Shown here piece after piece: positions 1-64,000 of a stretch of 64,000 nt of DNA; the first letter of the stretch is position 1; the number at the start of each line of letters is the position of its first letter. A program made the translations under genes and the position numbers. The notes under the pieces are model-generated. The model made no database searches and was not told the origin of the DNA. It saw only the letters and a program-made list of their open reading frames with translations. The stretch lies in NCBI RefSeq assembly GCF_014842925.1, contig NZ_JACYXJ010000004.1:310001-374000 (forward strand), given 5' to 3'. The DNA comes from Roseibium polysiphoniae. GTDB taxonomy: Bacteria > Pseudomonadota > Alphaproteobacteria > Rhizobiales > Stappiaceae.

Positions 1-261
1 GAGTCCGAACAATAAGATTTGTTGTTCTGAGGCTTCTTTTGCGAATTTTATCTTCTGAATGTGATTTAGTTCTGAGCAGTGCAATTCCTTTTTTATAATT
101 GCTTTCAAATTCACCAAAGCTTGTCTGATTTCATCCTTTTTGACCTCTGGTATCAGGGCTCCGCCCATTGTCATGTATGGCGATGACCCCGGGGTGTTGT
201 CGGTTCTAATTTTACCGATACCTGCATCGCCACTCTCGTCGATGTAAAACGTGTACTTCAT
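1..261 (-). CDS. DUF3800 domain protein, N-terminal part (runs off left edge)
   Basis: Read on the minus strand from an ATG at 261, the frame stays open for all 87 codons to the window edge, so the C-terminus is missing. The protein begins MKYTFYIDESGDAG and later has LHCSELNHIQK. The opening YIDESGD and the H-x-x-x-L motif are the hallmarks of the DUF3800 family, an RNase H-like fold group of unknown biochemical role often found on mobile or defence-associated DNA. A GAGG ribosome site lies about 9 nt upstream of the ATG. The 1-120 stretch is only about one third G+C, far below the neighbouring genes, which suggests recent acquisition. The family call is recognition from sequence; the function is unknown. 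Confidence 0.75.
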   Translation of the reverse strand, partial: MKYTFYIDESGDAGIGKIRTDNTPGSSPYMTMGGALIPEVKKDEIRQALVNLKAIIKKELHCSELNHIQKIKFAKEASEQQILLFGL

Positions 262-355
262 CCTGATCCTCGTAATTGAGGTGGGTATTTGTCTAGAAAA
301 TGCGTCAAAAGCTGTCTTTAATTCCAATGTCATAAAATGCGGGTATTCGCCCGTC

Positions 356-1402
356 ATGACAATGCGCCTTTCTTCCGTCCGGAAAACCTTCGGATCCCAC
401 GCCGCCCTTGATGATGTGTCCCTTGAGATCGATACCGGCGATTTCTTCGTCGTTCTCGGCCCGTCCGGTTGCGGAAAATCGACGCTTCTGCGCGCGATTG
501 CCGGGCTCGAGCCGATTGACAGCGGCGACATTCACCTGGCCGGCACGCAGGTGGCGGGCAAGGGGCTGCATCAGCCGCCGGAAGCGCGCAATGTGGGCGT
601 GGTGTTCCAGTCCTATGCGTTGTGGCCGCATATGAGCGTTCGCCAAAACGTTGCCTTTCCGCTGGAAACGGCAAAGCGGGCCGGAACTTATGTGACGGCC
701 CGGACGAACAACTGCCTTGAAACCGTCGAACTGACACCGTTTGCCGATCGCAAGCCGGCAGATCTCTCCGGTGGCCAGCGGCAGCGCGTGGCGCTGGCCC
801 GCTGTCTGGCGCAGGGGGCGAAGACCGTGCTCATGGACGAGCCGCTGGCAAACCTCGATCCGCATCTGCGCAGTGCGATGGAAGCGGAACTGGCCGAGTT
901 TCACAAGAAGAGCGGGTCAACGACCCTCTTCATCACCCACGATCAGCGCGAGGCCATGGCGCTTGCCGACAAGGTCGCGCTGATGTGGGACGGCAAGGTG
1001 CTTCAGGCGGACACGCCAGAGGGGCTTTATGACCGGCCGGTCAACGAACGGGTGGCGGGCTTCATTGGCCGCAGCACGATCCTTTCTGGCGAAATCCTCG
1101 CCGTACGCGGCGAACGCGCGCTGGTTTCCCTGGCGGGGCACGCCGTTGAAATTCCCTGCCCGCAGGACACGGAAATCGGCATGGCCCGGATCATTGTCCG
1201 GCCGGAACACGTGCGCACCACAGGCGAGGACCGGGACCTGGAGACGGTCGTTGACCGCGTCACCTATCGCGGCGGCTTCTGGGAAGCCAATGTGCGGCTC
1301 GACGGGCAGGAGCAGGCGGTTCTGGTCAATATCCCGCACAAGGCAGCTGCCGGCGACAGCCTGGCGATTTCCATCGACGGCGGCTGGGTGCTGCCAGCCT
1401 GA
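356..1402 (+). CDS. fbpC: Fbp/Afu-type ABC transporter ATP-binding protein
   Basis: ATPase of a ferric-iron-type (or related phosphonate/spermidine-type) ABC importer acting at the inner membrane. With the ATG at 356 the protein has 348 residues: Walker A GPSGCGKST at about 35-43, Q-loop FQSYALWP, signature LSGGQ near 137, Walker B VLMDEP, H-loop ITHDQ, then a TOBE-like C-terminal domain. The frame extends upstream to a GTG at 251, but homology to the family starts at the ATG, so the longer start is rejected. The gene is convergent with the permease gene (stops 9 bp apart) instead of lying in the same operon, which is unusual for this transporter type. Iron as ligand is inferred from the partner genes and is not proven. 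Confidence 0.85.
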   Translation: MTMRLSSVRKTFGSHAALDDVSLEIDTGDFFVVLGPSGCGKSTLLRAIAGLEPIDSGDIHLAGTQVAGKGLHQPPEARNVGVVFQSYALWPHMSVRQNVAFPLETAKRAGTYVTARTNNCLETVELTPFADRKPADLSGGQRQRVALARCLAQGAKTVLMDEPLANLDPHLRSAMEAELAEFHKKSGSTTLFITHDQREAMALADKVALMWDGKVLQADTPEGLYDRPVNERVAGFIGRSTILSGEILAVRGERALVSLAGHAVEIPCPQDTEIGMARIIVRPEHVRTTGEDRDLETVVDRVTYRGGFWEANVRLDGQEQAVLVNIPHKAAAGDSLAISIDGGWVLPA

Positions 1403-1411
1403 TTTTCTCTC

Positions 1412-3112
1412 CTAGCTGCGCCAGGGGATGGTCCCGGCTGGCACCTTTTTGGTGAGTGCATTCATCGCCACCATGATGACGATGGTTGCCAGGACCACCA
1501 CGACCGACATGGCAGCTGCCAGCGTGGTGTAGCCGCCGTCTTCATAGTTGAAGATGGTGGTGCCGATGGTCTCGTTTCCGGTCGACCACAAGAGGGCCGA
1601 TACAGTGACCTCATTGTAGGCTGTCAGGAACACGAGGATGCCGCCCGATGCTGCGGCAGGGGCGACGAGCGGTGCGAAGATCTTGCGTATCCGACGGCCG
1701 AAGCCCGCACCCGAAACCCTGGCGGCGTCTTCAAGGCTCATGTCCATCTGCAGGAAGGCAGCGACGACAGGCTTGAGGCCGACGGCGACGAAGCAGGAGA
1801 CATAGGCGATCAGGATGATCCAGAGCGTGCCGTAAAGGGAGATGTTGACGATTGGCAACGGCCTGATGAACGCCAGGATAAAGGCGATCGACATGACCAG
1901 ACCGGGGACGGCAAAGGCGATCTCTGCCTGCGATCCAGCGATCCCCGCCATCAATCGCTGCCCTGCCTTGCGGCTGACGAGAAAGTAGCCGAGCAGGATC
2001 GAAAGACCGGCAATCACCAATGCGGCAAGTGTGGCAATGCCGGTGGAATTGGCGAAGGCCCGAAGTGTCACCGACTGGCGCCACAGAACCTCGGCGAAAT
2101 TGCTCAAGGTCAGTGTTTCGAGCGACAGATCCAGTCCGTAGGTTTTGACCAGCGAGGTGGCCAAAAGAGATGCTGCCGGCAACAACAGCACCGAAGCGAC
2201 AAACAGCCAAAGCAGTGCTTCGACCGGCAGGCGGTGCTTGCCAAGGGCAATGTCGAGCGGTGCCTGAGGCAGGCCGACCAGAGCCGAGCGCATGCGTTTT
2301 TGCAGGACAGTCTGGATGACGATGGCGACCAGGGCGACCAGTGCGAGAATGACGGAGATGATCGCCACATTGGGCAGGACGTCCGGACCGAAGCTTGCCA
2401 GCCGCCGCCAGACCAGGACTGGCAGCGTCGTGTAACGGGCCGGAATGCCGATGAGGGCGTTGATGCCGAAGTTGCCGAGCGCGGCGACAAAGGCGAGGGC
2501 AAAGCCTGCCATCAGCGCGGGCGACAGCAGCGGCAGCGTGATCTTGACCAGCATGCGCGTGGCGCCCGAGCCGCTGACACGGGCGGCATCGGACAGCTCG
2601 CGCGGGAAGGATCTGAGCGCTGCGCGGACCAGAAGAAACACCAGCGGGCTGTGCTGCAGCGTCAGGAGCAGCACTAGGCCCTCTCGGGAATATAGTGGGT
2701 GATCCGAGCCGAGTTCCGGCGCGATCGAGAGCCAGCGCAGAACCGGACTTGCCGGGCCAAGCGCCTGGATCCAGGCGATGGCCGTCACATGGGGCGGGAT
2801 CATCATCGGCAGCAAGATCAGGAAGACGAGAAGCCCCTTGGCGCGCACGTTGGTGAGGCCGATGACAAGGGCGAGCGCGGTGCCGAGAATGGTCGCGAAG
2901 AGGGCCGAAAGCGCACTGCTTTCCAGTGAGTGCCAAAGTGCCCGGAGGACCGACCGGCTCTGCAGGGCCTCGAGAAGGGGCGCAATATTCAGGCTGCCTT
3001 CTGCCGTCAGGCCGATCTTGAACAGGAGCAGCAGGGGCAGGCCGCAGATCGCCGTGATCGTGAGGACGAGAAACACGAGGGTTAGGCGTTCTGTGCGGAA
3101 GATGGCGGTCAT
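1412..3112 (-). CDS. fbpB: Fbp-type ABC transporter permease (fused two-domain)
   Basis: Inner-membrane permease of 566 residues carrying two fused binding-protein-dependent transport modules, as in FbpB/SfuB proteins (usual length 500-570). Hydrophobic segments fill both halves, and each half has an EAA-type loop (around ELSDAARVSGSGATR and SLEDAARVSGAGFGR) that docks onto the ATPase. It follows the binding-protein gene on the same strand after a 179-bp gap holding a strong hairpin. Its expected ATPase partner is the convergent gene at 356-1402. Family assignment is firm; the ligand (Fe3+ or 2-aminoethylphosphonate-like) is uncertain. Confidence 0.88.
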   Translation of the reverse strand: MTAIFRTERLTLVFLVLTITAICGLPLLLLFKIGLTAEGSLNIAPLLEALQSRSVLRALWHSLESSALSALFATILGTALALVIGLTNVRAKGLLVFLILLPMMIPPHVTAIAWIQALGPASPVLRWLSIAPELGSDHPLYSREGLVLLLTLQHSPLVFLLVRAALRSFPRELSDAARVSGSGATRMLVKITLPLLSPALMAGFALAFVAALGNFGINALIGIPARYTTLPVLVWRRLASFGPDVLPNVAIISVILALVALVAIVIQTVLQKRMRSALVGLPQAPLDIALGKHRLPVEALLWLFVASVLLLPAASLLATSLVKTYGLDLSLETLTLSNFAEVLWRQSVTLRAFANSTGIATLAALVIAGLSILLGYFLVSRKAGQRLMAGIAGSQAEIAFAVPGLVMSIAFILAFIRPLPIVNISLYGTLWIILIAYVSCFVAVGLKPVVAAFLQMDMSLEDAARVSGAGFGRRIRKIFAPLVAPAAASGGILVFLTAYNEVTVSALLWSTGNETIGTTIFNYEDGGYTTLAAAMSVVVVLATIVIMVAMNALTKKVPAGTIPWRS

Positions 3113-3230
3113 GAAGCGGCGATCAGAAGCGTGGGTGGTGGGGCGTGATCAGGGCGTTCCTGGGAACGAGGAACCAAGGCTGGCAGACGGTTTCGGCGCC
3201 TTGCGTCCCGGTTTCCTCAGGCTAAGCCTC

Positions 3231-3275
3231 AGAAAACGGACAGCGGCGCAGGGTGTTGCCCGCGCCGCTGTCTTA
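3231..3275 (-). terminator. Strong hairpin after the fbpA-like gene
   Basis: Arms GACAGCGGCGC (3239-3249) and GCGCCGCTGTC (3262-3272) pair over 11 bp, and the loop contains a further ggg/ccc pair. Read on the minus strand it follows the binding-protein stop codon and is trailed by a short T tract. It probably terminates or attenuates transcription, or protects the mRNA end, lowering permease output relative to binding protein. Confidence 0.75.
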
Positions 3276-3291
3276 GTTTTTGAGAGGCCGA

Positions 3292-4275
3292 TTAGCCGCC
3301 GAAGATCTCGGTGAACTTCATCTTGTTGGCAGCGTCGGATTCCAGAGCAGCAGCCGGATCGAAGTCCATCAGCTTTATGTCTTGACGCGCCGGGAAGCCT
3401 TCAGGACCAGCAACAGCCGGGTGTGCCGGCAGGTAACCCTGGGACGAGGCCAGCTTCTGGCCTTCTTCGGAGATCAGGAAGTCAACAAAAGCCTTGGCAG
3501 CGTCCGGGTTCTGAGCGGTGGAGAGGATCGCGACCGGCTCGGTGACAGCAGAAACGCCTTCTTCCGGGAAAACGAACTCAACCGGAGCGCCTTCCAGCTT
3601 GTTGCGGATCGGCAGGAAGTCAACGACGAAGCCGTAGAGCTTTTCACCACCGGCAACAGCCTTGTAGGTGCCGCCGTTGCCGCCCTTCGGGTTGGCGCCC
3701 TGGTCAGCCAGGCCTTCGTAGTATGCCCAGCCGAGATCCGGGTTGGACGTCAGAGCGGCCATGTGGATGGTGGCAGCGCCGGATGTTAGCGGCGACGGCA
3801 TGGCGATCTTGCCCTTTGCGTCGGCTTCCAGCAGATCCTTGTAGGAGGTCGGCTTGATCGGCGCATTGGTGTTGTAAACGATGCCGGTGGTGATCAGCTT
3901 CGTCGAGAAATAGGTCTTGTCGTCGTCCATGATCGCAGGATCATAGGCGGAAACGTCAGCACCTTCGTGCGCCATCAGGCGGCCTTCGGCCTTCAGGCCT
4001 TCCATGGTGACCATGTCGGCGATCAGGAGAAGGTCAGGCTTGGGAGCGCCAGCTTCGAATTCAGCGCGCAGCTTAGCCATGATCTTGGTGGTGCCGTCAC
4101 GGACCCACTCGACTTCAACGCCCGGGTTTGCGGCGGAGAATGCGTCGACGGTTGCCTGCGCGTCCTTGTTCGGCTGGGAGGTGTAGAGCACCAGCTTGCC
4201 GGAAACGTCGGCTGCGAAGGACTGGCCGGTGGCAGCAGCAAGCATCGTGGCTGCAATAAGAAGCTTTTTCATCAT
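3292..4275 (-). CDS. fbpA: Periplasmic substrate-binding protein, Fbp/Afu type
   Basis: Secreted ligand-binding protein of 327 residues. The N-terminus (MMKKLLIAATMLAAATGQSFA, cleaved before AD) is a typical Sec signal peptide. The mature start KLVLYTSQPNKDAQ and the segment PDLLLIADMVTMEGL match the extracellular solute-binding family that includes FbpA, AfuA, FutA and 2-aminoethylphosphonate-binding proteins. I do not see the adjacent tyrosine pair that classical FbpA proteins use to hold Fe3+, so iron specificity is only moderately likely. The start ATG has an upstream GAGGATCC ribosome site. It is the first gene of its operon and diverges from gnd. Confidence 0.8.
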   Translation of the reverse strand: MMKKLLIAATMLAAATGQSFAADVSGKLVLYTSQPNKDAQATVDAFSAANPGVEVEWVRDGTTKIMAKLRAEFEAGAPKPDLLLIADMVTMEGLKAEGRLMAHEGADVSAYDPAIMDDDKTYFSTKLITTGIVYNTNAPIKPTSYKDLLEADAKGKIAMPSPLTSGAATIHMAALTSNPDLGWAYYEGLADQGANPKGGNGGTYKAVAGGEKLYGFVVDFLPIRNKLEGAPVEFVFPEEGVSAVTEPVAILSTAQNPDAAKAFVDFLISEEGQKLASSQGYLPAHPAVAGPEGFPARQDIKLMDFDPAAALESDAANKMKFTEIFGG

Positions 4276-4592
4276 GAGGATCCTCGTAGAATGCGTGCCG
4301 CAGGAGGGATGCGACTGCGAGGCGCTCTAGCAGTCTTTCATGACAGTTTAAGTAAGGCGTCTTCGGATTTTGATGGTGATATTAGCTGGCTAATTTTCTC
4401 GTTTCAGTCACAGGTTGAAGTTCGTCGTGCGGCAATTTCCGCCGATAGTCGGCGGCGTCATTGGCGACTGGCCATGGAAAATGCAAAAGAGCGCGCAAGG
4501 TTGGATTAGGCAATTGCCGGAATGCGGTCGCATGGGCTATCACTCCGCAACCAAGAAATTCCCAAACGAAACTATTGTGAAAGGAAGCACCC
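4276..4592. other. Divergent intergenic region fbpA/gnd
   Basis: The 317 bp hold the outward promoters for the binding-protein gene and gnd. No TGA-N9-TCA iron box of the kind found in the siderophore locus is present. A short dyad TTAGC-tg-GCTAA sits at 4382-4393. Small frames here have no recognisable product. Confidence 0.5.
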
Positions 4593-6026
4593 ATGGCCGA
4601 AGCAGTTACGGGCTCAGCCGAAATCGGATTGATCGGGCTGGGCACGATGGGTGGCAACCTGGCGCTGAACATTGCGGAAAACGGCTTTTCCATCGCCGTC
4701 TTCAACCGCACGGCGGACAAGGCGGACAGCTTTCATGCCTCGGCAGGGGCTCTGGCGGACAAGATTGTCCCGACAAAGACGCTGGAAGACTTCGTCGCGG
4801 CCATAAAGAGCCCGCGCGCGATCATCCTGATGGTGCCTGCCGGTGATGCTGTGGACGCCCAGATCGCCGCCTTGCGTCCGCTGCTGGATCCGCAGGACCT
4901 GATCATCGATGCAGGCAACGCCAACTATCACGACACCAACCGCCGGGATGAAGAAGCAAAAGCGGCCGGCGCGCGCTTCATGGGCATCGGTGTCTCCGGT
5001 GGTGAAGAAGGCGCTCGCTTCGGCCCGTCGATCATGGCCGGTGGACCCGCCGATGGCTGGGACCAGGTCGGTCATGTGCTGGAGGCCATCTCCGCAAAGC
5101 ATGGCGACGTGCCTTGTGCCGCGCATCTCGGGGACGCTGGCGCAGGTCATCTGGTCAAGACCGTTCACAACGGCATTGAATATGCCGACATGCAGATGAT
5201 CGCGGAAGTCTATGGCGTCATGCGCGATGGATTCGGCATGACGTCTGCCGAGATCGCCGAAGTCTTCGAAGGCTGGAACGGTGGCATCCTGCAGTCCTAC
5301 CTGATCGAAATCTCCGGCAAGGTTGCCCGAGCGACCGATCCTGAGACTGGCCGTCCGATGCTGGACATCATTCTGGACAAGGCCGGTCAGAAGGGCACGG
5401 GCCGCTGGACCGCGATTGAAGCCCTGATGCTGGGCACACCGGCCAGCGCCATCGAGGCAGCAGTTGCCGCGCGCAATCTGTCCGCACGTCTTGATGAACG
5501 CAAAATGGGCGAGGCGGTTTTTGGCGCGGCGCCTCAGGCTTCCGACAAAGCCGTGATCGCGACACAGATGCTGGAAGCCGCGCTCGTTGCCGGCAAGATC
5601 ATCTGCTACGCGCAGGGCTTCGGCCTAATCCTGGAAGCGGCCAAACAGTATGGCTGGGCCATGCCTTTGCCGGAGATCGCCAAGATCTGGCGTGAAGGCT
5701 GCATCATCCGCTCTGCCATGTTGAACGACATGGCCGATGCGTTGGCGGAAGATCCGTCCCGCAATCTGATGCTTGCGCCGTTCTTCTCGGCCAAGCTGAG
5801 CGAGACCCACGACGCGCTGCGCAAGGTCGTTGCCGAGGGCGCGCTGAAAGGCCTGCCGGTTCCCGCGCTTTCCGCCGCGCTGTCCTACTTCGACATCATG
5901 CGGACGGAACGCTCGACCGCGAACATGCTCCAGGGCCAACGTGACTTCTTCGGCGCTCATGGTTTTGAGCGCACCGACAAGGACGGCTCCGGCTACCACG
6001 GGCCATGGGCCATGAACGCCAGCTAG
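4593..6026 (+). CDS. gnd: 6-phosphogluconate dehydrogenase (decarboxylating)
   Basis: Oxidises 6-phosphogluconate to ribulose-5-phosphate, CO2 and NADPH in the cytosolic oxidative pentose phosphate pathway. The protein has 477 residues, the usual length of the long Gnd form. An N-terminal Rossmann motif GLGTMGGNLALNIA is followed by the substrate-binding stretch GVSGGEEGARFGPSIMAGG and the catalytic segment HLVKTVHNGIEYADMQ with its lysine, histidine and asparagine. The C-terminal tail GYHGPW is also typical. A GAAAGGA ribosome site precedes the ATG. It stands alone between the fbp genes and a MYG1-like gene, with a clear terminator just after it. Confidence 0.96.
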   Translation: MAEAVTGSAEIGLIGLGTMGGNLALNIAENGFSIAVFNRTADKADSFHASAGALADKIVPTKTLEDFVAAIKSPRAIILMVPAGDAVDAQIAALRPLLDPQDLIIDAGNANYHDTNRRDEEAKAAGARFMGIGVSGGEEGARFGPSIMAGGPADGWDQVGHVLEAISAKHGDVPCAAHLGDAGAGHLVKTVHNGIEYADMQMIAEVYGVMRDGFGMTSAEIAEVFEGWNGGILQSYLIEISGKVARATDPETGRPMLDIILDKAGQKGTGRWTAIEALMLGTPASAIEAAVAARNLSARLDERKMGEAVFGAAPQASDKAVIATQMLEAALVAGKIICYAQGFGLILEAAKQYGWAMPLPEIAKIWREGCIIRSAMLNDMADALAEDPSRNLMLAPFFSAKLSETHDALRKVVAEGALKGLPVPALSAALSYFDIMRTERSTANMLQGQRDFFGAHGFERTDKDGSGYHGPWAMNAS

Positions 6027-6060
6027 GCTGACATCGGTCACGATCGACAAATTCAAAAGG

Positions 6061-6090
6061 AAAGGCCGGAGCGATCCGGCCTTTTCGTGT
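6061..6090 (+). terminator. Intrinsic terminator after gnd
   Basis: A perfect 10-bp stem AAAGGCCGGA (6061-6070) / TCCGGCCTTT (6075-6084) with a GCGA tetraloop runs into T-rich sequence, 34 bp after the gnd stop. Confidence 0.9.
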
Positions 6091-6240
6091 TTAAAGAGCG
6101 GTCAAAGGGCGCTGGCCTTAACTTAACTTGAACAGAGATGTTGATCTGCCGGCCATTCGCTGTGAAAAGGCCCGTGAATTCTCAAGCAATCGACTGCCTG
6201 ATCGCCTTTTGACCTGAAAGCCCGCCTGGAGCCGCGCCAC

Positions 6241-7164
6241 ATGACCATCTCCCACCTTGTTACCCATTCGGGCGGCTTCCATGCGGACGAAATGCTGTCG
6301 TCGGTCGTGCTGACAAGGCTCTATCCCGATGCGAAGCTGACGCGGACGCGGGACCGGCAGTGGATCACGCCAGCTGCGGGCAAGATCATCTATGATGTCG
6401 GCGGGGCTTATGACGGGGAAGCGCAGATCTTCGATCATCACCAGAGGCCTGGCCCGCTGCGTGAAGACGAACAGCCTTTCAGTTCCTTCGGCTTGATCTG
6501 GAAACACTATGGCCGTGCCTATCTGGCGGCGATGGATGTGCCCGAGCAGGACATTGAGGAGATTCACGGCTCGTTTGACGAAAAATTCGTGCTGCCGATC
6601 GACCTTCTGGACAATGGCGCGATGGATCCGTCTGTGGCCGGTCCGCTGTCCGCCCTGACATTGCCGTCTCTTCTGGGCAGCCTGAAGCCGGTCTTTGATG
6701 ATGCGTCGCCCACTGCGGATGATGATGGGTTTTTTGCAGCTCTGCCGATTGCCCGCAGTTTTGTCGAAGCGTTTATCGGCAACCTTGCTGCGAAGTATCG
6801 TGCTCAGACCATCGTGCTGGATGCGATTGCAAAGGCCGGCACGTCACCGATCCTCGAGCTGCCAATGGGCATGCCATTTCGCTCCGCTTTGGATAAGGCG
6901 GAGGCCGACCACATTCTCTTCATGGTCAATCCGCGCGGCGATGACTGGGCGCTGAACGGCATCAACCTGTCCAGTGACACCTTTGATCAACGGGCGGATC
7001 TGCCTGCTGCATGGGCGGGTCTGACGGATGCGGCTTTGGAAGAGGCGTGCGGCGTCAAGGGCGCGAAGTTCTGCCACAACGCCCGCTTCATCGCGGTGGC
7101 GGACTCCCGCGAAGCAATCCTTCAAATGGCAGAGCTTGCGGTGAAGGAAGTGCAGCAAGTCTGA
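6241..7164 (+). CDS. MYG1 family protein (UPF0160, putative exonuclease)
   Basis: A 307-residue member of the MYG1/GAMM1 family, whose eukaryotic members are DHH-like 3'-5' exonucleases. The diagnostic N-terminal motif THSGGFHADEMLSS, the YDVGG block and FDHHQR, which provide metal-binding histidines and aspartates, are present, as is the downstream block SSFGLIWKHYG. Length matches bacterial members. It is monocistronic by layout: a terminator precedes it, and the next gene (LysR) is on the opposite strand. No ribosome site is obvious beyond GGAG-like sequence upstream. Family identity is clear; the bacterial function is not established. Confidence 0.88.
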   Translation: MTISHLVTHSGGFHADEMLSSVVLTRLYPDAKLTRTRDRQWITPAAGKIIYDVGGAYDGEAQIFDHHQRPGPLREDEQPFSSFGLIWKHYGRAYLAAMDVPEQDIEEIHGSFDEKFVLPIDLLDNGAMDPSVAGPLSALTLPSLLGSLKPVFDDASPTADDDGFFAALPIARSFVEAFIGNLAAKYRAQTIVLDAIAKAGTSPILELPMGMPFRSALDKAEADHILFMVNPRGDDWALNGINLSSDTFDQRADLPAAWAGLTDAALEEACGVKGAKFCHNARFIAVADSREAILQMAELAVKEVQQV

Positions 7165-7215
7165 TACGCGGGTATGCAAGGCCGTAGCTGCTTGGGGCGG
7201 GGTTGAGGCGCTTCC

Positions 7216-8133
7216 CTATTCGCTGAGTTTCATTTTCTCCCGGATGTCGGCTCGGGACTCGATGGCCAGGTCGATGAACGCACGGGTGGGCGGTTCGACC
7301 TGGTCTGCGCGGTGATGAAGGACAAAGGGAACCGGCCCGGCGTCCTCGAGAAGCGGCAGGCTTTTGCACCCTGCCATGTTGAGCTGACGAATGCAGCCTG
7401 GCGCAATTGAAACGCCAAGGCCGGAGGCGACGCCGCTCAAGACCGCCTGCATGCTGTTCGACTGGTGCGCAATGTCGATTGAAAATCCGGCGTCGCGGCA
7501 GGCGCTGACGATCTGGTCGAAAAGGCCAGAGGCACCGCTGCGTTGAAACAGGACGAAGGGGACGGGCGCCAGGTCGCCGATCTGCAGGGTCTGCCTAGCG
7601 GCCAGGGGATGATCATCCGGCACGAAGGCCATCAACCTGTCGACATAGATTTCCAGGCTCTCGACGTCGGCTGCGCCGCGTGGCGGCAGGGCGCGGGACA
7701 GGGCAATGTCCAACTGACCTGCGGCCAGTGCCTCGGCCTGGGCGTCGGCGTTCATTTCCGTCAAGGTGACCTGAACGTCGGGAAAGTCTCGTGTGAAGGC
7801 ACGAACCAGACCGGGCAGAAAGGCCTGGCAGGCGGAGCTGATAAAGCCGATCCGCAAGCGGCCGATCTGACCGCTTCCGGCCCTTTGCACCAGTTTGCGC
7901 GCCCGCTCTTCATGGGCCAGGATCTCCAGTGCCTCGCGCAGCAGTGTTTCGCCTGCGGCGGTGATCCTGACATCTCGGGTCGACCGCCAGAAGAGACGGA
8001 CGCCCAATTCTTCCTCGATATCGGATATCTGCCGGCTGACGGCGGGCTGGACCGTATTGAGTGCCCGGGCCGCTGCGGAAAAGCCCTTCAACTGCGCAAC
8101 GGTGACGAAGGTTCTCAGGACCCGTATTTCCAT
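7216..8133 (-). CDS. LysR-family transcriptional regulator
   Basis: DNA-binding regulator of 305 residues, the standard LysR length. The N-terminal winged helix-turn-helix spans about residues 1-60 (MEIRVLRTFVTVAQLKGFSAAAR, AVSRQISDIEEELGVRLF), followed by a periplasmic-binding-like effector domain from about residue 90. It is divergent from an MFS transporter gene with 166 bp between the starts, the classical arrangement in which the LysR protein controls the neighbour. An AT-rich dyad lies in that gap. The effector is unknown. Confidence 0.93.
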   Translation of the reverse strand: MEIRVLRTFVTVAQLKGFSAAARALNTVQPAVSRQISDIEEELGVRLFWRSTRDVRITAAGETLLREALEILAHEERARKLVQRAGSGQIGRLRIGFISSACQAFLPGLVRAFTRDFPDVQVTLTEMNADAQAEALAAGQLDIALSRALPPRGAADVESLEIYVDRLMAFVPDDHPLAARQTLQIGDLAPVPFVLFQRSGASGLFDQIVSACRDAGFSIDIAHQSNSMQAVLSGVASGLGVSIAPGCIRQLNMAGCKSLPLLEDAGPVPFVLHHRADQVEPPTRAFIDLAIESRADIREKMKLSE

Positions 8134-8152
8134 GGCGGCACCTATACGAATT

Positions 8153-8179
8153 TGCTATCAATTATATATGTAATTAGCA
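8153..8179. promoter_or_regulatory. Candidate LysR-binding dyad
   Basis: TGCTA (8153-8157) and TAGCA (8175-8179) form an inverted repeat around an AT-rich centre in the divergent lysR/MFS promoter region. LysR regulators commonly bind such interrupted dyads (T-N11-A type). This is a sequence observation only. Confidence 0.4.
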
Positions 8180-8299
8180 TTTTTGTTATTGAGAAGCAGC
8201 GCTTATTTCCCGTGTACAGAGGCGCTGGCGCAAGCTGGCCAGTCACAATTCCCGACGCCGTGACGAAACCGACGCCGGACGTCACATGAGGAAATGAAC

Positions 8300-9514
8300 A
8301 TGACCGACAAGGACCAAGCCAATCCCCTATCGGGACCACTCCTGTTGCTGATGGCTGCGGCGGTCTCCGCGACCGCGGCCACGCTGTATTACAATCAGCC
8401 ACTGCTGCCGGAGATCGGGAAGACCTTTGGTCTTGGGGATGAGGCCCTAGGCCTGGTCCCGTCTGCTTCGCAGATGGGATACGCTGTCGCCATCCTGCTC
8501 ATCTCGCCTCTTGGCGACACCATCGGACGCCGGGACCTGATCAGCTATCTTTCGATGCTGCTGACAGTTGCGTTGTTGGCCGTCTTCGTGGCGCCGAACT
8601 TTGGCGTTCTGGTGGCCGCATCCTTTGTCGCCGGACTGGGTGCCAACATCACCCAGCAATTGATCCCGCTTGGAGCGGCCCTCTCCAATCCTGACACCCG
8701 GGGCAAGACGATGGGCACGCTGATGACCGGTTTGACAATCGGCATCCTGCTGTCGCGAACGGTGAGCGGTTCCATTGCAGAGTACTTCGGCTGGCGTTCG
8801 GTGTTTCTGTTTGCTGCGATCCTGGCAGCGCTTTTTGGCGTTCTGCTGAGGATGAAGCTGCCAGCTCAAAAGCCTCAGGTCTCCCTTCGCTACCCGGAGC
8901 TGATCGTCTCCATGTTTGGCTTGATCAAGACACACAGGCTGCTGAGGGAGTCGGCCTTGACCGGTGCTCTCTGGTTCGCTGCGTTCAATGCGCTCTGGGC
9001 AACGCTGGCCATTCATGTGACTGCCGAGCCCTTCTTCTTCACGGTTCAGCAGGCGGGTTTGTTCGGCCTGGTGGGCATCGCGGGTATTTTCGGCGCGAAG
9101 GTATCAGGACGCCTTGTCGATACCTTCGGACCGGGCCGTCTGATCTCGGTGGCGCTGGTCTGCGTCGCCTTGTCCTTCGTGGTGCTGGCGATCTGGGGCG
9201 ACAGCCTGGTAGGGCTTGTTGTTGGCATCATTCTGCTCGACCTCGGTGTCTTCGGGGCGCAGATACCAAACCAGGTGCGGGTCTTTTCGATCGATCCGAG
9301 TGCACAAAGCCGGATGAACGCAGTCTACATGCTCGGGTATTATCTCGCAGCTGCCTTTGGTTCGGCTGCCGGGGTGAAGATCATGAGCCTGGCAGGCTGG
9401 CACGGCGTTGCCATCTTCGGGTTGAGCCTCGCGGTTCTCGCTCTGCTCTATCACCTCCGTCACCAGATGAAACCTGATCAAGGCGCGCGATCAGAGGTCA
9501 CGCAGCAGGGTTGA
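8300..9514 (+). CDS. MFS transporter (drug/metabolite efflux type)
   Basis: Inner-membrane carrier of 404 residues with about 12 hydrophobic helices. The N-terminal segment YYNQPLLPEIGKTFG and the motif A-like loop SPLGDTIGRRDL after helix 2 place it in the 12-helix drug:H+ antiporter-like MFS group. The ATG at 8300 is preferred over the one at 8294 because the GAGGA ribosome site (about 8288-8292) is correctly spaced only for the former. It is divergent from a LysR gene that probably regulates it. The substrate cannot be read from sequence. Confidence 0.85.
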   Translation: MTDKDQANPLSGPLLLLMAAAVSATAATLYYNQPLLPEIGKTFGLGDEALGLVPSASQMGYAVAILLISPLGDTIGRRDLISYLSMLLTVALLAVFVAPNFGVLVAASFVAGLGANITQQLIPLGAALSNPDTRGKTMGTLMTGLTIGILLSRTVSGSIAEYFGWRSVFLFAAILAALFGVLLRMKLPAQKPQVSLRYPELIVSMFGLIKTHRLLRESALTGALWFAAFNALWATLAIHVTAEPFFFTVQQAGLFGLVGIAGIFGAKVSGRLVDTFGPGRLISVALVCVALSFVVLAIWGDSLVGLVVGIILLDLGVFGAQIPNQVRVFSIDPSAQSRMNAVYMLGYYLAAAFGSAAGVKIMSLAGWHGVAIFGLSLAVLALLYHLRHQMKPDQGARSEVTQQG

Positions 9515-9606
9515 AGGTCGAATGCTTGATGGCGACCCGGCAAGGCCTGCGGATCGCAGACCTTGCCGGATTGCTTGTTGAGACGTCCGATCCAACTGCT
9601 CCGGCG

Positions 9607-10425
9607 TTACTGCCCCAGACCCATTGCCTTCATATTGGCAATGGAGGCCGGGAGGCCGGAATGGTCGCGCAGTTCGATGATCAGCCGGGGCTGACTGTCG
9701 AGTTTGCCAAGCGCTGCGAAGACGGACGGCCAGGGAATGGTGCCTTCGCCCAGGGTCCAGTGCCGGTCGGCGTAGCCGTCCGCGTCCTGCAGGTGAATGT
9801 GACGGAGGCGGTTGCCGGCAGCCTTGACGTAATAGTCGACGGGCGGAGCGCCGGTGCTGCCATGAGCATAATGGGCATGGCCTGTGTCGATCGAGACGGC
9901 GACGGCCTTGGAGTTGAAGCTGTCGGCGAGCTTCACCCGGTCATGGGGGTCCTTGTCCTCAATGTTCTCGATAACCAGCTCGCAGCCAATGTCTTCAGCG
10001 CGTTTCACGGCGTCGGCCATGGACAGGTGGCAGAGCTCGACCATGCGGTAGCGGCCGCCGTCGTAATTGTCGAGGTTGTTGTAGTCCCAGGTCGAGAACG
10101 GGCTGTGCACGACCATGTGGGTTGCGCCCAGTGCCTCGCAGACATCGAGGCCCTGGCCGAGGCGGCGCTTGACGATTTCACGTACATCCGGATCCATCGT
10201 GTTGACCGTGAATCCCCAGAATGGGCCATGAATGCCGAGGCGACCTTCATGACCGTCGAGAACCGTCTTGGCCCGCTCAACGACCGAAGCCCAGTCGCCG
10301 TTCAAAACAGTCGCGTCAACAAAGTCCTGCAGCTCGAGATCGCGCGGCTTTTCCAGCATCACATCGCGAAGTGTCTCGAAGGAGTTCAGGTTCAGCGCGG
10401 CGCCGAGAATGGGAAGATCGGTCAT
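9607..10425 (-). CDS. Sugar phosphate isomerase/epimerase family (xylose isomerase-like TIM barrel)
   Basis: A 272-residue AP-endonuclease-2/xylose-isomerase-like TIM barrel protein. Metal ligands expected in this fold are visible: glutamate in LVIENIED, aspartate and histidine in VSIDTGHAHY, histidine in HIHLQDADG and glutamate in IIELRD. Such proteins isomerise or epimerise sugars, inositols or related polyols, often in catabolic clusters. It lies upstream of nothing on its strand and about 110 bp after the GhrA-like gene, so the two may be co-transcribed. The substrate is unknown. Confidence 0.8.
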   Translation of the reverse strand: MTDLPILGAALNLNSFETLRDVMLEKPRDLELQDFVDATVLNGDWASVVERAKTVLDGHEGRLGIHGPFWGFTVNTMDPDVREIVKRRLGQGLDVCEALGATHMVVHSPFSTWDYNNLDNYDGGRYRMVELCHLSMADAVKRAEDIGCELVIENIEDKDPHDRVKLADSFNSKAVAVSIDTGHAHYAHGSTGAPPVDYYVKAAGNRLRHIHLQDADGYADRHWTLGEGTIPWPSVFAALGKLDSQPRLIIELRDHSGLPASIANMKAMGLGQ

Positions 10426-10535
10426 AATGTCAGCCTGTCAGTGAAGATGGCCGCGTAATCGCGGCCCCGGCGATGTCATAGACAGACTGTTTGACAGAGC
10501 CGCGACAACGGCGGCTCCAGCTTGCATGTTTCTGC

Positions 10536-11498
10536 TCAGTATCCCCGGGTGCGATCGACGCTTTCGGGGATTGTGCCGCTCTTCATATATTCGGCGATGT
10601 TTCCGGCCACGATCCTGGAGGCCGTCGACTGGATGGTCGGGGCTGAAATGTGCGGCAGGACGGTGACTGCGGGATGATCCCAGTAACGGTGGTCTTCGTG
10701 CAGAGGCTCGGTCGCAAAGACATCAAGCACTGCATGGTCGATATGCCCATTGTCCAAAGCGGTGAGCAGGGCGTCGTCGTCGATGATCGGCCCCCGGGCA
10801 AAGTTGATCAGGCTTGCGCCCGCCGGCATCGACGCAAGCGCTGCGGCATCCATCATGCCTTTTGTGTCCGGTGTCAGAGGCATCAGCAGCATAGCGATGT
10901 CCGCCTTGCCGAGGGCTGTCTTGAAGCCCTCTGTGCCGGAATGTGTCTCGATGCCGTCGATCTGTTTCTGGCTTCGGCTCCAGCCGCAGACGTTGAAGCC
11001 ATTGGCTTTCAGGCGCAGCGCGGCCGTCTTGCCCAGGTTGCCGAGGCCCAGGATCGTGACCGTGCGTTCCGACGGCAGCTTGAGTGTGTGCTCGAGCCAG
11101 GCCTTCCTGGTTTGTTGGCGGGCATAGCGCGGCATGTTGCGGTGGAGGTACAGCGTCCAGGCGAGCACGGCTTCGGACATTGTTTCGGCCATCTGCGGAT
11201 CGACCATGCGGACAATGGCAGGTCCGTCCTTGGGGAGTTCGCTTGTCAGGCGCTCGACACCGGCCCAAAGACTGTGAACCCATTTCAAGTTGGGCAGGTT
11301 CAAAAGCTCGGCAGGATCCGGGTTGGCGACAATCGCGACCTCAGCGGCCTGTCTTTCTTCAGGCGTAAGGCCGCCAAGCAGTTTCACTTCGAGGCCAGAG
11401 GTGAGGACCTTGTTCAGCGTCTCGAGCCAGTCCTGCAATTCTTCGGCAGGAGCTCTGGCGACGAGCGGCAGAATGCCGTGCGATCCCCGGGCACTCAT
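10536..11498 (-). CDS. D-2-hydroxyacid dehydrogenase, GhrA-like (glyoxylate/hydroxypyruvate reductase)
   Basis: NAD(P)H-dependent reductase of 2-keto acids such as glyoxylate or hydroxypyruvate, 320 residues. The central Rossmann motif LGLGNLGKTAALRL is followed by the catalytic triad typical of the family: arginine in NFARGP, glutamate in TEPL and histidine in LPHISAPT. The sequence is closest in style to the GhrA subgroup. Its start overlaps the stop of the upstream VOC gene by 4 bp (ATGA), so the pair is translationally coupled. The physiological substrate is inferred. Confidence 0.85.
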   Translation of the reverse strand: MSARGSHGILPLVARAPAEELQDWLETLNKVLTSGLEVKLLGGLTPEERQAAEVAIVANPDPAELLNLPNLKWVHSLWAGVERLTSELPKDGPAIVRMVDPQMAETMSEAVLAWTLYLHRNMPRYARQQTRKAWLEHTLKLPSERTVTILGLGNLGKTAALRLKANGFNVCGWSRSQKQIDGIETHSGTEGFKTALGKADIAMLLMPLTPDTKGMMDAAALASMPAGASLINFARGPIIDDDALLTALDNGHIDHAVLDVFATEPLHEDHRYWDHPAVTVLPHISAPTIQSTASRIVAGNIAEYMKSGTIPESVDRTRGY

Positions 11499-11908
11499 GA
11501 CGCAAAAATTCCGCTGGTATCGGCAAACCCTTTAACTTCAATCGGGTTTCCGGAAGGATCGCGGAAGAACATGGTGCTTTGCTCGCCGGGCTCGCCCTGA
11601 AAGCGGATCGTCGGTTCGAGGACGAAGTCCAGCTTTGCGGCGGTCAGCTTGTCGGCAAGCTTTTTCCAGGTTGGCATGTCCAGCACCACACCGAGATGGG
11701 GCATGGGGACCATGTGTTCCCCGACCTTTCCGGTGTTGGTCGTCTTGAACGGTTCGCCGAGATGAAGGGAAATCTGGTGGCCGAAGAAGTCGAAATCGAC
11801 CCAGGTTTCGGTGCTGCGACCCTCCTTGCAGCCCAGGAGATCGCCATAGAATGTACGGGCCTGGTCCAGATCTGTGACGTGATAGGCAAGGTGAAAGCAG
11901 GAAGGCAT
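11495..11908 (-). CDS. VOC-family (glyoxalase/dioxygenase fold) protein
   Basis: A 137-residue single-domain protein of the vicinal oxygen chelate superfamily. The start FHLAYHVTDLDQARTFYGDLLGC and the C-terminal FFRDPSGNPIEVKGF carry the paired beta-alpha-beta metal-site pattern (histidines near residues 8 and about 60, terminal glutamate). Members include lactoylglutathione lyases, dioxygenases and resistance proteins. The 4-bp overlap with the GhrA-like gene suggests joint action on small oxo-acid or aldehyde substrates, but that is inference. Confidence 0.85.
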   Translation of the reverse strand: MPSCFHLAYHVTDLDQARTFYGDLLGCKEGRSTETWVDFDFFGHQISLHLGEPFKTTNTGKVGEHMVPMPHLGVVLDMPTWKKLADKLTAAKLDFVLEPTIRFQGEPGEQSTMFFRDPSGNPIEVKGFADTSGIFAS

Positions 11909-12543
11909 CGGTGTCTCGTTTTCTTGCGGCAGGGAAGAGTGTCTCTACTTCGCATTTATACGCATTGAGCGCGAGTGGTCAGGGGCGCATTCTCGGTGGC
12001 ACGCGGAAAATTTGCATGTGAACCAGGGATTGCGCGCGCAAGATGTAAGCCGGCGTCGACAGGAGGCTTGTCGAATTTGCGATATTATTGGCAAAAATAT
12101 TTCTGATTTGCCATCGTGAGAATCACTTGCCGGCATATTAAAGGCATAAAAATGACGCCTTCGCGCAGGAAGCTGTCGCAAATGCGCCGTCAATTGAATG
12201 ATCCTTGCAAGAGCGCTCGAATATGGCTTCCGGCTGTTGTGTCTCCGGGTTCATAGTGTAAAGTAGCTCTCGATCAGATCCTGTTTGAAGCGAGAAAATA
12301 TTTCTCCGTTCCTTGGGCTGCGCCTACAGGGATGCGCAGGATTAGTGTCAGATAGAAGTGGAATAATGCGTCGAATTGTATCCAAAACTGAATATCGAAA
12401 ACAGTTTGTGGATCTCCGCGTGACTGGCCGCTTTATTACCAAATCTGCGAAAATGATTTCTGATGCTGAAAACTACTCTTCGAGTGTTTTCGCGTCGTCT
12501 TTTCTTCCATCACCTAACAGACAGACTGCAGTGGAGTAATCAC
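11909..12543. other. Intergenic region between VOC gene and betaine-type operon
   Basis: This 635-bp, fairly AT-rich gap holds the divergent promoters for the VOC/GhrA pair and the downstream binding-protein operon. A short open frame at 12285-12539 has no family features and no ribosome site, so I do not call a gene. No RNA element was recognised. Confidence 0.5.
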
Positions 12544-13539
12544 ATGAAGAAGTTGTTTGTATCGGTCGCTGCCGCGACCCTTTGCATGGGCGCGTCTTCA
12601 GCAATGGCTGCTGAAGAATGCGGTACCGTAACCGTCGCTGAAATGAACTGGGCGTCAGCCGGTGCCATCGCACACATCGACAAGATCATTCTTGAAGAAG
12701 GTTACGGCTGCGAAGTCGAGCTGGTCAGCGGCGACACCATGCCGACTTTCACCTCCATGAACGAAAAGTCCGAGCCTGACATGGCGCCGGAACTTTGGAT
12801 CAACGCTGTACGTGAGCCGCTCGACAAGGCTGTCGCTGCAGGCGATCTGATCATCGGCGGTGAGATTCTCAATGAAGGTGGCGTCGAAGGCTGGTGGGTT
12901 CCGACCTACATCGCAGAAGAACACGGCATTACGACTGTTGCTGAAGCTATGAAGCATCCTGAGCTGTTCCCGGGCGCTGAAGACGACAGCAAGGGCGCTT
13001 TCTTCAACTGTCCGTCAGGCTGGAACTGTCAGATCACGACTGGCAACCTCTTCAAGGCCTTTGGTGGTGAAGAAGCCGGCTTCGAGCTGGTCGACACGGG
13101 TTCTGCCGCTGGTCTCGACGGTTCAATCGCACGTGCGTTCGAGCGCAAGGAAGGCTGGCTCGGCTACTATTGGGCGCCAACTGCGATCCTCGGCAAGTAC
13201 GACATGACGCTGCTCGACTTCGAAGTGCCGCATGACAAGACCGAATGGGACACCTGCACGGTTCTCACAGAATGTGCTGAGCCGAAGAAGAACTCCTGGG
13301 TTGCTTCGGAAGTCTACACGGTCGTCACCGACGACTTTGCAGAAAAAGCCGGTGTTGCCATGGAATATGTCAAGGGCCGCAGCTGGGACAACCGCACCGC
13401 CGGTAAGGTTCTGGCTTGGATGACCGACAACCAGGCAACCAACGAAGATGGCGCTTTCTACTTCCTGGAAAACCACTCCGACGTTTGGGAAAAGTGGGTC
13501 TCCCCTGAGGTTGCAGAGAAGGTCAAGTCTGCCCTCTAA
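12544..13539 (+). CDS. Betaine/choline-type ABC substrate-binding protein (OpuAC/ProX family)
   Basis: Periplasmic binding protein of 331 residues for quaternary amines (glycine betaine, proline betaine or choline). A Sec signal peptide (MKKLFVSVAAATLCMGASSAMA, cut before AEECG) precedes an OpuAC domain. Conserved tryptophan-rich patches such as GWWVPTYI, SGWNCQ and GYYWAPT fit the aromatic cage that holds a quaternary ammonium group. The open frame extends upstream to 12463, but the ATG at 12544 starts the signal peptide and follows GTGGAG. It is the first gene of a three-gene operon with ProW- and ProV-like partners. The exact ligand is uncertain. Confidence 0.88.
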   Translation: MKKLFVSVAAATLCMGASSAMAAEECGTVTVAEMNWASAGAIAHIDKIILEEGYGCEVELVSGDTMPTFTSMNEKSEPDMAPELWINAVREPLDKAVAAGDLIIGGEILNEGGVEGWWVPTYIAEEHGITTVAEAMKHPELFPGAEDDSKGAFFNCPSGWNCQITTGNLFKAFGGEEAGFELVDTGSAAGLDGSIARAFERKEGWLGYYWAPTAILGKYDMTLLDFEVPHDKTEWDTCTVLTECAEPKKNSWVASEVYTVVTDDFAEKAGVAMEYVKGRSWDNRTAGKVLAWMTDNQATNEDGAFYFLENHSDVWEKWVSPEVAEKVKSAL

Positions 13540-13574
13540 GACGCTATTTTGAAAATACGCTCTTCAAATAGCCC

Positions 13575-13599
13575 GGAGCCCGCGTTCTGCGCGGGCTCC
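13575..13599 (+). terminator. Hairpin after the OpuAC-like gene
   Basis: A 10-bp GC-rich stem GGAGCCCGCG (13575-13584) / CGCGGGCTCC (13590-13599) with a 5-nt loop. No T tract follows, so it is more likely an mRNA-stabilising or attenuating hairpin than a full terminator. Confidence 0.65.
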
Positions 13600-13633
13600 C
13601 ATTAGGAACCTCCAGGATACCAGGAAAACGAAC

Positions 13634-14518
13634 ATGGACTGGGTCGAGTTTCCATCCCTTGGCCGCCGCGACCTTCGCGACTTGCGATTGGCCGTGGATG
13701 GTAGTTTCAAAGAATTCACACGTGCCTATGGCGAAACGCTGGAAAGCATTTTCGAGCCGCTGAAGACCTTTTTGGTCTGGCTTGAAAGTCTCCTGATCAC
13801 ATCGCCCTGGCCGCTTGTCCTGCTTGCCCTGCTGGCGATCGTCTTTGTGATGAGCCGCAGCGTCAAGATCACTGTCGGGTCAATGATCGCGCTTCTGCTG
13901 ATCGGATACTTCGGCATGTGGGAAGACACCATGCGCACCATTGCCATGGTCGCTGTCTGTACACTGGTTGCGATTGTGTGCGGCATTCCCATCGGTATCT
14001 TGATGGCGCGCTCCGATCGTGTTCAGGCACTTGTCAATCCGGTGCTCGACCTGATGCAGACCATGCCAAGTTTCGTCTATCTGATCCCGGTGGTCATGAT
14101 CTTCGGACTGGGCAAGGTCCCCGGCGTTATCGCTGTTGTGATCTATGCGATCCCTCCGATGATCCGACTGACCAACCTGGGTATCCGCCTTGTTGATACG
14201 GATGTTCTGGAAGCGGCTGACGCCTTCGGGTCTTCTGCCTGGCAGAAGCTGACGAATGTGCAGCTGCCACTGGCCCTGCCGACGATCATGGCCGGGATCA
14301 ACCAGTGCATCATGATGTCGCTCGCCATGGTCGTGGTTGCCTCCATGATCGGCGTGAAGGGCCTGGGACAACCGGTTCTTCAGGCGATTAACAACCAGTA
14401 TTTCACCATGGGTGTCATGAACGGACTGGCCATCGTTGCCATTGCGATCATCTTCGACCGTGCGACCCAAGCTTATGGCAAACGCCTTCAGAAACATTCG
14501 GAGGTCGTGCATGGCTGA
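13634..14518 (+). CDS. Betaine/choline-type ABC transporter permease (ProW-like)
   Basis: Inner-membrane channel subunit of 294 residues. After a hydrophilic leader there are about six or seven hydrophobic helices and the ABC permease EAA loop (EAADAFGSSAWQKL). The segments LDLMQTMPSFVYLIPVVMIFG and PPMIRLTNLGIR are characteristic of ProW/OpuAB/ChoW permeases. The ATG follows a purine-rich AGGAAAACGA. The 3' end overlaps the ATPase start by 8 bp, implying coupled translation. Confidence 0.92.
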   Translation: MDWVEFPSLGRRDLRDLRLAVDGSFKEFTRAYGETLESIFEPLKTFLVWLESLLITSPWPLVLLALLAIVFVMSRSVKITVGSMIALLLIGYFGMWEDTMRTIAMVAVCTLVAIVCGIPIGILMARSDRVQALVNPVLDLMQTMPSFVYLIPVVMIFGLGKVPGVIAVVIYAIPPMIRLTNLGIRLVDTDVLEAADAFGSSAWQKLTNVQLPLALPTIMAGINQCIMMSLAMVVVASMIGVKGLGQPVLQAINNQYFTMGVMNGLAIVAIAIIFDRATQAYGKRLQKHSEVVHG

Positions 14519-15542
14519 GGCAACTGGAATTGAGATCCGCAACCTTTACAAGATCTTCGGTCCCGATGGGGAGACGATGGTCGAGAAGGTCAAGGCGGGC
14601 ATGTCCAAGACCGAGCTGAACGAGGATTTCAATCACGTTCTTGGTCTGAACGACATCAACATCTCCATGCCCGGCGGCAAGATCCAGGTGGTGATGGGCC
14701 TTTCGGGGTCGGGAAAGTCGACCTTGATCCGGCACATCAACCGTCTGATCGACCCAACGGCGGGCGAGGTGCTCTACGGTGATGAGGACGTCTGCAAGAT
14801 GTCTGCTCGTGAGCTTCGTGAGTTCCGCCGGCACAAGACTGCGATGGTGTTCCAGAAGTTTGCGCTTCTGCCGCATCGGACCGTGATGAAAAACACGGTC
14901 TACGGTCTTGAGATCCAGGGTGTGGGTGCCAAGGAAGCTGAAGAGCGCGCGGCACGCTGGATTGCCCGGGTCGGCCTTGAGGGTTTCGAGGACTACTATC
15001 CGAACCAGCTCTCCGGCGGCATGCAGCAGCGTGTTGGCCTTGCGCGGGCCCTGACCAACGATGCGGACATTCTCTTGATGGATGAGGCGTTCTCGGCGCT
15101 TGATCCGTTGATCCGGATGGACATGCAGTCGGTTCTGCTCGACCTTCAGGAAGAGCTGCACAAGACGATCGTCTTCATCACCCACGATCTGGATGAAGCG
15201 CTGCGCCTGGGAGATCGCATCGCGATCCTGCGCGACGGAGCTGTTATTCAGCAGGGCACCGGCCAGGACATCGTTCTGAATCCGGCGGATGAATACATCT
15301 CGAGCTTCGTCAAGGAAGTGAACCGTGGGCGTGTCATCATCGTCGACACCGTCATGGATCGCGACAACAAGCTCGAAGGCGGACTGACCATTCCGACCGG
15401 CGTCATGCTGGAAGAGGCTGCCAAGAGCTTTGCCGATTCCGGAGAGAGCAAGGCGAATGTTGTCGATGCGTCGGGAACGCCGGTTGGCATTCTGACAGTT
15501 CAGGACACCATTACCGCCATGGTGACACCAGCCTCGCACTAA
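14511..15542 (+). CDS. Betaine/choline-type ABC transporter ATP-binding protein (ProV-like)
   Basis: ATPase of 343 residues with Walker A GLSGSGKST, Q-loop FQKFALLPH, signature LSGGMQQR, Walker B ILLMDEAFSALDP and H-loop ITHDLDEA. The insertion before Walker A (FGPDGETMVEKV) and the LSGGMQQR signature are typical of ProV/OpuAA/ChoV. The C-terminus (from about residue 285) resembles one CBS-type unit that could sense ionic strength. The ATG at 14511 lies inside the 3' end of the permease gene and follows GGAGGT; upstream in-frame starts lie within the permease and are rejected. Confidence 0.92.
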   Translation: MAEATGIEIRNLYKIFGPDGETMVEKVKAGMSKTELNEDFNHVLGLNDINISMPGGKIQVVMGLSGSGKSTLIRHINRLIDPTAGEVLYGDEDVCKMSARELREFRRHKTAMVFQKFALLPHRTVMKNTVYGLEIQGVGAKEAEERAARWIARVGLEGFEDYYPNQLSGGMQQRVGLARALTNDADILLMDEAFSALDPLIRMDMQSVLLDLQEELHKTIVFITHDLDEALRLGDRIAILRDGAVIQQGTGQDIVLNPADEYISSFVKEVNRGRVIIVDTVMDRDNKLEGGLTIPTGVMLEEAAKSFADSGESKANVVDASGTPVGILTVQDTITAMVTPASH

Positions 15543-15557
15543 TGGGCGCTGGATCAT

Positions 15558-15598
15558 ACCAAATCGAAGAGGGCTTCGCAGTGCGGAGCCCTTTTGGT
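15558..15598. terminator. Bidirectional terminator between ProV-like and MHYT-GGDEF-EAL genes
   Basis: Inner stem GGGCTTCGC (15571-15579) / GCGGAGCCC (15583-15591) with one G-T pair, flanked by an outer ACCAAA/TTTGGT pairing that supplies T runs on both strands. It lies between two convergent genes. Confidence 0.85.
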
Positions 15599-15622
15599 GT
15601 CTCGGGAGACTGGATACCAGAC

Positions 15623-17722
15623 CTAGGAGGCGACCCGCTGTTTGTCTCGCCCGGTTTGACGTGATCCTGCCAGATTGGTTCTCAGCTCTTCGGTCAGAAG
15701 CGCTTGTTCGACATTGGACGGCACGTCGCTCGCGGGTATGGGGCGCCCGAATAGAAAGCCCTGAACCTGGGCGCAGCCGGCCTCGGTCAGGAAGTCGAGT
15801 TGAATTTTGTTTTCCACGCCTTCTGCCAGAACCGGAATCTTGAAGCTGTGACCGAGGAGCACGGCCGAGCGGATGATGGCGCGTGACCGGGGATCGGTTT
15901 CGATGGATTGCGTGAAGACACGGTCCACCTTGATCTTGTCGAAGGGGAAGTTCTGCAGCGTGTTGAGCGACGAGTAACCAGTGCCGAAGTCATCCATGGA
16001 AACCCGAACTCCCATGTCCCTGAGAGCCTTGATCGCCTGAAGCACGCGGTCATGGTCCTCGATGATGCTGCTCTCCGTCAATTCGATCTCGAGACGCTGC
16101 GCGGGCAGGCCGGTTTCGATCAGGATCTGGGACACAATCGCCGGGTAATTGCTGCGCGACAGCTGCAGCGGCGATGCATTGACTGAGACCGGTATGGCGG
16201 GATCCCAGGAGACGGCATGCTGACAGGCGGCCTCCAGAACCCATTGACCGATGTCGAGGATCTGACCTGTGCGCTCGGCGATCGGGATAAAGTCCGCGGC
16301 GCCGATAAGCCCCTTTTCGGGATGCTCCCAGCGCAAAAGTGCCTCATAGCCGGTGAGCTCCAGAGTGCGGGCGTCATTTTGAGGCTGGACGTAGAGCCGG
16401 AGCTGGTCGTCGGAGATTACGGACTTGAGATCGGCGGCGATGACGGCCTGCCGGCGATTGGCCTCCTCCATGCCATCGACATAGGTCTTGATCTGGTGGC
16501 CGCCGATCCGCTTGGCGCGCTTGGCTGCAAGAGCTGCTCTCAGAACCAGCGTGTCGAGATCGTTGCTGTCATCCGGGAACATTGCAATGCCGATGCTGGC
16601 ATGCAGGTTGAGCGTATAGTTGTTCCAGTGGATGGGCTGCATGACGATGTCGCGGATCTTGTAGGCAAAGAGCATGGCCGCGTTGAGGTTCGGCACATTG
16701 CCCTTGAAGGCCACGAACTCATCGCCGTTGAAACGGGCGAGGAGCTCATCCTCTGCCAGGTCACCGAGAATATTCGCCGAGACGGCAGACAGGACCTCGT
16801 CGCCCGCGCCATAGCCATGCAGATCGTTGATCGCCTTGAACTGATCAAGGCTTATGAACAGGACGGCGGCCTGATCGCCGCTTGCTTCCTTTTCCACCAG
16901 CTGCGCCGAGATCATCTCGCTCAGATACTGGCGGTTCGGCAGGCCGGTTATCGGATCGTGCAGCGCAAAGTAGCGATACTTTTCCGTCGCTGCCCGCGTC
17001 CCCTGCGCGTCGATTGCATGACCAGCCGCGACAACGAGCATCAGCACGCCAAGTGCCAGAGCGACCGTGGTCAGAAGAGTGTATTTGTCCAGGACTGACG
17101 GCCCGATTTCCATGCCGCTGACAGGAATGAAGGTGACTGCTGCCGTGCCGATGAAATGCACACACAGGATTGCGGCCATGAGGCAGATGCTTGCACCGAC
17201 GTTGCAGTAGCGGGAGTAGGGTCTCGCAAATCTGTTCAGGGCAAGCGCGCCGAGCAGGCCGCCGAAGGCAATGGAAGATGCCACCAAGCTCAGATCCCAT
17301 GACTTGACGCCCGGCATGATGATCGCCGCCATGCCAATGTAATGCATCGCGGCAATTCCAAGCCCGATGACCAGGCCGCCAAGTTCAATGAACAGCGGTA
17401 TGCCGCGCAAGGTCGCCAAAAAAAGTCCGAGGCCGGACATTAAGATGGCGACGATAAACGAGAGTATTGTGAGCTCGGCGTTGAAGGTGTGCTGGGCCGT
17501 GGCATCGTGATCGATCATGGCGATGAAATGCGTGCCCCAGATGGCGCTGGCACAGGCGATGCTGGCCAGGAACAGGCTCAGATGACGACGGGACCCCGTC
17601 TCGCTGTTGACGCGGCTGTAGAGCTTGATCGTGAAAAGGCAGCCTGCGAAGCCGACCAAGCTCGCCGCGGCCAGCGACAGAACATGATACTCGGTCGCTA
17701 TGCTGGACAAGACGGTAAACAT
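15623..17722 (-). CDS. MHYT-GGDEF-EAL membrane protein (cyclic di-GMP turnover)
   Basis: A 699-residue inner-membrane signalling protein. Residues about 1-220 form a seven-helix MHYT sensor with repeats around THFIAM, MHYIGMAA and VHFIGTAA, thought to sense a diatomic gas or metal. A GGDEF domain follows (about 255-420) with the active-site motif altered to NGDEF in ARFNGDEFVAF. An EAL domain (about 430-680) keeps EALLRW, the metal-site DDFGTGYSS and the later LAEGVE block. The intact EAL and altered GGDEF predict net cyclic di-GMP phosphodiesterase activity. A CAGGAGAAAATC ribosome site precedes the ATG. Confidence 0.9.
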   Translation of the reverse strand: MFTVLSSIATEYHVLSLAAASLVGFAGCLFTIKLYSRVNSETGSRRHLSLFLASIACASAIWGTHFIAMIDHDATAQHTFNAELTILSFIVAILMSGLGLFLATLRGIPLFIELGGLVIGLGIAAMHYIGMAAIIMPGVKSWDLSLVASSIAFGGLLGALALNRFARPYSRYCNVGASICLMAAILCVHFIGTAAVTFIPVSGMEIGPSVLDKYTLLTTVALALGVLMLVVAAGHAIDAQGTRAATEKYRYFALHDPITGLPNRQYLSEMISAQLVEKEASGDQAAVLFISLDQFKAINDLHGYGAGDEVLSAVSANILGDLAEDELLARFNGDEFVAFKGNVPNLNAAMLFAYKIRDIVMQPIHWNNYTLNLHASIGIAMFPDDSNDLDTLVLRAALAAKRAKRIGGHQIKTYVDGMEEANRRQAVIAADLKSVISDDQLRLYVQPQNDARTLELTGYEALLRWEHPEKGLIGAADFIPIAERTGQILDIGQWVLEAACQHAVSWDPAIPVSVNASPLQLSRSNYPAIVSQILIETGLPAQRLEIELTESSIIEDHDRVLQAIKALRDMGVRVSMDDFGTGYSSLNTLQNFPFDKIKVDRVFTQSIETDPRSRAIIRSAVLLGHSFKIPVLAEGVENKIQLDFLTEAGCAQVQGFLFGRPIPASDVPSNVEQALLTEELRTNLAGSRQTGRDKQRVAS

Positions 17723-18205
17723 GATTTTCTCCTGGAAAGATCAGTTTCCGGCGAAAATCCAAATACAATAATAACAATCGCTTCTGGTGACTTTATTAGT
17801 TAGTAAAATGTCAAAGTTACGTAGTGTAATTTAAAAATTACAATGTGAATATTTTTCATCTTTCTGTGGTGTATCTAAAGCGCAACCCGCAAAAAAGACG
17901 GTGCTGGAGCGCCGTGCATTTCTTTTGGGTTAATTTCATCAGGGCGATCTGATCAACAAATATGCAGCTTTTGATGTGTCCAACTGCTCAGAAACCATTT
18001 TTGTCGACAATAATGCGAATTCCCAACGTCAATTTGTATCTTGTGTAAAATCTGATTGATATTTTTAACAAGGACTAACCAAATTGTCGTCAAAACGTTT
18101 GGCGCTTGGACGGTTAAGTATAGAGCGCCTCAAAAGGGTCAGTTTGTTCATTTAACCCAACAAGATATTCGTTGTTATTGAAAAAATTCTGGGACCGCAT
18201 TGCCT
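17723..18205. other. AT-rich divergent intergenic region
   Basis: About 480 bp between the MHYT-GGDEF-EAL gene and the GntR regulator, clearly more AT-rich than the flanking genes. It should carry both promoters. No structured RNA, repeat or small gene was recognised. Confidence 0.5.
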
Positions 18206-18877
18206 ATGGCAGTCAAATTGAAATCGACACGAGTCGACAGGGCTTATGATCGCCTGAAGGAGGATATTCTTTCCAGTGGACTGCCGCCAGGTTTCCAGGC
18301 TCCCGAACCGGATATTGCTGAGCGTTTGGGGATGAGCCGGACGCCGGTGCGCGAGGCTCTGATCCGCCTTGAGGCCGATGGCCTGGTCGAGCTGGTGCCG
18401 CGGAGGGGCGCAAAGGTTCTGGCGCTGTCACTCGAGGACCTTTCGGAAATCTACGACCTCCTGATCGCGCTTGAACCCTGTGCGCTTGCGAAGCTGACCA
18501 GTGAAAAGATCGACGCGGAAGCGCTCGAGGAACTGGAGGCACTGATTGGCGAGATGGAAGGTGCGCAGCGCGCGCGCGATCTTGACGCCTGGGTGGACGC
18601 AGATGACAGGTTTCATCGCAAGCTGCTCAGTTTGAGCGGAAATCAGCGGCTGACACACTTCACCGGATCTCTTCTTGACCAGGTGCATCGCGGCCGGATG
18701 GTGCTGTTGCGCATGTTGAAAGCGCCGATTGGCAACGTCCAACAGCATCGCGACGTGCTGGCCGCCATTCTCACGGGAGATGGCGCGGCCGCGGCGGATT
18801 TGGCACGGCGGCATCGCATCGCTGCAAAGCAGGCTCTGGAGGATGTCTTCAGCAGCTGTCGGTTGTCACAGGTCTGA
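18206..18877 (+). CDS. GntR-family regulator, FCD (FadR-like) subgroup
   Basis: Transcription factor of 223 residues. The N-terminal winged helix (about 10-70) includes the recognition segment IAERLGMSRTPVREALIRLEADGLVELVPRRGAKV, a standard GntR pattern given here only as family evidence. The all-helical FCD effector domain (about 80-215) has conserved aspartate and histidines (DDRFHRKLL) that usually bind a metal and an organic acid. A TTG start at 18200 is possible but the ATG at 18206 is preferred. It precedes fumC by 186 bp on the same strand; regulation of fumC is possible but unproven. Confidence 0.9.
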   Translation: MAVKLKSTRVDRAYDRLKEDILSSGLPPGFQAPEPDIAERLGMSRTPVREALIRLEADGLVELVPRRGAKVLALSLEDLSEIYDLLIALEPCALAKLTSEKIDAEALEELEALIGEMEGAQRARDLDAWVDADDRFHRKLLSLSGNQRLTHFTGSLLDQVHRGRMVLLRMLKAPIGNVQQHRDVLAAILTGDGAAAADLARRHRIAAKQALEDVFSSCRLSQV

Positions 18878-19063
18878 GCCATTCGGATCTGGGGGAGGGG
18901 AAAATACATGGCGGGTCTGTTGCCTTCTTATCTGACCGCCCTTGCAAAGCTCTTCATTTATGTCAGCGTATTTGGACCGGACGATCACATGTCCGTCGTC
19001 TGAGCCCTATGGCTGGGACTGCGGCATGTGCCGGCGAGACACGAGTGCAGAGTGGAGCAATTC

Positions 19064-20449
19064 ATGCGTCTTGAAACCGACGGTATCGGCCCGATTGAAG
19101 TTGCTGACGACCGCTACTGGGGTGCCCAGACACAAAGGTCGCTGAAGTATTTTTCCATTGGCACGGATGTCGTGCCGATCGAACTCGTTCACGCTTACGG
19201 GATCCTGAAGAAGGCTGCGGCGCTGACCAACCGGGACCTTGGCCTGCTCGATCCCGAGCTTGCCAGTCTCATCAGCACCGTTGCGGACGAGGTCGCCAAG
19301 GGTGATCTCGATGACCACTTTCCCTTGCATGTCTGGATGACGGGCAGCGGCACCCAGACGAACATGAATGTCAATGAGGTGATCTCGAACCGCGGGATCG
19401 AGCTGGCGGGCGGCGTGCTGGGGTCAAAGACCCCGGTGCATCCGAATGATCACGTCAACATGTCCCAGTCCTCTAACGACACCTATCCGACGGCCATGCA
19501 TATGGCGGCTGCGATCCTGACGTCGCAGCGGCTCTTGCCCGAGGTCCGCTATCTGCGGGACAAGTTGCAGGTAAAGGCGGACACATGGAGCTGGATCATC
19601 AAGATCGGCAGAACCCATCTGCAGGATGCAACGCCCTTGACGCTTGGCCAGGAATTCTCCGGCTACGTGCATATGCTCGATGAGGATATGGCGCGCCTCG
19701 AATTTGCACTGGGCGATGTCTTCAAACTGGCTCTTGGTGGCACGGCCGTGGGCACCGGCATCAACACGCATCCGGAGTTCGCGGAAAAGGCGGCTGCCGA
19801 AATCGCGCGGTTGACAGGGCTGCCGTTCGTGACGGCGCCGAACAAGTTTGCGGTACAGGGCGCGCATAATGCGCTTGTCATGCTGTCTGGTGCCATGAAG
19901 TCGCTGGCAAGCTCCCTATACAAGATTGCGAACGACATTCGGCTTTTGGCCTGCGGACCTCGCTGCGGCCTGAACGAGCTGACACTGCCGGCCAATGAGC
20001 CAGGTTCGTCCATCATGCCGGGCAAGGTGAACCCGACCCAGTGCGAGGCGCTGGCCATGCTGGCGATCCAGGTCATGGGCAATGATGTGACGGTCGGCCT
20101 CGCAAGCAGCGGCGGGCATCTGGAGATGAATGTCTACAAGCCGGTGATGATCAATGCGGTTCTGCAGTCCGGCCGGATCATGGCAGACGGTGCGCGTAAT
20201 TTTGCCGATTTCCTCGTCGAGGACATGGTGGCAAATGAAGACCAGCTTGCCGCCTACCTTGAGCGGTCACTCATGCTGGTGACAGCGCTCAGCCCGGTCA
20301 TCGGCTACGACAAGGCGAGTGAAGTTGCGCATCAGGCTTTCGAGCAGAACAAGACCCTCAAGGAGACTTGCCTCGAACTTGGCTATGTCACCGCAGAAGA
20401 GTTCGATGCTGTCGTGGATCCGGCCAAGATGGTGTCATCGAGCCTCTAG
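19064..20449 (+). CDS. fumC: Class II fumarate hydratase
   Basis: Oxygen-stable, iron-free fumarase interconverting fumarate and L-malate in the TCA cycle. The 461-residue length is standard. The superfamily signature [13 protein letters not shown] is present with the preceding [12 protein letters not shown], and the N-terminal [19 protein letters not shown] and [12 protein letters not shown] blocks identify FumC rather than aspartase or argininosuccinate lyase. The ATG at 19064 follows a GTGGAGC ribosome site; an in-frame ATG at 19028 has no support. Confidence 0.95.
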
Positions 20450-20498
20450 GGCTCGCACACTGGTTCAGAGCTGCGCTCTTAGGAGAGCTGGCCCGCTG

Positions 20499-21527
20499 TC
20501 AGGCTTGCGTTGGTAGGGGACCTGTCGACTGACCGATGATCAGCTCTGCTTCCAGGTGTTCGCTGACGATGGTGTCCGGGTTCGGAAGGATCTTTTCGAT
20601 CAAGAGCTGGGCCGCGCGGCTGCCTGCGTCACGAACGGATGAGCGGGTGCAGGTGAAAATTGGAACATCGCCGCAATTGGGCAGAAACGACAGGGCGTCG
20701 TCATGGGTAATGACTGAGATGTCACGGCCGATCTTCAGGCCGCATAATCCGATGGCCCGCGCGACGCCAATCGCCGTGATCATGCTTGAAACCATAAAGG
20801 CGGTTGGGGGCTCGGGTGACTTGAGCATTTCAAGCGCGCTGTCGGCGCCATAGGGCTCTGTCATGTCCGCCGCGCGCAAAAGCTCGGGGATGGTCTGTAA
20901 GCCTCGGTCGTGATGGGCCTTGTCGAACCCGGCGCGCCGCCGCGCGGCAAAGTCCATGTCCTCAAGGCCGTTCAAAAGGGCAATCCGCCGATGACCCAGA
21001 TCGAGCAGCAGATTGGTCGCCCGCTCGAAGGCGCGCCCGTTGTTGACGTCAATCCAGGATGTCGCATGTTCCAGGCCGGGCACGCGGCCGTGGATCAGGA
21101 AGGGAAGGCCGAGCTCCTTCAGGAGGGCAGGTCTCTCATCGCTTGAGCGTGGCCCGTGCACCATGACGGCATCTGTCTTTTTCTTGGAGGCGATCTCGCG
21201 GTAGGCGGCTTCGACATTGTGATCCTCGACGACCGAGATGATCATGTCGTAGCCATGTCGGGAGTAGGTCTCTCCGGCTCCGGCGATGAACTCCATGAAA
21301 ACCGGGTTCATCATCTCATGCAGGGAGCGCGGGATGACGTGGCCAATGGACATGGAACGCCCGGTCGCAAGGCGTCTGGCTTGCTGATTGGGAGCGTAGC
21401 CAAGCTTGCGGGCCATTTCCTCAACGCGGCTGCGTGTCTCGGCGCTCACTTCCGGATAGCCGTTCAAGGCGCGGCTGACCGTCGTCTGAGACAACTCCAG
21501 TGCCTGGGACAATTCCTTCAAGTTCAA
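20499..21527 (-). CDS. aglR: LacI-family repressor of the alpha-glucoside operon (AglR-like)
   Basis: Regulator of 342 residues with an N-terminal LacI helix-turn-helix (LSQTTVSRALNGYPEVS) and hinge helix (NQQARRLATGR), then a sugar-binding periplasmic-fold domain. It is divergent from aglEFGK, as in Sinorhizobium. Two near-palindromic CCAAAnCGnTTTGG-like sites lie in the intergenic region, one of them just 16 bp upstream of this start codon, which predicts autoregulation as well as control of the transporter. It is convergent with fumC. Confidence 0.88.
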   Translation of the reverse strand: MNLKELSQALELSQTTVSRALNGYPEVSAETRSRVEEMARKLGYAPNQQARRLATGRSMSIGHVIPRSLHEMMNPVFMEFIAGAGETYSRHGYDMIISVVEDHNVEAAYREIASKKKTDAVMVHGPRSSDERPALLKELGLPFLIHGRVPGLEHATSWIDVNNGRAFERATNLLLDLGHRRIALLNGLEDMDFAARRRAGFDKAHHDRGLQTIPELLRAADMTEPYGADSALEMLKSPEPPTAFMVSSMITAIGVARAIGLCGLKIGRDISVITHDDALSFLPNCGDVPIFTCTRSSVRDAGSRAAQLLIEKILPNPDTIVSEHLEAELIIGQSTGPLPTQA

Positions 21528-21543
21528 CCGGTTTGCTCCAAAT

Positions 21544-21557
21544 CCAAATCGCTTTGG
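21544..21557. promoter_or_regulatory. Candidate AglR operator 1
   Basis: CCAAATCGCTTTGG: a 14-bp dyad with the central CG step that LacI-family proteins favour. It sits immediately upstream of the aglR start codon. Confidence 0.65.
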
Positions 21558-21655
21558 TTTCTTTTGGCATGTTGGGATGCGGAGTTAAATGTCAAGTTTG
21601 TGCCACAATGGCTTTCTTGACAAGAACGTGGTGTCGAGACATGTTGAGACGTAAT

Positions 21656-21669
21656 TCAAAGCGGTTTGG
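21656..21669. promoter_or_regulatory. Candidate AglR operator 2
   Basis: TCAAAGCGGTTTGG: second copy of the same dyad pattern, with its CG centre 112 bp from that of the first and about 100 bp upstream of aglE. The pair could support DNA looping. Confidence 0.65.
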
Positions 21670-21760
21670 ATGGGTGTTTTGGAGGAAAATACAACCATTT
21701 CAAATTGCTCGACGTTTTAGGTGCGCGCAGGCGTGCCAGTCTGGATCTGGGAGGATCGTG

Positions 21761-23119
21761 ATGATTTTGCGTTTTGGGACTACTACGGCTGCGGCGGCGC
21801 TCGCAGTCGGGCTGACAAGCATGTCAGCTCAAGCGGAGCTTGTGTTCAAGCCGGGTGAAGACTCGCGTTTCAACTGGGAGAGCTATGAGGCGCTGAAGGT
21901 GAACGATCTTTCCGGCAAGACGGTGACAGTGTTTGGTCCCTGGCTCGGTCCGGACAAGGATCTCGTCGAAAACACGATGGCTTATTTCGAGGAGGCCACT
22001 GGGATCGATGTTCAATACTCGGGCTCGGACAGCTTCGAACAGCAGATCGTGATCGATACGCAGGCTGGCTCTGCCCCCGATGTGTCGATCTTCCCCCAGC
22101 CGGGTCTTGCCTCCGATCTCGCAGGCAAAGGGTTTCTGGCACCGCTTGGTTCTGACACCGCCGATTGGGTGCGTGACAACTATGCCGCGGGCCAGTCCTG
22201 GGTTGATCTGGGAACCTTCAAGGGAAACGACGGTGAGGAAGAGCTTTTCGGCTTCTTCTACAAGGTCGATGTGAAATCGCTGGTCTGGTATAGCCCGGAC
22301 AACTTCGACGATGCGGGCTACGATGTTCCGCAGACCATGGAAGAACTGAAGGCGCTGACAGAGCAGATTGTTGCTGATGGTGGCACGCCATGGTGCATCG
22401 GGCTCGGTTCTGGCGGAGCGACCGGCTGGCCCGGGACCGACTGGGTCGAGGACATGATGCTCCGCACCCAGCCGCCGGAGGTCTATGACCAGTGGGTCCG
22501 CAATGAGATCCCGTTCAACGACCCAAAGGTTGTTGGCGCGATCGAGGAGTTTGGATGGTTTGCGAACAACGAAAAGTTCGTCGATACGCCGGGCGCCGTC
22601 GCTGCATCTGATTTCCGTGACAGCCCGAAGGGCCTCTTTTCTTCACCGCCGGCCTGTTACATGCATCGCCAGGCGTCGTTCATTCCGTCGTTCTTCCCGG
22701 AAGGCACCGAAATGGGCGTCGATGCGGACTTTTTCTATTTCCCGGCCTATGAAGGCAAGGATCTGGGGGCTCCGGTCCTTGGCGCCGGTACCGTCTTTGC
22801 GTTGACGAACGATACGCCAGAAGGCCGTGCGCTGATCGAGTTCCTGAAGTCGCCAATCGCCCACGAAGTCTGGATGGCGCAGTCCGGCTTCCTGACACCG
22901 CACAAGGGTGTCAACGTGGATGCCTATGCGGATGACACGCTGAAGGGTCTTGGTGAGATTCTGCTCGGGGCAACGACCTTCCGCTTCGACGGATCCGATC
23001 TGATGCCTGGTGCTGTTGGCGCCGGCTCCTTCTGGACGGGAATGGTCGACTTTGTCGGCGGCAAGCCGGCCGATCAGGTCGGCACGGAAATCCAGGCGAG
23101 CTGGGACGCAATCAAGTAA
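21761..23119 (+). CDS. aglE: Alpha-glucoside ABC transporter substrate-binding protein
   Basis: Periplasmic binding protein of 452 residues for sucrose, maltose, trehalose or related alpha-glucosides. The N-terminus MILRFGTTTAAAALAVGLTS ending SAQA is a signal peptide, followed by an extracellular solute-binding family 1 fold (for example GLGSGGATGWPGTDWVEDMML). The length and the order aglR-aglE-aglF-aglG-aglK match the Sinorhizobium agl locus. The open frame extends upstream to 21500, but the ATG at 21761 is preceded by GGGAGGATCGTG and starts the signal peptide. Ligand is inferred from gene order and similarity. Confidence 0.87.
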   Translation: MILRFGTTTAAAALAVGLTSMSAQAELVFKPGEDSRFNWESYEALKVNDLSGKTVTVFGPWLGPDKDLVENTMAYFEEATGIDVQYSGSDSFEQQIVIDTQAGSAPDVSIFPQPGLASDLAGKGFLAPLGSDTADWVRDNYAAGQSWVDLGTFKGNDGEEELFGFFYKVDVKSLVWYSPDNFDDAGYDVPQTMEELKALTEQIVADGGTPWCIGLGSGGATGWPGTDWVEDMMLRTQPPEVYDQWVRNEIPFNDPKVVGAIEEFGWFANNEKFVDTPGAVAASDFRDSPKGLFSSPPACYMHRQASFIPSFFPEGTEMGVDADFFYFPAYEGKDLGAPVLGAGTVFALTNDTPEGRALIEFLKSPIAHEVWMAQSGFLTPHKGVNVDAYADDTLKGLGEILLGATTFRFDGSDLMPGAVGAGSFWTGMVDFVGGKPADQVGTEIQASWDAIK

Positions 23120-23133
23120 GATGAAAAGACGGA

Positions 23134-23160
23134 GCGGCCGCGATCGAAAAGCGCGGCCGC
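23134..23160 (+). terminator. Hairpin after aglE
   Basis: Perfect 9-bp stem GCGGCCGCG (23134-23142) / CGCGGCCGC (23152-23160) in the 75-bp aglE-aglF gap. No strong T tract, so likely an attenuator or mRNA-protecting hairpin. Confidence 0.65.
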
Positions 23161-23194
23161 CTCGGACCTTTCGGGACCTTTAGGGAGGGATCCC

Positions 23195-24184
23195 ATGGAA
23201 CAGCTGTTGCTGGCGCTCGTGTCCATGGCGGCAGGTGTCGGTGCCTGTGTCTTGTACTTCTGGGGAACAAACAAAATTCTGGACGGGATCTTCCCGGCCA
23301 GAGGGGAAAATGCGGGGCGCAACATCTTGCGTGCCAACAGCATTCGGCCCTGGCTGTTTCTTGGTCCTGCCATAGCGCTCCTGACGCTCTATCTGATCTA
23401 TCCGGTGATCAACTCCGTGATCCTGTCCTTCTATGGGCCGTCCGGTAAGAGTTACGTCGGAACCGCGAACTACAGTTGGCTCATTTCCGACGCCGGCTTT
23501 CGCGAAAGCCTGCGCAACAACCTGCTCTGGCTGTTCGTTGTGCCGGCTGCGTCTACCTTCTTTGGCCTGATTGCAGCGGCTCTGACAGACCGGATTTCCT
23601 GGGGCAACATCGCCAAATCGCTGATCTTCATGCCCATGGCGATCTCGTTTGTCGGTGCGTCGGTGATCTGGAAGTTCGTCTATGACATCCGGGGCGAGAA
23701 CATCGAACAGATTGGATTGCTGAATGCGATTGTCGTTGCGCTGGGCGGTGAGCCGCAGGCCTGGATCACGCTGCCTTTCTGGAACAACTTTTTCCTGATG
23801 GTCATCCTGATCTGGATCCAGACCGGCTTTGCCATGGTGATCCTGTCGGCTGCGCTGCGTGGTATTCCGGAAGAGACGGTGGAGGCGGCGGTTCTCGATG
23901 GCGCCAATCCCTTGCAGATCTTCATGAAGATCAAGGTTCCGCAGATCTGGGGGACGATCGCGGTTGTCTGGACGACCATCACCATTCTGGTGCTCAAGGT
24001 CTTCGACATCGTGCTGGCCATGACCAATGGCCAATGGGGCAGCCAGGTTCTGGCCAACTACATGTTCGACTGGATGTTTCGCGGGCTGGACTTCGGCCGT
24101 TCGGCGACGATTGCCATCGTGATCATGGTGATGGTCATTCCGATCATGATCTGGAACATCCGCGAAGCGCGGAAAGACGTTTGA
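23195..24184 (+). CDS. aglF: Alpha-glucoside ABC transporter permease 1
   Basis: Inner-membrane permease of 329 residues in the MalF-like family. An extra N-terminal helix (MEQLLLALVSMAAGVGACVL) precedes the core, and the EAA loop is present at EETVEAAVLDGANPLQIF. The start follows TAGGGAGGGATCCC, a strong ribosome site. It lies 75 bp after aglE and 10 bp before aglG, consistent with one operon. Confidence 0.9.
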   Translation: MEQLLLALVSMAAGVGACVLYFWGTNKILDGIFPARGENAGRNILRANSIRPWLFLGPAIALLTLYLIYPVINSVILSFYGPSGKSYVGTANYSWLISDAGFRESLRNNLLWLFVVPAASTFFGLIAAALTDRISWGNIAKSLIFMPMAISFVGASVIWKFVYDIRGENIEQIGLLNAIVVALGGEPQAWITLPFWNNFFLMVILIWIQTGFAMVILSAALRGIPEETVEAAVLDGANPLQIFMKIKVPQIWGTIAVVWTTITILVLKVFDIVLAMTNGQWGSQVLANYMFDWMFRGLDFGRSATIAIVIMVMVIPIMIWNIREARKDV

Positions 24185-24194
24185 GGAGAGGCGC

Positions 24195-25328
24195 ATGCAA
24201 GGTATCGCAGGGCAGCGCCCGCTTCTGATCTGGGTCGTCCATCTGTCTGTGGCAGCACTTGTGCTGCTCTGGACGATCCCGACCTTTGGTCTTCTCGTGT
24301 CTTCTTTCCGAGATGGCGACCAGCTGTCCGTTTCGGGCTGGTGGACCGCCTTGACGGCGACCGAGCGCAACATCATTTTCCGCGCGCCTGCCTCTGCCGC
24401 CCAGGTTCAGGACGGTGACCAATGGGTGATTGCGGGGAACGTGTTCGAAGGGCAAACCGAGGGCGAGGTGACCGCTTTCGGGTTTTCCAGCAAGGCACCT
24501 GCCGCCTTTGCTCCCGGGCAGGCTGCCGAAATGAGACGCGGGCAGGTGCTTGAGGTTTCCCGGAACGGGGATTTTCGAATTGCATCGCCCGAGGAAATGA
24601 AGGGCAAGCGCGGCGCACGGATTTTCTACACCTCCATCGACCCGCCACGGTTCACCCTGGAAAACTATCGGAATGTGCTGTTTTCCGAAGGCATTGGCCG
24701 TTCCTTCATCAACACGCTGACGGTGACCATCCCGGCGACCATCATCCCGATCCTGATCGCGGCGTTTGCGGCCTATGCTCTGGCCTGGATGCAGTTCCCC
24801 GGCCGGGCCCTGTTGCTGGCCGTGGTCGTCGGTTTGCTGGTCGTGCCGCTTCAGATGTCTTTGATCCCGCTTTTGCGGCTCTATACGGATATTGGCATCG
24901 GCAAGAGTTACATCGGCATCTGGCTGGCACACACCGGCTTCGGCCTGCCGCTCGCGATCTATCTGCTGCGCAACTACATCAAGGGTCTGCCCAAGGAAAT
25001 TATCGAGAGTGCCAAGGTGGACGGGGCGTCCGACTTCGAGATCTTTATCAAGATCGTCCTGCCCCTGTCGTTTCCCGCGCTCGCCTCTTTCGCCATCTTC
25101 CAGTTCCTGTGGACCTGGAACGACCTTCTGGTCGCGACCGTGTTCCTGGGCAACAACGAGGAACAGCTGGTCATGACCGGACGGCTTCGGGAGCTTCTGG
25201 GCTCGCGCGGTGGCAACTGGGAGATCCTGACGGCATCGGCCTTCGTCTCGATTGCCGTGCCGCTTCTCGTCTTCTTCTCGCTGCAGCGCTACCTGGTGCG
25301 CGGGCTTCTCGCAGGCTCGGTGAAGTGA
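24195..25328 (+). CDS. aglG: Alpha-glucoside ABC transporter permease 2
   Basis: Second permease subunit, MalG-like, 377 residues. After the first helix (about 15-40) there is a periplasmic insertion of roughly 110 residues rich in charged residues before the remaining five helices, a feature known from AglG proteins and absent from shorter MalG homologues. The EAA loop reads KEIIESAKVDGASDFEIF. GAGGAGAGGC precedes the ATG. The 45-bp gap to aglK is compatible with co-transcription. Confidence 0.9.
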   Translation: MQGIAGQRPLLIWVVHLSVAALVLLWTIPTFGLLVSSFRDGDQLSVSGWWTALTATERNIIFRAPASAAQVQDGDQWVIAGNVFEGQTEGEVTAFGFSSKAPAAFAPGQAAEMRRGQVLEVSRNGDFRIASPEEMKGKRGARIFYTSIDPPRFTLENYRNVLFSEGIGRSFINTLTVTIPATIIPILIAAFAAYALAWMQFPGRALLLAVVVGLLVVPLQMSLIPLLRLYTDIGIGKSYIGIWLAHTGFGLPLAIYLLRNYIKGLPKEIIESAKVDGASDFEIFIKIVLPLSFPALASFAIFQFLWTWNDLLVATVFLGNNEEQLVMTGRLRELLGSRGGNWEILTASAFVSIAVPLLVFFSLQRYLVRGLLAGSVK

Positions 25329-25373
25329 CATGAGCAAACACAACAACACGGCATATAGTATGGAGCTCGCGGC

Positions 25374-26465
25374 ATGACTTCCGTTTCCCTGAAGGACGTC
25401 AGCAAGTCCTATGGCTCGGTCGAGGTTCTTCGGAACATCAATCTGGACATCGAAAAAGGCGAGCTTGTTGTCTTTGTCGGACCGTCAGGGTGTGGCAAGT
25501 CCACCCTCTTGCGGATGATCGCCGGCCTCGAGACGATTACGGGCGGCGACCTGCAGATCGACGGCGAGCGGATGAATGAGACGCCTCCGGCGCAGCGCGG
25601 CATCGCCATGGTCTTCCAGACCTATGCGCTTTACCCGCACATGAGCGTCCGTGACAACATGGCGTTCGGCATGAAGATTGCCAAAAAGCCAAAGTCGGAG
25701 ATCGATGCTGCGGTGGACAACGCGGCGCGCATCCTGCAGCTGGAACCCTATCTGGATCGGCTGCCCAAGGCGCTTTCCGGTGGCCAACGCCAGCGGGTCG
25801 CGATTGGCCGGGCCATTGTGCGCGATCCCAAGGTGTTTCTGTTCGATGAGCCTCTGTCGAACCTGGACGCGGCGCTTCGTGTGGCGACGAGGATCGAGAT
25901 CGCCCAGCTGAAGGAAAGCATGCCCGAAAGCACGATGATCTATGTGACCCATGATCAGGTGGAGGCGATGACGCTCGCCAGCCGTATCGTGGTTCTGCAT
26001 GGCGGAAACATTGAGCAGGTTGGAGCGCCGCTTGATCTTTACGAAAGGCCGGCGAACACCTTTGTGGCCCAGTTTATCGGTTCTCCTGCCATGAACATGG
26101 TCGCGGCTCAGGTGACAGAGACGGGGGCGTCCACGACGGTTCAGATCCGAAAGGGAGCGGCTGCAACGGTGCAAGTGCCATCGAAGCCGGGAGATCAGAG
26201 CTCGCTGGTGCAGCTGGGTGTGCGTCCCGAGGATCTGGTGCTGACCGAGGGCAGTGATTTTCTGCTTGAGGGAACGGTTGCGATCGTGGAAGCGCTTGGC
26301 GAGACGACCGTACTCTATTTCGAGGGCAAGGACGGCGAGGTCGGGCTGATTGCCAAACTGCCCGGAATCCAATCTATCGGCAAAGGCACGAAGGTGCGGT
26401 TGACGGCAGCGCCGGACAAACTTCATCTCTTTGATGCCGAGGACGTGTCCTTCCACTACCGGTAA
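25374..26465 (+). CDS. aglK: Alpha-glucoside ABC transporter ATP-binding protein
   Basis: MalK-like ATPase of 363 residues: Walker A GPSGCGKST, Q-loop FQTYALYPH, signature LSGGQRQR, Walker B FLFDEPLSNLD, H-loop VTHDQVEA, then a TOBE regulatory domain ending FHYR. It closes the agl operon. In Sinorhizobium an alpha-glucosidase gene (aglA) sits between aglG and aglK; here it is absent, so the sugar must be hydrolysed by an enzyme encoded elsewhere. Confidence 0.9.
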   Translation: MTSVSLKDVSKSYGSVEVLRNINLDIEKGELVVFVGPSGCGKSTLLRMIAGLETITGGDLQIDGERMNETPPAQRGIAMVFQTYALYPHMSVRDNMAFGMKIAKKPKSEIDAAVDNAARILQLEPYLDRLPKALSGGQRQRVAIGRAIVRDPKVFLFDEPLSNLDAALRVATRIEIAQLKESMPESTMIYVTHDQVEAMTLASRIVVLHGGNIEQVGAPLDLYERPANTFVAQFIGSPAMNMVAAQVTETGASTTVQIRKGAAATVQVPSKPGDQSSLVQLGVRPEDLVLTEGSDFLLEGTVAIVEALGETTVLYFEGKDGEVGLIAKLPGIQSIGKGTKVRLTAAPDKLHLFDAEDVSFHYR

Positions 26466-26892
26466 GTGCAAGCCTATTGGCATCACTGAGCAAGAGCGCC
26501 ATCTGATGGCTGCCTTACGCTGGGCGGCTCGGTCTGACCTGGCCTTGGGCGATGAGCCTCTGGCGTTCCAATTGCTCCGGGCGCGGGTTGTCTCGGTAAC
26601 AATCTGCGGCTTTATCTCAGCGCTTCAAACTCAACCCTCACGACATGCATCGGCTTTCCGAGCGATGCCGGGCGCGTGTGCTTTCGCATGAGTGGCTACG
26701 TGCAGGTCGGGGTGACGGAAATTGTCATCTCATGTTCATGTGAGCGTTGAGATACGTTCATATGAACATTCTATCACTCCAGCGAATTCGCAGAAGGGCA
26801 TCGTTCCGGAGAGGAGCTGTGAACCTGTGCGGAGATTCTGCTCCAAGGTTTTGCTGGACACAAGCGGAAAATTTGAAGGGAACGAAAGCAAG
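26466..26892. other. Intergenic region with the GlpR/DeoR promoter
   Basis: About 430 bp between aglK and the DeoR gene. Apart from the GTTCAT-type repeats listed separately I see no gene; open frames here and the long N-terminal extension of the DeoR frame have no family features. Confidence 0.5.
26734..26767. promoter_or_regulatory. Candidate GlpR/DeoR operator pair
   Basis: GTTCATGTGA (26734-26743) and GTTCATATGA (26756-26765) are direct repeats 22 bp apart, two helical turns. The second is part of a perfect 12-bp palindrome GTTCATATGAAC (26756-26767). The location upstream of the regulator-led operon suggests autoregulation. Confidence 0.55.
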
Positions 26893-27681
26893 ATGTTGGG
26901 TCAGATCGATATCACAGAACGGCAAGCAGAAATTGCTGATCTGGTTCAAAAGGCCGGCTTTGCTTCGGTTGAAGAACTGGCTGCCCGTTTTGAGGTGACG
27001 ACCCAGACCATCCGCCGCGATGTCAATGGCCTGTGCGAGCAGGGGCTCCTCAGACGAACCCATGGCGGGGTTGAGCCGCCCGCACCCTCAGGCAACAGTC
27101 ACTACAGCACGCGGCAGATCCTGAACCTTGCCCAAAAGAAGCAGATTGCGGATCTGGTGGCGAGTGCCATCGACAACGGAATGTCGCTCGCTTTTTCCAT
27201 TGGGACGACGCCGGAAATCGTCATGCAGGCGCTCACCGGCCATGAAGCGCTGTGCGTCTTCACGAATAACCTCAACGTGGCTTTTACAGCGTCCGTCAAT
27301 CCGAGCTTCCAGGTCACGATCGCAGGCGGCAGGCTGCGGCACGGCGACCGGGATATTCTCGGCACCGCCGCACAGGATTTCTTCTCGAACTACAAGGTCG
27401 ATATCGGCATCTTTGGCGTTGCCGGCGTCGATGAAGACGGCACGCTGCTCGATTTTCATGAAGATGAAGTCGCCGCGAGGCAGTCGATCCTGGCCAACTG
27501 CCGGCAATCGTTCCTTGTCCTCGACCATACGAAGTTCGGCCGGACCGCTCATGTGCGCGGTGGCCACATCTCAGACGTCTCGCATGTCTTCAGCGATCGA
27601 CCGGTCCCCACGGGGGTCGAGGACGCCCTGTCTGATGCCTCAACCCGGATCATCACGGGCAACGAGCTGGAGGGGGCATGA
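26893..27681 (+). CDS. glpR: DeoR/GlpR-family transcriptional regulator
   Basis: Repressor of 262 residues. The N-terminal DeoR helix-turn-helix (ITERQAEIADLVQKAGFASV, TTQTIRRDVNGLCEQGLLRRTHGG) is followed by the sugar-phosphate sensor domain with IGTTPE, the GVAGVDEDGTLLDFHEDEVA block and a C-terminal LDHTKFGR motif, most like GlpR proteins that respond to glycerol-3-phosphate. The ATG at 26893 begins the conserved domain; upstream in-frame codons are rejected. The stop overlaps the next ATPase start by 4 bp (ATGA), so regulator and transporter are one operon. Confidence 0.82.
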   Translation: MLGQIDITERQAEIADLVQKAGFASVEELAARFEVTTQTIRRDVNGLCEQGLLRRTHGGVEPPAPSGNSHYSTRQILNLAQKKQIADLVASAIDNGMSLAFSIGTTPEIVMQALTGHEALCVFTNNLNVAFTASVNPSFQVTIAGGRLRHGDRDILGTAAQDFFSNYKVDIGIFGVAGVDEDGTLLDFHEDEVAARQSILANCRQSFLVLDHTKFGRTAHVRGGHISDVSHVFSDRPVPTGVEDALSDASTRIITGNELEGA

Positions 27682-28760
27682 TGTCTGATCCGCTGACGGG
27701 AGCTCACGCAGGCAAGGCGATCCGGCTGGAGAACGTCAGCAAGCTGTTCGGTGAAAGCCGGGCCGTGGATGATGTCTCGATCGAGATTCCTGCCGGTTCC
27801 TTCACGGTTCTGCTGGGGCCGTCTGGCTGCGGCAAGTCGACGACCCTGCGCATGATCGCAGGTCTTGAAGGCACTGACGAAGGCAGGATTTTCATTGGCG
27901 GAGATGATGTCACGGGCAAGCCGTCGTCCAAGCGCGACATCTCCATGGTCTTCCAGTCCTATGCGCTTTTCCCGCATCTGAGTGTCGCCGAGAACATCAT
28001 TTTCGGGCTCAGGGTGCGCAAGGTCGATGCGAGAGAACGCAGAGAGAAACTGGCGCGTGTCGCGGACCTTCTGGGTCTGAGCGAGCTCTTGGAGCGCAAG
28101 CCGGCGCAGCTCTCCGGCGGACAGCAGCAGCGCGTGGCGCTGGGGCGCGCCATCATCGGCGAAAAGCCGGTCTGCCTGATGGATGAACCGCTGTCCAATC
28201 TTGATGCGAAACTCCGGCACGAGATGCGTGTGGAACTTCGCGGCCTTCAGCAGCGCCTGGGCTTCACCATGGTCTACGTCACCCATGATCAGGTCGAAGC
28301 GATCACGATGGCGGATCAGGTGGTGCTTTTGAATGCTGGTCGCGCGGAGCAGGCGGCGACGCCTCGTGATCTCTATGAGCGGCCTGCAACGCCTTTCGCA
28401 GCACGCTTTATTGGCACGCCGCCCATGAACCTCATCCCCATGTCGGCGATCGAGCCGCTTCAGGACATGCCGACCGGGCTCTTGCTCGGTGTGCGTCCCG
28501 AAGCCTTGTGCCTGGCAGATGACGGAGGTCTGAGCGGCACCGTTCGCTCCGTTGAATATCTGGGCGCCGATACCCTGGCCGACTGCGAGGTCTCGGGCTC
28601 CCTGTTTCAGGTTCGCCTGCCCGGGTCGCGCTCTGTCTCCACGGGCGAGGCCTTGCGCTTCACCGCATCGACTGCGGATCTCCATGTTTTCGATCGGCTC
28701 TCCGGCGGACGCCGGGATGACCTGATCCCAGAAATCGGATCGCGATTGCGGCCCCAATAG
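27678..28760 (+). CDS. ugpC: UgpC-like ABC transporter ATP-binding protein
   Basis: ATPase of 360 residues with Walker A GPSGCGKST, Q-loop FQSYALFPH, signature LSGGQQQR, Walker B CLMDEPLSNLD, H-loop VTHDQVEA and a TOBE domain. Its position directly after a GlpR-like regulator and before a UgpB-like binding protein points to glycerol-3-phosphate or a related glycerol or sugar ligand. The order C-B-A-E differs from the E. coli ugpBAEC operon. Confidence 0.82.
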   Translation: MMSDPLTGAHAGKAIRLENVSKLFGESRAVDDVSIEIPAGSFTVLLGPSGCGKSTTLRMIAGLEGTDEGRIFIGGDDVTGKPSSKRDISMVFQSYALFPHLSVAENIIFGLRVRKVDARERREKLARVADLLGLSELLERKPAQLSGGQQQRVALGRAIIGEKPVCLMDEPLSNLDAKLRHEMRVELRGLQQRLGFTMVYVTHDQVEAITMADQVVLLNAGRAEQAATPRDLYERPATPFAARFIGTPPMNLIPMSAIEPLQDMPTGLLLGVRPEALCLADDGGLSGTVRSVEYLGADTLADCEVSGSLFQVRLPGSRSVSTGEALRFTASTADLHVFDRLSGGRRDDLIPEIGSRLRPQ

Positions 28761-28823
28761 CTGTGCTGTCGGGCGCAGACGACGCGCTTCATGCGCGAAG
28801 GCTCAAACCAAGGAAGTTTTGAG

Positions 28824-30107
28824 ATGATTAAGTCCACATTCCTTAAGGCCGTTGCTGCAACGGCTCTTTCTGTCAGCACCTGGGCGTCTGCCCATGCGGT
28901 TGACCTGCAGTTCTATTTCCCGGTCGCAGTTGGCGGAAAGGCTGCCGATACCATTCAGGCTCTGACCGATGAATATGTTGCGGCCAATCCTGACGTGAAG
29001 ATCGACGCTGTCTACGCCGGGTCCTATCAGGACACGGTTGCCAAGGCGATCACCGCTTCGCGTGGCGGCAACCCGCCTCAGCTGTCTGTGATCCTGTCGG
29101 TCGACATGTTCACGCTGATCGACGAAGACCTGATCCAGCCGTTTGACAACTATCTGACGACGGATGAGGACAAGGCCTGGGTTGACGGCTTCTATCCAGC
29201 GTTCATGGAAAACAGCCAGACAGGTGGCAAGACCTACGGCATTCCTTTCCAGCGTTCGACGCCAGTTCTTTACTGGAACAAGGAAGCTTTCAAGGAAGCC
29301 GGTCTTGATCCTGAAGTCGCTCCGGCGACCTGGGACGAAATGGTCGAGTTCGGAAAGAAGCTGACCAAGAAAGACGCTGACGGCAAGGTCTCTCAGTGGG
29401 GCGTTCGCATCCCGTCTTCCGGTTTCCCTTACTGGCTGTTCCAGGGTCTTGCGATCGAAAACAGCGCGACCCTTGCCAATGCTGAAGGCAACAAGACCAA
29501 CTTCGATGATCCGAAGGTCGTTGAAGCGCTTCAGTACCTCGTCGACCTGAGCACCAAGCACGAAGTGATGGCTCCTGGCATCATCGAGTGGGGCGCAACT
29601 CCGAAGGCATTCTTCGAAGGTCAGACAGCCATGATGTGGACTTCCACGGGCAACCTGACCAACGTTCGTGACAACGCTCCGTTCGACTTCGGCGTTGCCA
29701 TGCTGCCGTCCAAGGAAACCCGCGGTGCACCGACTGGTGGCGGTAACTTCTATCTGTTCAAGGGCGCTTCCGACGAGCAGAACAAGGCGGCTGTCGAGTT
29801 CGTTCAGTGGATCACGGCTCCTGCCCAGTCTGCAAAGTGGACCATCGCAACCGGATATGTTGCCCCGCGCGCAGAGACCTGGGAAACCGAAACGATGAAG
29901 GCTTACACAGCTGACTTCGCTCCGGCCCTGATCGCCCGCGATCAGCTCGCGTTCGCGAAGGCCGAACTTTCGACCTACCAGAACCAGCGCGTCACCGGCA
30001 TCTTCAACGATGCACTGGCCTCTGTGATCACTGGCAAGAAAGACGCAGCGACCGCTCTCAAGGAAGCCCAGGCTCAGGCCGACGGCATCCTCTCCGAGTA
30101 CCGCTAA
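28824..30107 (+). CDS. ugpB: UgpB-like ABC substrate-binding protein
   Basis: Periplasmic binding protein of 427 residues with a signal peptide (MIKSTFLKAVAATALSVSTW ending AHA) and an extracellular solute-binding family 1 fold. VDLQFYFPVAVGGKAADTI, AVYAGSYQDT, GIPFQRSTPVLYWNKEAF and the hinge near PTGGGNFYLF resemble UgpB proteins. The start at 28824 follows AAGGAAG and opens the signal peptide. The ligand is inferred from the GlpR neighbour as glycerol-3-phosphate or a glycerophosphodiester; another polyol or sugar remains possible. Confidence 0.8.
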   Translation: MIKSTFLKAVAATALSVSTWASAHAVDLQFYFPVAVGGKAADTIQALTDEYVAANPDVKIDAVYAGSYQDTVAKAITASRGGNPPQLSVILSVDMFTLIDEDLIQPFDNYLTTDEDKAWVDGFYPAFMENSQTGGKTYGIPFQRSTPVLYWNKEAFKEAGLDPEVAPATWDEMVEFGKKLTKKDADGKVSQWGVRIPSSGFPYWLFQGLAIENSATLANAEGNKTNFDDPKVVEALQYLVDLSTKHEVMAPGIIEWGATPKAFFEGQTAMMWTSTGNLTNVRDNAPFDFGVAMLPSKETRGAPTGGGNFYLFKGASDEQNKAAVEFVQWITAPAQSAKWTIATGYVAPRAETWETETMKAYTADFAPALIARDQLAFAKAELSTYQNQRVTGIFNDALASVITGKKDAATALKEAQAQADGILSEYR

Positions 30108-30115
30108 ATCCCATG

Positions 30116-30147
30116 AAGACCGGGCGGCGTCCGCTGCCCGGTCTTTG
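30116..30147 (+). terminator. Hairpin after ugpB
   Basis: AAGACCGGGC (30116-30125) pairs with GCCCGGTCTT (30136-30145), extendable inward, followed by a short T run. It lies in the 69-bp ugpB-ugpA gap and probably reduces permease expression relative to binding protein. Confidence 0.72.
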
Positions 30148-30176
30148 TCTCAAGACGTGAACTGACGGACCTTGCC

Positions 30177-31061
30177 ATGCGGGTGACATTCAAACGGGAC
30201 TGGATTCATAGCTGGCTGCTGTTGCTGCCGGCGATGGTGTTCCTCTTTGCCTTTACCCATATTCCGGCGGTCACGACCTTCATCAACAGCTTCTATTCAA
30301 CGCCGCGCGGTCGCAGGCCTGCCAAATTCATCGGTCTGGAAAACTACGAGCGGCTTTGGGACGACCCGGTGTTCTGGAAGGTTATGTTCAATAACCTCTG
30401 GTTCGCGCTGGGGACGATTCCGCTTTCGATTGCGCTTTCGATCGCGATGGCCCTTTGGGTGAATGACAAGCTCGCCGGGCGAAGCCTGGTGCGCATGGCC
30501 TACTTCACCCCCACCGTCCTGCCCCTGATTGCTGTCGCCAATATCTGGCTGTTTTTCTACACGCCGGGCTTCGGCCTTTTCGATCAGGTCTTCGGAGCTC
30601 TCTTTGGCTGGTCAAGCACCAACTGGCTTGGTGATCCGGCGACGGCACTGAACGCCGTCATTGTGGTGACAGTCTGGAAAGAGGCCGGATTCTTCATGAT
30701 TTTCTATCTCGCGGCCTTGCAGGCGATCCCCGTTTCGCTCGTCGAGGCCGCAAGGATTGAAGGCGCAAGCCGCTGGACGATTTTCTGGCGGATCACGTTC
30801 CCGCTTTTGATGCCGACGACGCTATTCGTCTCGATCAACGCGGTGATCAATTCGTTCCGGCTGGTGGACCATATTTTCATTCTGACCGATGGCGGTCCGG
30901 ACAACGCTTCATCGCTTTTGCTGTTTTACATCTATGAAGTGGCGTTCCGGTTCTGGGAGACCGGCTATGCGGCAACCTTGACCGTCGCCTTGCTGCTGCT
31001 GTTGTCGGCGCTCGCGATTGGGCAGTTCTTCTTCTTCGATCGCAAGGTGCACTACAAATGA
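30177..31061 (+). CDS. ugpA: UgpA-like ABC transporter permease
   Basis: Inner-membrane permease of 294 residues with six hydrophobic helices and the EAA loop VSLVEAARIEGASRWTIF. The start SWLLLLPAMVFLFAFTHIPAV and the segment HIFILTDGGPDNAS are typical of UgpA/MalF-like subunits. It overlaps the next permease by 4 bp (ATGA). Confidence 0.87.
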   Translation: MRVTFKRDWIHSWLLLLPAMVFLFAFTHIPAVTTFINSFYSTPRGRRPAKFIGLENYERLWDDPVFWKVMFNNLWFALGTIPLSIALSIAMALWVNDKLAGRSLVRMAYFTPTVLPLIAVANIWLFFYTPGFGLFDQVFGALFGWSSTNWLGDPATALNAVIVVTVWKEAGFFMIFYLAALQAIPVSLVEAARIEGASRWTIFWRITFPLLMPTTLFVSINAVINSFRLVDHIFILTDGGPDNASSLLLFYIYEVAFRFWETGYAATLTVALLLLLSALAIGQFFFFDRKVHYK

Positions 31062-31879
31062 GTTGGTCTGGTCCCACGCTCGATCGTGTCCTGAACACAG
31101 CTGCTGCCTGGACGCTGGCGCTGTTGTGGATCCTTCCGCTTGCCTATGCGATCTGGACAGCCTTTCATCCCGCGGCCTATGAAGCGCGTTTCGTCCTGAC
31201 GGCGCCGTTGACCATGGATAATTTCGCCAAAGCCTGGTCCGCCGCGCCATTCGCGCGCTATTTCCTGAACACGTTTGTTCTCGTCAGCCTCATTCTTGCC
31301 GGCCAGTTTTTCCTTTGTACGCTCGCTGCCTATGCCTTCGCACGCTTCGAATTTCCGGGGCGCTCGCTGCTGTTTTCGCTCGTGTTGCTGCAGCTTCTGG
31401 TGATGCCGGACATTCTGATCGTCGAGAACTACAAGACCATGCGGCTGCTGGACCTTGTCGATACGATCCCGGCAATCGCATTGCCGTATCTGGCAAGCGG
31501 GTTCGGCATTTTCCTGTTGCGCCAGACCTTCATGACGATCCCTAAGGAGCTGGATGAGGCGGCGCGGATTGAAGGTGCTTCCTTCCTGGGTGTGCTCTGG
31601 CGGGTCTATATCCCGCTCGCCAAGCCAACCTATCTTGCCTATGGACTCGTTTCGGTCAGCCACCACTGGAACAATTTTCTCTGGCCGTTGATCGTGACCA
31701 ATTCAGTCGACACACGCCCGGTGACTGTTGGCCTGAGTATCTTCTCAGCAATCGACAGCGGCGTTGAATGGTCGGTGATCAATGCGGCCACGCTGATGAC
31801 CAGCGGACCATTGCTTATCGCCTTCCTGCTGTTCCAGCGGCAATTCGTTCAAAGCTTCATGCGCGCAGGCATCAAGTAG
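31058..31879 (+). CDS. ugpE: UgpE-like ABC transporter permease
   Basis: Second permease, MalG/UgpE-like, 273 residues, six hydrophobic helices, EAA loop PKELDEAARIEGASFLGVL. It closes the glpR-ugpCBAE-like operon and is convergent with fhuF, whose stop lies 11 bp away. No clear terminator is visible in that short gap. Confidence 0.87.
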   Translation: MSWSGPTLDRVLNTAAAWTLALLWILPLAYAIWTAFHPAAYEARFVLTAPLTMDNFAKAWSAAPFARYFLNTFVLVSLILAGQFFLCTLAAYAFARFEFPGRSLLFSLVLLQLLVMPDILIVENYKTMRLLDLVDTIPAIALPYLASGFGIFLLRQTFMTIPKELDEAARIEGASFLGVLWRVYIPLAKPTYLAYGLVSVSHHWNNFLWPLIVTNSVDTRPVTVGLSIFSAIDSGVEWSVINAATLMTSGPLLIAFLLFQRQFVQSFMRAGIK

Positions 31880-31890
31880 CGCTTTCGGTA

Positions 31891-32673
31891 CTACTTGCTT
31901 GCGCCCAGCACGAGCGGGCGGCGGTCGTTGCCGTAGGTTGGCTTCAAGGAGCAGTCCTGACAGCGCGCGACGCCCTCAAGGCCGTATCTCAGGCAGCAGA
32001 CGCGGCGCGTTCTGGTGGCTTCGGAGCCGGAGGGGCGATAGGGGCTGAACAGCGGATTGCGGTTGCCATCCGGCTTTTTCGGGCTGCCGGTGATTGCTTT
32101 CAGATCGATGTCCTGGCTGCCGCTCCACAGGACCTCATGGGTGTAGTCGATGACGACGGCTGCGTTCATCCAGAACACTTTGGCGGAAACGCCACTTCGG
32201 GCCGACAGTGAGAAGACAAGCGGGGACAGGTGACCATCGATCAGGGGTGCGAGCCGATCGAAGGGTGTGTCCGTATCCAAAGCTGGGGCGACATAGGGAT
32301 CGGTTAGTTCAAACCCCCGCGGCTGACCGGAGGCATCCAGCGCGAGACGCAGATTGGCAAGAGATGCGGGCAGCTGGGACCTAGCCGCGCCGGCCAAGAG
32401 TATCAGCGGTGGCAGCAGAAGGCCAAAGTACCATTGGGACCAGTAGGAGACGGATGATCTCGCGTCATCGCCGGGAAAGCTGGTCTCCGCATAAAAATCA
32501 AGAAGGTGCTTGAGGCTCGCGGGATCGGTGAGATCCGAGCATCTGCGGCCCTTGTCAGAATCGGGCGTGATCGCAAAACGCTCTCCGAGATGCGCCGCGT
32601 GGCCGTGAAACAGGCCGTCCATATAATCGCGCAGATCAATCTGGTCATCGGGGCAGGGCTCTGCGCCTGGCAT
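31891..32673 (-). CDS. fhuF: Siderophore-iron reductase FhuF-like [2Fe-2S] protein
   Basis: Cytosolic ferric-siderophore reductase of 260 residues. The C-terminus carries the unusual FhuF cluster motif C-C-x10-C-x2-C (in VCCLRYGLEGVARCQDCSL), which binds a [2Fe-2S] centre. The central hydrophobic stretch WYFGLLLPPLILL is also family-typical. It probably releases iron from a hydroxamate siderophore made by the locus starting 7 kb to the right. It stands alone between two glycerol-type transporter operons. No TGA-N9-TCA box lies upstream. Confidence 0.88.
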   Translation of the reverse strand: MPGAEPCPDDQIDLRDYMDGLFHGHAAHLGERFAITPDSDKGRRCSDLTDPASLKHLLDFYAETSFPGDDARSSVSYWSQWYFGLLLPPLILLAGAARSQLPASLANLRLALDASGQPRGFELTDPYVAPALDTDTPFDRLAPLIDGHLSPLVFSLSARSGVSAKVFWMNAAVVIDYTHEVLWSGSQDIDLKAITGSPKKPDGNRNPLFSPYRPSGSEATRTRRVCCLRYGLEGVARCQDCSLKPTYGNDRRPLVLGASK

Positions 32674-33164
32674 TTGCGAAATTCCGTGGCTCTCTGATCG
32701 GCGTTTGCTGTCAGGTTCCTGACCTGGCTATGCGCCTCTTGGCTTGAAAACAGTCTGCGCGCAGCCGTGTCCGACCGGGCAGGCTTCGCTGCCTACACAA
32801 GTAACCTTGCTGGTCACTTGAGGGCAAAGGAAACTTGAGTGTCAGGCTCGATTTTATCGTTCAAGCTTCATTTTCCTCAAGAGCTTGCGCTTCGCGGTCG
32901 GGTTGCTCTTTTGCTTGCAGATGTGGGGTGTTTCGGCCTGTCCAAAGGGGCTGAAAGCCGCATTGTTCTACCTTCGTTGGGGCAGTGTTTCTGTCGTTTT
33001 TAGTGATCTATCTGATTCCGCTGGGGCATTTAATCTCTCGCCAGCCTCTTTGCGAGGATCTTCGCGGCAATTGCTATAGATCACGTCAATTTTCCATTGA
33101 CCTTCATTTTCTTTCGATTGATATTCGTTTTACCTGCACTTGCGGGTCGTTTTGGGAGGAAATT
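32674..33164. other. Divergent intergenic region fhuF/glpV
   Basis: About 490 bp with outward promoters. A 14-bp palindrome GTCAGG-tt-CCTGAC at 32710-32723 lies 37 bp upstream of fhuF and might be an operator. The frame upstream of the glpV ATG is open but non-homologous. Confidence 0.45.
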
Positions 33165-34901
33165 ATGAAACAGAGATTCTTGTCCGCGGTGGCCGCCGCG
33201 GCAGTGCTCTCCTATGCCGGTCAGGCTTTTGCCGGCATGGACGAAGCAAAAACCTGGGTGGAGAATGAATTCCAGCCGTCCGTTCTGTCGCAGGACGAGC
33301 AGATGGCCGAAATGGAGTGGTTCGTCAACGCAGCCGGTCCGTTCCAGGGTATGGAAATCAATGTGTTGTCGGAAGGCATCCCGACACACACTTATGAATC
33401 CAAGACCCTGACGAAAGCCTTCGAGGAAATCACCGGCATCAAGGTCAACCACCAGATCCTCGGCGAAGGTGAAGTGGTGCAGGCTGTTCAGACGCAGATG
33501 CAGACGAACCGGAACCTCTATGACGCCTATGTCAACGATTCCGATCTCATTGGCACCCATTCGCGTCTTCAGCTCGCTGTCAATCTGACCGACTGGATGG
33601 CGGGTGAAGCCAAGGATGTGACGTCTCCGACGCTCGACCTTGAAGACTTCATGGGCGTGAGCTTCACAACCGGTCCGGATGGTGATCTCTACCAGCTGCC
33701 AGATCAGCAGTTCGCGAACCTCTACTGGTTCCGCAAGGACTGGTTCGACCGCGAAGATTTCCAGAAGGCATTCAAGGAAAAATACGGCTACGATCTCGGT
33801 GTTCCAGTCAACTGGTCTGCCTATGAAGACATTGCCGAGTTCTTTTCCAAGGACGTCAAGGAAATCGACGGCGTCACGATCTACGGCCATATGGACTACG
33901 GCAAGCGTGCACCGGATCTCGGCTGGCGCATGACCGATGCCTGGCTTTCCATGGCTGGCGCCGGTTCGCCGGGTGAGCCAAACGGTCGTCCGATCGATGA
34001 ATGGGGCATCCGTATGGAAGCGGATTCCTGCAACCCTGCCGGCGCAAGCGTGTCGCGCGGCGGTGGCACCAACGGCCCGGCTGCTGTCTACGCCATCCGC
34101 AAGTGGGACGAGTGGCTTCGGAATTATGCGCCTCCAGGCGCTGCCGATTACGACTTCTACCAGTCGCTTCCTGCTCTGAGCCAGGGCAATGTTGCGCAGC
34201 AGATCTTCTGGTACACCGCGTTCCTGGCCGACATGGTCAAGCCGAAGTCCGAAGGCAACAACACGGTTGATGATGCCGGTATGCCGTTGTGGCGCATGGC
34301 TCCGTCGCCCCATGGTCCTTACTGGCAGGAAGGTCAGAAGGTTGGCTATCAGGACGTTGGATCCTGGACGATCCTCAAGTCCACACCGACCGATCGTGCC
34401 AAGGCTGCATGGCTCTATGCCCAGTTCGTGACTTCCAAGACTGTTGACACGAAGAAGAGCCATGTTGGTTTGACCTTCACCCGCGACAGCACGGTTCGCC
34501 ACGAGAGCTTCACCGAACGTGCACCAAAGCTCGGCGGCGTGGTTGAGTTTTATCGCTCGCCGGATCGTGTTCGCTGGTCGCCGACGGGTGTCAACGTGCC
34601 GGACTATCCGAAGCTGGCCCAGCTATGGTGGCAGCAGATCGGTGATGTGAACTCCGGTGCGTTCACGCCTCAGGAAGCGATGGACCGTCTTGCAAGCGAG
34701 ATGGACCAGGTGATGGCCCGCATGCAGCGTGCGGATGAAGCCAACAACACCTATGGCGGCTGCGGCCCTCGCCTCAATGAGGAGAAGGATCCGTCAGAGT
34801 GGCTCGGAAAGGGCGGCGCAAAAGCCAAGCTCGACAACGAGAAGCCACAGGGCGAAACCATCGCCTATGACGAGTTGATCGCACAGTGGAACGCTAACTA
34901 A
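33165..34901 (+). CDS. glpV: Glycerol-type ABC transporter substrate-binding protein
   Basis: Large periplasmic binding protein of 578 residues. A signal peptide (MKQRFLSAVAAAAVLSYAGQ ending AFA) leads into a mature protein with GMEINVLSEGIPTHTYESKTL, LYQLPDQQFANLYWF and GGGTNGPAAVYAIRKW, matching the GlpV proteins of rhizobial glycerol importers (about 570 residues, longer than ordinary family 1 binding proteins). The ATG at 33165 is preceded by GGGAGGAAATT; the upstream extension to 32985 is rejected. The neighbours GlpS, T, P, Q and U complete the known set. Confidence 0.85.
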   Translation: MKQRFLSAVAAAAVLSYAGQAFAGMDEAKTWVENEFQPSVLSQDEQMAEMEWFVNAAGPFQGMEINVLSEGIPTHTYESKTLTKAFEEITGIKVNHQILGEGEVVQAVQTQMQTNRNLYDAYVNDSDLIGTHSRLQLAVNLTDWMAGEAKDVTSPTLDLEDFMGVSFTTGPDGDLYQLPDQQFANLYWFRKDWFDREDFQKAFKEKYGYDLGVPVNWSAYEDIAEFFSKDVKEIDGVTIYGHMDYGKRAPDLGWRMTDAWLSMAGAGSPGEPNGRPIDEWGIRMEADSCNPAGASVSRGGGTNGPAAVYAIRKWDEWLRNYAPPGAADYDFYQSLPALSQGNVAQQIFWYTAFLADMVKPKSEGNNTVDDAGMPLWRMAPSPHGPYWQEGQKVGYQDVGSWTILKSTPTDRAKAAWLYAQFVTSKTVDTKKSHVGLTFTRDSTVRHESFTERAPKLGGVVEFYRSPDRVRWSPTGVNVPDYPKLAQLWWQQIGDVNSGAFTPQEAMDRLASEMDQVMARMQRADEANNTYGGCGPRLNEEKDPSEWLGKGGAKAKLDNEKPQGETIAYDELIAQWNAN

Positions 34902-34930
34902 GCTAAGCGTTCTGACTGTCGAGACGACAT

Positions 34931-34952
34931 CCCGGGGCAGTCTTGCCCCGGG
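34931..34952 (+). terminator. Hairpin after glpV
   Basis: Perfect 9-bp stem CCCGGGGCA (34931-34939) / TGCCCCGGG (34944-34952) with a 4-nt loop, 29 bp after the glpV stop. No T tract follows. Confidence 0.7.
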
Positions 34953-34996
34953 AACCTTTGGCCCGCGCTTAGCGGACGAAAAAGTGCGAATACCCC

Positions 34997-36064
34997 ATGT
35001 CTCTTGAACTCATCGATGTTTCGAAGCGCGTCGGCGTTGAGCAACATATCTATCCGACCAACCTGACGCTCGAAGCCGGCGGGATGAACATTCTTCTCGG
35101 CACGACTTTGTCGGGCAAGACCACCTTGATGCAGCTGATGGCCGGGCTGGACAAGCTTACGACCGGCTCGATCCGCTTCAATGGCGAGGACGTGACCCGG
35201 ACCGCTGTTCAAAAGCGCAATGTGTCGATGGTCTACCAGCAGTTCATCAACTATCCGAATTTCAGCGTGTTCGAGAACATCGCATCCCCCTTGCGGGTGG
35301 CCCGCATGGCCGAGGACGAGATCAAGCGCCGCGTGTGCGAGATGGCCGAGTTGCTCAAGCTGTCAGGCATGCTCGACCGGCGTCCGTCAGAACTTTCCGG
35401 TGGCCAGCAGCAGCGCACAGCGATGGCGCGCGCGTTGGTCAAGGACGCAGATCTGGTTCTCCTGGATGAGCCGCTCGCCAATCTGGATTTCAAGCTCCGC
35501 GAGGAATTGCGCGACGAGCTGCCGCGATTGTTCGCGAACCGTGAGTGTGTGGTCGTTTATGCCACAACCGAACCTGTCGAGGCCCTGTTGTTTGGTGGGA
35601 AGACGGCAACCCTGCACAAGGGCCGTGTGACCCAGTTCGGCCCAACGGGCGACGTCTACCGCAAGCCGCAAGATCTTGTCAGTGCCGAGGTGTTTTCCGA
35701 GCCGCCGATCAATCATGCGCAGGTGACCAAAAATGGTGAGACGCTGACGCTGGTCAGTGGCGCCAGCTGGTCCGCGACCGGACAAGCTGCCGCCTTGCCA
35801 GATGGCACTTACACCCTCGGTCTTCGACCGCACCATGTGACGCCGGCTCAATCGGGAAGCCAGCCGGTCGAGGTTGATGGAAACGTTATGGTGACGGAAC
35901 TCAGCGGTTCCGAAAGCGTGGTGCATTTTCATCTGGGTGGACGGACCTGGGTGTCCCAGTCCCACGGCATACATCCGTTTGAAGTCGGGGAGCAGGCGAC
36001 ACTCTATGCAGATGTGTCTCAGGCCTTTTACTTCGATGCCTCCGGCGCATTGATTGCTGGCTGA
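34997..36064 (+). CDS. glpS: Glycerol-type ABC transporter ATPase GlpS (H-loop degenerate)
   Basis: ATPase subunit of 355 residues. Walker A GTTLSGKTT is at 35-43, Q-loop glutamine near 81, an intact signature LSGGQQQR at 133-140, Walker B VLLDEP with glutamate 158, D-loop NLD. The H-loop, normally VTHDQ, reads ATTEP, so threonine 191 stands where the catalytic histidine is expected. A TOBE-like domain follows. Its partner GlpT has the opposite defect (intact histidine, degenerate signature), so the heterodimer should have one competent and one degenerate ATP site. It follows glpV in the operon. Confidence 0.87.
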   Translation: MSLELIDVSKRVGVEQHIYPTNLTLEAGGMNILLGTTLSGKTTLMQLMAGLDKLTTGSIRFNGEDVTRTAVQKRNVSMVYQQFINYPNFSVFENIASPLRVARMAEDEIKRRVCEMAELLKLSGMLDRRPSELSGGQQQRTAMARALVKDADLVLLDEPLANLDFKLREELRDELPRLFANRECVVVYATTEPVEALLFGGKTATLHKGRVTQFGPTGDVYRKPQDLVSAEVFSEPPINHAQVTKNGETLTLVSGASWSATGQAAALPDGTYTLGLRPHHVTPAQSGSQPVEVDGNVMVTELSGSESVVHFHLGGRTWVSQSHGIHPFEVGEQATLYADVSQAFYFDASGALIAG

Positions 36065-36097
36065 CGCGCAAGCGAAACGAATTGGGAGACTGCCTTC

Positions 36098-37162
36098 ATG
36101 GCAAAAATCACGCTCAAGGGCTTGCGCCACAGTTACAAGCCGGATCCGCAGGAGGATGCGGACTATGCGTTGCAGCAGCTCGACGTGGACTGGGAAGATG
36201 GCGGTGCCTACGCGCTTCTCGGCCCATCAGGCTGTGGTAAGACCACGCTGCTGAACATCATTTCCGGCCTTCTGACGCCGAGCCACGGTCAGGTGATCTT
36301 CGGCGACAAGGACGTGACCCAGCTGCCGCCGGACCAGAGACATATCGCGCAGGTGTTCCAGTTCCCGGTCGTCTACGACACGATGACCGTTTACGACAAT
36401 CTGGCGTTCCCTCTGCGCAATCGCGGCGTTCCGGAAGCAGAGGTCGACAAACGCGTCCGCGAGATCGCCGAAATGATCGACCTGACCGCGACACTGGACA
36501 ATCGTGCCTCTGGCCTGACGGCCGATGGCAAGCAGAAGATTTCCCTGGGCCGGGGGCTCGTGCGGACGGACGTCAATGTCATCATGTTCGACGAACCGTT
36601 GACCGTGATCGATCCGCACCTGAAGTGGCAACTTCGGTCCAAGCTCAAGGAGCTTCACCAGCGGGTCCGGACAACGATGATTTATGTGACCCATGACCAG
36701 ACCGAGGCACTGACCTTCGCAGACAAGGTCGTGGTCATGAAGGACGGTCAGGTGGTTCAGATCGGAACGCCGGTGGAACTCTTCGAAAGACCGCAGCATA
36801 CCTTTGTCGGCCACTTCATCGGGTCGCCGGGCATGAACGTGATGCCATGCGAAGTTCGCGGCGGAAAGGCCTTCTACCAGGACACGGAAATTTCCAGCTG
36901 GAATGCGGCATCCTGTACGGATGCCTCTGACCTGGAGCTCGGTGTCCGGCCGGAGTTCGTGGAATTCGGCCCCACCGGCGTCCCCGTCGAGGTCGCCAAG
37001 GTTTCCGATGCCGGCCGGTTCCGGATCGTCGACACCCGCAAGGGAGATCAGAGCATCAAGCTGTTGGTGCCTGAAGGCGGTGAGATTCCGGAAGGAAATG
37101 CATTCCTGCAGTTCGCGCAAGACCACACGCAGGTCTACCGCGACGGTTGGCTGATGAGTTGA
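36098..37162 (+). CDS. glpT: Glycerol-type ABC transporter ATPase GlpT (signature degenerate)
   Basis: Second ATPase, 354 residues. Walker A GPSGCGKTT at 42-50, Q-loop FQFPVVYD, Walker B VIMFDEP with glutamate 166, H-loop VTHDQTEA with histidine 199, and a TOBE-like C-terminus. The ABC signature, normally LSGGQ, reads LTADG at 140-144, and the D-loop reads VID instead of NLD. Together with GlpS this leaves the composite site built from GlpT Walker motifs and the GlpS signature as the likely working site. GGGAGACTG provides the ribosome site in the 33-bp gap after glpS. Confidence 0.87.
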   Translation: MAKITLKGLRHSYKPDPQEDADYALQQLDVDWEDGGAYALLGPSGCGKTTLLNIISGLLTPSHGQVIFGDKDVTQLPPDQRHIAQVFQFPVVYDTMTVYDNLAFPLRNRGVPEAEVDKRVREIAEMIDLTATLDNRASGLTADGKQKISLGRGLVRTDVNVIMFDEPLTVIDPHLKWQLRSKLKELHQRVRTTMIYVTHDQTEALTFADKVVVMKDGQVVQIGTPVELFERPQHTFVGHFIGSPGMNVMPCEVRGGKAFYQDTEISSWNAASCTDASDLELGVRPEFVEFGPTGVPVEVAKVSDAGRFRIVDTRKGDQSIKLLVPEGGEIPEGNAFLQFAQDHTQVYRDGWLMS

Positions 37163-37172
37163 GGACAAAGCC

Positions 37173-38036
37173 ATGAACAAGACAGAAAACCAGAAAGCCT
37201 GGCTCTTCGTCCTCCCGGTGGTCCTGCTGGTCGCGTTCAACGCGGTCATCCCGCTGATGACGGTCGTGAACTATTCGGTCCAGGAAACCTTTGGCGACAA
37301 CACGTTCTTCTGGGCCGGAGTGATCTGGTTCCAGGACGTGCTGAATTCGGATCGCTTCCACGCATCCCTTGGCCGGCAAATGATCTTCACCTTCTCGATC
37401 CTGGCCATCGAGATTCCACTGGGTGTTCTGATCGCGCTGACCTTGCCGCGAAAAGGCCCATGGGTGCCGGTGTGCCTGGTGCTCATGGCTCTGCCCCTGC
37501 TGATCCCCTACAATGTGGTCGGCGCAATGTGGAACATCTTTGCGCTCCCGGATATCGGCCTTCTGGGTTACGGTTTGAACGCACTGGGCTTCGACTATAA
37601 TTTCACTCGTCAGCCGGGAGATGCGTGGTTCACGCTGATCCTGATGGACGTGTGGCACTGGACATCTCTGGTGGTGCTTCTAGCCTATGCGGGTCTGGTA
37701 TCCATCCCCGACGCTTACTACCAGGCGGCCAAGATTGACGGCGCCAAGTCCTTCGCGATCTTCCGCTATATCCAGCTGCCGAAAATGAAGCGGGTGCTGA
37801 CCATCGCCGTGCTCTTGCGGTTCATGGACAGCTTCATGATCTACACGGAGCCTTTCGTTCTGACGGGCGGCGGGCCGGGCAACTCCACGACCCTTCTGTC
37901 GGTCGATCTTGTGAAGATCGCGCTGGGCCAGTTCGATCTGGGTCCTGCTGCGGCGATGTCGCTGATCTATTTCCTCATCATTCTGCTTTTGAGCTGGGTC
38001 TTCTACACTCTCATGATGCGAAACGAGGCCAACTGA
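37173..38036 (+). CDS. glpP: Glycerol-type ABC transporter permease GlpP
   Basis: Inner-membrane permease of 287 residues, six hydrophobic helices, MalF-like. The periplasmic stretch SVQETFGDNTFFWAG and the EAA loop (DAYYQAAKIDGAKSFAIF) resemble GlpP of rhizobial glycerol transporters. It lies 10 bp after glpT and its stop overlaps the glpQ start by one base (TGATG). Confidence 0.88.
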   Translation: MNKTENQKAWLFVLPVVLLVAFNAVIPLMTVVNYSVQETFGDNTFFWAGVIWFQDVLNSDRFHASLGRQMIFTFSILAIEIPLGVLIALTLPRKGPWVPVCLVLMALPLLIPYNVVGAMWNIFALPDIGLLGYGLNALGFDYNFTRQPGDAWFTLILMDVWHWTSLVVLLAYAGLVSIPDAYYQAAKIDGAKSFAIFRYIQLPKMKRVLTIAVLLRFMDSFMIYTEPFVLTGGGPGNSTTLLSVDLVKIALGQFDLGPAAAMSLIYFLIILLLSWVFYTLMMRNEAN

Positions 38037-38836
38037 TGAAAAACCCAAGCCGCTTCGTTCCGGCCCTCTATATTTTCTTCCTGATGTTGCCGATCTACTG
38101 GCTCATCAACATGTCGTTCAAGACGACCAACGAGATTCTCGGCTCGTTCTCGCTCTGGCCGCGAGAGTTCACGACCGAGAACTATGTCGCGATCTTCACA
38201 GACCCAACCTGGTATATGGGCTATGTGAACTCGCTGGCCTATGTCTCGCTTAACACTGTCCTGTCGGTGTCTGTGGCGCTTCCGGCGGCCTATGCCTTTT
38301 CGCGCTATCGTTTCCTGGGCGACAAGCATCTGTTCTTCTGGCTGTTGACCAACCGAATGGCCCCTCCGGCGGTCTTTGCCCTGCCGTTCTTCCAGCTCTA
38401 TTCGGCCGTTGGACTGTTCGATACCTATTGGGCAGTCGCGCTTGCCCACACGCTGTTTAACATCCCGCTGGCGGTCTGGATCCTGGAAGGGTTCATGTCC
38501 GGGGTGCCTAAGGAGCTCGATGAGACAGCCTATGTTGACGGCTATTCCTTCCCGCGATTTTTTGTGAAGATCTTCATTCCCACAATTGCAGCCGGGATCG
38601 GCGTTGCTGCCTTCTTCTGCTTCATGTTCTCCTGGGTTGAGCTGTTGCTGGCCAAGACGCTGACATCGGTGGCTGCCAAGCCTATCGCGGCTGTCATGAC
38701 ACGAACGGCTAGCACGTCAGGTTACGAGTTGGGGCTTCTTGCGGCAGCGGGAACACTGACCATCATCCCCGGTGCCTTTGTCATCTACTTCGTTCGCAAC
38801 TACATCGCCCGGGGCTTTGCCCTCGGCAGGGTCTGA
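38036..38836 (+). CDS. glpQ: Glycerol-type ABC transporter permease GlpQ
   Basis: Second permease, MalG-like, 266 residues, six hydrophobic helices, EAA loop PKELDETAYVDGYSFPRF. The conserved start PSRFVPALYIFFLMLPIYWL fits the family. Despite the shared symbol this is the permease of the GlpSTPQ importer, not the periplasmic glycerophosphodiesterase GlpQ of enteric bacteria. Confidence 0.88.
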   Translation: MKNPSRFVPALYIFFLMLPIYWLINMSFKTTNEILGSFSLWPREFTTENYVAIFTDPTWYMGYVNSLAYVSLNTVLSVSVALPAAYAFSRYRFLGDKHLFFWLLTNRMAPPAVFALPFFQLYSAVGLFDTYWAVALAHTLFNIPLAVWILEGFMSGVPKELDETAYVDGYSFPRFFVKIFIPTIAAGIGVAAFFCFMFSWVELLLAKTLTSVAAKPIAAVMTRTASTSGYELGLLAAAGTLTIIPGAFVIYFVRNYIARGFALGRV

Positions 38837-38849
38837 GGAGGATATCGCC

Positions 38850-39131
38850 ATGGGTCTTTCATGGATGGCCTGGACCTGGCCGACTGCTGCGTTCTTCTGT
38901 TTCGTCGCTCTGGCAATCGCGACGATGGGCGTTTGGGAGTATTTCTCGCCAGGCGGTGGTCCTCGCGACGGCGTTCTCGGACTTCACACCACGCGCGGAG
39001 ACCGTCTGTTCATCTCCCTGCTGGGCAGTGCCTTCATCTTCCTCGCGTGGCTGGGATTGATCGGAACGCCACTTTGGGCGCCGCTTGCGATTGCCATCGT
39101 TTACGGCCTGGCGGTGTTCCGCTGGGTCTGA
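38850..39131 (+). CDS. glpU: Small membrane protein of the glycerol transporter operon (GlpU, DUF2160)
   Basis: A 93-residue protein with three hydrophobic segments (FFCFVALAIATMGVWEYF, LFISLLGSAFIFLAWLGLI, LWAPLAIAIVYGLAVF) and a conserved GLHTTRGDRLF loop, matching DUF2160 proteins encoded next to glpSTPQV in rhizobia. Its role is unknown; it may stabilise the permease complex. GAGGAGGATATCGCC is a strong ribosome site for the ATG at 38850. It closes the operon 13 bp after glpQ and is convergent with the siderophore-interacting protein gene. Confidence 0.85.
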   Translation: MGLSWMAWTWPTAAFFCFVALAIATMGVWEYFSPGGGPRDGVLGLHTTRGDRLFISLLGSAFIFLAWLGLIGTPLWAPLAIAIVYGLAVFRWV

Positions 39132-39141
39132 GGCTCGAGCT

Positions 39142-40221
39142 TCAGGCGGTGCCTTTGGCATCGCCCGAGCGGCCGCGCTTCCAATAGGAAATCGCGTATT
39201 GCCGCCCTTTGCCGAGCCCAAACTCCTGCTTGAAGACTTTTCGCAGTGACTGGGCATTGTCGTGCTCGCCGGCAAACCAGCAAAAGTCCGGCGCGCAGTC
39301 ACCGGCGAGGGCTTTCAAGCTGCCTTCGACCTTTTCAGGGAAGTCCTTCGAATCCAGGCACGTGATTGGCAACGTGGTCTCAGGAAAATAGTCGAGGCTC
39401 GCCTCCGGCAGGGCGGTGACCACGTGACCCGTGCAGGTCTTGGGAAGGGTCCCAAGAAGGTGTGCAAGGGCCGGCAGAGCGGTCTCGTCGGCGGCCAGCA
39501 AGACGGATTGGCACTCTTGCGGCACCCTTTCGCCGCCACCCGGGCCCATAAGGCCAATGGTGTCTCCCTCGATGGCTCTTTCGGCCCAATCGGCGATCAT
39601 CCCACCCTGATGGCGAACGATGTCGATATCGACTTCAGTCAGGTATGCCCGAACGTCTTTCAGTGTGTAGTAGCGCACGTGAAGCTCGTCTTCTCCCTTC
39701 GGCCAAAGCGTGGCCCCATTGGAAGCGACATGAGGCCATTGCGGTGCACGCGTGGCATCCGATGGCAACATAAGCTTGACGTGAATGCCGCCCTTTTGGA
39801 GTGAGTTTGCGGTTTTGCAGGCAAAGGTCAGGCGCAACATGCCGGGGAAGATCTCGCTCTTCCCGGACATCTGCAACAGGTGAAAGTTCGGCGGCCTGAT
39901 ATCGTCACTTGCGCCTTCACTTTGACGATCGTCGCTCCAGCGGATCGATGCGGCTGCTTCCGGTGTGAGTTCCTCCAGATGCCGCACCACGCCCTCCTTG
40001 AAAACGAAGAGCTTGTTGGGGCTGGGCGCCGAAACGGCGAAGGTCAGTGTTTGAGGCGCCTGGGAAACCAGGATCCGACTGTCCTCATCGATCGGGATCA
40101 GGACACTGCCATCGCCCTGATCAACGTGGTTCAGATCGTGGCTCTTGAGGTGCTCCAAAAGCGCGCCGAGAACAGATCCTGGATCAGCAACGACAACAGT
40201 CGTTTGGGCTTCGAGGCTCAT
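39142..40221 (-). CDS. Siderophore-interacting FAD reductase with N-terminal DUF2218
   Basis: Cytosolic ViuB/SIP-type ferric-siderophore reductase of 359 residues. Residues about 1-95 form a DUF2218 domain. From about 115 follows the SIP FAD-binding barrel with RYYTLKDVR and the phosphate loop block GDTIGLMGPGGG, then the SIP NAD(P)H domain with LAADETALPALAHLL and a terminal CWFAGEHDNA and YWKRG. It would reduce the imported ferric-siderophore and release iron. The start overlaps the RhtX-like gene stop by 4 bp, so the two are coupled. It is functionally redundant with FhuF. Confidence 0.9.
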   Translation of the reverse strand: MSLEAQTTVVVADPGSVLGALLEHLKSHDLNHVDQGDGSVLIPIDEDSRILVSQAPQTLTFAVSAPSPNKLFVFKEGVVRHLEELTPEAAASIRWSDDRQSEGASDDIRPPNFHLLQMSGKSEIFPGMLRLTFACKTANSLQKGGIHVKLMLPSDATRAPQWPHVASNGATLWPKGEDELHVRYYTLKDVRAYLTEVDIDIVRHQGGMIADWAERAIEGDTIGLMGPGGGERVPQECQSVLLAADETALPALAHLLGTLPKTCTGHVVTALPEASLDYFPETTLPITCLDSKDFPEKVEGSLKALAGDCAPDFCWFAGEHDNAQSLRKVFKQEFGLGKGRQYAISYWKRGRSGDAKGTA

Positions 40222-41510
40222 GACGCAGCCTCGTTCTGGGCCGTATTCTGGCGAAGCGATTTCCCTGATCTGCCTGGCAGAAGCTTGATTGTCGCCAGCA
40301 CCGCGAGGCCCGACAGCACGGCGGCCAGCACGAAGAGACCGTCATATCCGAAGTGGTCCGCGATCATGCCGGACGTCATGGAGCCGATCAGATAGACAAT
40401 CAGCTGAGCGCAGGCCAGCAGGGTGAAATCTGTTCCCGGCTGCGACCTGGAGGCGACGCTCATGAAGAGCGAGTACAGAATGACGATTTCCATGTAGCGA
40501 ATGAAGGTCTGGAACGCAGCTGCCGACATCACCGTCCAAAGGGGCTCGTAGATCCCCAGCGCTTGCAGGGCGAAGGCGGTGAAACAGATGGTGCGCAAAA
40601 GGCCAAGAATGATCAGCGACCTGTTGGCTCCTTGCCACTTGATCAGGCCAACGGCGATGACCGACCCGACGATGCCTGCTGTGGCGGCAGAGCCTCCGGA
40701 CAGATAGCCGATCCAGGAAAGAGACAGGCCGACGTCGACGAGATAGGGGCCTTCCATCGCCTTGACCAGGCCTTCGCTTGCCCGAAAGACCAGCGCAATG
40801 AAAAAGATCTGGACCGCTTCCGGACGCATGAAAAACGCACGCAGCGATGGTTTTGAAATTGCTTTCTCTTCGGCATCAGATGGCTGAGGTTCCGCCGCTC
40901 GTTCCCGCATCAGGGGCGTAACGAGCAGGGGCAACAGAGACAAGGCGGCGACAAAGAGAAGTGTCGGTGTCCATCCATAGGTCTCAAACAGAATAAGGGA
41001 CAGGGTGCCTCCGATCACGACGCCGAGGGCGACTGCACCGCCTTGAAAGGCGTTGCCGATGCCTCTGTCTTTTTCCGAAAGACTGTTGGTCGCGTAGCCG
41101 TCTGTCGCAATGTCCTGTACCGACATGGCCAGCGCCATCGTCAGACAAACCACGAAGAGCCCTGTGACATTCGTTGGTTCGATGAACGCCAGGACCGCGA
41201 TGCCAGATGCCGTGACCAGCTGCATGGGAACGATCCAGCCGCGCCGGTGTCCGATCTTGAGAAATCTGAAGCGGTCGATGAACGGAGCCCAGAGGAACTT
41301 GAGCACCAAGGGTAACATGAGGAGGGAGAAAAAGCCGATCGCGCTCCGGGAAACACCTGCCTCACGCAGGACCGGAGGAAGGGCCGCCGCAATGAGGTAG
41401 GTTGGAATACCTTGTGCCAGGTACAGGCCGCCAAGCGTTGCAAACAGGCGGTAACGTTCGGCGTTTCCGGCGGGATCTGTTCCCTTGAGCTTGGCTCTCG
41501 ACAGACGCAT
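40218..41510 (-). CDS. rhtX: RhtX/FptX-like MFS siderophore importer
   Basis: Inner-membrane carrier of 430 residues with about 12 helices. The start YLAQGIPTYLIAAALPPVLREAGVS and LWAPFIDRFRF are characteristic of the AmpG-related RhtX/FptX family, single-protein transporters that bring ferric-siderophores (rhizobactin, pyochelin) from periplasm to cytosol without ATP. An in-frame TTG at 41573 is rejected in favour of the ATG at 41510. It sits downstream of the TonB receptor gene behind a terminator-like hairpin and is coupled to the reductase gene, giving receptor, carrier and reductase in order. Confidence 0.85.
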   Translation of the reverse strand: MRLSRAKLKGTDPAGNAERYRLFATLGGLYLAQGIPTYLIAAALPPVLREAGVSRSAIGFFSLLMLPLVLKFLWAPFIDRFRFLKIGHRRGWIVPMQLVTASGIAVLAFIEPTNVTGLFVVCLTMALAMSVQDIATDGYATNSLSEKDRGIGNAFQGGAVALGVVIGGTLSLILFETYGWTPTLLFVAALSLLPLLVTPLMRERAAEPQPSDAEEKAISKPSLRAFFMRPEAVQIFFIALVFRASEGLVKAMEGPYLVDVGLSLSWIGYLSGGSAATAGIVGSVIAVGLIKWQGANRSLIILGLLRTICFTAFALQALGIYEPLWTVMSAAAFQTFIRYMEIVILYSLFMSVASRSQPGTDFTLLACAQLIVYLIGSMTSGMIADHFGYDGLFVLAAVLSGLAVLATIKLLPGRSGKSLRQNTAQNEAAS

Positions 41511-41555
41511 GGCTGGCTCATTTTCAAAAGTGTCGAGGGTAGGCCCTCGGAAAGG

Positions 41556-41583
41556 AAAAACCGCAGGCGCCAAGCGCCCGCGG
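41556..41583 (-). terminator. Intrinsic terminator after the TonB receptor gene
   Basis: On the minus strand CCGCGGGCG and CGCCTGCGG pair over 9 bp (one G-T) around a CTTGG loop and are followed by five T residues. It lies 15 bp after the receptor stop and should limit read-through into the rhtX-like gene. Confidence 0.82.
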
Positions 41584-41597
41584 TCAACGTTGATGAC

Positions 41598-43769
41598 TTA
41601 GAACTTGACCTGGTAAGACAGGGCAATGGTCCGGCCGAGACCTGCGACACTGATGCCGCGCGTGGCAGTCGCCGTCGGGTTGATGTAGTCGGTATCAAGA
41701 ATGTTGCGAACGCCGAGTGAGAGCTTTCCGTTGTTCTCGAAGGTTTTCGCGACGGCGGCGTTCAGCAGGACAGCACCATCGATCTTGTTGTCTATGTCGC
41801 GAGATCTGCCGGAGAAGAATTCGACTTCTGCGCGGGCAGTGATGTCGTGCTCAAAGTTCATTGTGCTGTACAAGAGGCCCTTGAACGTCGTCGGAATGCG
41901 GTTGTTCGGCAGATAACTGTCGAACTCGCCATCATCATCCGTGTCGTATTGGCCTTCCGAATATGCCAGTACGCTGCCAACGGTCATCCAGTCCAGGACA
42001 TGTGCTTCTCCGTTGAACTCGACGCCCCAGAGTCGCTCTTTCTGCTGCGAGACGCTGTTGGACGAGATGTCAAAGGTCGTGCCCTTGTCGGATGTCGAGA
42101 AATAGGCGCTCAGGTTCGCGCGGAACATGTCCCAATCACCACGCAGGCCGATCTCGTAGGTGTTCACAAGCTGAGGCTCGGGGGAGATGTCTGAAAAGCT
42201 CGTCGTGCCGCTACCGGTACAGACACCGGCAATGCCGGAGATCGAGCAAAGCTCAGCGGTGGTGTTTGCACCCGCACGGCGTGTAAACGCGCCGACGTCC
42301 GCCAAAGCGTAGCCTTGAGAAAAGTTGCCGTAGGCCTGCATTTCCTCAGTGACGTCAAACACGCCGCCGATGTTGAAGGTCCACTGATTGTAGCTGAAGT
42401 CGCCGCCGGTCACATCGACCGCGCCAATGGTCGCGACCGGCAAGCCGAGGCTCGACAGCAGGTTGGTCTGCGATTCTGGGCGCGTGAAATCGTCGACACT
42501 CAGGAAGAACTGGTCGAACCTGGCACCCGCCTGCATGCGGAAACGGTCGACGATCGGAATTTCAGCCTGAGCAAAGCCGGCGATCTGGTTTTGTGTCATG
42601 GGTGCGATGACATCTGCGCCACCGATGGTTTCCTGCGTGGTCCGATCGAAGGTATAATCGACTCCCCAAGTGACGTTTGAGCCTTCTGTAAGGAAATCCA
42701 GAGCGCTGTTGACCGAGGCGTTCAAGCCGGCGCGATCGCCGTAAAGAACTGTCTGATTGTCCGATGTATAGACAAAGGTGTTCACGCTCGAGAGCTCGGT
42801 CATGAGTGACTGCTTCTCGATGTGATTGTAGAACGCCTTGACTTCCAGACTGCCCAGAGAAAAGTCGGCATCCGTGTAGCGGGCAGTGAAATACTGGGAG
42901 TTCTCTTCCAGCGGCTCGCCGTCATATGGATTGGAGTAGTCGGGAACAGATGTGCCGGTGGAGTAGTCCGTGTACCAGTCAGGATCCTGGCGGGCGTAGC
43001 TGAGGTCGGCACTTATTTCGAAGCGCTTGGCGTCTGTCTCGTAGCCGATGACGCCAAATGCTTCGCCTTCGCTGATACGGTCCGCGCCGCCCTGTCCAAG
43101 CATGCCATCCGATGCGAGCTCGTTGCCGGCTCCATCATAGGTGCGTCTGCTGAAGTCACCTGAGAGAGAGAAGAAGTAGTCGAATTTGCCGTTACGACCC
43201 TCGACCGAGACATTTGCGTTAGGCGCAATCGATTCCGGCAGGTTCGCGGTAAAGGCGGTTGCGCCAACTGTTGCGGTGACATTGATGCCGTCTTCGACGC
43301 CGCGCTTGGTAATGATGTTGATTGTGCCGCCGGTCGCGCCTGCACCGTAGAGACTGGAGGCGCCATTGACGACCTCGATGCGGGCAATGTTTTCCATGTT
43401 GATCAGGGACAGAATGCGCGAGTTGTTCCGCAGTGGTGTGTTGCGTGGAACGCCGTCGACCATGATCAGAACGCTGCGGCCGCGGAAGCTCTCGGACGCG
43501 CCCGAGATGGTCTGATTGCTCGGCGCGTAGCCGGGCACCAGCCGAGACACAAGATCGGAGGTGTCTGTAGCGAGGATCTTCGTTTCCTCGATCTGCTCTT
43601 CAGAAATGATCTCGACCGACTGTGCGACAGTCCCGAGGGACCCTTCGCTACGGTTTGCCGTCACAACAATCTGATCAAGAAAGACGCTCTCGCCGGAGTT
43701 GTCCTGAGCGTGTGCTGGCAGCGTGCACAATGCCGTGCTCGCCCACAGAATGCAGGATCTGATTTTCAT
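41598..43769 (-). CDS. TonB-dependent ferric-siderophore receptor
   Basis: Outer-membrane receptor of 723 residues. A signal peptide (MKIRSCILWASTALCTLPAH ending AQA-like) is followed by a TonB-box-like ESVFLDQIVVTA, the plug domain with VLIMVDGVPRN and IEVVNGASSLYGAGATGG, then a 22-strand barrel ending in the classical aromatic YQVKF. The plug and position next to NIS synthetase genes suggest a hydroxamate-citrate siderophore such as aerobactin, schizokinen or rhizobactin 1021 (IutA/RhtA type). A TGA-N9-TCA palindrome lies 94 bp upstream, predicting iron repression. Confidence 0.92.
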   Translation of the reverse strand: MKIRSCILWASTALCTLPAHAQDNSGESVFLDQIVVTANRSEGSLGTVAQSVEIISEEQIEETKILATDTSDLVSRLVPGYAPSNQTISGASESFRGRSVLIMVDGVPRNTPLRNNSRILSLINMENIARIEVVNGASSLYGAGATGGTINIITKRGVEDGINVTATVGATAFTANLPESIAPNANVSVEGRNGKFDYFFSLSGDFSRRTYDGAGNELASDGMLGQGGADRISEGEAFGVIGYETDAKRFEISADLSYARQDPDWYTDYSTGTSVPDYSNPYDGEPLEENSQYFTARYTDADFSLGSLEVKAFYNHIEKQSLMTELSSVNTFVYTSDNQTVLYGDRAGLNASVNSALDFLTEGSNVTWGVDYTFDRTTQETIGGADVIAPMTQNQIAGFAQAEIPIVDRFRMQAGARFDQFFLSVDDFTRPESQTNLLSSLGLPVATIGAVDVTGGDFSYNQWTFNIGGVFDVTEEMQAYGNFSQGYALADVGAFTRRAGANTTAELCSISGIAGVCTGSGTTSFSDISPEPQLVNTYEIGLRGDWDMFRANLSAYFSTSDKGTTFDISSNSVSQQKERLWGVEFNGEAHVLDWMTVGSVLAYSEGQYDTDDDGEFDSYLPNNRIPTTFKGLLYSTMNFEHDITARAEVEFFSGRSRDIDNKIDGAVLLNAAVAKTFENNGKLSLGVRNILDTDYINPTATATRGISVAGLGRTIALSYQVKF

Positions 43770-43863
43770 GGATGCCCACCCAATAAGGTTTTATTTTCAA
43801 GGAATTGGGTGGCTCGATAGCGGCTGCAGTCTGGCTTCCCGTTAAATCTACATCAATCATACA

Positions 43864-43878
43864 TGAATAATTTATTCA
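43864..43878. promoter_or_regulatory. Iron-responsive operator (RirA-type) for the TonB receptor
   Basis: TGAATAATTTATTCA is a 15-bp palindrome, apart from its central base, matching the RirA IRO pattern TGA-N9-TCA. It lies between the iucC-like stop and the receptor start, in the receptor promoter region. Confidence 0.8.
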
Positions 43879-43957
43879 AGTTTATACACTGTAAATTGTA
43901 CGGTTTGGTTGTGTTGTTGCAGATCGGACACATTGGAAAACCCCAGATAGAACTGTC

Positions 43958-45742
43958 TCAGAGATTGTCCTCTGCAAAGCGAACCAGCGGGTTCCGCAAA
44001 TCCGTCCCAAGCGCGGGAAGAGGTCGTTCGGCCGCGTCGCCATAGCCAATTTCAAACCGAACCTTGTTGATACAAACGCGCGGCAGGGTTGGATGAAACA
44101 GTTCGAAGGTTTTGAAGCGTTCCGCCAGCTCGGGATGCTCGGACATGTATGTCTTCAGCGTCCTGGACAGAAGGCCGTAGAAATCGCCCTCGGTGATTGC
44201 GCCCGCCGCGTCCAGCCGCGCTGAGAAGAAACGCAAGACGGTGACGAAATGCGCTGTCTGGATATCATGTACGATGTACTCGGGAGGCTTGTTCGGCAGG
44301 ATTGAGCGGATCTCGTCAGGTAAGCCAGAATGCTCGGCAAAGGTCTGATTGACGATATCCACATCGCCCTGAAGATCCTTGATCGCGAGGCCGAGGGGCC
44401 GATGATCTTCAAGAACGACGGTGATGTTCTGACCGTGGGCAATGAAGCCGACGCCATATTTTGCCAGAAAGTGATAGAGCGGAACGACAGTGGTTTGGAA
44501 GAGCTCGGTGAGCCACTCCGAGATAGGCATCCCGGCGCGGTTGGCATGATGGACGGCGAGTGGAACTCCATCTCCCGCGACGTGGAGCAGCGCGGCGTAG
44601 AGGCAGGCATCCTGTTTCGTTGAGATCCGGCTTTTGGCATTCTCGCGCCAAATCGCGCCGAGCGTCTCCAGATGCTGATAGGGCGCGTTTGGCACTTGGT
44701 CATAGATCGGGTGGCGGTACCAGATGCCGCGTTGTTCCCTAAGGATCGTGACGTTGGCGGCGAGGAGCTTATCGCCGGCGACCAGACCTTCGAGCCAGTC
44801 CGAGATGGCGCTGCCGAGCGCGATATACTGTCCAGGAATGCCACGCCATGCGGAGGTGTTCAGGATCATGAGGGCAAGTTTGATGTCAGGTGATCCGGGG
44901 CGGTCGATGCTTGTCAGCGTTCTGAGGCTTGGACCCGCGACATAGCGGCCTCCGAAGGCTCCGAGGAAGACGAGCCGTCTTTCCATCAGCTCGCCCACAT
45001 AGGCCTGTCGCAGCACATGATCCCATTGCCATGGATGCGCCGGGATCAACGTATGTGTGGCGAGCGAAAGCCCTTGGGCTTCAAGGGCTCCGAACAGTCT
45101 CTGCTCTTCTTCTTGGCCCAGGCATTGCCTCAAGAATGCACGCTCATCGACGCCGGAGCTGTCTCCAATTCGACATTGAGTGCGGTCGGCGGCAAGCCAG
45201 ACGATTTCAAAGTCCTGCTGGTGCTCGGGAGAAAAGCGGCGGAGGTCATCCATTCCCCAACCGAGACGGCCTTTGTTCGCGACGGCCTTGGGGTGCCCCT
45301 CCAAAAGAGCGTGCCTCTCGTGCGAGGGAGCGTTGACCAGGTCTTCGCCTCGCACTCGTTGGTTTTTCTCCAGAAGAACAAGGTCCTGCCTGAGCGTGTT
45401 CGAAAGTTCGCGCAGGAATGTCGCCTCGGTGTCTGGTTTCATGGCCATTTCCGCGCGGGCGTCAACGACGAATTGAAGCGGAGACGGGAAGGTTTCTGCT
45501 TCAGGCTGTCGCTGAATGCTCCCCGGCTGGACCAGAAGATTGTCCCAGGCTCCGAGCTTCGCCGCGAAGCTGTAGACGGCATCTGATTGCAGCTTCAGAA
45601 CAAAGCGGTCACCGCCTTGGGCTTCGGGGGCGATCACCTCTTCATAGCTCAGCTCGTTCAGAAGCTTGGCAAGGCTTTCACGGCAAACGGTTTCCCAGCT
45701 CGAAACCGTTTCGATCGCCTGAGGTGCGACAACGACGTTCAC
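43958..45742 (-). CDS. iucC: NIS siderophore synthetase, IucC/RhbF-like
   Basis: ATP-dependent condensing enzyme of 594 residues that joins a second N-acyl-N-hydroxy diamine to a citryl intermediate. The NIS family ATP-site motifs are present: EGHPKAVANKGRLGW near the first third, AHPWQW in the middle, and GQNITVVLEDHRP with LAIKDLQGD in the C-terminal half. The C-terminal FhuF-like transporter-associated region follows. The EGHP-x-x-x-x-x-K-GR-x-GW form is closest to IucC/RhbF. It starts with GTG and overlaps the acetyltransferase stop by 4 bp (GTGA). It ends the synthesis operon. Confidence 0.9.
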   Translation of the reverse strand: MNVVVAPQAIETVSSWETVCRESLAKLLNELSYEEVIAPEAQGGDRFVLKLQSDAVYSFAAKLGAWDNLLVQPGSIQRQPEAETFPSPLQFVVDARAEMAMKPDTEATFLRELSNTLRQDLVLLEKNQRVRGEDLVNAPSHERHALLEGHPKAVANKGRLGWGMDDLRRFSPEHQQDFEIVWLAADRTQCRIGDSSGVDERAFLRQCLGQEEEQRLFGALEAQGLSLATHTLIPAHPWQWDHVLRQAYVGELMERRLVFLGAFGGRYVAGPSLRTLTSIDRPGSPDIKLALMILNTSAWRGIPGQYIALGSAISDWLEGLVAGDKLLAANVTILREQRGIWYRHPIYDQVPNAPYQHLETLGAIWRENAKSRISTKQDACLYAALLHVAGDGVPLAVHHANRAGMPISEWLTELFQTTVVPLYHFLAKYGVGFIAHGQNITVVLEDHRPLGLAIKDLQGDVDIVNQTFAEHSGLPDEIRSILPNKPPEYIVHDIQTAHFVTVLRFFSARLDAAGAITEGDFYGLLSRTLKTYMSEHPELAERFKTFELFHPTLPRVCINKVRFEIGYGDAAERPLPALGTDLRNPLVRFAEDNL

Positions 45743-46794
45743 AGGCGAACCTCATTGAAAAAGCGATCGCGGCGGCAGCGCATAAGGGCTGAACGCTTGT
45801 GCGGGAAATCGAATTCCTTGACCTTTTCATATGCAAGCGCATCAGCGTAGGTGAGAAGTTTGGCGTTATCGACGCGTGGCTCTCCCATGATGTTTTCGGT
45901 CATCGGGCAGTCGAGGAAAAGATAGTGGGCAAGGCCGCGCAACCAGGCACCTGTCTTGACCCTTCCAAGGTGCCGGCGCTCGCCAATGAGTCCATGCCAG
46001 CCCCGGTCCCATGGACCGCTGTCATAGAAGGGGCCGAGCCGGTCTTCGCGCACCCAATAGGTTTCGAAATAGCCGGCATCCTGACCGTTGAAGGCGCCAA
46101 TCAACGGGTAGGTGTGGGGCTTTGCGATGAGTTGTTTCAGGTAGGCGCGCAGCTCTTCCTTGGGAAGCGCGAGTTCCCAGAAAAAGGCGACCCGCCCGTC
46201 GTTCATCCAGCGATGGAACAGATCGAGGTCCTTGTCGATGTCGACGGTACGGAAAGATACGGTCAACCCAGCCACCGGATCAAAGCGCTGGTAGACGAGG
46301 CCTTCGGGATGGGGCGCACGAAGGGGATGGTCGCGCCCGTCAGGGCCATCGACAAGTCCGGCGCGGGTCCGGTTGACTTGGGGATGTCCGAGCCACATCT
46401 GCGGCACCTGGTAGAACCCGGATCGCGAGACGAACAGATCGGAACCGTCGCGATAAACAAATGGCAGACTGCGCAGCGGGAAGCTCGTTTCATCGAGATT
46501 CAGCACCAGCCTGTCGAGCGCCTCATTTGCAGCGAAAAAGCACTCCAGAGCGACCAGCACGGCGGCGATGGTCACCTCCTGGTCGAGGTCCTGTTTCCAG
46601 GTGAAGGAAAGGTCCAGCTCTGCGTCGCCTTGCAGTTCTGCCGATGCAACGGCTTCGCCATCGAGAAACAGTTCTGCTTGGGTGTCCGAGACCAGGCGCG
46701 TCAGGATTGGCAACGCGCCAGCAAGGTTCGGGCGTACGAGACTCGGAAGAAACGTATTGTCGGCGTCCTTTTGGACGGATGCGTGAATGTTCAT
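45739..46794 (-). CDS. iucB: N-hydroxy-diamine acetyltransferase, IucB/RhbD-like
   Basis: A 351-residue GNAT-type acyltransferase that acetylates the hydroxylamine made by the IucD-like enzyme, giving the hydroxamate arm. The C-terminal half (from about residue 170) contains the siderophore AlcB-type pattern: FHRWMNDGRVAFFWE, GYFETYWVREDRLGPFYD and DRGWHGLIGE, followed by RVDNAKLL. The ATG at 46794 overlaps the upstream stop by 4 bp (ATGA); a longer frame to 46917 lies inside the iucA-like gene and is rejected. Confidence 0.88.
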   Translation of the reverse strand: MNIHASVQKDADNTFLPSLVRPNLAGALPILTRLVSDTQAELFLDGEAVASAELQGDAELDLSFTWKQDLDQEVTIAAVLVALECFFAANEALDRLVLNLDETSFPLRSLPFVYRDGSDLFVSRSGFYQVPQMWLGHPQVNRTRAGLVDGPDGRDHPLRAPHPEGLVYQRFDPVAGLTVSFRTVDIDKDLDLFHRWMNDGRVAFFWELALPKEELRAYLKQLIAKPHTYPLIGAFNGQDAGYFETYWVREDRLGPFYDSGPWDRGWHGLIGERRHLGRVKTGAWLRGLAHYLFLDCPMTENIMGEPRVDNAKLLTYADALAYEKVKEFDFPHKRSALMRCRRDRFFNEVRL

Positions 46795-48599
46795 GTGGTT
46801 GCCTCCGGATCGGACAAGGGATTTGGAATTTCGAGGAAACTGGCGAGTTGCCCACTGGCGTCGCCGGAGGCTTCGTTCACGCCGCTGAGGCTGGTGCGAT
46901 AGTTGCCCTTGCTGCAAAGGGTCGGCGCTTCGAGAAGCATGTCGTAAAAGGTCGTGTCCGCATCGCAGGCGGTGCGTAAGGCGACCAGTTTTTCGCGCAA
47001 TATCGCGTAGGCCGCGCTTTCTGCCAGCAGGCCATCAATCGCCAGCATCGAGACAACGTTCATCAGGTTGTTGACGATCACGTAGTAGCAAAGCAGTCCG
47101 TCGCCGAGAGCGGGAGGCGCGACGTTCTCGCTGTATCGGCCAATGTCGGGAACATGACGTTCGAGGGCGTCGTGATGTGTGGTCAGATGTCCTGTCCCCT
47201 GGCAGTCGCGCACCCAGACCGCGGACGGCAAGCCATCCTTCAACGAGATCATCATGTTCTGCTGATGAGAGCCGAAGAGGAGGCCATGCCGGGAGCGGAC
47301 CCTTGCAAGGGGAGCGATTGCCACGTCGACGAATGCGGCCAGCCATTCGCCTGCACTGGCCGCAAGAGCCTGGCTGGTCTCTTCGGCGCGTCTTTCAATC
47401 AGCGCGCCAAGTGGGGAGCGCTCATCGAGCCGTTCCTCACAAAGGCTTGCCAGCATGACGGGGCCGTCTGATGCCGGGTCGCGGAAGGGATTTTCCCGAA
47501 AGACCACGAAGCTTTCTTCAAGCGCACCACCATCTTGCGCCTTGAGCGCGGCGTAGGCCGGCTCACGCAGGATGTGAAGACCGGGCTCCTGTCGAGCGAT
47601 GTCAGCGCCGACCGGACTGTCGAGAAGGCGGCACATCTGAATTCCGCGTTCGACTTCTTTACGCGACAGCACCCGCTTGGAGTTGGTGAGGCGCATGCTG
47701 AGCGAGAATTTCAGCATGGAGGGGGCGTGATAGGCATGAACGCCGCGCATGGAGGCTGTTGCTGCGAACGGCTGCCCTGCGCTGCCGATCAGGATCAATT
47801 TCCCTTCGGCGATCCAGTTGATCACTTGCTGGTCGGTCAACAGTCTCGGCGCTTGCCAGGGGTGCCACGGCACCGGAACAAAGCCTTCCGGGATTTCGAC
47901 CTTTAGGCTTTTCGGCAGTGTTTCGTCCGCCCAGGCAAGATCACGGCAATAGTCTTCGGCAGAGTGCTTGCCTGCGTCTTTCAAGACGAGGATCGAGCGG
48001 TCCGCGAGAACCCAAAAAAGCGGGAACTTGCCTCCAAGCTCGGGGCTGTACAGAGCTGAGCTGGTGTCGTCGACCTCGTCCTTGCTGCGCGGATTGGGAT
48101 GTGTCGGATGTCCGGACATAAGCGCTTGTTCGGCGTCCTGGAACGACCAAAGATCAGCGGGTTTGTTGTTTCTGCAGGACGCATAGGCACGCTCAGTGCC
48201 CAGCCGGCTGTCCAGGATCCGCTGCAAGAGCTTGAGTTGAAATGCGGGATCACCGGGGCTTGCCTGGGGATCGAGGACTAGAAGTGTCAGTGCTTCGGCG
48301 AGGGCGATTTCGCGGGGCTGTGTTTTTTTGTCCCAGCGCAGGAACGGTAGCGAGATCCTCTGTCTGAAGCGACCTGCGTGCGGCACCTCAATGAGCAGCG
48401 CTTCATCGCTTCTGGCGAGCGGCAGATGGGCATAGGTGCCTGACATGCCAAGCTGTTCGGCTTTCTCTTGCGAGATTAGAGACCAGCCATCCCATTCGCG
48501 CAAGAGCGCGTTCAAGAAGGCCGTGGTTGTTGCATGGTCGGCCTTGCGTGCCGCGGTTTGTACGGCGTCGGCAAAGCCATCGGCGGACATCTCGTTCAT
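46791..48599 (-). CDS. iucA: NIS siderophore synthetase, IucA/RhbC-like
   Basis: ATP-dependent synthetase of 602 residues that condenses the first hydroxamate arm with citrate. Motifs: SGHPTHPNPRSKDE (the IucA-type GHPxHP phosphate-binding segment), PVPWHPWQ, SMRGVHAYHAPSMLKFSLSM and GSHQQNMMISLKDG with WVRDCQGTG. The two synthetases of the locus differ in the GHP motif as IucA and IucC do. The ATG at 48599 follows AGGACC; the frame reaching 48764 runs into iucD and is rejected. The 26-bp gap to iucD fits an operon. Confidence 0.9.
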   Translation of the reverse strand: MNEMSADGFADAVQTAARKADHATTTAFLNALLREWDGWSLISQEKAEQLGMSGTYAHLPLARSDEALLIEVPHAGRFRQRISLPFLRWDKKTQPREIALAEALTLLVLDPQASPGDPAFQLKLLQRILDSRLGTERAYASCRNNKPADLWSFQDAEQALMSGHPTHPNPRSKDEVDDTSSALYSPELGGKFPLFWVLADRSILVLKDAGKHSAEDYCRDLAWADETLPKSLKVEIPEGFVPVPWHPWQAPRLLTDQQVINWIAEGKLILIGSAGQPFAATASMRGVHAYHAPSMLKFSLSMRLTNSKRVLSRKEVERGIQMCRLLDSPVGADIARQEPGLHILREPAYAALKAQDGGALEESFVVFRENPFRDPASDGPVMLASLCEERLDERSPLGALIERRAEETSQALAASAGEWLAAFVDVAIAPLARVRSRHGLLFGSHQQNMMISLKDGLPSAVWVRDCQGTGHLTTHHDALERHVPDIGRYSENVAPPALGDGLLCYYVIVNNLMNVVSMLAIDGLLAESAAYAILREKLVALRTACDADTTFYDMLLEAPTLCSKGNYRTSLSGVNEASGDASGQLASFLEIPNPLSDPEATT

Positions 48600-48625
48600 G
48601 ATGATCTGGTCCTGTTGCGAAGGGC

Positions 48626-49981
48626 TCAGCCGGCAGCGGCTGCTTGTTCGAGAGACGTCGCGACAGGTTGGTCCAATCGCGGCCAACTGATGATGTCGGC
48701 GCCGGGCTCCACATCGAAAACCTGGCTGCCCGCGAGAGCATTGACGATGACACCGGCGCGCCAAGCCATGAGGCTCATTTGCGGGTCAACGATCCCGTGG
48801 GACGCGAGGCCCATATTGAGGCCGAATATGCGGTTCTCGGAGGGGCCGTCGAAGGTCATCCGGTAATCTTGTGACAGATGGGGAACACCTGCAGGGTCAA
48901 GGTCGATGCGATCGCGTAGAGGTGCCATGAACTCCGGCAGGCTCGGCTTTGCGCCGATCGCCAGGATGATGACATCGGCACTCACGGTTTCCGCCGTCTG
49001 GCAGGCGGTCACGTCTGTATGGATGCGATACCCCGCGGCGTCCCGGTCGAGTGCAAAAACGTTGCGACCCGGCAGAAGGGTGACGGTGTCGGGCGCATTT
49101 GCCAAATGTTTCCTGCGGTAGATTTCCTCATAGAGGGCGTCGATGGTGGCGGGCGTGAGGCCGTCGCTGGCGAGTTTTTGTCCTGCGACTTCGCTGCGTT
49201 TTCCAGCCCGGGGAAGCGTCTGGTAAGTCGAGACATAGCCCGGTGTGAAGACCTGATCGACGAAACCTCCTTCCTCCAAAGGCGAGAAACGGGGGAGGTT
49301 GCTGATCCAGGATACTTGTGCCGGCTCACGGCCCGGTGCGGTCAAGAGGTCAAGAACGATCTCGGCGCCTGTTTGACCTCCACCGATTACCGTGACCCGC
49401 TTGCCGCTGAAAGATGCTGCACGGTGGAGATAATCGCCGGCATGAAAACACGTCGGACCTATGTGAGGGGCGGCCCAATCCGGCTTGTTTGGTTTCATGC
49501 CGGTGGCGACTGACAGGTTCCGCGCACAGCTCTTCAGGCCGTTATCAAGCTCAACCTGGAACGCCTCGCCATCAAAGCTCACTTCGCGCACTCCGCTGTC
49601 CCACCGAGTACTTGGCAGGCGATGCGCGACCCAGGTCATGTAGGCCGAAAATTCGGTGCGGCTGACGCCGTTGAAACGTCCGGCCATGAAATCGTAGAAG
49701 CGCTTTTGCTCAACGAGATAATTGACGAAGGAGTGGGGGCTTGTCGGCATGACGGGGGTCACCAAGTCCTTCAAAAATGAAGTCTGCAGGATGCTGCCGG
49801 GAAACATCAGACCTGCGTGCCAGACGAACTCCGGCTTCTGGTCAAAGAACGTGGCATTCATCTTCGGCATGCTGTCGAGCAGGGCAGCGACGCTGAGATT
49901 GAATGGGCCGATGCCTATGCCGATCAGGTCCTTGATTGCTTCAGGAGCGTTGGGTGATCCAACTGGGGCCAAGGTGGTCAT
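48626..49981 (-). CDS. iucD: Diamine/lysine N-monooxygenase, IucD/RhbE-like
   Basis: FAD- and NADPH-dependent N-hydroxylase of 451 residues making the hydroxylamine precursor of the siderophore. The FAD motif GIGIGPFNLS is at about 21-30, the family block FPGSILQTSFLKDLVTP near residue 58, the NADPH motif VIGGGQTGAE near 195 and ATG-like DVIILAIGA later. IucD uses L-lysine, RhbE an acetylated 1,3-diaminopropane, and the sequence alone does not decide. No diaminobutyrate aminotransferase or decarboxylase genes (rhbAB) are in the window, which leans toward lysine and an aerobactin-like product. The start overlaps the MFS stop by 4 bp. Confidence 0.9.
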   Translation of the reverse strand: MTTLAPVGSPNAPEAIKDLIGIGIGPFNLSVAALLDSMPKMNATFFDQKPEFVWHAGLMFPGSILQTSFLKDLVTPVMPTSPHSFVNYLVEQKRFYDFMAGRFNGVSRTEFSAYMTWVAHRLPSTRWDSGVREVSFDGEAFQVELDNGLKSCARNLSVATGMKPNKPDWAAPHIGPTCFHAGDYLHRAASFSGKRVTVIGGGQTGAEIVLDLLTAPGREPAQVSWISNLPRFSPLEEGGFVDQVFTPGYVSTYQTLPRAGKRSEVAGQKLASDGLTPATIDALYEEIYRRKHLANAPDTVTLLPGRNVFALDRDAAGYRIHTDVTACQTAETVSADVIILAIGAKPSLPEFMAPLRDRIDLDPAGVPHLSQDYRMTFDGPSENRIFGLNMGLASHGIVDPQMSLMAWRAGVIVNALAGSQVFDVEPGADIISWPRLDQPVATSLEQAAAAG

Positions 49982-51183
49982 TCAGAAGTTCCTTTGCGCG
50001 GACTGAGGGGCTGGACGGGCAGTACCCTGCTGACGAGGACGGCGATGAAAACCAGGCAGGCCAGTAGAGCTGCGAGTTGAAGCGCAAACGTCAGGTCGAT
50101 GTCGCCGAGGTAGGCAAACAGGGTGGTTCCGCAGGCCAGGCCCAGCATTTGCGCGCTGGCGAGCCACGTTGATGTCTGCGGTCTGTCAGCCTTCGGTGTT
50201 TCCTGAAGCCTTGCGGTCAGATTGGCACTCAAGGCCAGCGCCGTGCCAACGGCGAGGGCGCTGGCTGCTAGAGACAACTGAAGTTGGGTCGATGCTTCCG
50301 CCAGCCCCAGCAGGCCGAGGAACAGAATGAAGGCCCCGCTTGTCAGCGCGAAGTACAGTCTGTCGGAAAACAGCCGTGTCAGCACTAGTTGGGTGAAAAT
50401 GCCACACAGGAGCGCAAAGGTCAGGGCGATGCCTGCGGCTGATGTGGCCTCTGTGGCGTCGGTTGAAAGCCTTTCGAGGATCAGCGGTGCGAGGAGCACA
50501 TAGGCGGCGCCGATCGTGACTTGAACCGCCATAGCAATGGCCATTGCGAACATCGGGAGACCGCCGAGACCCAGCCGTGTCTTGCGATCAGCCTCAGAGG
50601 TTGTTTCCGAAAGACTTTGTGGCGCGCGCGCGATGCCTATCAGGGCGTAAAGATATGCGGGTATTACAATCAGGATTGGCATGGCTGCACCAGCAAGGAG
50701 CAAAGGCGTCACCAGGGCATTGCCGGCAACCCTGCCGATGCCGTTCATGGCATTCAATGATCCGATCGCGCTGAGCAGTGATTTGCCGTTGCCGTGGTTG
50801 GAGCTTAGGGCTTGCGCTACCGGCAAGACCGCAGCAGCGGAGGCGCTGTAGATCAATCGCGCCGCAATCAGCAAAAACAACCCAGGGTACTTATCGTCGG
50901 TTGAGCTCTGTGCCAAGGCCAAGGAGCAGCACAGCAAAAGGATTCCAATGAGGCTGCCCGTTGCACTGCGCATCAACGCTTTTCGGGCCCCGGTCTTGGT
51001 CGCCTCGTGCCCCCATATCGGGGTCGTGCAGGCCGAGACGAGAAGGCCGCCGCCAATGATGGCGCCGAGCGATGAAAGCGAGAGGTCGTAAATCTCCTGA
51101 AGGATAGGCACCATAACCACAAGCGTCGCTTGATGGAATGAATTAGACAGCAATATCAATCTTATAGACGAATTTTCAGACAT
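49978..51183 (-). CDS. MFS transporter, candidate siderophore exporter (ShiF-like)
   Basis: Inner-membrane carrier of 401 residues with about 12 helices, first gene of the siderophore synthesis operon and coupled to iucD by a 4-bp overlap. In enteric aerobactin loci an MFS gene (shiF) holds the same position next to iuc genes, so export of the finished siderophore is the likely role. The frame opens at an ATG at 51228, but that codon lies inside the iron-responsive operator; the ATG at 51183, after AAGGCG, is the better start and begins MSENSSIRLI. Substrate is inferred from context only. Confidence 0.8.
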   Translation of the reverse strand: MSENSSIRLILLSNSFHQATLVVMVPILQEIYDLSLSSLGAIIGGGLLVSACTTPIWGHEATKTGARKALMRSATGSLIGILLLCCSLALAQSSTDDKYPGLFLLIAARLIYSASAAAVLPVAQALSSNHGNGKSLLSAIGSLNAMNGIGRVAGNALVTPLLLAGAAMPILIVIPAYLYALIGIARAPQSLSETTSEADRKTRLGLGGLPMFAMAIAMAVQVTIGAAYVLLAPLILERLSTDATEATSAAGIALTFALLCGIFTQLVLTRLFSDRLYFALTSGAFILFLGLLGLAEASTQLQLSLAASALAVGTALALSANLTARLQETPKADRPQTSTWLASAQMLGLACGTTLFAYLGDIDLTFALQLAALLACLVFIAVLVSRVLPVQPLSPRKGTSE

Positions 51184-51227
51184 TGACGCCTTGCTGGGCC
51201 ATCGTTTCGATGCGCATGGTAAATACA

Positions 51228-51242
51228 TGAGTAATTTACTCA
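51228..51242. promoter_or_regulatory. Iron-responsive operator (RirA-type) for the siderophore synthesis operon
   Basis: TGAGTAATTTACTCA, a 15-bp near-perfect palindrome of the TGA-N9-TCA form, 45 bp upstream of the MFS start. It shares the TAATTTA core with the receptor box at 43864. Confidence 0.82.
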
Positions 51243-51512
51243 GGTAAATAGGTGCATCTCGTATTTATTACGATTTTCTACAACCATACAGTGCTGCGAA
51301 ACACGTGGCCTTTGCAGCTTTTGACGCAATTTTGGCGCTGCATTTTTCCCTGCGCTCCGAGCGCAGACACGTAAAAAAATGGCCGAATGGCAATGCAACC
51401 AAAGATTTAGGTGCGGTGCGCTCGTTTGAGCAGAGCACCGCGGCGTGACACATCAGGCCCGGACGATGAGGATCGGCCAGGCGTCATTTCGGTATGCTGA
51501 AAAATTCAGTTT
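51243..51512. other. Intergenic region codA / siderophore operon
   Basis: About 270 bp that hold the siderophore operon promoter and the 3' end of the nucleoside/cytosine operon. GCGGTGC (51413-51419) pairs with GCACCGC (51435-51441) and may end the upstream transcript, though no T tract follows. No gene seen. Confidence 0.4.
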
Positions 51513-52799
51513 TTAGGCAGGCGCGTAGGACGAAGGGTCAACCGATTCAGGGCGGCCCTCTAGGGACAGATGCGCTATCCGGGGCGGCGTTTGGGAGATG
51601 ACTTTGCCGGACCGAACGACGGCGAGGCGCGTTGCCTTCAGCCGTATGGCCTCGATCGTGTCCTTGGCCTGCAGCAGCACAAAATCCGCCTTGCAGCCTT
51701 TTTCGACGCCATAACCTTCAAGGCCCAGTGCCTTTGCGGGATGTTTGGTTACACAGTCGAAGGCGTAACGGATGTCGTCACGGCTTGTCATCTGGGCAAC
51801 ATGAAAGCCCATGCTGGCGACCTCGAGCATGTCGCCTGAACCTTGCGAGTACCACGGGTCCATGACGCAGTCGTGGCCAAAGGAAACGTTGATGCCGTAG
51901 GAGCGCATTTCCGGGACGCGGGTCTGGCCGCGGCGTTTCGGATAGGTGTCGTGGCGACCCTGAAGCGTGATGTTGATCAGCGGATTTGCGATCGCATGGA
52001 CGCCGGCTTCGGCGATCAGCGGCAGAAGCTTGGAGACGTAGTAATTGTCCATGGAATGCATGGAGGTCAGGTGAGAGCCAGCCGTGCGTCCCTGAAGGCC
52101 AAGGCGCTGTGTTTCGTAAGCGAGGGTTTCGATGTGACGGGACAGCGGATCGTCGCTTTCGTCGCAGTGGAGATCGACCATCAGACCGCGCTCGGCAGCG
52201 ATCTCGCACAGGCGGCGGACGGATTTGGAACCGTCCTCCATGGTGCGCTCAAAATGCGGAATGCCTCCGACCACATCGACCCCCATGTCGAGGGCACTCA
52301 AGAGGTTTTTTTCCGCATTCGGCGAACGGTAGAGCCCGTCCTGCGGGAAGGCGACAAGCTGCAGGTCAATGTAGTCCTTGACCTTTTCGCGCACCTCCAA
52401 GAGCGCCTTCACGCCGGTGAGCCTGTCGTCGCAGACATCGACATGGCTGCGGACGGCGAGCAGTCCCTGGGACACGGCGAGATCGCAGTAGCGCAGGGCG
52501 CGCTCGACAACGGCCTCGACTGTGAGGATCTCCTTCAGTTCTCCCCATAGTGCTATGCCCTCGAGCAGGGTGCCGCTTTCGTTCATCCGTGGCAGGCCGA
52601 GCGAAAGCGTCGCGTCCATGTGGAAGTGGCTGTCTACGAAGGGCGGAGAGACAAGTTGACCGTTCGCATCGATCACCTGCGCCGCGTCAGCCGCAATCCC
52701 TGCCTCGACCGCGGCGATCCTGTCATCCTTGCAGGCAATGTCGATGCCTGTCTGGCCGTTGGGCAATGATGCGTTCTTGACGAGGAGATCGAAGCTCAT
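51513..52799 (-). CDS. codA: Cytosine deaminase-like amidohydrolase
   Basis: Metal-dependent amidohydrolase of 428 residues converting cytosine to uracil and ammonia, or a related cyclic substrate. Metal ligands typical of CodA are visible: HFH at 58-60 (in DSHFHMDATLS), histidine in DLHCDESDD, and the catalytic aspartate in FGHDCVMDPW. The segment SHLTSMHSM also fits. It is the last gene of an operon beginning with a BMP-type nucleoside importer, so the importer probably delivers a nucleobase or nucleoside. Other members of this family act on isoguanine or creatinine-like rings, so the exact substrate is not certain. Confidence 0.87.
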   Translation of the reverse strand: MSFDLLVKNASLPNGQTGIDIACKDDRIAAVEAGIAADAAQVIDANGQLVSPPFVDSHFHMDATLSLGLPRMNESGTLLEGIALWGELKEILTVEAVVERALRYCDLAVSQGLLAVRSHVDVCDDRLTGVKALLEVREKVKDYIDLQLVAFPQDGLYRSPNAEKNLLSALDMGVDVVGGIPHFERTMEDGSKSVRRLCEIAAERGLMVDLHCDESDDPLSRHIETLAYETQRLGLQGRTAGSHLTSMHSMDNYYVSKLLPLIAEAGVHAIANPLINITLQGRHDTYPKRRGQTRVPEMRSYGINVSFGHDCVMDPWYSQGSGDMLEVASMGFHVAQMTSRDDIRYAFDCVTKHPAKALGLEGYGVEKGCKADFVLLQAKDTIEAIRLKATRLAVVRSGKVISQTPPRIAHLSLEGRPESVDPSSYAPA

Positions 52800-52832
52800 T
52801 GCGGCAACTTTCCTTTCTTTGTGGCTTTCGCG

Positions 52833-53777
52833 TCAGCGCTGGCCGCGGAAATAGGGGACCAGCAGTGCGCGCGGATAATCTGCTTTTCGGGCAACAAGGA
52901 TAAGGGCGGCAATGGACAGGATATAGGGCATCATCAGGAAAACCTGACCTGGAATGAAGCTACCGACCTCGGTCTGCAGACGAACCTGGAAGGCATCGAA
53001 AGCACCAAAGAGCAGAGCCCCGATCAGGGCCTTCCCCGGCCGCCAGGAGGCGAAGACGGTGAGCGCGATGCAGATCCAGCCGCGGCCATTGACCATGCCG
53101 AAGAAGAAGGCGTCAAAGGCGGACATCGTTAGAAAGGCGCCTCCGAGCGCCATGAGGGCCGAGCCGGCAATAACGGTTCCCATACGCAGAGCATAGACGG
53201 AAAGGCCCTGGGATTCGACTGCTGACGGGTTGTCGCCGACTGCGCGGATCGCGAGGCCGAGCGGTGTGCGATAGAGAACGAAGGCTGTGACTGCAACAAT
53301 AGCTAGGGCGAGGAAGGTCAGAGGTGTTTGTTGGAACAGGGCCGGGCCGATGAAGGGAAGGTCTGACAGGCCTGGAATATCAAGCGGCTTGAAGGCCTCG
53401 ATGCGCGGAGGCGAAGAGACGTCCGGCAAGGCCGTTCGATAGATGAAATAGCTAAGCGACGTGGCAAAGAGGGTAACGCCGATGCCTGACACATGCTGGG
53501 AGAGGCCGAGCGGGACGGTGAGGATGGCGTGAATTAATCCGAAGAAACCACCGGCAAGCGCTGCGACCAGAACGCCGCCCCAAAGCCCGGTGCCGAGCCA
53601 GACCGCCATCCAACCGGCCATGGCACCTGCGGTGAAGATGCCCTCAATGCCGAGATTGAGGACGCCGGCGCGTTCGCAGACGAGGGCCCCGATCACGCCG
53701 AAGATGAGCGGCGTTGCGATGCGCAGGGCGGCGGCCCAGAAATTTGCGTTCAGGAGAATTTCGAGAATGTCGCTCAT
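52833..53777 (-). CDS. Nucleoside-type ABC transporter permease 2 (NupQ-like)
   Basis: Inner-membrane permease of 314 residues in the branched-chain-amino-acid/ribose-type family used with BMP binding proteins. The start LLNANFWAAALRIATPLIFGVIGALVCERAGVLNLGIEGIF is typical; about eight to ten hydrophobic helices follow. The EAA-like loop RAVGDNPSAVESQG is conserved. It is coupled to the upstream permease by a 4-bp overlap and lies 33 bp before codA. Confidence 0.9.
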   Translation of the reverse strand: MSDILEILLNANFWAAALRIATPLIFGVIGALVCERAGVLNLGIEGIFTAGAMAGWMAVWLGTGLWGGVLVAALAGGFFGLIHAILTVPLGLSQHVSGIGVTLFATSLSYFIYRTALPDVSSPPRIEAFKPLDIPGLSDLPFIGPALFQQTPLTFLALAIVAVTAFVLYRTPLGLAIRAVGDNPSAVESQGLSVYALRMGTVIAGSALMALGGAFLTMSAFDAFFFGMVNGRGWICIALTVFASWRPGKALIGALLFGAFDAFQVRLQTEVGSFIPGQVFLMMPYILSIAALILVARKADYPRALLVPYFRGQR

Positions 53778-54856
53778 TTCGAAACTCCTTCAGTGGATTT
53801 CGCGCCGACGAACCGGACCTTGAACCTCAGGAAGAGGCCCGAAATCAGAACGCAGATCAGCGCCATGGAAACGATCAGATCGGCAAGATAGTTGGAGACG
53901 CCCGTGGCCCGGGACATGCTGTCGGCACCGACGAAGATGCTTGCGATGAAGAGGGCAGCAATCACGACGCCAAGGGGCGAGAGGCCCGCGAGCATGGCAA
54001 CGACGATGCCCGAGTAGCCAAAGCCGGGCGACAGGTCAGCGGTCAGATAGCCCTTCAGACCGGCAACCTCGCCAACGCCCGCGAGGCCCGCCAGCGCGCC
54101 CGAAAAAAGGCCAACGCGAATGAAGGTCGCCGTCACCGGAATGCCGGCGTGCCGGGCTGCATTGGCGTTTTCGCCGACGGCACGGATCTCGAAGCCCCAG
54201 ACCGTGCGCTTCAGCAGGATGTGAATGCCAATTGCAGCGATAAAGGCGATGATCAGACCGCCATGGATCCGCATGCGGGCCATGAGCTTCGGCAGCATGG
54301 CTTCATCGAGCATGGGTTCCGACTGCGGCCAGCCCATACCCATGGGATCCTTCATTGGTCCTTCCAGCATCATCTGCACGAAGAGCAGAATGATGAAATT
54401 CAGGAGCAGGGTGGTCACGACCTCATCAACGCCGAGCCTTGTCTTCAGAAGCGTTGGTCCGAGCATCATGACGCCACCGGCCAGGGCGCCGCAAAAGACC
54501 ACCAGCGGGATCAGGACGATACTCGGGGCATCGATCATGCCGGAGCCGATAGCGACTGCTGCGAGCGCGCCGGCGTAAAGCTGGCCCTCGGCGCCGATGT
54601 TCCAGAGCTTGGCCCGAAAGGCGAGGGCGGCGGCAAGACCGGTCAGGATGAGAGGTGCTGCGCGGGTTAGCATTTCAGTGAAGGCAAAGACAGAGCCGAA
54701 TGCGCCCGTCAACATCAAGCCGTAGGCATTGAAAACGGAAAGGCCTGCGAACAGCATCGGGATCGCCGCCAGTGCCAGTGCGACGATCGCTGCCGCAACC
54801 GGGATCAGGATCAGGCGCGGAAGGGAAGAAGGTTCACGCGGTTCAAAGCGGATCAT
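53774..54856 (-). CDS. Nucleoside-type ABC transporter permease 1 (NupP-like)
   Basis: Permease of 360 residues, longer than its partner because of an N-terminal extension, as is usual for the first permease of BMP-type systems. Conserved blocks include LILTGLAAALAFRAKLWNIGAEGQLY and RAVGENANAARHAGIPV. Both ends overlap neighbours by 4 bp (ATGA), so ATPase, permease 1 and permease 2 are translationally coupled. Confidence 0.9.
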   Translation of the reverse strand: MIRFEPREPSSLPRLILIPVAAAIVALALAAIPMLFAGLSVFNAYGLMLTGAFGSVFAFTEMLTRAAPLILTGLAAALAFRAKLWNIGAEGQLYAGALAAVAIGSGMIDAPSIVLIPLVVFCGALAGGVMMLGPTLLKTRLGVDEVVTTLLLNFIILLFVQMMLEGPMKDPMGMGWPQSEPMLDEAMLPKLMARMRIHGGLIIAFIAAIGIHILLKRTVWGFEIRAVGENANAARHAGIPVTATFIRVGLFSGALAGLAGVGEVAGLKGYLTADLSPGFGYSGIVVAMLAGLSPLGVVIAALFIASIFVGADSMSRATGVSNYLADLIVSMALICVLISGLFLRFKVRFVGAKSTEGVSK

Positions 54857-56400
54857 GCCGCTTGCTCCTTCGATTGTCCGGCCATACGCAGGCCCAGCGT
54901 CGCTCGATCGAGCGTCTCGGTCTTGTCGGGCTGTGAAAGGTTGCCTCGGTGCATGACGGCGATGCGGTCGGATAGTCTCAACAGTTCGTCCAGATCCTCT
55001 GAAATGAGGATGACGCCAGCGCCCCGGGCTCGCGCTTCCAAAAGGCGGCGGTGAACGTCGGACGTCGCGCCGACGTCGAGGCCTCGGGATGGCTGCGCCG
55101 CCAGAACGACGCTCGGACTGGCATCAAGTGTACGGGCCAGAACGATTTTCTGGATGTTGCCGCCTGAAAGAAGCCGCGCAGGTGCCTTGTCCCCCTGGCA
55201 TCGAATGTCATAAGCGACGATCGCGTCTTTGGCGCGTCGTGCGATCGCTTCAAAGCGAAGAAAGCCAAAGCGCTGGTTTTGAGGTTTGCGGATGGTTTCG
55301 ATGGCAAGATTTTCCGCCACGGACATGGGGCCGACGATGCCGTCCTTGTGGCGATCTTCCGGAATGCGGGCGATGCCTGTGTCGATCATCCGCCGGGCGT
55401 CCGCGCTTGTGAGCACTTCCCCATCGAGAGCGATTGTGCCTGATGAGGGCGGTAGAAGGCCCGAGATGACCTTTGCCAGGGTGCCCTGTCCGTTGCCCGA
55501 GACACCGGCAATGCCAAGGATTTCGCCCGACAGCAATTCCAGATCGACTGAATGAAGGGCGTCGCGGCCGGCGCCGGTTGTTACGCTCGACAGGATGAGG
55601 CGCGCTGCTCCGGGGACCTGACTGTCGCGGGTGCTTTCGGGAACCGTCTTGCCGACCATGAGCTCGGCCAATTGGCGCTTGTCGCAACCTTCGGTCGGTT
55701 GATCCGCGACCTTGCGGCCACCCCGCAGAACGGCCACGCGGTGCGATGCGGCTATCACTTCATCGAGCTTGTGGGAGATGAAGATGATGCCGAGACCATC
55801 TGCAGCCAGCTTCTTGAGTGTGGCGAAAAGCGTATCGGATTCCTGCGGTGTCAGGACAGCGGTTGGTTCGTCAAGAACGAGGACCCGGGCGTTGCGATAA
55901 AGCGCCTTCAGGATTTCGACGCGCTGCTTTTCGCCAACCGAAAGTGTTGAGATGCGAGCATCCAGATCCACTATAAGGCCCGACCCAGTCATCAGGTCCG
56001 AGAGCCTCTCGCGGGCTCGCGCGCGGCCAGACTTGAGCGCCAACAAAGGTTCTGTGCCAAGGAGAATGTTCTCGAGGGCCGTCAGGTTCTCTGCGAGCGT
56101 GAAATGCTGGTGAACCATGCCGATGCCAGCGTTAAGCGCGGCATGCGGAGAGCCTGGGTCAAGCTCTGTGAGGGATCCGTCTTCCGTCAGGACCTCAACC
56201 GTGCCTTCATCGGCAACATAGTGGCCGAAAAGAATGTTCATCAGGGTGGTTTTGCCGGCGCCATTTTCGCCAAGCAATGCGAGGATCTCGCCTTTGCGGA
56301 GCGACAGGGAGACGTCGCCATTGGCCGTCAGCGCGCCAAACCTCTTGGTGATGCCGTCGAGCTTCAGGACGACAGCGGCATCTGGTGAGGTTTTGGTCAT
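54853..56400 (-). CDS. Nucleoside-type ABC transporter ATPase (two-domain, NupO/RbsA-like)
   Basis: Fused double ATPase of 515 residues. The first cassette has Walker A GENGAGKTT and signature LSVGEKQRVEI with Walker B LVLDEPTAVL; the second has a Walker-A-like GVSGNGQGT, signature LSGGNIQKIVLAR and the Walker-B position altered to VVLAAQPSRGLD. Such a second, weak site is usual in RbsA-type proteins. The ATG at 56400 starts the conserved protein; a frame to 56472 is rejected. It lies about 100 bp after the binding-protein gene, with a hairpin between them. Confidence 0.92.
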   Translation of the reverse strand: MTKTSPDAAVVLKLDGITKRFGALTANGDVSLSLRKGEILALLGENGAGKTTLMNILFGHYVADEGTVEVLTEDGSLTELDPGSPHAALNAGIGMVHQHFTLAENLTALENILLGTEPLLALKSGRARARERLSDLMTGSGLIVDLDARISTLSVGEKQRVEILKALYRNARVLVLDEPTAVLTPQESDTLFATLKKLAADGLGIIFISHKLDEVIAASHRVAVLRGGRKVADQPTEGCDKRQLAELMVGKTVPESTRDSQVPGAARLILSSVTTGAGRDALHSVDLELLSGEILGIAGVSGNGQGTLAKVISGLLPPSSGTIALDGEVLTSADARRMIDTGIARIPEDRHKDGIVGPMSVAENLAIETIRKPQNQRFGFLRFEAIARRAKDAIVAYDIRCQGDKAPARLLSGGNIQKIVLARTLDASPSVVLAAQPSRGLDVGATSDVHRRLLEARARGAGVILISEDLDELLRLSDRIAVMHRGNLSQPDKTETLDRATLGLRMAGQSKEQAA

Positions 56401-56460
56401 GGCGGGTCTTTCGGCGAAGTCTTGGAGTTCCCGATGACGGGAGCCGTGATCTCGGGAGGT

Positions 56461-56492
56461 GAGCGCGGGCAAGGATCTCCTCGCCCGCGCTC
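56461..56492 (-). terminator. Hairpin after the BMP binding-protein gene
   Basis: Perfect 10-bp stem GAGCGCGGGC (56461-56470) / GCCCGCGCTC (56483-56492), directly after the binding-protein stop on the minus strand. No T tract follows. Confidence 0.7.
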
Positions 56493-56502
56493 GACGTGTT
56501 GA

Positions 56503-57513
56503 TTACATGGTCGACTTGGGTTCGCTGTCGTTCACGTTGACCCGGAACAGGCCGCCGAGGATTTCTTCCTCTTTTTCCTTGGCTGCTGCCACTGCGTCAG
56601 CAGGTGCCAGGGTTTCATCGACAACGAAGCTGCCGCCGCCATAGGACATGAAGCTGTAGGGGCCGTAGTCGGCCGGCTCGAAGCTGTCGGAAAGGACAGC
56701 TGCAATGGCCTTGTCGACGGTCGGTTCCATGTGCCAAAGCGCAGAGGACAGGATGGTGCCCGGATAGTCGCCGGCGGTGTCAATGACGTTGCCGATGGCC
56801 AGAATGCCCTTTTCCTTTGCCGCATCGGAGACACCGAAGCGCTCCGCGTAAAGGAGGTCCGCGCCCTTGTCGATCATTGCGAAGGCAGATTCCTTAGCCT
56901 TGGGCGGATCGTACCAGGAGTTGATGAAGGTCACGAGGAACTTCACGTCCGGGTTGGTCGCGAGCGCGCCTTCCATGAAGGCGTTCATGAGGCGGTTGAC
57001 TTCAGGAATGGCGTAGCCGCCGACCATGCCGATGATGTTCGACTTGGTGGTTGCACCCGCGATCATGCCGGTCAGATAGGACGGCTCGTGGATCCAGTTG
57101 TCAAAGACCGCGAAGTTTGGCTTGGCGGCACCGAAGGACGAGCCCATGAGAAAGGCTGTGTCCGGGTATTCCGCAGCGACCTTGCGCGCAGCCCGTTCGA
57201 CGGCGAAGGCTTCACCGACGACAAGATCCATGCCCTGTTCCGCATATTCACGCATGACGCGCTCATAGTCGGTGTTGGCCACGTTTTCGGAGAATGTGTA
57301 GGTGATGTCACCGCGCTCTTCGGCAGCTTTCAGCGCCTTGTTTATGCGGCTAACCCACTGTTGTTCAACCGGGACCGTGTAGATCGCAGCGACCTTGATC
57401 GGCTTGTCCTTGGCAAATGCTGCCGGCATGCCGAGCGACAGGGTCGTCGCAACCGCCATGGCAGCGGTGAGAATGGCCCGGCGGGACCATGAAATCGGTT
57501 TCGAATGAGCCAT
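56503..57513 (-). CDS. BMP-family nucleoside-binding lipoprotein-like periplasmic protein
   Basis: Substrate-binding protein of 336 residues of the basic membrane protein (BMP/PnrA) family, which bind nucleosides or purines. The twin-arginine-like N-terminus (SWSRRAILTAAMAVATTLSL, cut near AFA) lacks a lipobox cysteine, so the mature protein is soluble. KVAAIYTVPVEQQWVSRINKAL, DLVVGEAFAVERAARKVA and NVIDTAGDYPGTILSS are family blocks. It is the first gene of the importer operon that ends with codA, which points to a pyrimidine or other nucleobase or nucleoside ligand. Confidence 0.88.
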   Translation of the reverse strand: MAHSKPISWSRRAILTAAMAVATTLSLGMPAAFAKDKPIKVAAIYTVPVEQQWVSRINKALKAAEERGDITYTFSENVANTDYERVMREYAEQGMDLVVGEAFAVERAARKVAAEYPDTAFLMGSSFGAAKPNFAVFDNWIHEPSYLTGMIAGATTKSNIIGMVGGYAIPEVNRLMNAFMEGALATNPDVKFLVTFINSWYDPPKAKESAFAMIDKGADLLYAERFGVSDAAKEKGILAIGNVIDTAGDYPGTILSSALWHMEPTVDKAIAAVLSDSFEPADYGPYSFMSYGGGSFVVDETLAPADAVAAAKEKEEEILGGLFRVNVNDSEPKSTM

Positions 57514-57732
57514 TTAGAACCCCTGAAATTATTGTCATAAGCGCGGAGAGTTGATCACAAAAAAGGCAGGCCCACAATATTGGCGCACTATGTGGCTTGC
57601 TGATTTTTTGAACATTCGGTCAAGAAAATCTGCACAAATATAGGCGTCTCAATCAAGAGTGGCGGTCCTGTTGGACCGTCTGCCAAATTGGTGCCGCCGC
57701 GGCCGGGGACGCCAAGCGTTCGGGCAATGGTA

Positions 57733-58917
57733 TTATGCGGCGCATTTCACCTGGCTGAGAGCGGCAATGATCCCACGCAATTCCGCAAGGCCACGCATGC
57801 GACCATGAAGTGGGTATCCTGGGTGGGCGCCGCGGGCATCATCATCGAAGAGGGTGTGGCCATGGTCAGGGCGGAACGTGATCTGGGCGTCAGCTCTGCC
57901 TTGGGACGCGCGCCTGCCTTCTTCTTCAAGAAGGACAGAGACGAGGTCGACCATGTTCGTGTCGCCGCCCAAGTGCTCGGTTTCTTCAAACGAGCCATCG
58001 GGTTCTTTGGAGACATTGCGCAAATGCGCGAAGTGGATGCTCCCCGCGAAGCGCCGGGCGATTGCCGGGACATTATTTGCGGGATTTGCGCCGAGCGATC
58101 CCGCACAAAGTGTCAGGCCGTTTGCCGGGCTTGGATGCGCCTTGAGGATCCAGTCGATGTCATCGCTGTCAGATACGATGCGGGGCAGCCCAAGGATGTC
58201 GCGTGGGGGGTCGTCAGGATGCACGCCGAAGCGCAGCCCAAGATCTTCAGCCGCGGGGATCACCTCATCGAGGAACCGCTTGTAGTTGCTGCGCAGATCC
58301 ATCCGGGAAATCCCGCGATAGTCCTTCAGCGCTTCTCGCAAGCCTTCGGCGTCGTAGCGGTCATAAGCACCAGGCAGGCCTGCCATGACCGCCTTCAGCA
58401 AGGCGTCCCGGTCGCTTTGGGTGGAGGTTTCGAACCAGGCTTTGGCGGCTGCAACCACGTCGTCTGAATAGTCGTTTGCGGCTTCGCCACGCTTGATGAT
58501 GAAGAGTTCCAAAGCTGCCATCTTGGGAGCAGAAAATCGAAGGCAGGACCCACCGCGGGCGACAGGTGCACTTAGATCGGTTCGGGTCCAATCCAGCAGC
58601 GGCATGAAGTTGTAGCAGATGACTTCAATGCCCTCTGCGGCGAGATTGGCCATCGACTGTCGATAGTTTGCAAAGAGCTGCGAAAGATCACCTTCGCCGC
58701 GCTTGATCTGCTCATGGATCGGAAGGCTCTCGACAACACTCCAGTTGAAGCTGGCCGCCGAAAGTTCCTGTCTGGTTTCCGCGATCATCTTTTGCGGCCA
58801 GACCTCTCCATAGGGGATCTGGTGCAGCGCTGTGACGATCTCGCTTGCGCCCGTCTGGGCGATCTCACTCAAGCTGATCTTGTCGAAAGCACCATACCAG
58901 CGCCAGCCTTCCTTCAC
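57733..58917 (-). CDS. uxuA: D-mannonate dehydratase
   Basis: Dehydrates D-mannonate to 2-keto-3-deoxy-D-gluconate in the glucuronate pathway. The 394-residue length and blocks MKEGWRWYGAFDKISL, VICYNFMPLLDWTRTDL, GVHPDDPPRDILGLPRI, LTLCAGSLGA and FRPDHGH, which carry the metal-binding histidines and cysteine, are characteristic of UxuA. The GTG start overlaps the uxuB stop by 4 bp. It is the last gene of the uronate operon in this window. Confidence 0.95.
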   Translation of the reverse strand: MKEGWRWYGAFDKISLSEIAQTGASEIVTALHQIPYGEVWPQKMIAETRQELSAASFNWSVVESLPIHEQIKRGEGDLSQLFANYRQSMANLAAEGIEVICYNFMPLLDWTRTDLSAPVARGGSCLRFSAPKMAALELFIIKRGEAANDYSDDVVAAAKAWFETSTQSDRDALLKAVMAGLPGAYDRYDAEGLREALKDYRGISRMDLRSNYKRFLDEVIPAAEDLGLRFGVHPDDPPRDILGLPRIVSDSDDIDWILKAHPSPANGLTLCAGSLGANPANNVPAIARRFAGSIHFAHLRNVSKEPDGSFEETEHLGGDTNMVDLVSVLLEEEGRRASQGRADAQITFRPDHGHTLFDDDARGAHPGYPLHGRMRGLAELRGIIAALSQVKCAA

Positions 58918-60371
58918 GAAAGGTCCTCCAAAACCGTCCGTACGCCGTCGGCCATGAGCAGCATGTAGGCTGCCTCGATTTCGAGGCGGATCTCAGCGGC
59001 AAGGTCCTGATCGAAGATCTGCTTGACCGAGAGCAACGCCGCGACTTTCTCACCAGGTGTTTCGCCGCCATCTGAAAGCGCTTTCAGTTGATCTGCGAGG
59101 GGATCACGCACATCGATTGGAGCACCGGTGAGGTCGGTGCCGCCCACATAGATCATCCAGGCTGCTATGGCTGTGCCCAACCCCTGACAGTGCCGGCCAA
59201 CAGCAAGATTGTCACGGACTGTTCCAAGAATGCGCTGCGGCAGTTTCTGACTGCCATCCATGGCAATCTGCCAGGTTCGATGGCGTATCGCGGGATTGGA
59301 GTAGCGGCCAAACAGGGCGTCGGCATAGGCGCTCAGGTCAACACCGGGCGGGGCTTCGAAGGATGGCATGATCTCCCTGCGCCACAATGCCTTCACGAAC
59401 GCCGCGAACATCGTATCGGCAACCGTATCGGCAATTGTCTCGTAACCCGCAAGGTAGCCGAGATAGGCAAGAGAAGAGTGGGTGCCGTTCAGCATCCTGA
59501 GCTTCATGTGCTCGTATGGCGTGACATCCTCGACGAGCTCGACGCCGACGGCACCGAGATCTGGTCTTGCGCCCGTGCCATAAGCTGGAACGAAGTCGTC
59601 TTCGACGACCCATTGCCGGAAGGGTTCATGCTGTACGAGCGCCGCGTCGTAGACGCCGGTTTTTTCCGCCAGCGCGTCGATATCTTCCTGTTTGGTGGCA
59701 GGCACAATCCGATCGATCATGGTCGAGGGGAAGCGCCCTTCTTCCTCGATCCAGCGTGCAAGATCGGGATCCAGCTCTTGTGCAAAATCTAGAACAATAC
59801 GGCTGACGAGTTTGCCGTTTTCCGGAAGATTGTCGCAGGTCAGGACTGTGAAGGGCGGCAAGCCTGCTGCTTTGCGTCGCTGGAGCGCACGGACCAGAAA
59901 ACCAGGAGCCGAGACAGGAAGCTCGCTTTCGAGATCGTGCTTGATATCAGGATGAGAGACGTTCAAGGCGCCTGTGGCGGGATCGTGACAATAGCCTTTT
60001 TCAGTGATGGTCAGGCTGACGATGCGGATCTCCGGATCGGCCATGGCTGCCAGAACCGCTTCGGGATCTTCGCGGGCGACAAGCAAATCCTGAACGATTT
60101 CGATCTGGCGCAGTGTCTCGCCGCTCGGGCCGAGTTCCTGCGCTGTGTAGGCAAAGTCCTGCGGGGCGAGTTGGTCGCGCATGCGTGGGCTTTGCAGGCT
60201 GACGCCGATGATGCCCCAGTCGCCTCCCGAGGCGTTGACGGCCTCTTCGATGTAAACGGCACCATGTGCGCGAAAGAAAGCACCGAGTCCGAGGTGGACA
60301 ATGCCAGGCTTGGTCGTTTTGGAATTCTTGCGCCCCAGGCGCGTCAGGTTAGCGGGCAAGCCAGCCTCCAT
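58914..60371 (-). CDS. uxuB: Mannitol dehydrogenase family, likely D-mannonate oxidoreductase
   Basis: NAD-dependent polyol dehydrogenase of 485 residues. The N-terminal Rossmann motif IVHLGLGAFFRAHGA and the catalytic region EHMKLRMLNGTHSSLAY (family K-x4-N-x-x-H pattern) are present. Mannitol 2-dehydrogenase, fructuronate reductase (UxuB) and tagaturonate reductase share this fold; the direct overlap with uxuA makes fructuronate/mannonate interconversion the best choice. It overlaps kduD by 23 bp. Confidence 0.85.
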   Translation of the reverse strand: MEAGLPANLTRLGRKNSKTTKPGIVHLGLGAFFRAHGAVYIEEAVNASGGDWGIIGVSLQSPRMRDQLAPQDFAYTAQELGPSGETLRQIEIVQDLLVAREDPEAVLAAMADPEIRIVSLTITEKGYCHDPATGALNVSHPDIKHDLESELPVSAPGFLVRALQRRKAAGLPPFTVLTCDNLPENGKLVSRIVLDFAQELDPDLARWIEEEGRFPSTMIDRIVPATKQEDIDALAEKTGVYDAALVQHEPFRQWVVEDDFVPAYGTGARPDLGAVGVELVEDVTPYEHMKLRMLNGTHSSLAYLGYLAGYETIADTVADTMFAAFVKALWRREIMPSFEAPPGVDLSAYADALFGRYSNPAIRHRTWQIAMDGSQKLPQRILGTVRDNLAVGRHCQGLGTAIAAWMIYVGGTDLTGAPIDVRDPLADQLKALSDGGETPGEKVAALLSVKQIFDQDLAAEIRLEIEAAYMLLMADGVRTVLEDLS

Positions 60372-61077
60372 CTACGTTGATTACGGCGCCATGAATGTAC
60401 TTCGCGGCAGGTGAGGCGAGGAAGACTGCCGTTTCGCCAATGTCCTTGGCCTCTCCCCAACGCCCTGCCGGAATCCGCTCGAGAATCTGCCGGTTGCGGG
60501 TCTCGTCATTGCGCAGAGCCTCGGTGTTGCTGGTGGCGATATAGCCGGGCGCGATTGCATTCACATTGATGCCCTTTGCAGCCCACTCATTGGCAAGCAG
60601 CTTGGTTATTCCGGCCACGCCATGTTTGGACGCCGTGTATGACGGCACACGTATGCCGCCCTGAAACGAAAGAAGCGAGGCAATATTGACGATCTGCCCT
60701 GTTCCGTTGCGCTTGAGCACAGCTTTTCCGAAAGCCTGGCACGTGAAGAAAACCGCCTTCATGTTGACGTCCATGACGTCGTCCCAGTCCGCCTCAGTGA
60801 AATCCACGGCATCAGCACGGCGAATGATGCCGGCATTGTTGACGAGAATATCGACGTGCTCTTCTTCAAAAAGATCACGCGCGGCCATGGGGTCGGCAAA
60901 GTCGAGGGTTATCGCCTTGCCCTTGCCGATCTGGCTCAGTGTTTCACTGCAATCGCGGCGAGCGGCGCAAAGAACCTCAGCGCCTGCCGTTCCCATCGCG
61001 ATGGCGATGGCCTGACCGATTCCGGTGTTTGCACCGGTGACCAGCGCACGTTTGCCTTCAAGGGAAAATGGGGTCAC
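60349..61077 (-). CDS. kduD: 2-dehydro-3-deoxy-D-gluconate 5-dehydrogenase (SDR)
   Basis: Short-chain dehydrogenase of 242 residues that reduces 2,5-diketo-3-deoxygluconate to 2-keto-3-deoxygluconate. Cofactor motif TGANTGIG near residue 14, NNAG near 80, catalytic serine in IASLLSF and YTASK (Tyr-x3-Lys) are all present, with a final GGWLAR tail typical of KduD. It overlaps the kduI stop by 4 bp (GTGA). Confidence 0.9.
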   Translation of the reverse strand: MTPFSLEGKRALVTGANTGIGQAIAIAMGTAGAEVLCAARRDCSETLSQIGKGKAITLDFADPMAARDLFEEEHVDILVNNAGIIRRADAVDFTEADWDDVMDVNMKAVFFTCQAFGKAVLKRNGTGQIVNIASLLSFQGGIRVPSYTASKHGVAGITKLLANEWAAKGINVNAIAPGYIATSNTEALRNDETRNRQILERIPAGRWGEAKDIGETAVFLASPAAKYIHGAVINVDGGWLAR

Positions 61078-61898
61078 CGAAGGTCTCCCATGGCCACCAT
61101 GTCCATGTCGGTAAAGTCGACATTGTCGCCAGCCATTGCCCAGCAGAATGTGTAGGCGCCAGTGCCTGCACCGCAGTGGATCGACCAGGGCGGTGAAATC
61201 ACCGCTTCTTCATTTCCCATGACAATGTGCCGTGTTTCTTCCGGTTGGCCCATGAAGTGGAAAACGCGCTGATCATCAGCCAGGTCGAAGTAGAGGTAGG
61301 CTTCCATACGACGATCATGAACGTGGGCCGGCATCGTGTTCCACACGGAGCCAGGAGCAAACTGGGTGTAGCCCATCAAAAGCTGACAGCTTTCGGCGAC
61401 CTCTGGATGAAGGAACTGCAGGATAACGCGTTCGTTGCAGGTTTCCGATGCACCGAGTTCGACGCGACGGGCGTCTTCAATCCGGATCAGCTTTGTGGGG
61501 CAGCTGCGGTGGGCTGGTGCGGACAGAATGTAAAAGCGTCCCTTTCCGGACAAAGTCACCGGACCCGAGCCCATGCCGATATAAAGCACATCCCCGTTGT
61601 TGACGGTGTAGTTCGTGCCGCCGACTGAAACTTCGCCCGCTTCACCGATGTTCAAGATCCCCATTTCACGGCGATCGAGCATGGAGGGCGTGCCGGTTTC
61701 GGCGACATGGTCGAGGGTAAGCGATCCGGCTCCCGGCACAGCTCCGCCCAGTATCAAACGATCATAGTGAGTGTAGACCAGCCGGATTTCACCTTCGGCA
61801 AAGAGGCCATCAGCATGGAAATGTGATCGCAGGCCTTGCGTGTCCAGACCCTTGGCGGTCTGCGGGTCTATGGCGTAACGGGTCTCAACAGTGAGCAT
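61074..61898 (-). CDS. kduI: 5-dehydro-4-deoxy-D-glucuronate isomerase
   Basis: Cupin-fold, Zn-dependent isomerase of 274 residues converting the open-chain 5-keto-4-deoxyuronate from pectin- or uronan-lyase products to 2,5-diketo-3-deoxygluconate. The metal site is seen in PAHVHDRRMEAYLYFDL and the C-terminal IHCGAGTGAYTFCWAMAGDN. Length matches KduI (about 276). AGGAC precedes the ATG. Coupled with kduD downstream and KdgF-type cupin upstream, it gives consecutive pathway steps. Confidence 0.95.
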   Translation of the reverse strand: MLTVETRYAIDPQTAKGLDTQGLRSHFHADGLFAEGEIRLVYTHYDRLILGGAVPGAGSLTLDHVAETGTPSMLDRREMGILNIGEAGEVSVGGTNYTVNNGDVLYIGMGSGPVTLSGKGRFYILSAPAHRSCPTKLIRIEDARRVELGASETCNERVILQFLHPEVAESCQLLMGYTQFAPGSVWNTMPAHVHDRRMEAYLYFDLADDQRVFHFMGQPEETRHIVMGNEEAVISPPWSIHCGAGTGAYTFCWAMAGDNVDFTDMDMVAMGDLR

Positions 61899-61922
61899 TG
61901 AAACAGTCCTTTTGGAATAATA

Positions 61923-62240
61923 TCAGAGGAAATCGTCGCGGCGCGGCGTGAAGCAATCTATCAGCGTTCCGGGCTGAAGACAGAGGCAGCCGTGGCGGGC
62001 ATCGGAGGGAATGACGAAGCTGTCGCCGGGGCCAACGTCAAAGGTTTCGCCTGCCACTGTGAACCGGAAGCGTCCGCTTTCGACATAGGTCGACTGAACG
62101 TGAGGGTGATTGTGAAGCTTTCCTTCCGCACCTTCCTCCTTGAAGCGGAATGCAACCATCATGAGGGCGGGGTTTTCGGAGAGGACCTGGCGGGTAATGC
62201 CCGGATCTGCCGGGACTTCAGGGAAAGGCTGGTGTGACAT
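61923..62240 (-). CDS. kdgF: KdgF-like cupin (uronate linearisation)
   Basis: A 105-residue single cupin. The metal-binding histidines are in LHNHPHVQSTYVESG, with a later histidine in DARHGC, and the C-terminus carries D-x-F-x3-R in DCFTPRRDDFL. That spacing matches the Asp, Phe and Arg active-site positions of KdgF, which opens 4,5-unsaturated uronates to the linear keto form used by KduI. Position directly before kduI supports this. The ATG at 62240 is preferred over the one at 62246 because GGAG is too close to the latter. Without a structure or assay, a different sugar-binding cupin remains possible. Confidence 0.78.
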   Translation of the reverse strand: MSHQPFPEVPADPGITRQVLSENPALMMVAFRFKEEGAEGKLHNHPHVQSTYVESGRFRFTVAGETFDVGPGDSFVIPSDARHGCLCLQPGTLIDCFTPRRDDFL

Positions 62241-62249
62241 GGGCATCTC

Positions 62250-63530
62250 CTAGTGGAAGAGTGAGGGCAGCCAGAGCGACAGGAATGGAACGTAAGTGAC
62301 AAGCATGAGCGTCGCGAAGGCCGCTCCATAGAAGGGCCAGATGGTCCTGATGGCTTGCCAGACGGAGATCCTGCCGACTGCACACCCGACAAACAGAATT
62401 GTACCGACCGGCGGGGTGCAGAGGCCGATCCCCAGATTGAGCACCAGGATAACGCCGAAGTGTACGGGATCGATCCCGAACGCCGTGGCGACGGGCAGGA
62501 AAATCGGTGTGGTGATGACGATCAGGGGCGACATGTCCATAAACGTCCCGAGCATCAAGAGGATCAGGTTGATCAGCAGCAAAATGACGATTGGGTTGCT
62601 GGAGAGATCCTTCATCATGGCGACCAGTTCGGCAGGAATTCGAAGGAAGGCCAGAAGCCAGCCGAAGGAAGCCGCGCTGCCGATCACGAGCAAAACCATC
62701 GCCGTTGTTCTCACGGCAGCCCTTGTTGCAGCCACGAATTGGGGCCAATGCATGGTGCGATAGGCAAGTGTGGTCACAAGAAGCGCATAGACCGCCGCGA
62801 TGCAGGAGCTCTCGGATGCCGTAAAGATGCCTGAGCGCACGCCTCCAAAGATGATCGCGATGAGCAGGATGCCGGGAATAGCGTTGAAGAACAGCAGCCC
62901 GAATGCTGACCAGCCGGGGAATTTTTCCGTCGGATAGCCGCGCTTTTTGGCGACGAACCATGCGGTGATCATCAAGGTGATCGCAAGGAGCAATCCCGGG
63001 ATGATTCCTGCCGTGAAAAGATCGGCGATCGACAGCCGTCCGCCGGCGGAGATCGAATAGATGATCATGTTGTGAGACGGTGGGAGCATGAGAGCGATGA
63101 TTGATGAGACGACGGTGACGTTGACACCATAGTCGACGTCGTAGCCCTTCTTCTTCATCTGTGGGATCATCAGACCACCAATTGCGGTTGCGTCGGCCGC
63201 AGCGGAACCCGAAATCCCCCCGAACAGGACGGATGCGGCAATGTTGACCTGGCCCAGTCCGCCTCGAAGGTGGCCGACCATCGCGCCGGCAAGTGCAACA
63301 AGTCGTCGGGCGATGTCGCCGCGCACCATGAGTTCCCCGGCAAAGATGAAGAAGGGGATGGCCATCAAGGCGTAGACCGAGACGCCGGAATTCAAGCGTT
63401 GGAAGACGATCACCGGCGGCATGCCGAGATAAAGCACTGTTGCGAGCGAAGCTGCGCCAAGGCAAAAGGCAACTGGTGTGCCGATGAGGAGCAGAAATAC
63501 AAATGTTCCGAAGAGGACCCAGACTTCCAT
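62250..63530 (-). CDS. TRAP transporter large permease (DctM-like)
   Basis: Twelve-helix membrane subunit of 426 residues of a tripartite ATP-independent periplasmic transporter, using an ion gradient to import an organic acid. FGTFVFLLLIGTPVAFCLG, FAGELMVRGDIARRLVALA, FGGISGSAAADATAIGGLMIP and LMLGTFMDMSPLIVI are typical DctM blocks. The ATG at 63530 follows GGAGGAAGG at good spacing and is 1 bp after the small-subunit stop, so an ATG at 63560 is rejected. Operon context suggests a hexuronate or oligouronide cargo. Confidence 0.93.
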   Translation of the reverse strand: MEVWVLFGTFVFLLLIGTPVAFCLGAASLATVLYLGMPPVIVFQRLNSGVSVYALMAIPFFIFAGELMVRGDIARRLVALAGAMVGHLRGGLGQVNIAASVLFGGISGSAAADATAIGGLMIPQMKKKGYDVDYGVNVTVVSSIIALMLPPSHNMIIYSISAGGRLSIADLFTAGIIPGLLLAITLMITAWFVAKKRGYPTEKFPGWSAFGLLFFNAIPGILLIAIIFGGVRSGIFTASESSCIAAVYALLVTTLAYRTMHWPQFVAATRAAVRTTAMVLLVIGSAASFGWLLAFLRIPAELVAMMKDLSSNPIVILLLINLILLMLGTFMDMSPLIVITTPIFLPVATAFGIDPVHFGVILVLNLGIGLCTPPVGTILFVGCAVGRISVWQAIRTIWPFYGAAFATLMLVTYVPFLSLWLPSLFH

Positions 63531-63531
63531 A

Positions 63532-64000
63532 TCAGCCTTCCTCCAACTCGGTTTCGCCAAAGCGGGCGGTGGGAAGACCGGCGGCGCGCCGTATCAGGCG
63601 TTCCAGCGAGAAAATGGCGATCAAAATGCCCCCGGCGACGAGCGGTAGAAAGTCGAACGCACCTGAAATTCCGAGAGATGGCAGGATCACATTCCAGGAG
63701 GACAGCATCAGCTGTGCGCCGAACCAGAGCATTCCCAGTCCAAACGTTCCCACGATGAGATCGGACACACTGTGAAGCCAGAGCTTTGCATTGGTCGGAA
63801 GAAAATAAAGAAGCACATCGAAACTCAGGTGGTAACCTTCCCGAATTCCGACCGCCGCTCCAAGGAAGATAAACCATCCCATCAAGATGATGGCAGCGGG
63901 TTCGCTCCAGACGATCGAGTCATTCATCACATAGCGCATGAAGACCTGAGCGGAGACGAATGCGGTCATCAGCAAGAGACCGGCACTCGCGAGCCAAAGC
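63532..64000 (-). CDS. TRAP transporter small permease (DctQ-like), partial
   Basis: The frame is open to the right edge (it begins LWLASAGLLLL before MTAFVSAQVFMRYVMND), so the true start is outside the window. At least 150 residues with four hydrophobic segments are visible, including the DctQ signature WSEPAAIILMGWFIFLGAAVGIREGYHLSFD. It is the small membrane subunit paired with the DctM protein downstream. The binding protein (DctP) should lie further right. Confidence 0.92.
   Translation of the reverse strand, partial: LWLASAGLLLMTAFVSAQVFMRYVMNDSIVWSEPAAIILMGWFIFLGAAVGIREGYHLSFDVLLYFLPTNAKLWLHSVSDLIVGTFGLGMLWFGAQLMLSSWNVILPSLGISGAFDFLPLVAGGILIAIFSLERLIRRAAGLPTARFGETELEEG

Follow-up and report, generated by a model that had tools for sequence, protein, structure and literature searches.

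A conserved one-site pattern in the paired ATPases of a GlpSTPQUV-type CUT1 importer

The number of ATP hydrolysis events in an importer cycle has been much studied in MalFGK2, where a single gene supplies both sites and mutating one without the other is difficult. A locus of Roseibium polysiphoniae, in which two adjacent genes encode two different ATPases of the same subfamily, raises the question of how many ATP-splitting sites such an importer keeps. The locus lies in a window of 64,000 nucleotides (the whole stretch of DNA that was analysed; contig NZ_JACYXJ010000004.1), and an earlier sequence-only reading of this window had claimed that the defects of the two ATPases, GlpS and GlpT, fall in the same composite site and leave the other site intact. 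In this report, we confirm that this asymmetry is a real, conserved and family-wide one-site pattern in a CUT1-type importer, and we weigh what it may mean for ATP use.

A glycerol-type operon with two ATPase genes

The operon runs on the forward strand in the order V-S-T-P-Q-U, with one permease of an upstream operon before it. It comprises a GlpV-like substrate-binding protein of about 578 aa (33165..34901, from the ATG at 33165; Pfam SBP_bac_1), the CUT1-type ATPases GlpS (34997..36064, 355 aa; Pfam ABC_tran and TOBE_2) and GlpT (36098..37162, 354 aa; Pfam ABC_tran, with OB_MalK below its cut-off), a GlpP-like and a GlpQ-like permease (37173..38036 and 38036..38836, both Pfam BPD_transp_1) and a GlpU-like small membrane protein with DUF2160 (38850..39131, from an ATG within the listed ORF; PF09928, 120.5 bits). 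The full GlpSTPQUV-type gene set, with adjacent GlpS and GlpT, two permeases, a binding protein and a DUF2160 protein, is present in this one operon, which by resemblance would encode an importer of that type. The gene set is the same as that of the GlpSTPQUV glycerol importer of Rhizobium leguminosarum VF39 (PMC7912956), and the operon follows the order listed for SPO0608-0612, the 'glycerol ABC transporter' of Ruegeria pomeroyi (a binding protein, then two ATPases, then two permeases), in which SPO0608 is marked as mutant-confirmed (PMC9870897). By analogy with these relatives, the substrate would be glycerol; deletion of a related transporter in Cupriavidus metallidurans still allowed growth on glycerol (PMC7912956), so glycerol need not be the only or essential role of the transporter everywhere.

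DeoR- and GlpD-type genes stand before GlpS at one R. leguminosarum locus (L158), as told for VF39 (PMC7912956), whereas the window operon is without glycerol neighbours: no glpR, glpD or glpK lies directly beside it, and its neighbours are FhuF (31891-32673) and SIP (39142-40221). The FhuF-like gene and a siderophore set at 39142-45742, both on the reverse strand, flank the operon as if it were inserted in a siderophore cluster; the set consists of SIP, an MFS gene, an ORF resembling a TonB receptor by eye and IucA/IucC with a FhuF domain. Directly upstream, at 26722-31879 on the forward strand, lies a complete canonical importer with a DeoR regulator, a canonical CUT1 ATPase, a binding protein and two permease ORFs (the second recognized by eye); the DeoR gene at 26722 heads this separate operon.

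The passages that describe the VF39 and SPO0608-0612 importers make no mention of ATPase motifs (PMC7912956, PMC9870897). A search of the open-access literature by title, abstract start and passages returned no description of the GlpS/GlpT motifs; its scope was these motifs rather than the asymmetry of LivGF and UrtDE, and it did not extend to Ding et al. 2012. The latter is reportedly the founding paper on the VF39 GlpSTPQUV importer.

Composite sites and their conservation across the family

In a composite site, one chain contributes the A-, Q- and H-loops and Walker A/B and its partner the signature, with the D-loops in a central position (PMC7756269). In the window, GlpS has V12 at the A-loop position in place of an aromatic residue (35030..35032), a Walker A of GTTLSGKT at residues 35-42 (35099..35122) in which the middle glycine has become L38 while K41 and T42 are retained, Q81 in the Q-loop, an intact signature (LSGGQ, 35393..35407, within LSGGQQQR at 133-140), D157-E158 in Walker B, a D-loop of NLD at 162-164 and, within ATTEP at 189-193, T191 (35567..35569) where the H-loop histidine would stand. 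GlpT carries the Walker A GPSGCGKT at 42-49, Q88, D165-E166 and, within VTHDQ, the H-loop histidine H199 (36692..36694); its signature is altered to LTADGKQK at 140-147 (36515..36538) and its D-loop to VID at 170-172 (36605..36613), which sits centrally on the dimer interface. By the composite-site rule, the losses in the GlpS A-loop, Walker A and H-loop and in the GlpT signature thus fall in one composite site. The ORF positions and every residue named in the sequence-only reading are right (T191, LSGGQ at 133-137, H199, LTADG at 140-144, VID at 170-172, E158 and E166); V12 and L38, two additional losses on the GlpS side of the altered site, had been overlooked.

The conservation of this pattern was followed by two routes, a DUF2160 search over 299 Pseudomonadota genomes (56 positive) and a scan for GlpT in publicly available genome contigs, from which 80 loci were kept among at least 594 stretches listed; 11 of these 80 (L162-L172) proved to be other CUT1 ATPases and were assigned to that group in the counts. 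A GlpS search also covered 385 genomes of the class and found 46 positive; 35 of its 36 further positive genomes supplied extra loci. The resulting sample holds 160 GlpT loci, 159 of them with GlpS, and 157 distinct pairs, all from Pseudomonadota; the 69 taxon-assigned loci divide into 57 of Alphaproteobacteria and 12 of Gammaproteobacteria. Two short GlpT ORFs were counted because their motifs are covered (238 aa in L160; 203 aa in L161, at a contig end), and the GlpS of L122 was left out of the counts as a split gene: at L122:5784-6988, in Mesorhizobium sediminum, it appears as two overlapping ORFs, through a frameshift or a sequencing error.

DUF2160 serves as an anchor independent of the ATPases, and GlpS and DUF2160 occur in the identical 56 of the 299 genomes, with a GlpS/GlpT pair adjoining all 56 full-length DUF2160 places. 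A GlpS ORF stands directly beside GlpT on the same strand in 159 of 160 GlpT loci, most commonly in the gene orders S-T-P-Q-U-V (101 loci) and V-S-T-P-Q-U (33 loci).

The GlpS side of the altered site is nearly uniform. Among 159 sequences, the H-loop residue is Thr in 139 and Ser in 20 and never His, the A-loop residue is Val in 148 and aromatic in two (both Phe), and the middle residue of Walker A is Leu in 130, Gly in 15 and another in 14; the Walker A Lys and Thr, the Q-loop Gln and the Walker B Asp and catalytic Glu are each present in 159/159, as are LSGGQQQR and NLD. In the 160 GlpT sequences, the signature has Thr (127), Ser (27) or others (6) at position 2, Ala (141), Pro (17) or Val (2) at position 3, Asp (159) or Glu (1) at position 4, a variable position 5, Lys without exception at position 6 and Lys in 156 at position 8; LSGGQ occurs in none of the 160, and the D-loop is VID in 158, AID in one and VVD in one. 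The other composite site, made up of the GlpT Walker side and the GlpS signature, is canonical and invariant or nearly so in the 159 GlpS and 160 GlpT sequences: the GlpT Walker A glycines and Lys, the Gln, Asp, Glu and His are each found in 160/160, the A-loop is Tyr in 159 and Phe in one, and the last Walker A residue is Thr in 116 and Ser in 44. These residue counts bear out the claim of two defects in one site beside an intact one; the refutation named for it, that most species carry a GlpS histidine or a GlpT LSGGQ, is contradicted by counts of 0/159 and 0/160.

The altered residues are maintained while their codons change. The Thr of the T191 position is written by four codons in GlpS, and the residue at GlpT D143 is encoded by GAC in 105 sequences and GAT in 54, with one Glu; that synonymous codons vary while the altered residues stay points to selection that maintains them rather than to decay. 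'Degeneration', the word used in the sequence-only reading, is therefore a poor one for residues under such strong constraint, and its Rhizobiales framing was too narrow, as the pattern extends over alpha- and gammaproteobacterial loci. The proposed co-variation of T191 with LTADG is not visible, since both are nearly fixed; other small variation across the site is suggestive and is not significant on the tree. When the Walker A middle residue was compared with signature position 2 on a tree built without the motif columns, an average of 1.8 out of 6 independent pairs changed in the same direction and 0.1 in opposite directions (median p 0.5). Nine loci (L101-L104, L039, L041, L042, L106 and L109) combine a middle Gly in the GlpS Walker A and Ser at the H-loop with LSPDN or LAPDN in GlpT, which looks like a linked change across the site made up of few independent changes.

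The pair is set apart from its relatives. The 21 other CUT1-type ATPases from the surveyed loci are canonical at the catalytic positions, with Tyr, Phe or Trp at the A-loop in 21/21. A profile of 44 GlpS sequences, run over the 299 genomes with the six best candidates of each, gave 466 bits for the weakest GlpS versus 317 bits for the best other match, and 20 next-best matches, picked so as to include the top three, are canonical where parsed (the H-loop was parsed in 19/20, not in L216). We looked for half-degenerate intermediates and rejected them, given the gap of about 150 bits and the finding that none of the 20 picked non-GlpS matches is half-degenerate where parsed. In a quick tree of 80 rows, GlpS and GlpT each form one group (SH-aLRT 100) on a long stem; holding them as sisters gave a tree better by 12 log units (p-AU 0.776), a result with long branches that neither establishes nor refutes them as sisters. 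Distances within GlpS and within GlpT correlate with r 0.83 across 120 representatives, as expected of genes inherited together.

Outside Pseudomonadota, a glpSTPQUV cluster exists in Desulfobacterota (PMC11505543). At L173:3494-8971, a divergent operon with another gene order encodes a binding protein, two permeases, a GlpS-like and a GlpT-like ATPase, with zinc alcohol dehydrogenases flanking it; its ATPases show the same motif changes, and none of the ORFs of at least 80 aa matches the window DUF2160 protein, which makes the ATPase pair older or wider than the glycerol system. Four short DUF2160-like matches (L056-L059) each lie next to an importer whose permeases are related and whose one ATPase is canonical; these importers are possibly a homodimeric relative of the glycerol system.

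One hydrolysing site and the alternatives to it

With a probability of roughly 0.8, these data suggest an obligate heterodimer of GlpS and GlpT in which one site hydrolyses ATP and which would drive the CUT1-type importer. The direct basis of this reading is sequence, fixation across the family, constraint and the MalK-type fold predicted for each chain; from these we infer the dimer itself, its single hydrolysing site and about one ATP per cycle. Single-chain AlphaFold2 models (mean pLDDT 94.3 for GlpS and 90.8 for GlpT) predict a MalK-type fold and a C-terminal domain for both chains, with TOBE_2 over its cut-off in GlpS and OB_MalK below its own in GlpT, and the best Foldseek matches of both models are MalK-type ATPases. 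The nearest solved sequences are annotated as ATPases of sugar importers and similar systems, and the structure-sequence matches include no member of the GlpS/GlpT family.

On this basis, the A-loop, Walker A/B, Q-loop and H-loop of GlpT together with the GlpS signature would form a canonical site that hydrolyses ATP. The Walker side of GlpS and the LTADxKQK of GlpT would form a site that is without a catalytic histidine and a glycine-rich signature, and that probably binds nucleotide weakly or without turnover, with a possible structural or regulatory role; GlpS probably does bind nucleotide, as its Lys, Thr, Gln, Asp and Glu persist. In ABCB1, mutation of the catalytic Glu locks the conformation, and activity returns when additional changes loosen the ATP contact at that site (PMC7544095); by analogy, several changes at once in the GlpST site may prevent an ATP-locked state.

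The alternative that survives best, which we nevertheless regard as unlikely, is that both sites hydrolyse ATP, the GlpS site more slowly, with Thr191 or a water molecule acting for the histidine and with an unusual signature. All the Walker-side residues just named are invariant in 159/159 GlpS, so that slow hydrolysis there is conceivable, and a water relay without the H-loop His has been discussed (PMC6222333). The same source reports that H-loop mutants of HlyB, HisP and MalK (H192R) are left with less than 2% of ATPase activity, whereas the Pdr5 results are controversial and the H-loop rule is not absolute (PMC6222333). Against two working sites also stands the combination of losses, for the altered site is without the Ser-Gly-Gly of the signature and, nearly always, without the aromatic residue of the A-loop.

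It is very improbable that GlpS and GlpT homodimerise separately and serve different transporters. Canonical CUT1 ATPases such as MalK do, as is generally known, function as homodimers; however, a GlpS homodimer would have no His in either site and a GlpT homodimer no signature in either, so that the S:T pair alone gives a complete site, and glpS and glpT are adjacent in all but one of the 160 loci. The reading that the ATPases are decaying, or that GlpS is a pseudo-enzyme and does nothing at the nucleotide site, has a negligible standing: it can point to the variable positions (in GlpS the A-loop and the middle residue of Walker A, in GlpT position 5 of the signature), to the split GlpS of L122 and to the shortened GlpT ORF of L160, but it is ruled out by the fixation of nearly invariant altered residues across species, in alpha- and gammaproteobacteria alike, by synonymous codon change and by the invariant or nearly invariant residues of the intact site.

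The heterodimer with one hydrolysing site can be extended to a joint proposal, which we hold to be doubtful. The near-invariant Asp143 of GlpT, which we take to occupy the position of CFTR G551, would face the P-loop lysine of GlpS in place of the ATP gamma-phosphate; the site would work without turnover, or even without nucleotide, and this half of the dimer would close as a built-in hinge, at a cost of one ATP per molecule. Such engines would have been reached several times independently, by GlpST, LivGF, UrtDE and the CUT2 type. A pattern search for the EAA loops left 46 permeases of one type and 123 of the second unmatched, and hence does not bear on the pairing of permeases with ATPases.

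Asymmetric sites in other transporters

The sequence-only reading had treated this pattern as one known from exporters. Exporters do show it: TAP, TM287/288, CFTR and Pdr5 have one canonical and one degenerate composite site (PMC7756269). For Pdr5 and ABCB2/B3, turning the degenerate site back to consensus is reported to abolish or lower activity (PMC7756269). The restriction to exporters was too narrow, as the CUT2-type importers RbsA and NupO have one degenerate composite site in print (PMC11466899), and UrtDE and, where parsed, LivGF pairs are complementary. A degenerate importer site was thus already known (PMC11466899), and GlpST is a variant of such asymmetry in a CUT1-type importer.

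The variants differ in their make-up. All degenerate human sites have an altered signature, and Glu to Asp is their second most frequent change, with ABCG5/G8 as a case with another pattern (PMC7756269). The exporters named above work without a binding protein and often have a changed Walker B Glu (PMC7756269), whereas GlpS keeps this Glu, and a replaced catalytic Glu in the degenerate site is absent from all 159 GlpS. In RbsA and NupO, a single chain carries both ATPase domains, and its dead half is without the Walker A Lys that GlpS retains (PMC11466899). With MalFGK2 and other CUT1 importers, GlpST shares the ATPase fold, the TOBE domain (in GlpS), the permeases and the binding protein; 41 other CUT1-type ATPases are canonical where parsed, and GlpST consists of two diverged ATPases sharing one complete site.

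As a control, we compared 23 loci with two ATPase domains from the genome of the window (L060-L062 and L228-L247), with family names assigned by eye except for L228, L233, L234 and the fused ATPase of the window; L241, L246 and L247 were left out because their alignment was too poor. His and SGG are present in both domains of five separate pairs of Opp/Dpp- or phosphonate-like type (L060, L061, L062, L231 and L232) and of five fused ATPases (L236-L239 and L242), and these ten canonical controls indicate that two different ATPase domains do not always turn asymmetric. A fused ATPase at L240 (contig C4, 40400-42800) is again complementary: one half keeps SGG but has Asn at the position of the H-loop His, and the other half keeps His but reads MSNG. 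The window itself holds a CUT2-like fused ATPase on the reverse strand (54856-56472), whose nearest models, B6, AraG and RbsA, are all below cut-off; its second half has the Walker A GVSGNGQG and AQ at Walker B, with the acids lost, and its first half the signature LSVGE, which leaves one degenerate site. In the fused ATPases L243-L245, as in that of the window, the Walker side of the second half is dead, and the first half, read against it, carries an altered signature.

Six pairs of Liv/Urt type (L228, L229, L230, L233, L234 and L235) have Gln or Lys at the H-loop of the F/E-type chain, L234 reading EQH, and a non-consensus signature in the G/D-type chain in 5/6, the exception being L234 with LSGGQ. 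The G/D-type chains of the other five, and those of two wider sets (L248-L277 and L278-L307), have His with LAYG, LSYG, LSHG or LSRG where parsed. Among 30 UrtE loci (one being the window's genome again), 29 have two parsed ATPases, of which 27 were complementary at once and 2 on inspection; one locus with three matches was left unclassed. Of 30 LivF-type loci, 4 exceed the family cut-off; the F-type chain has SGG with EQ in all 30, and the LivG-type signature is LAYG or LSYG in 18, with 12 outside the pattern, which would catch LSGGQ if the segment is rightly placed. The complementary pattern is found in UrtDE and, as far as parsed, in LivGF pairs. Compared with GlpST, these belong to another ATPase subfamily with shorter chains, and have Gln rather than Thr/Ser at the H-loop and Tyr or His rather than Ala-Asp in the signature.

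The recurrence of the pattern in UrtDE, LivGF and CUT2-type systems suggests, at the level of sequence motifs, that importers with two different ATPase domains commonly have a single working site, and the asymmetry of GlpST is probably one case of this recurrent trend. Such recurrence cautions against assigning two ATP per substrate to importers of this kind. GlpST is a natural importer of the MalFGK2 subfamily in which one site has apparently been switched off by evolution, and because its sites come from different genes, single-site mutants would be simple to make; it thus offers a natural test of how many ATP-splitting sites such importers need.
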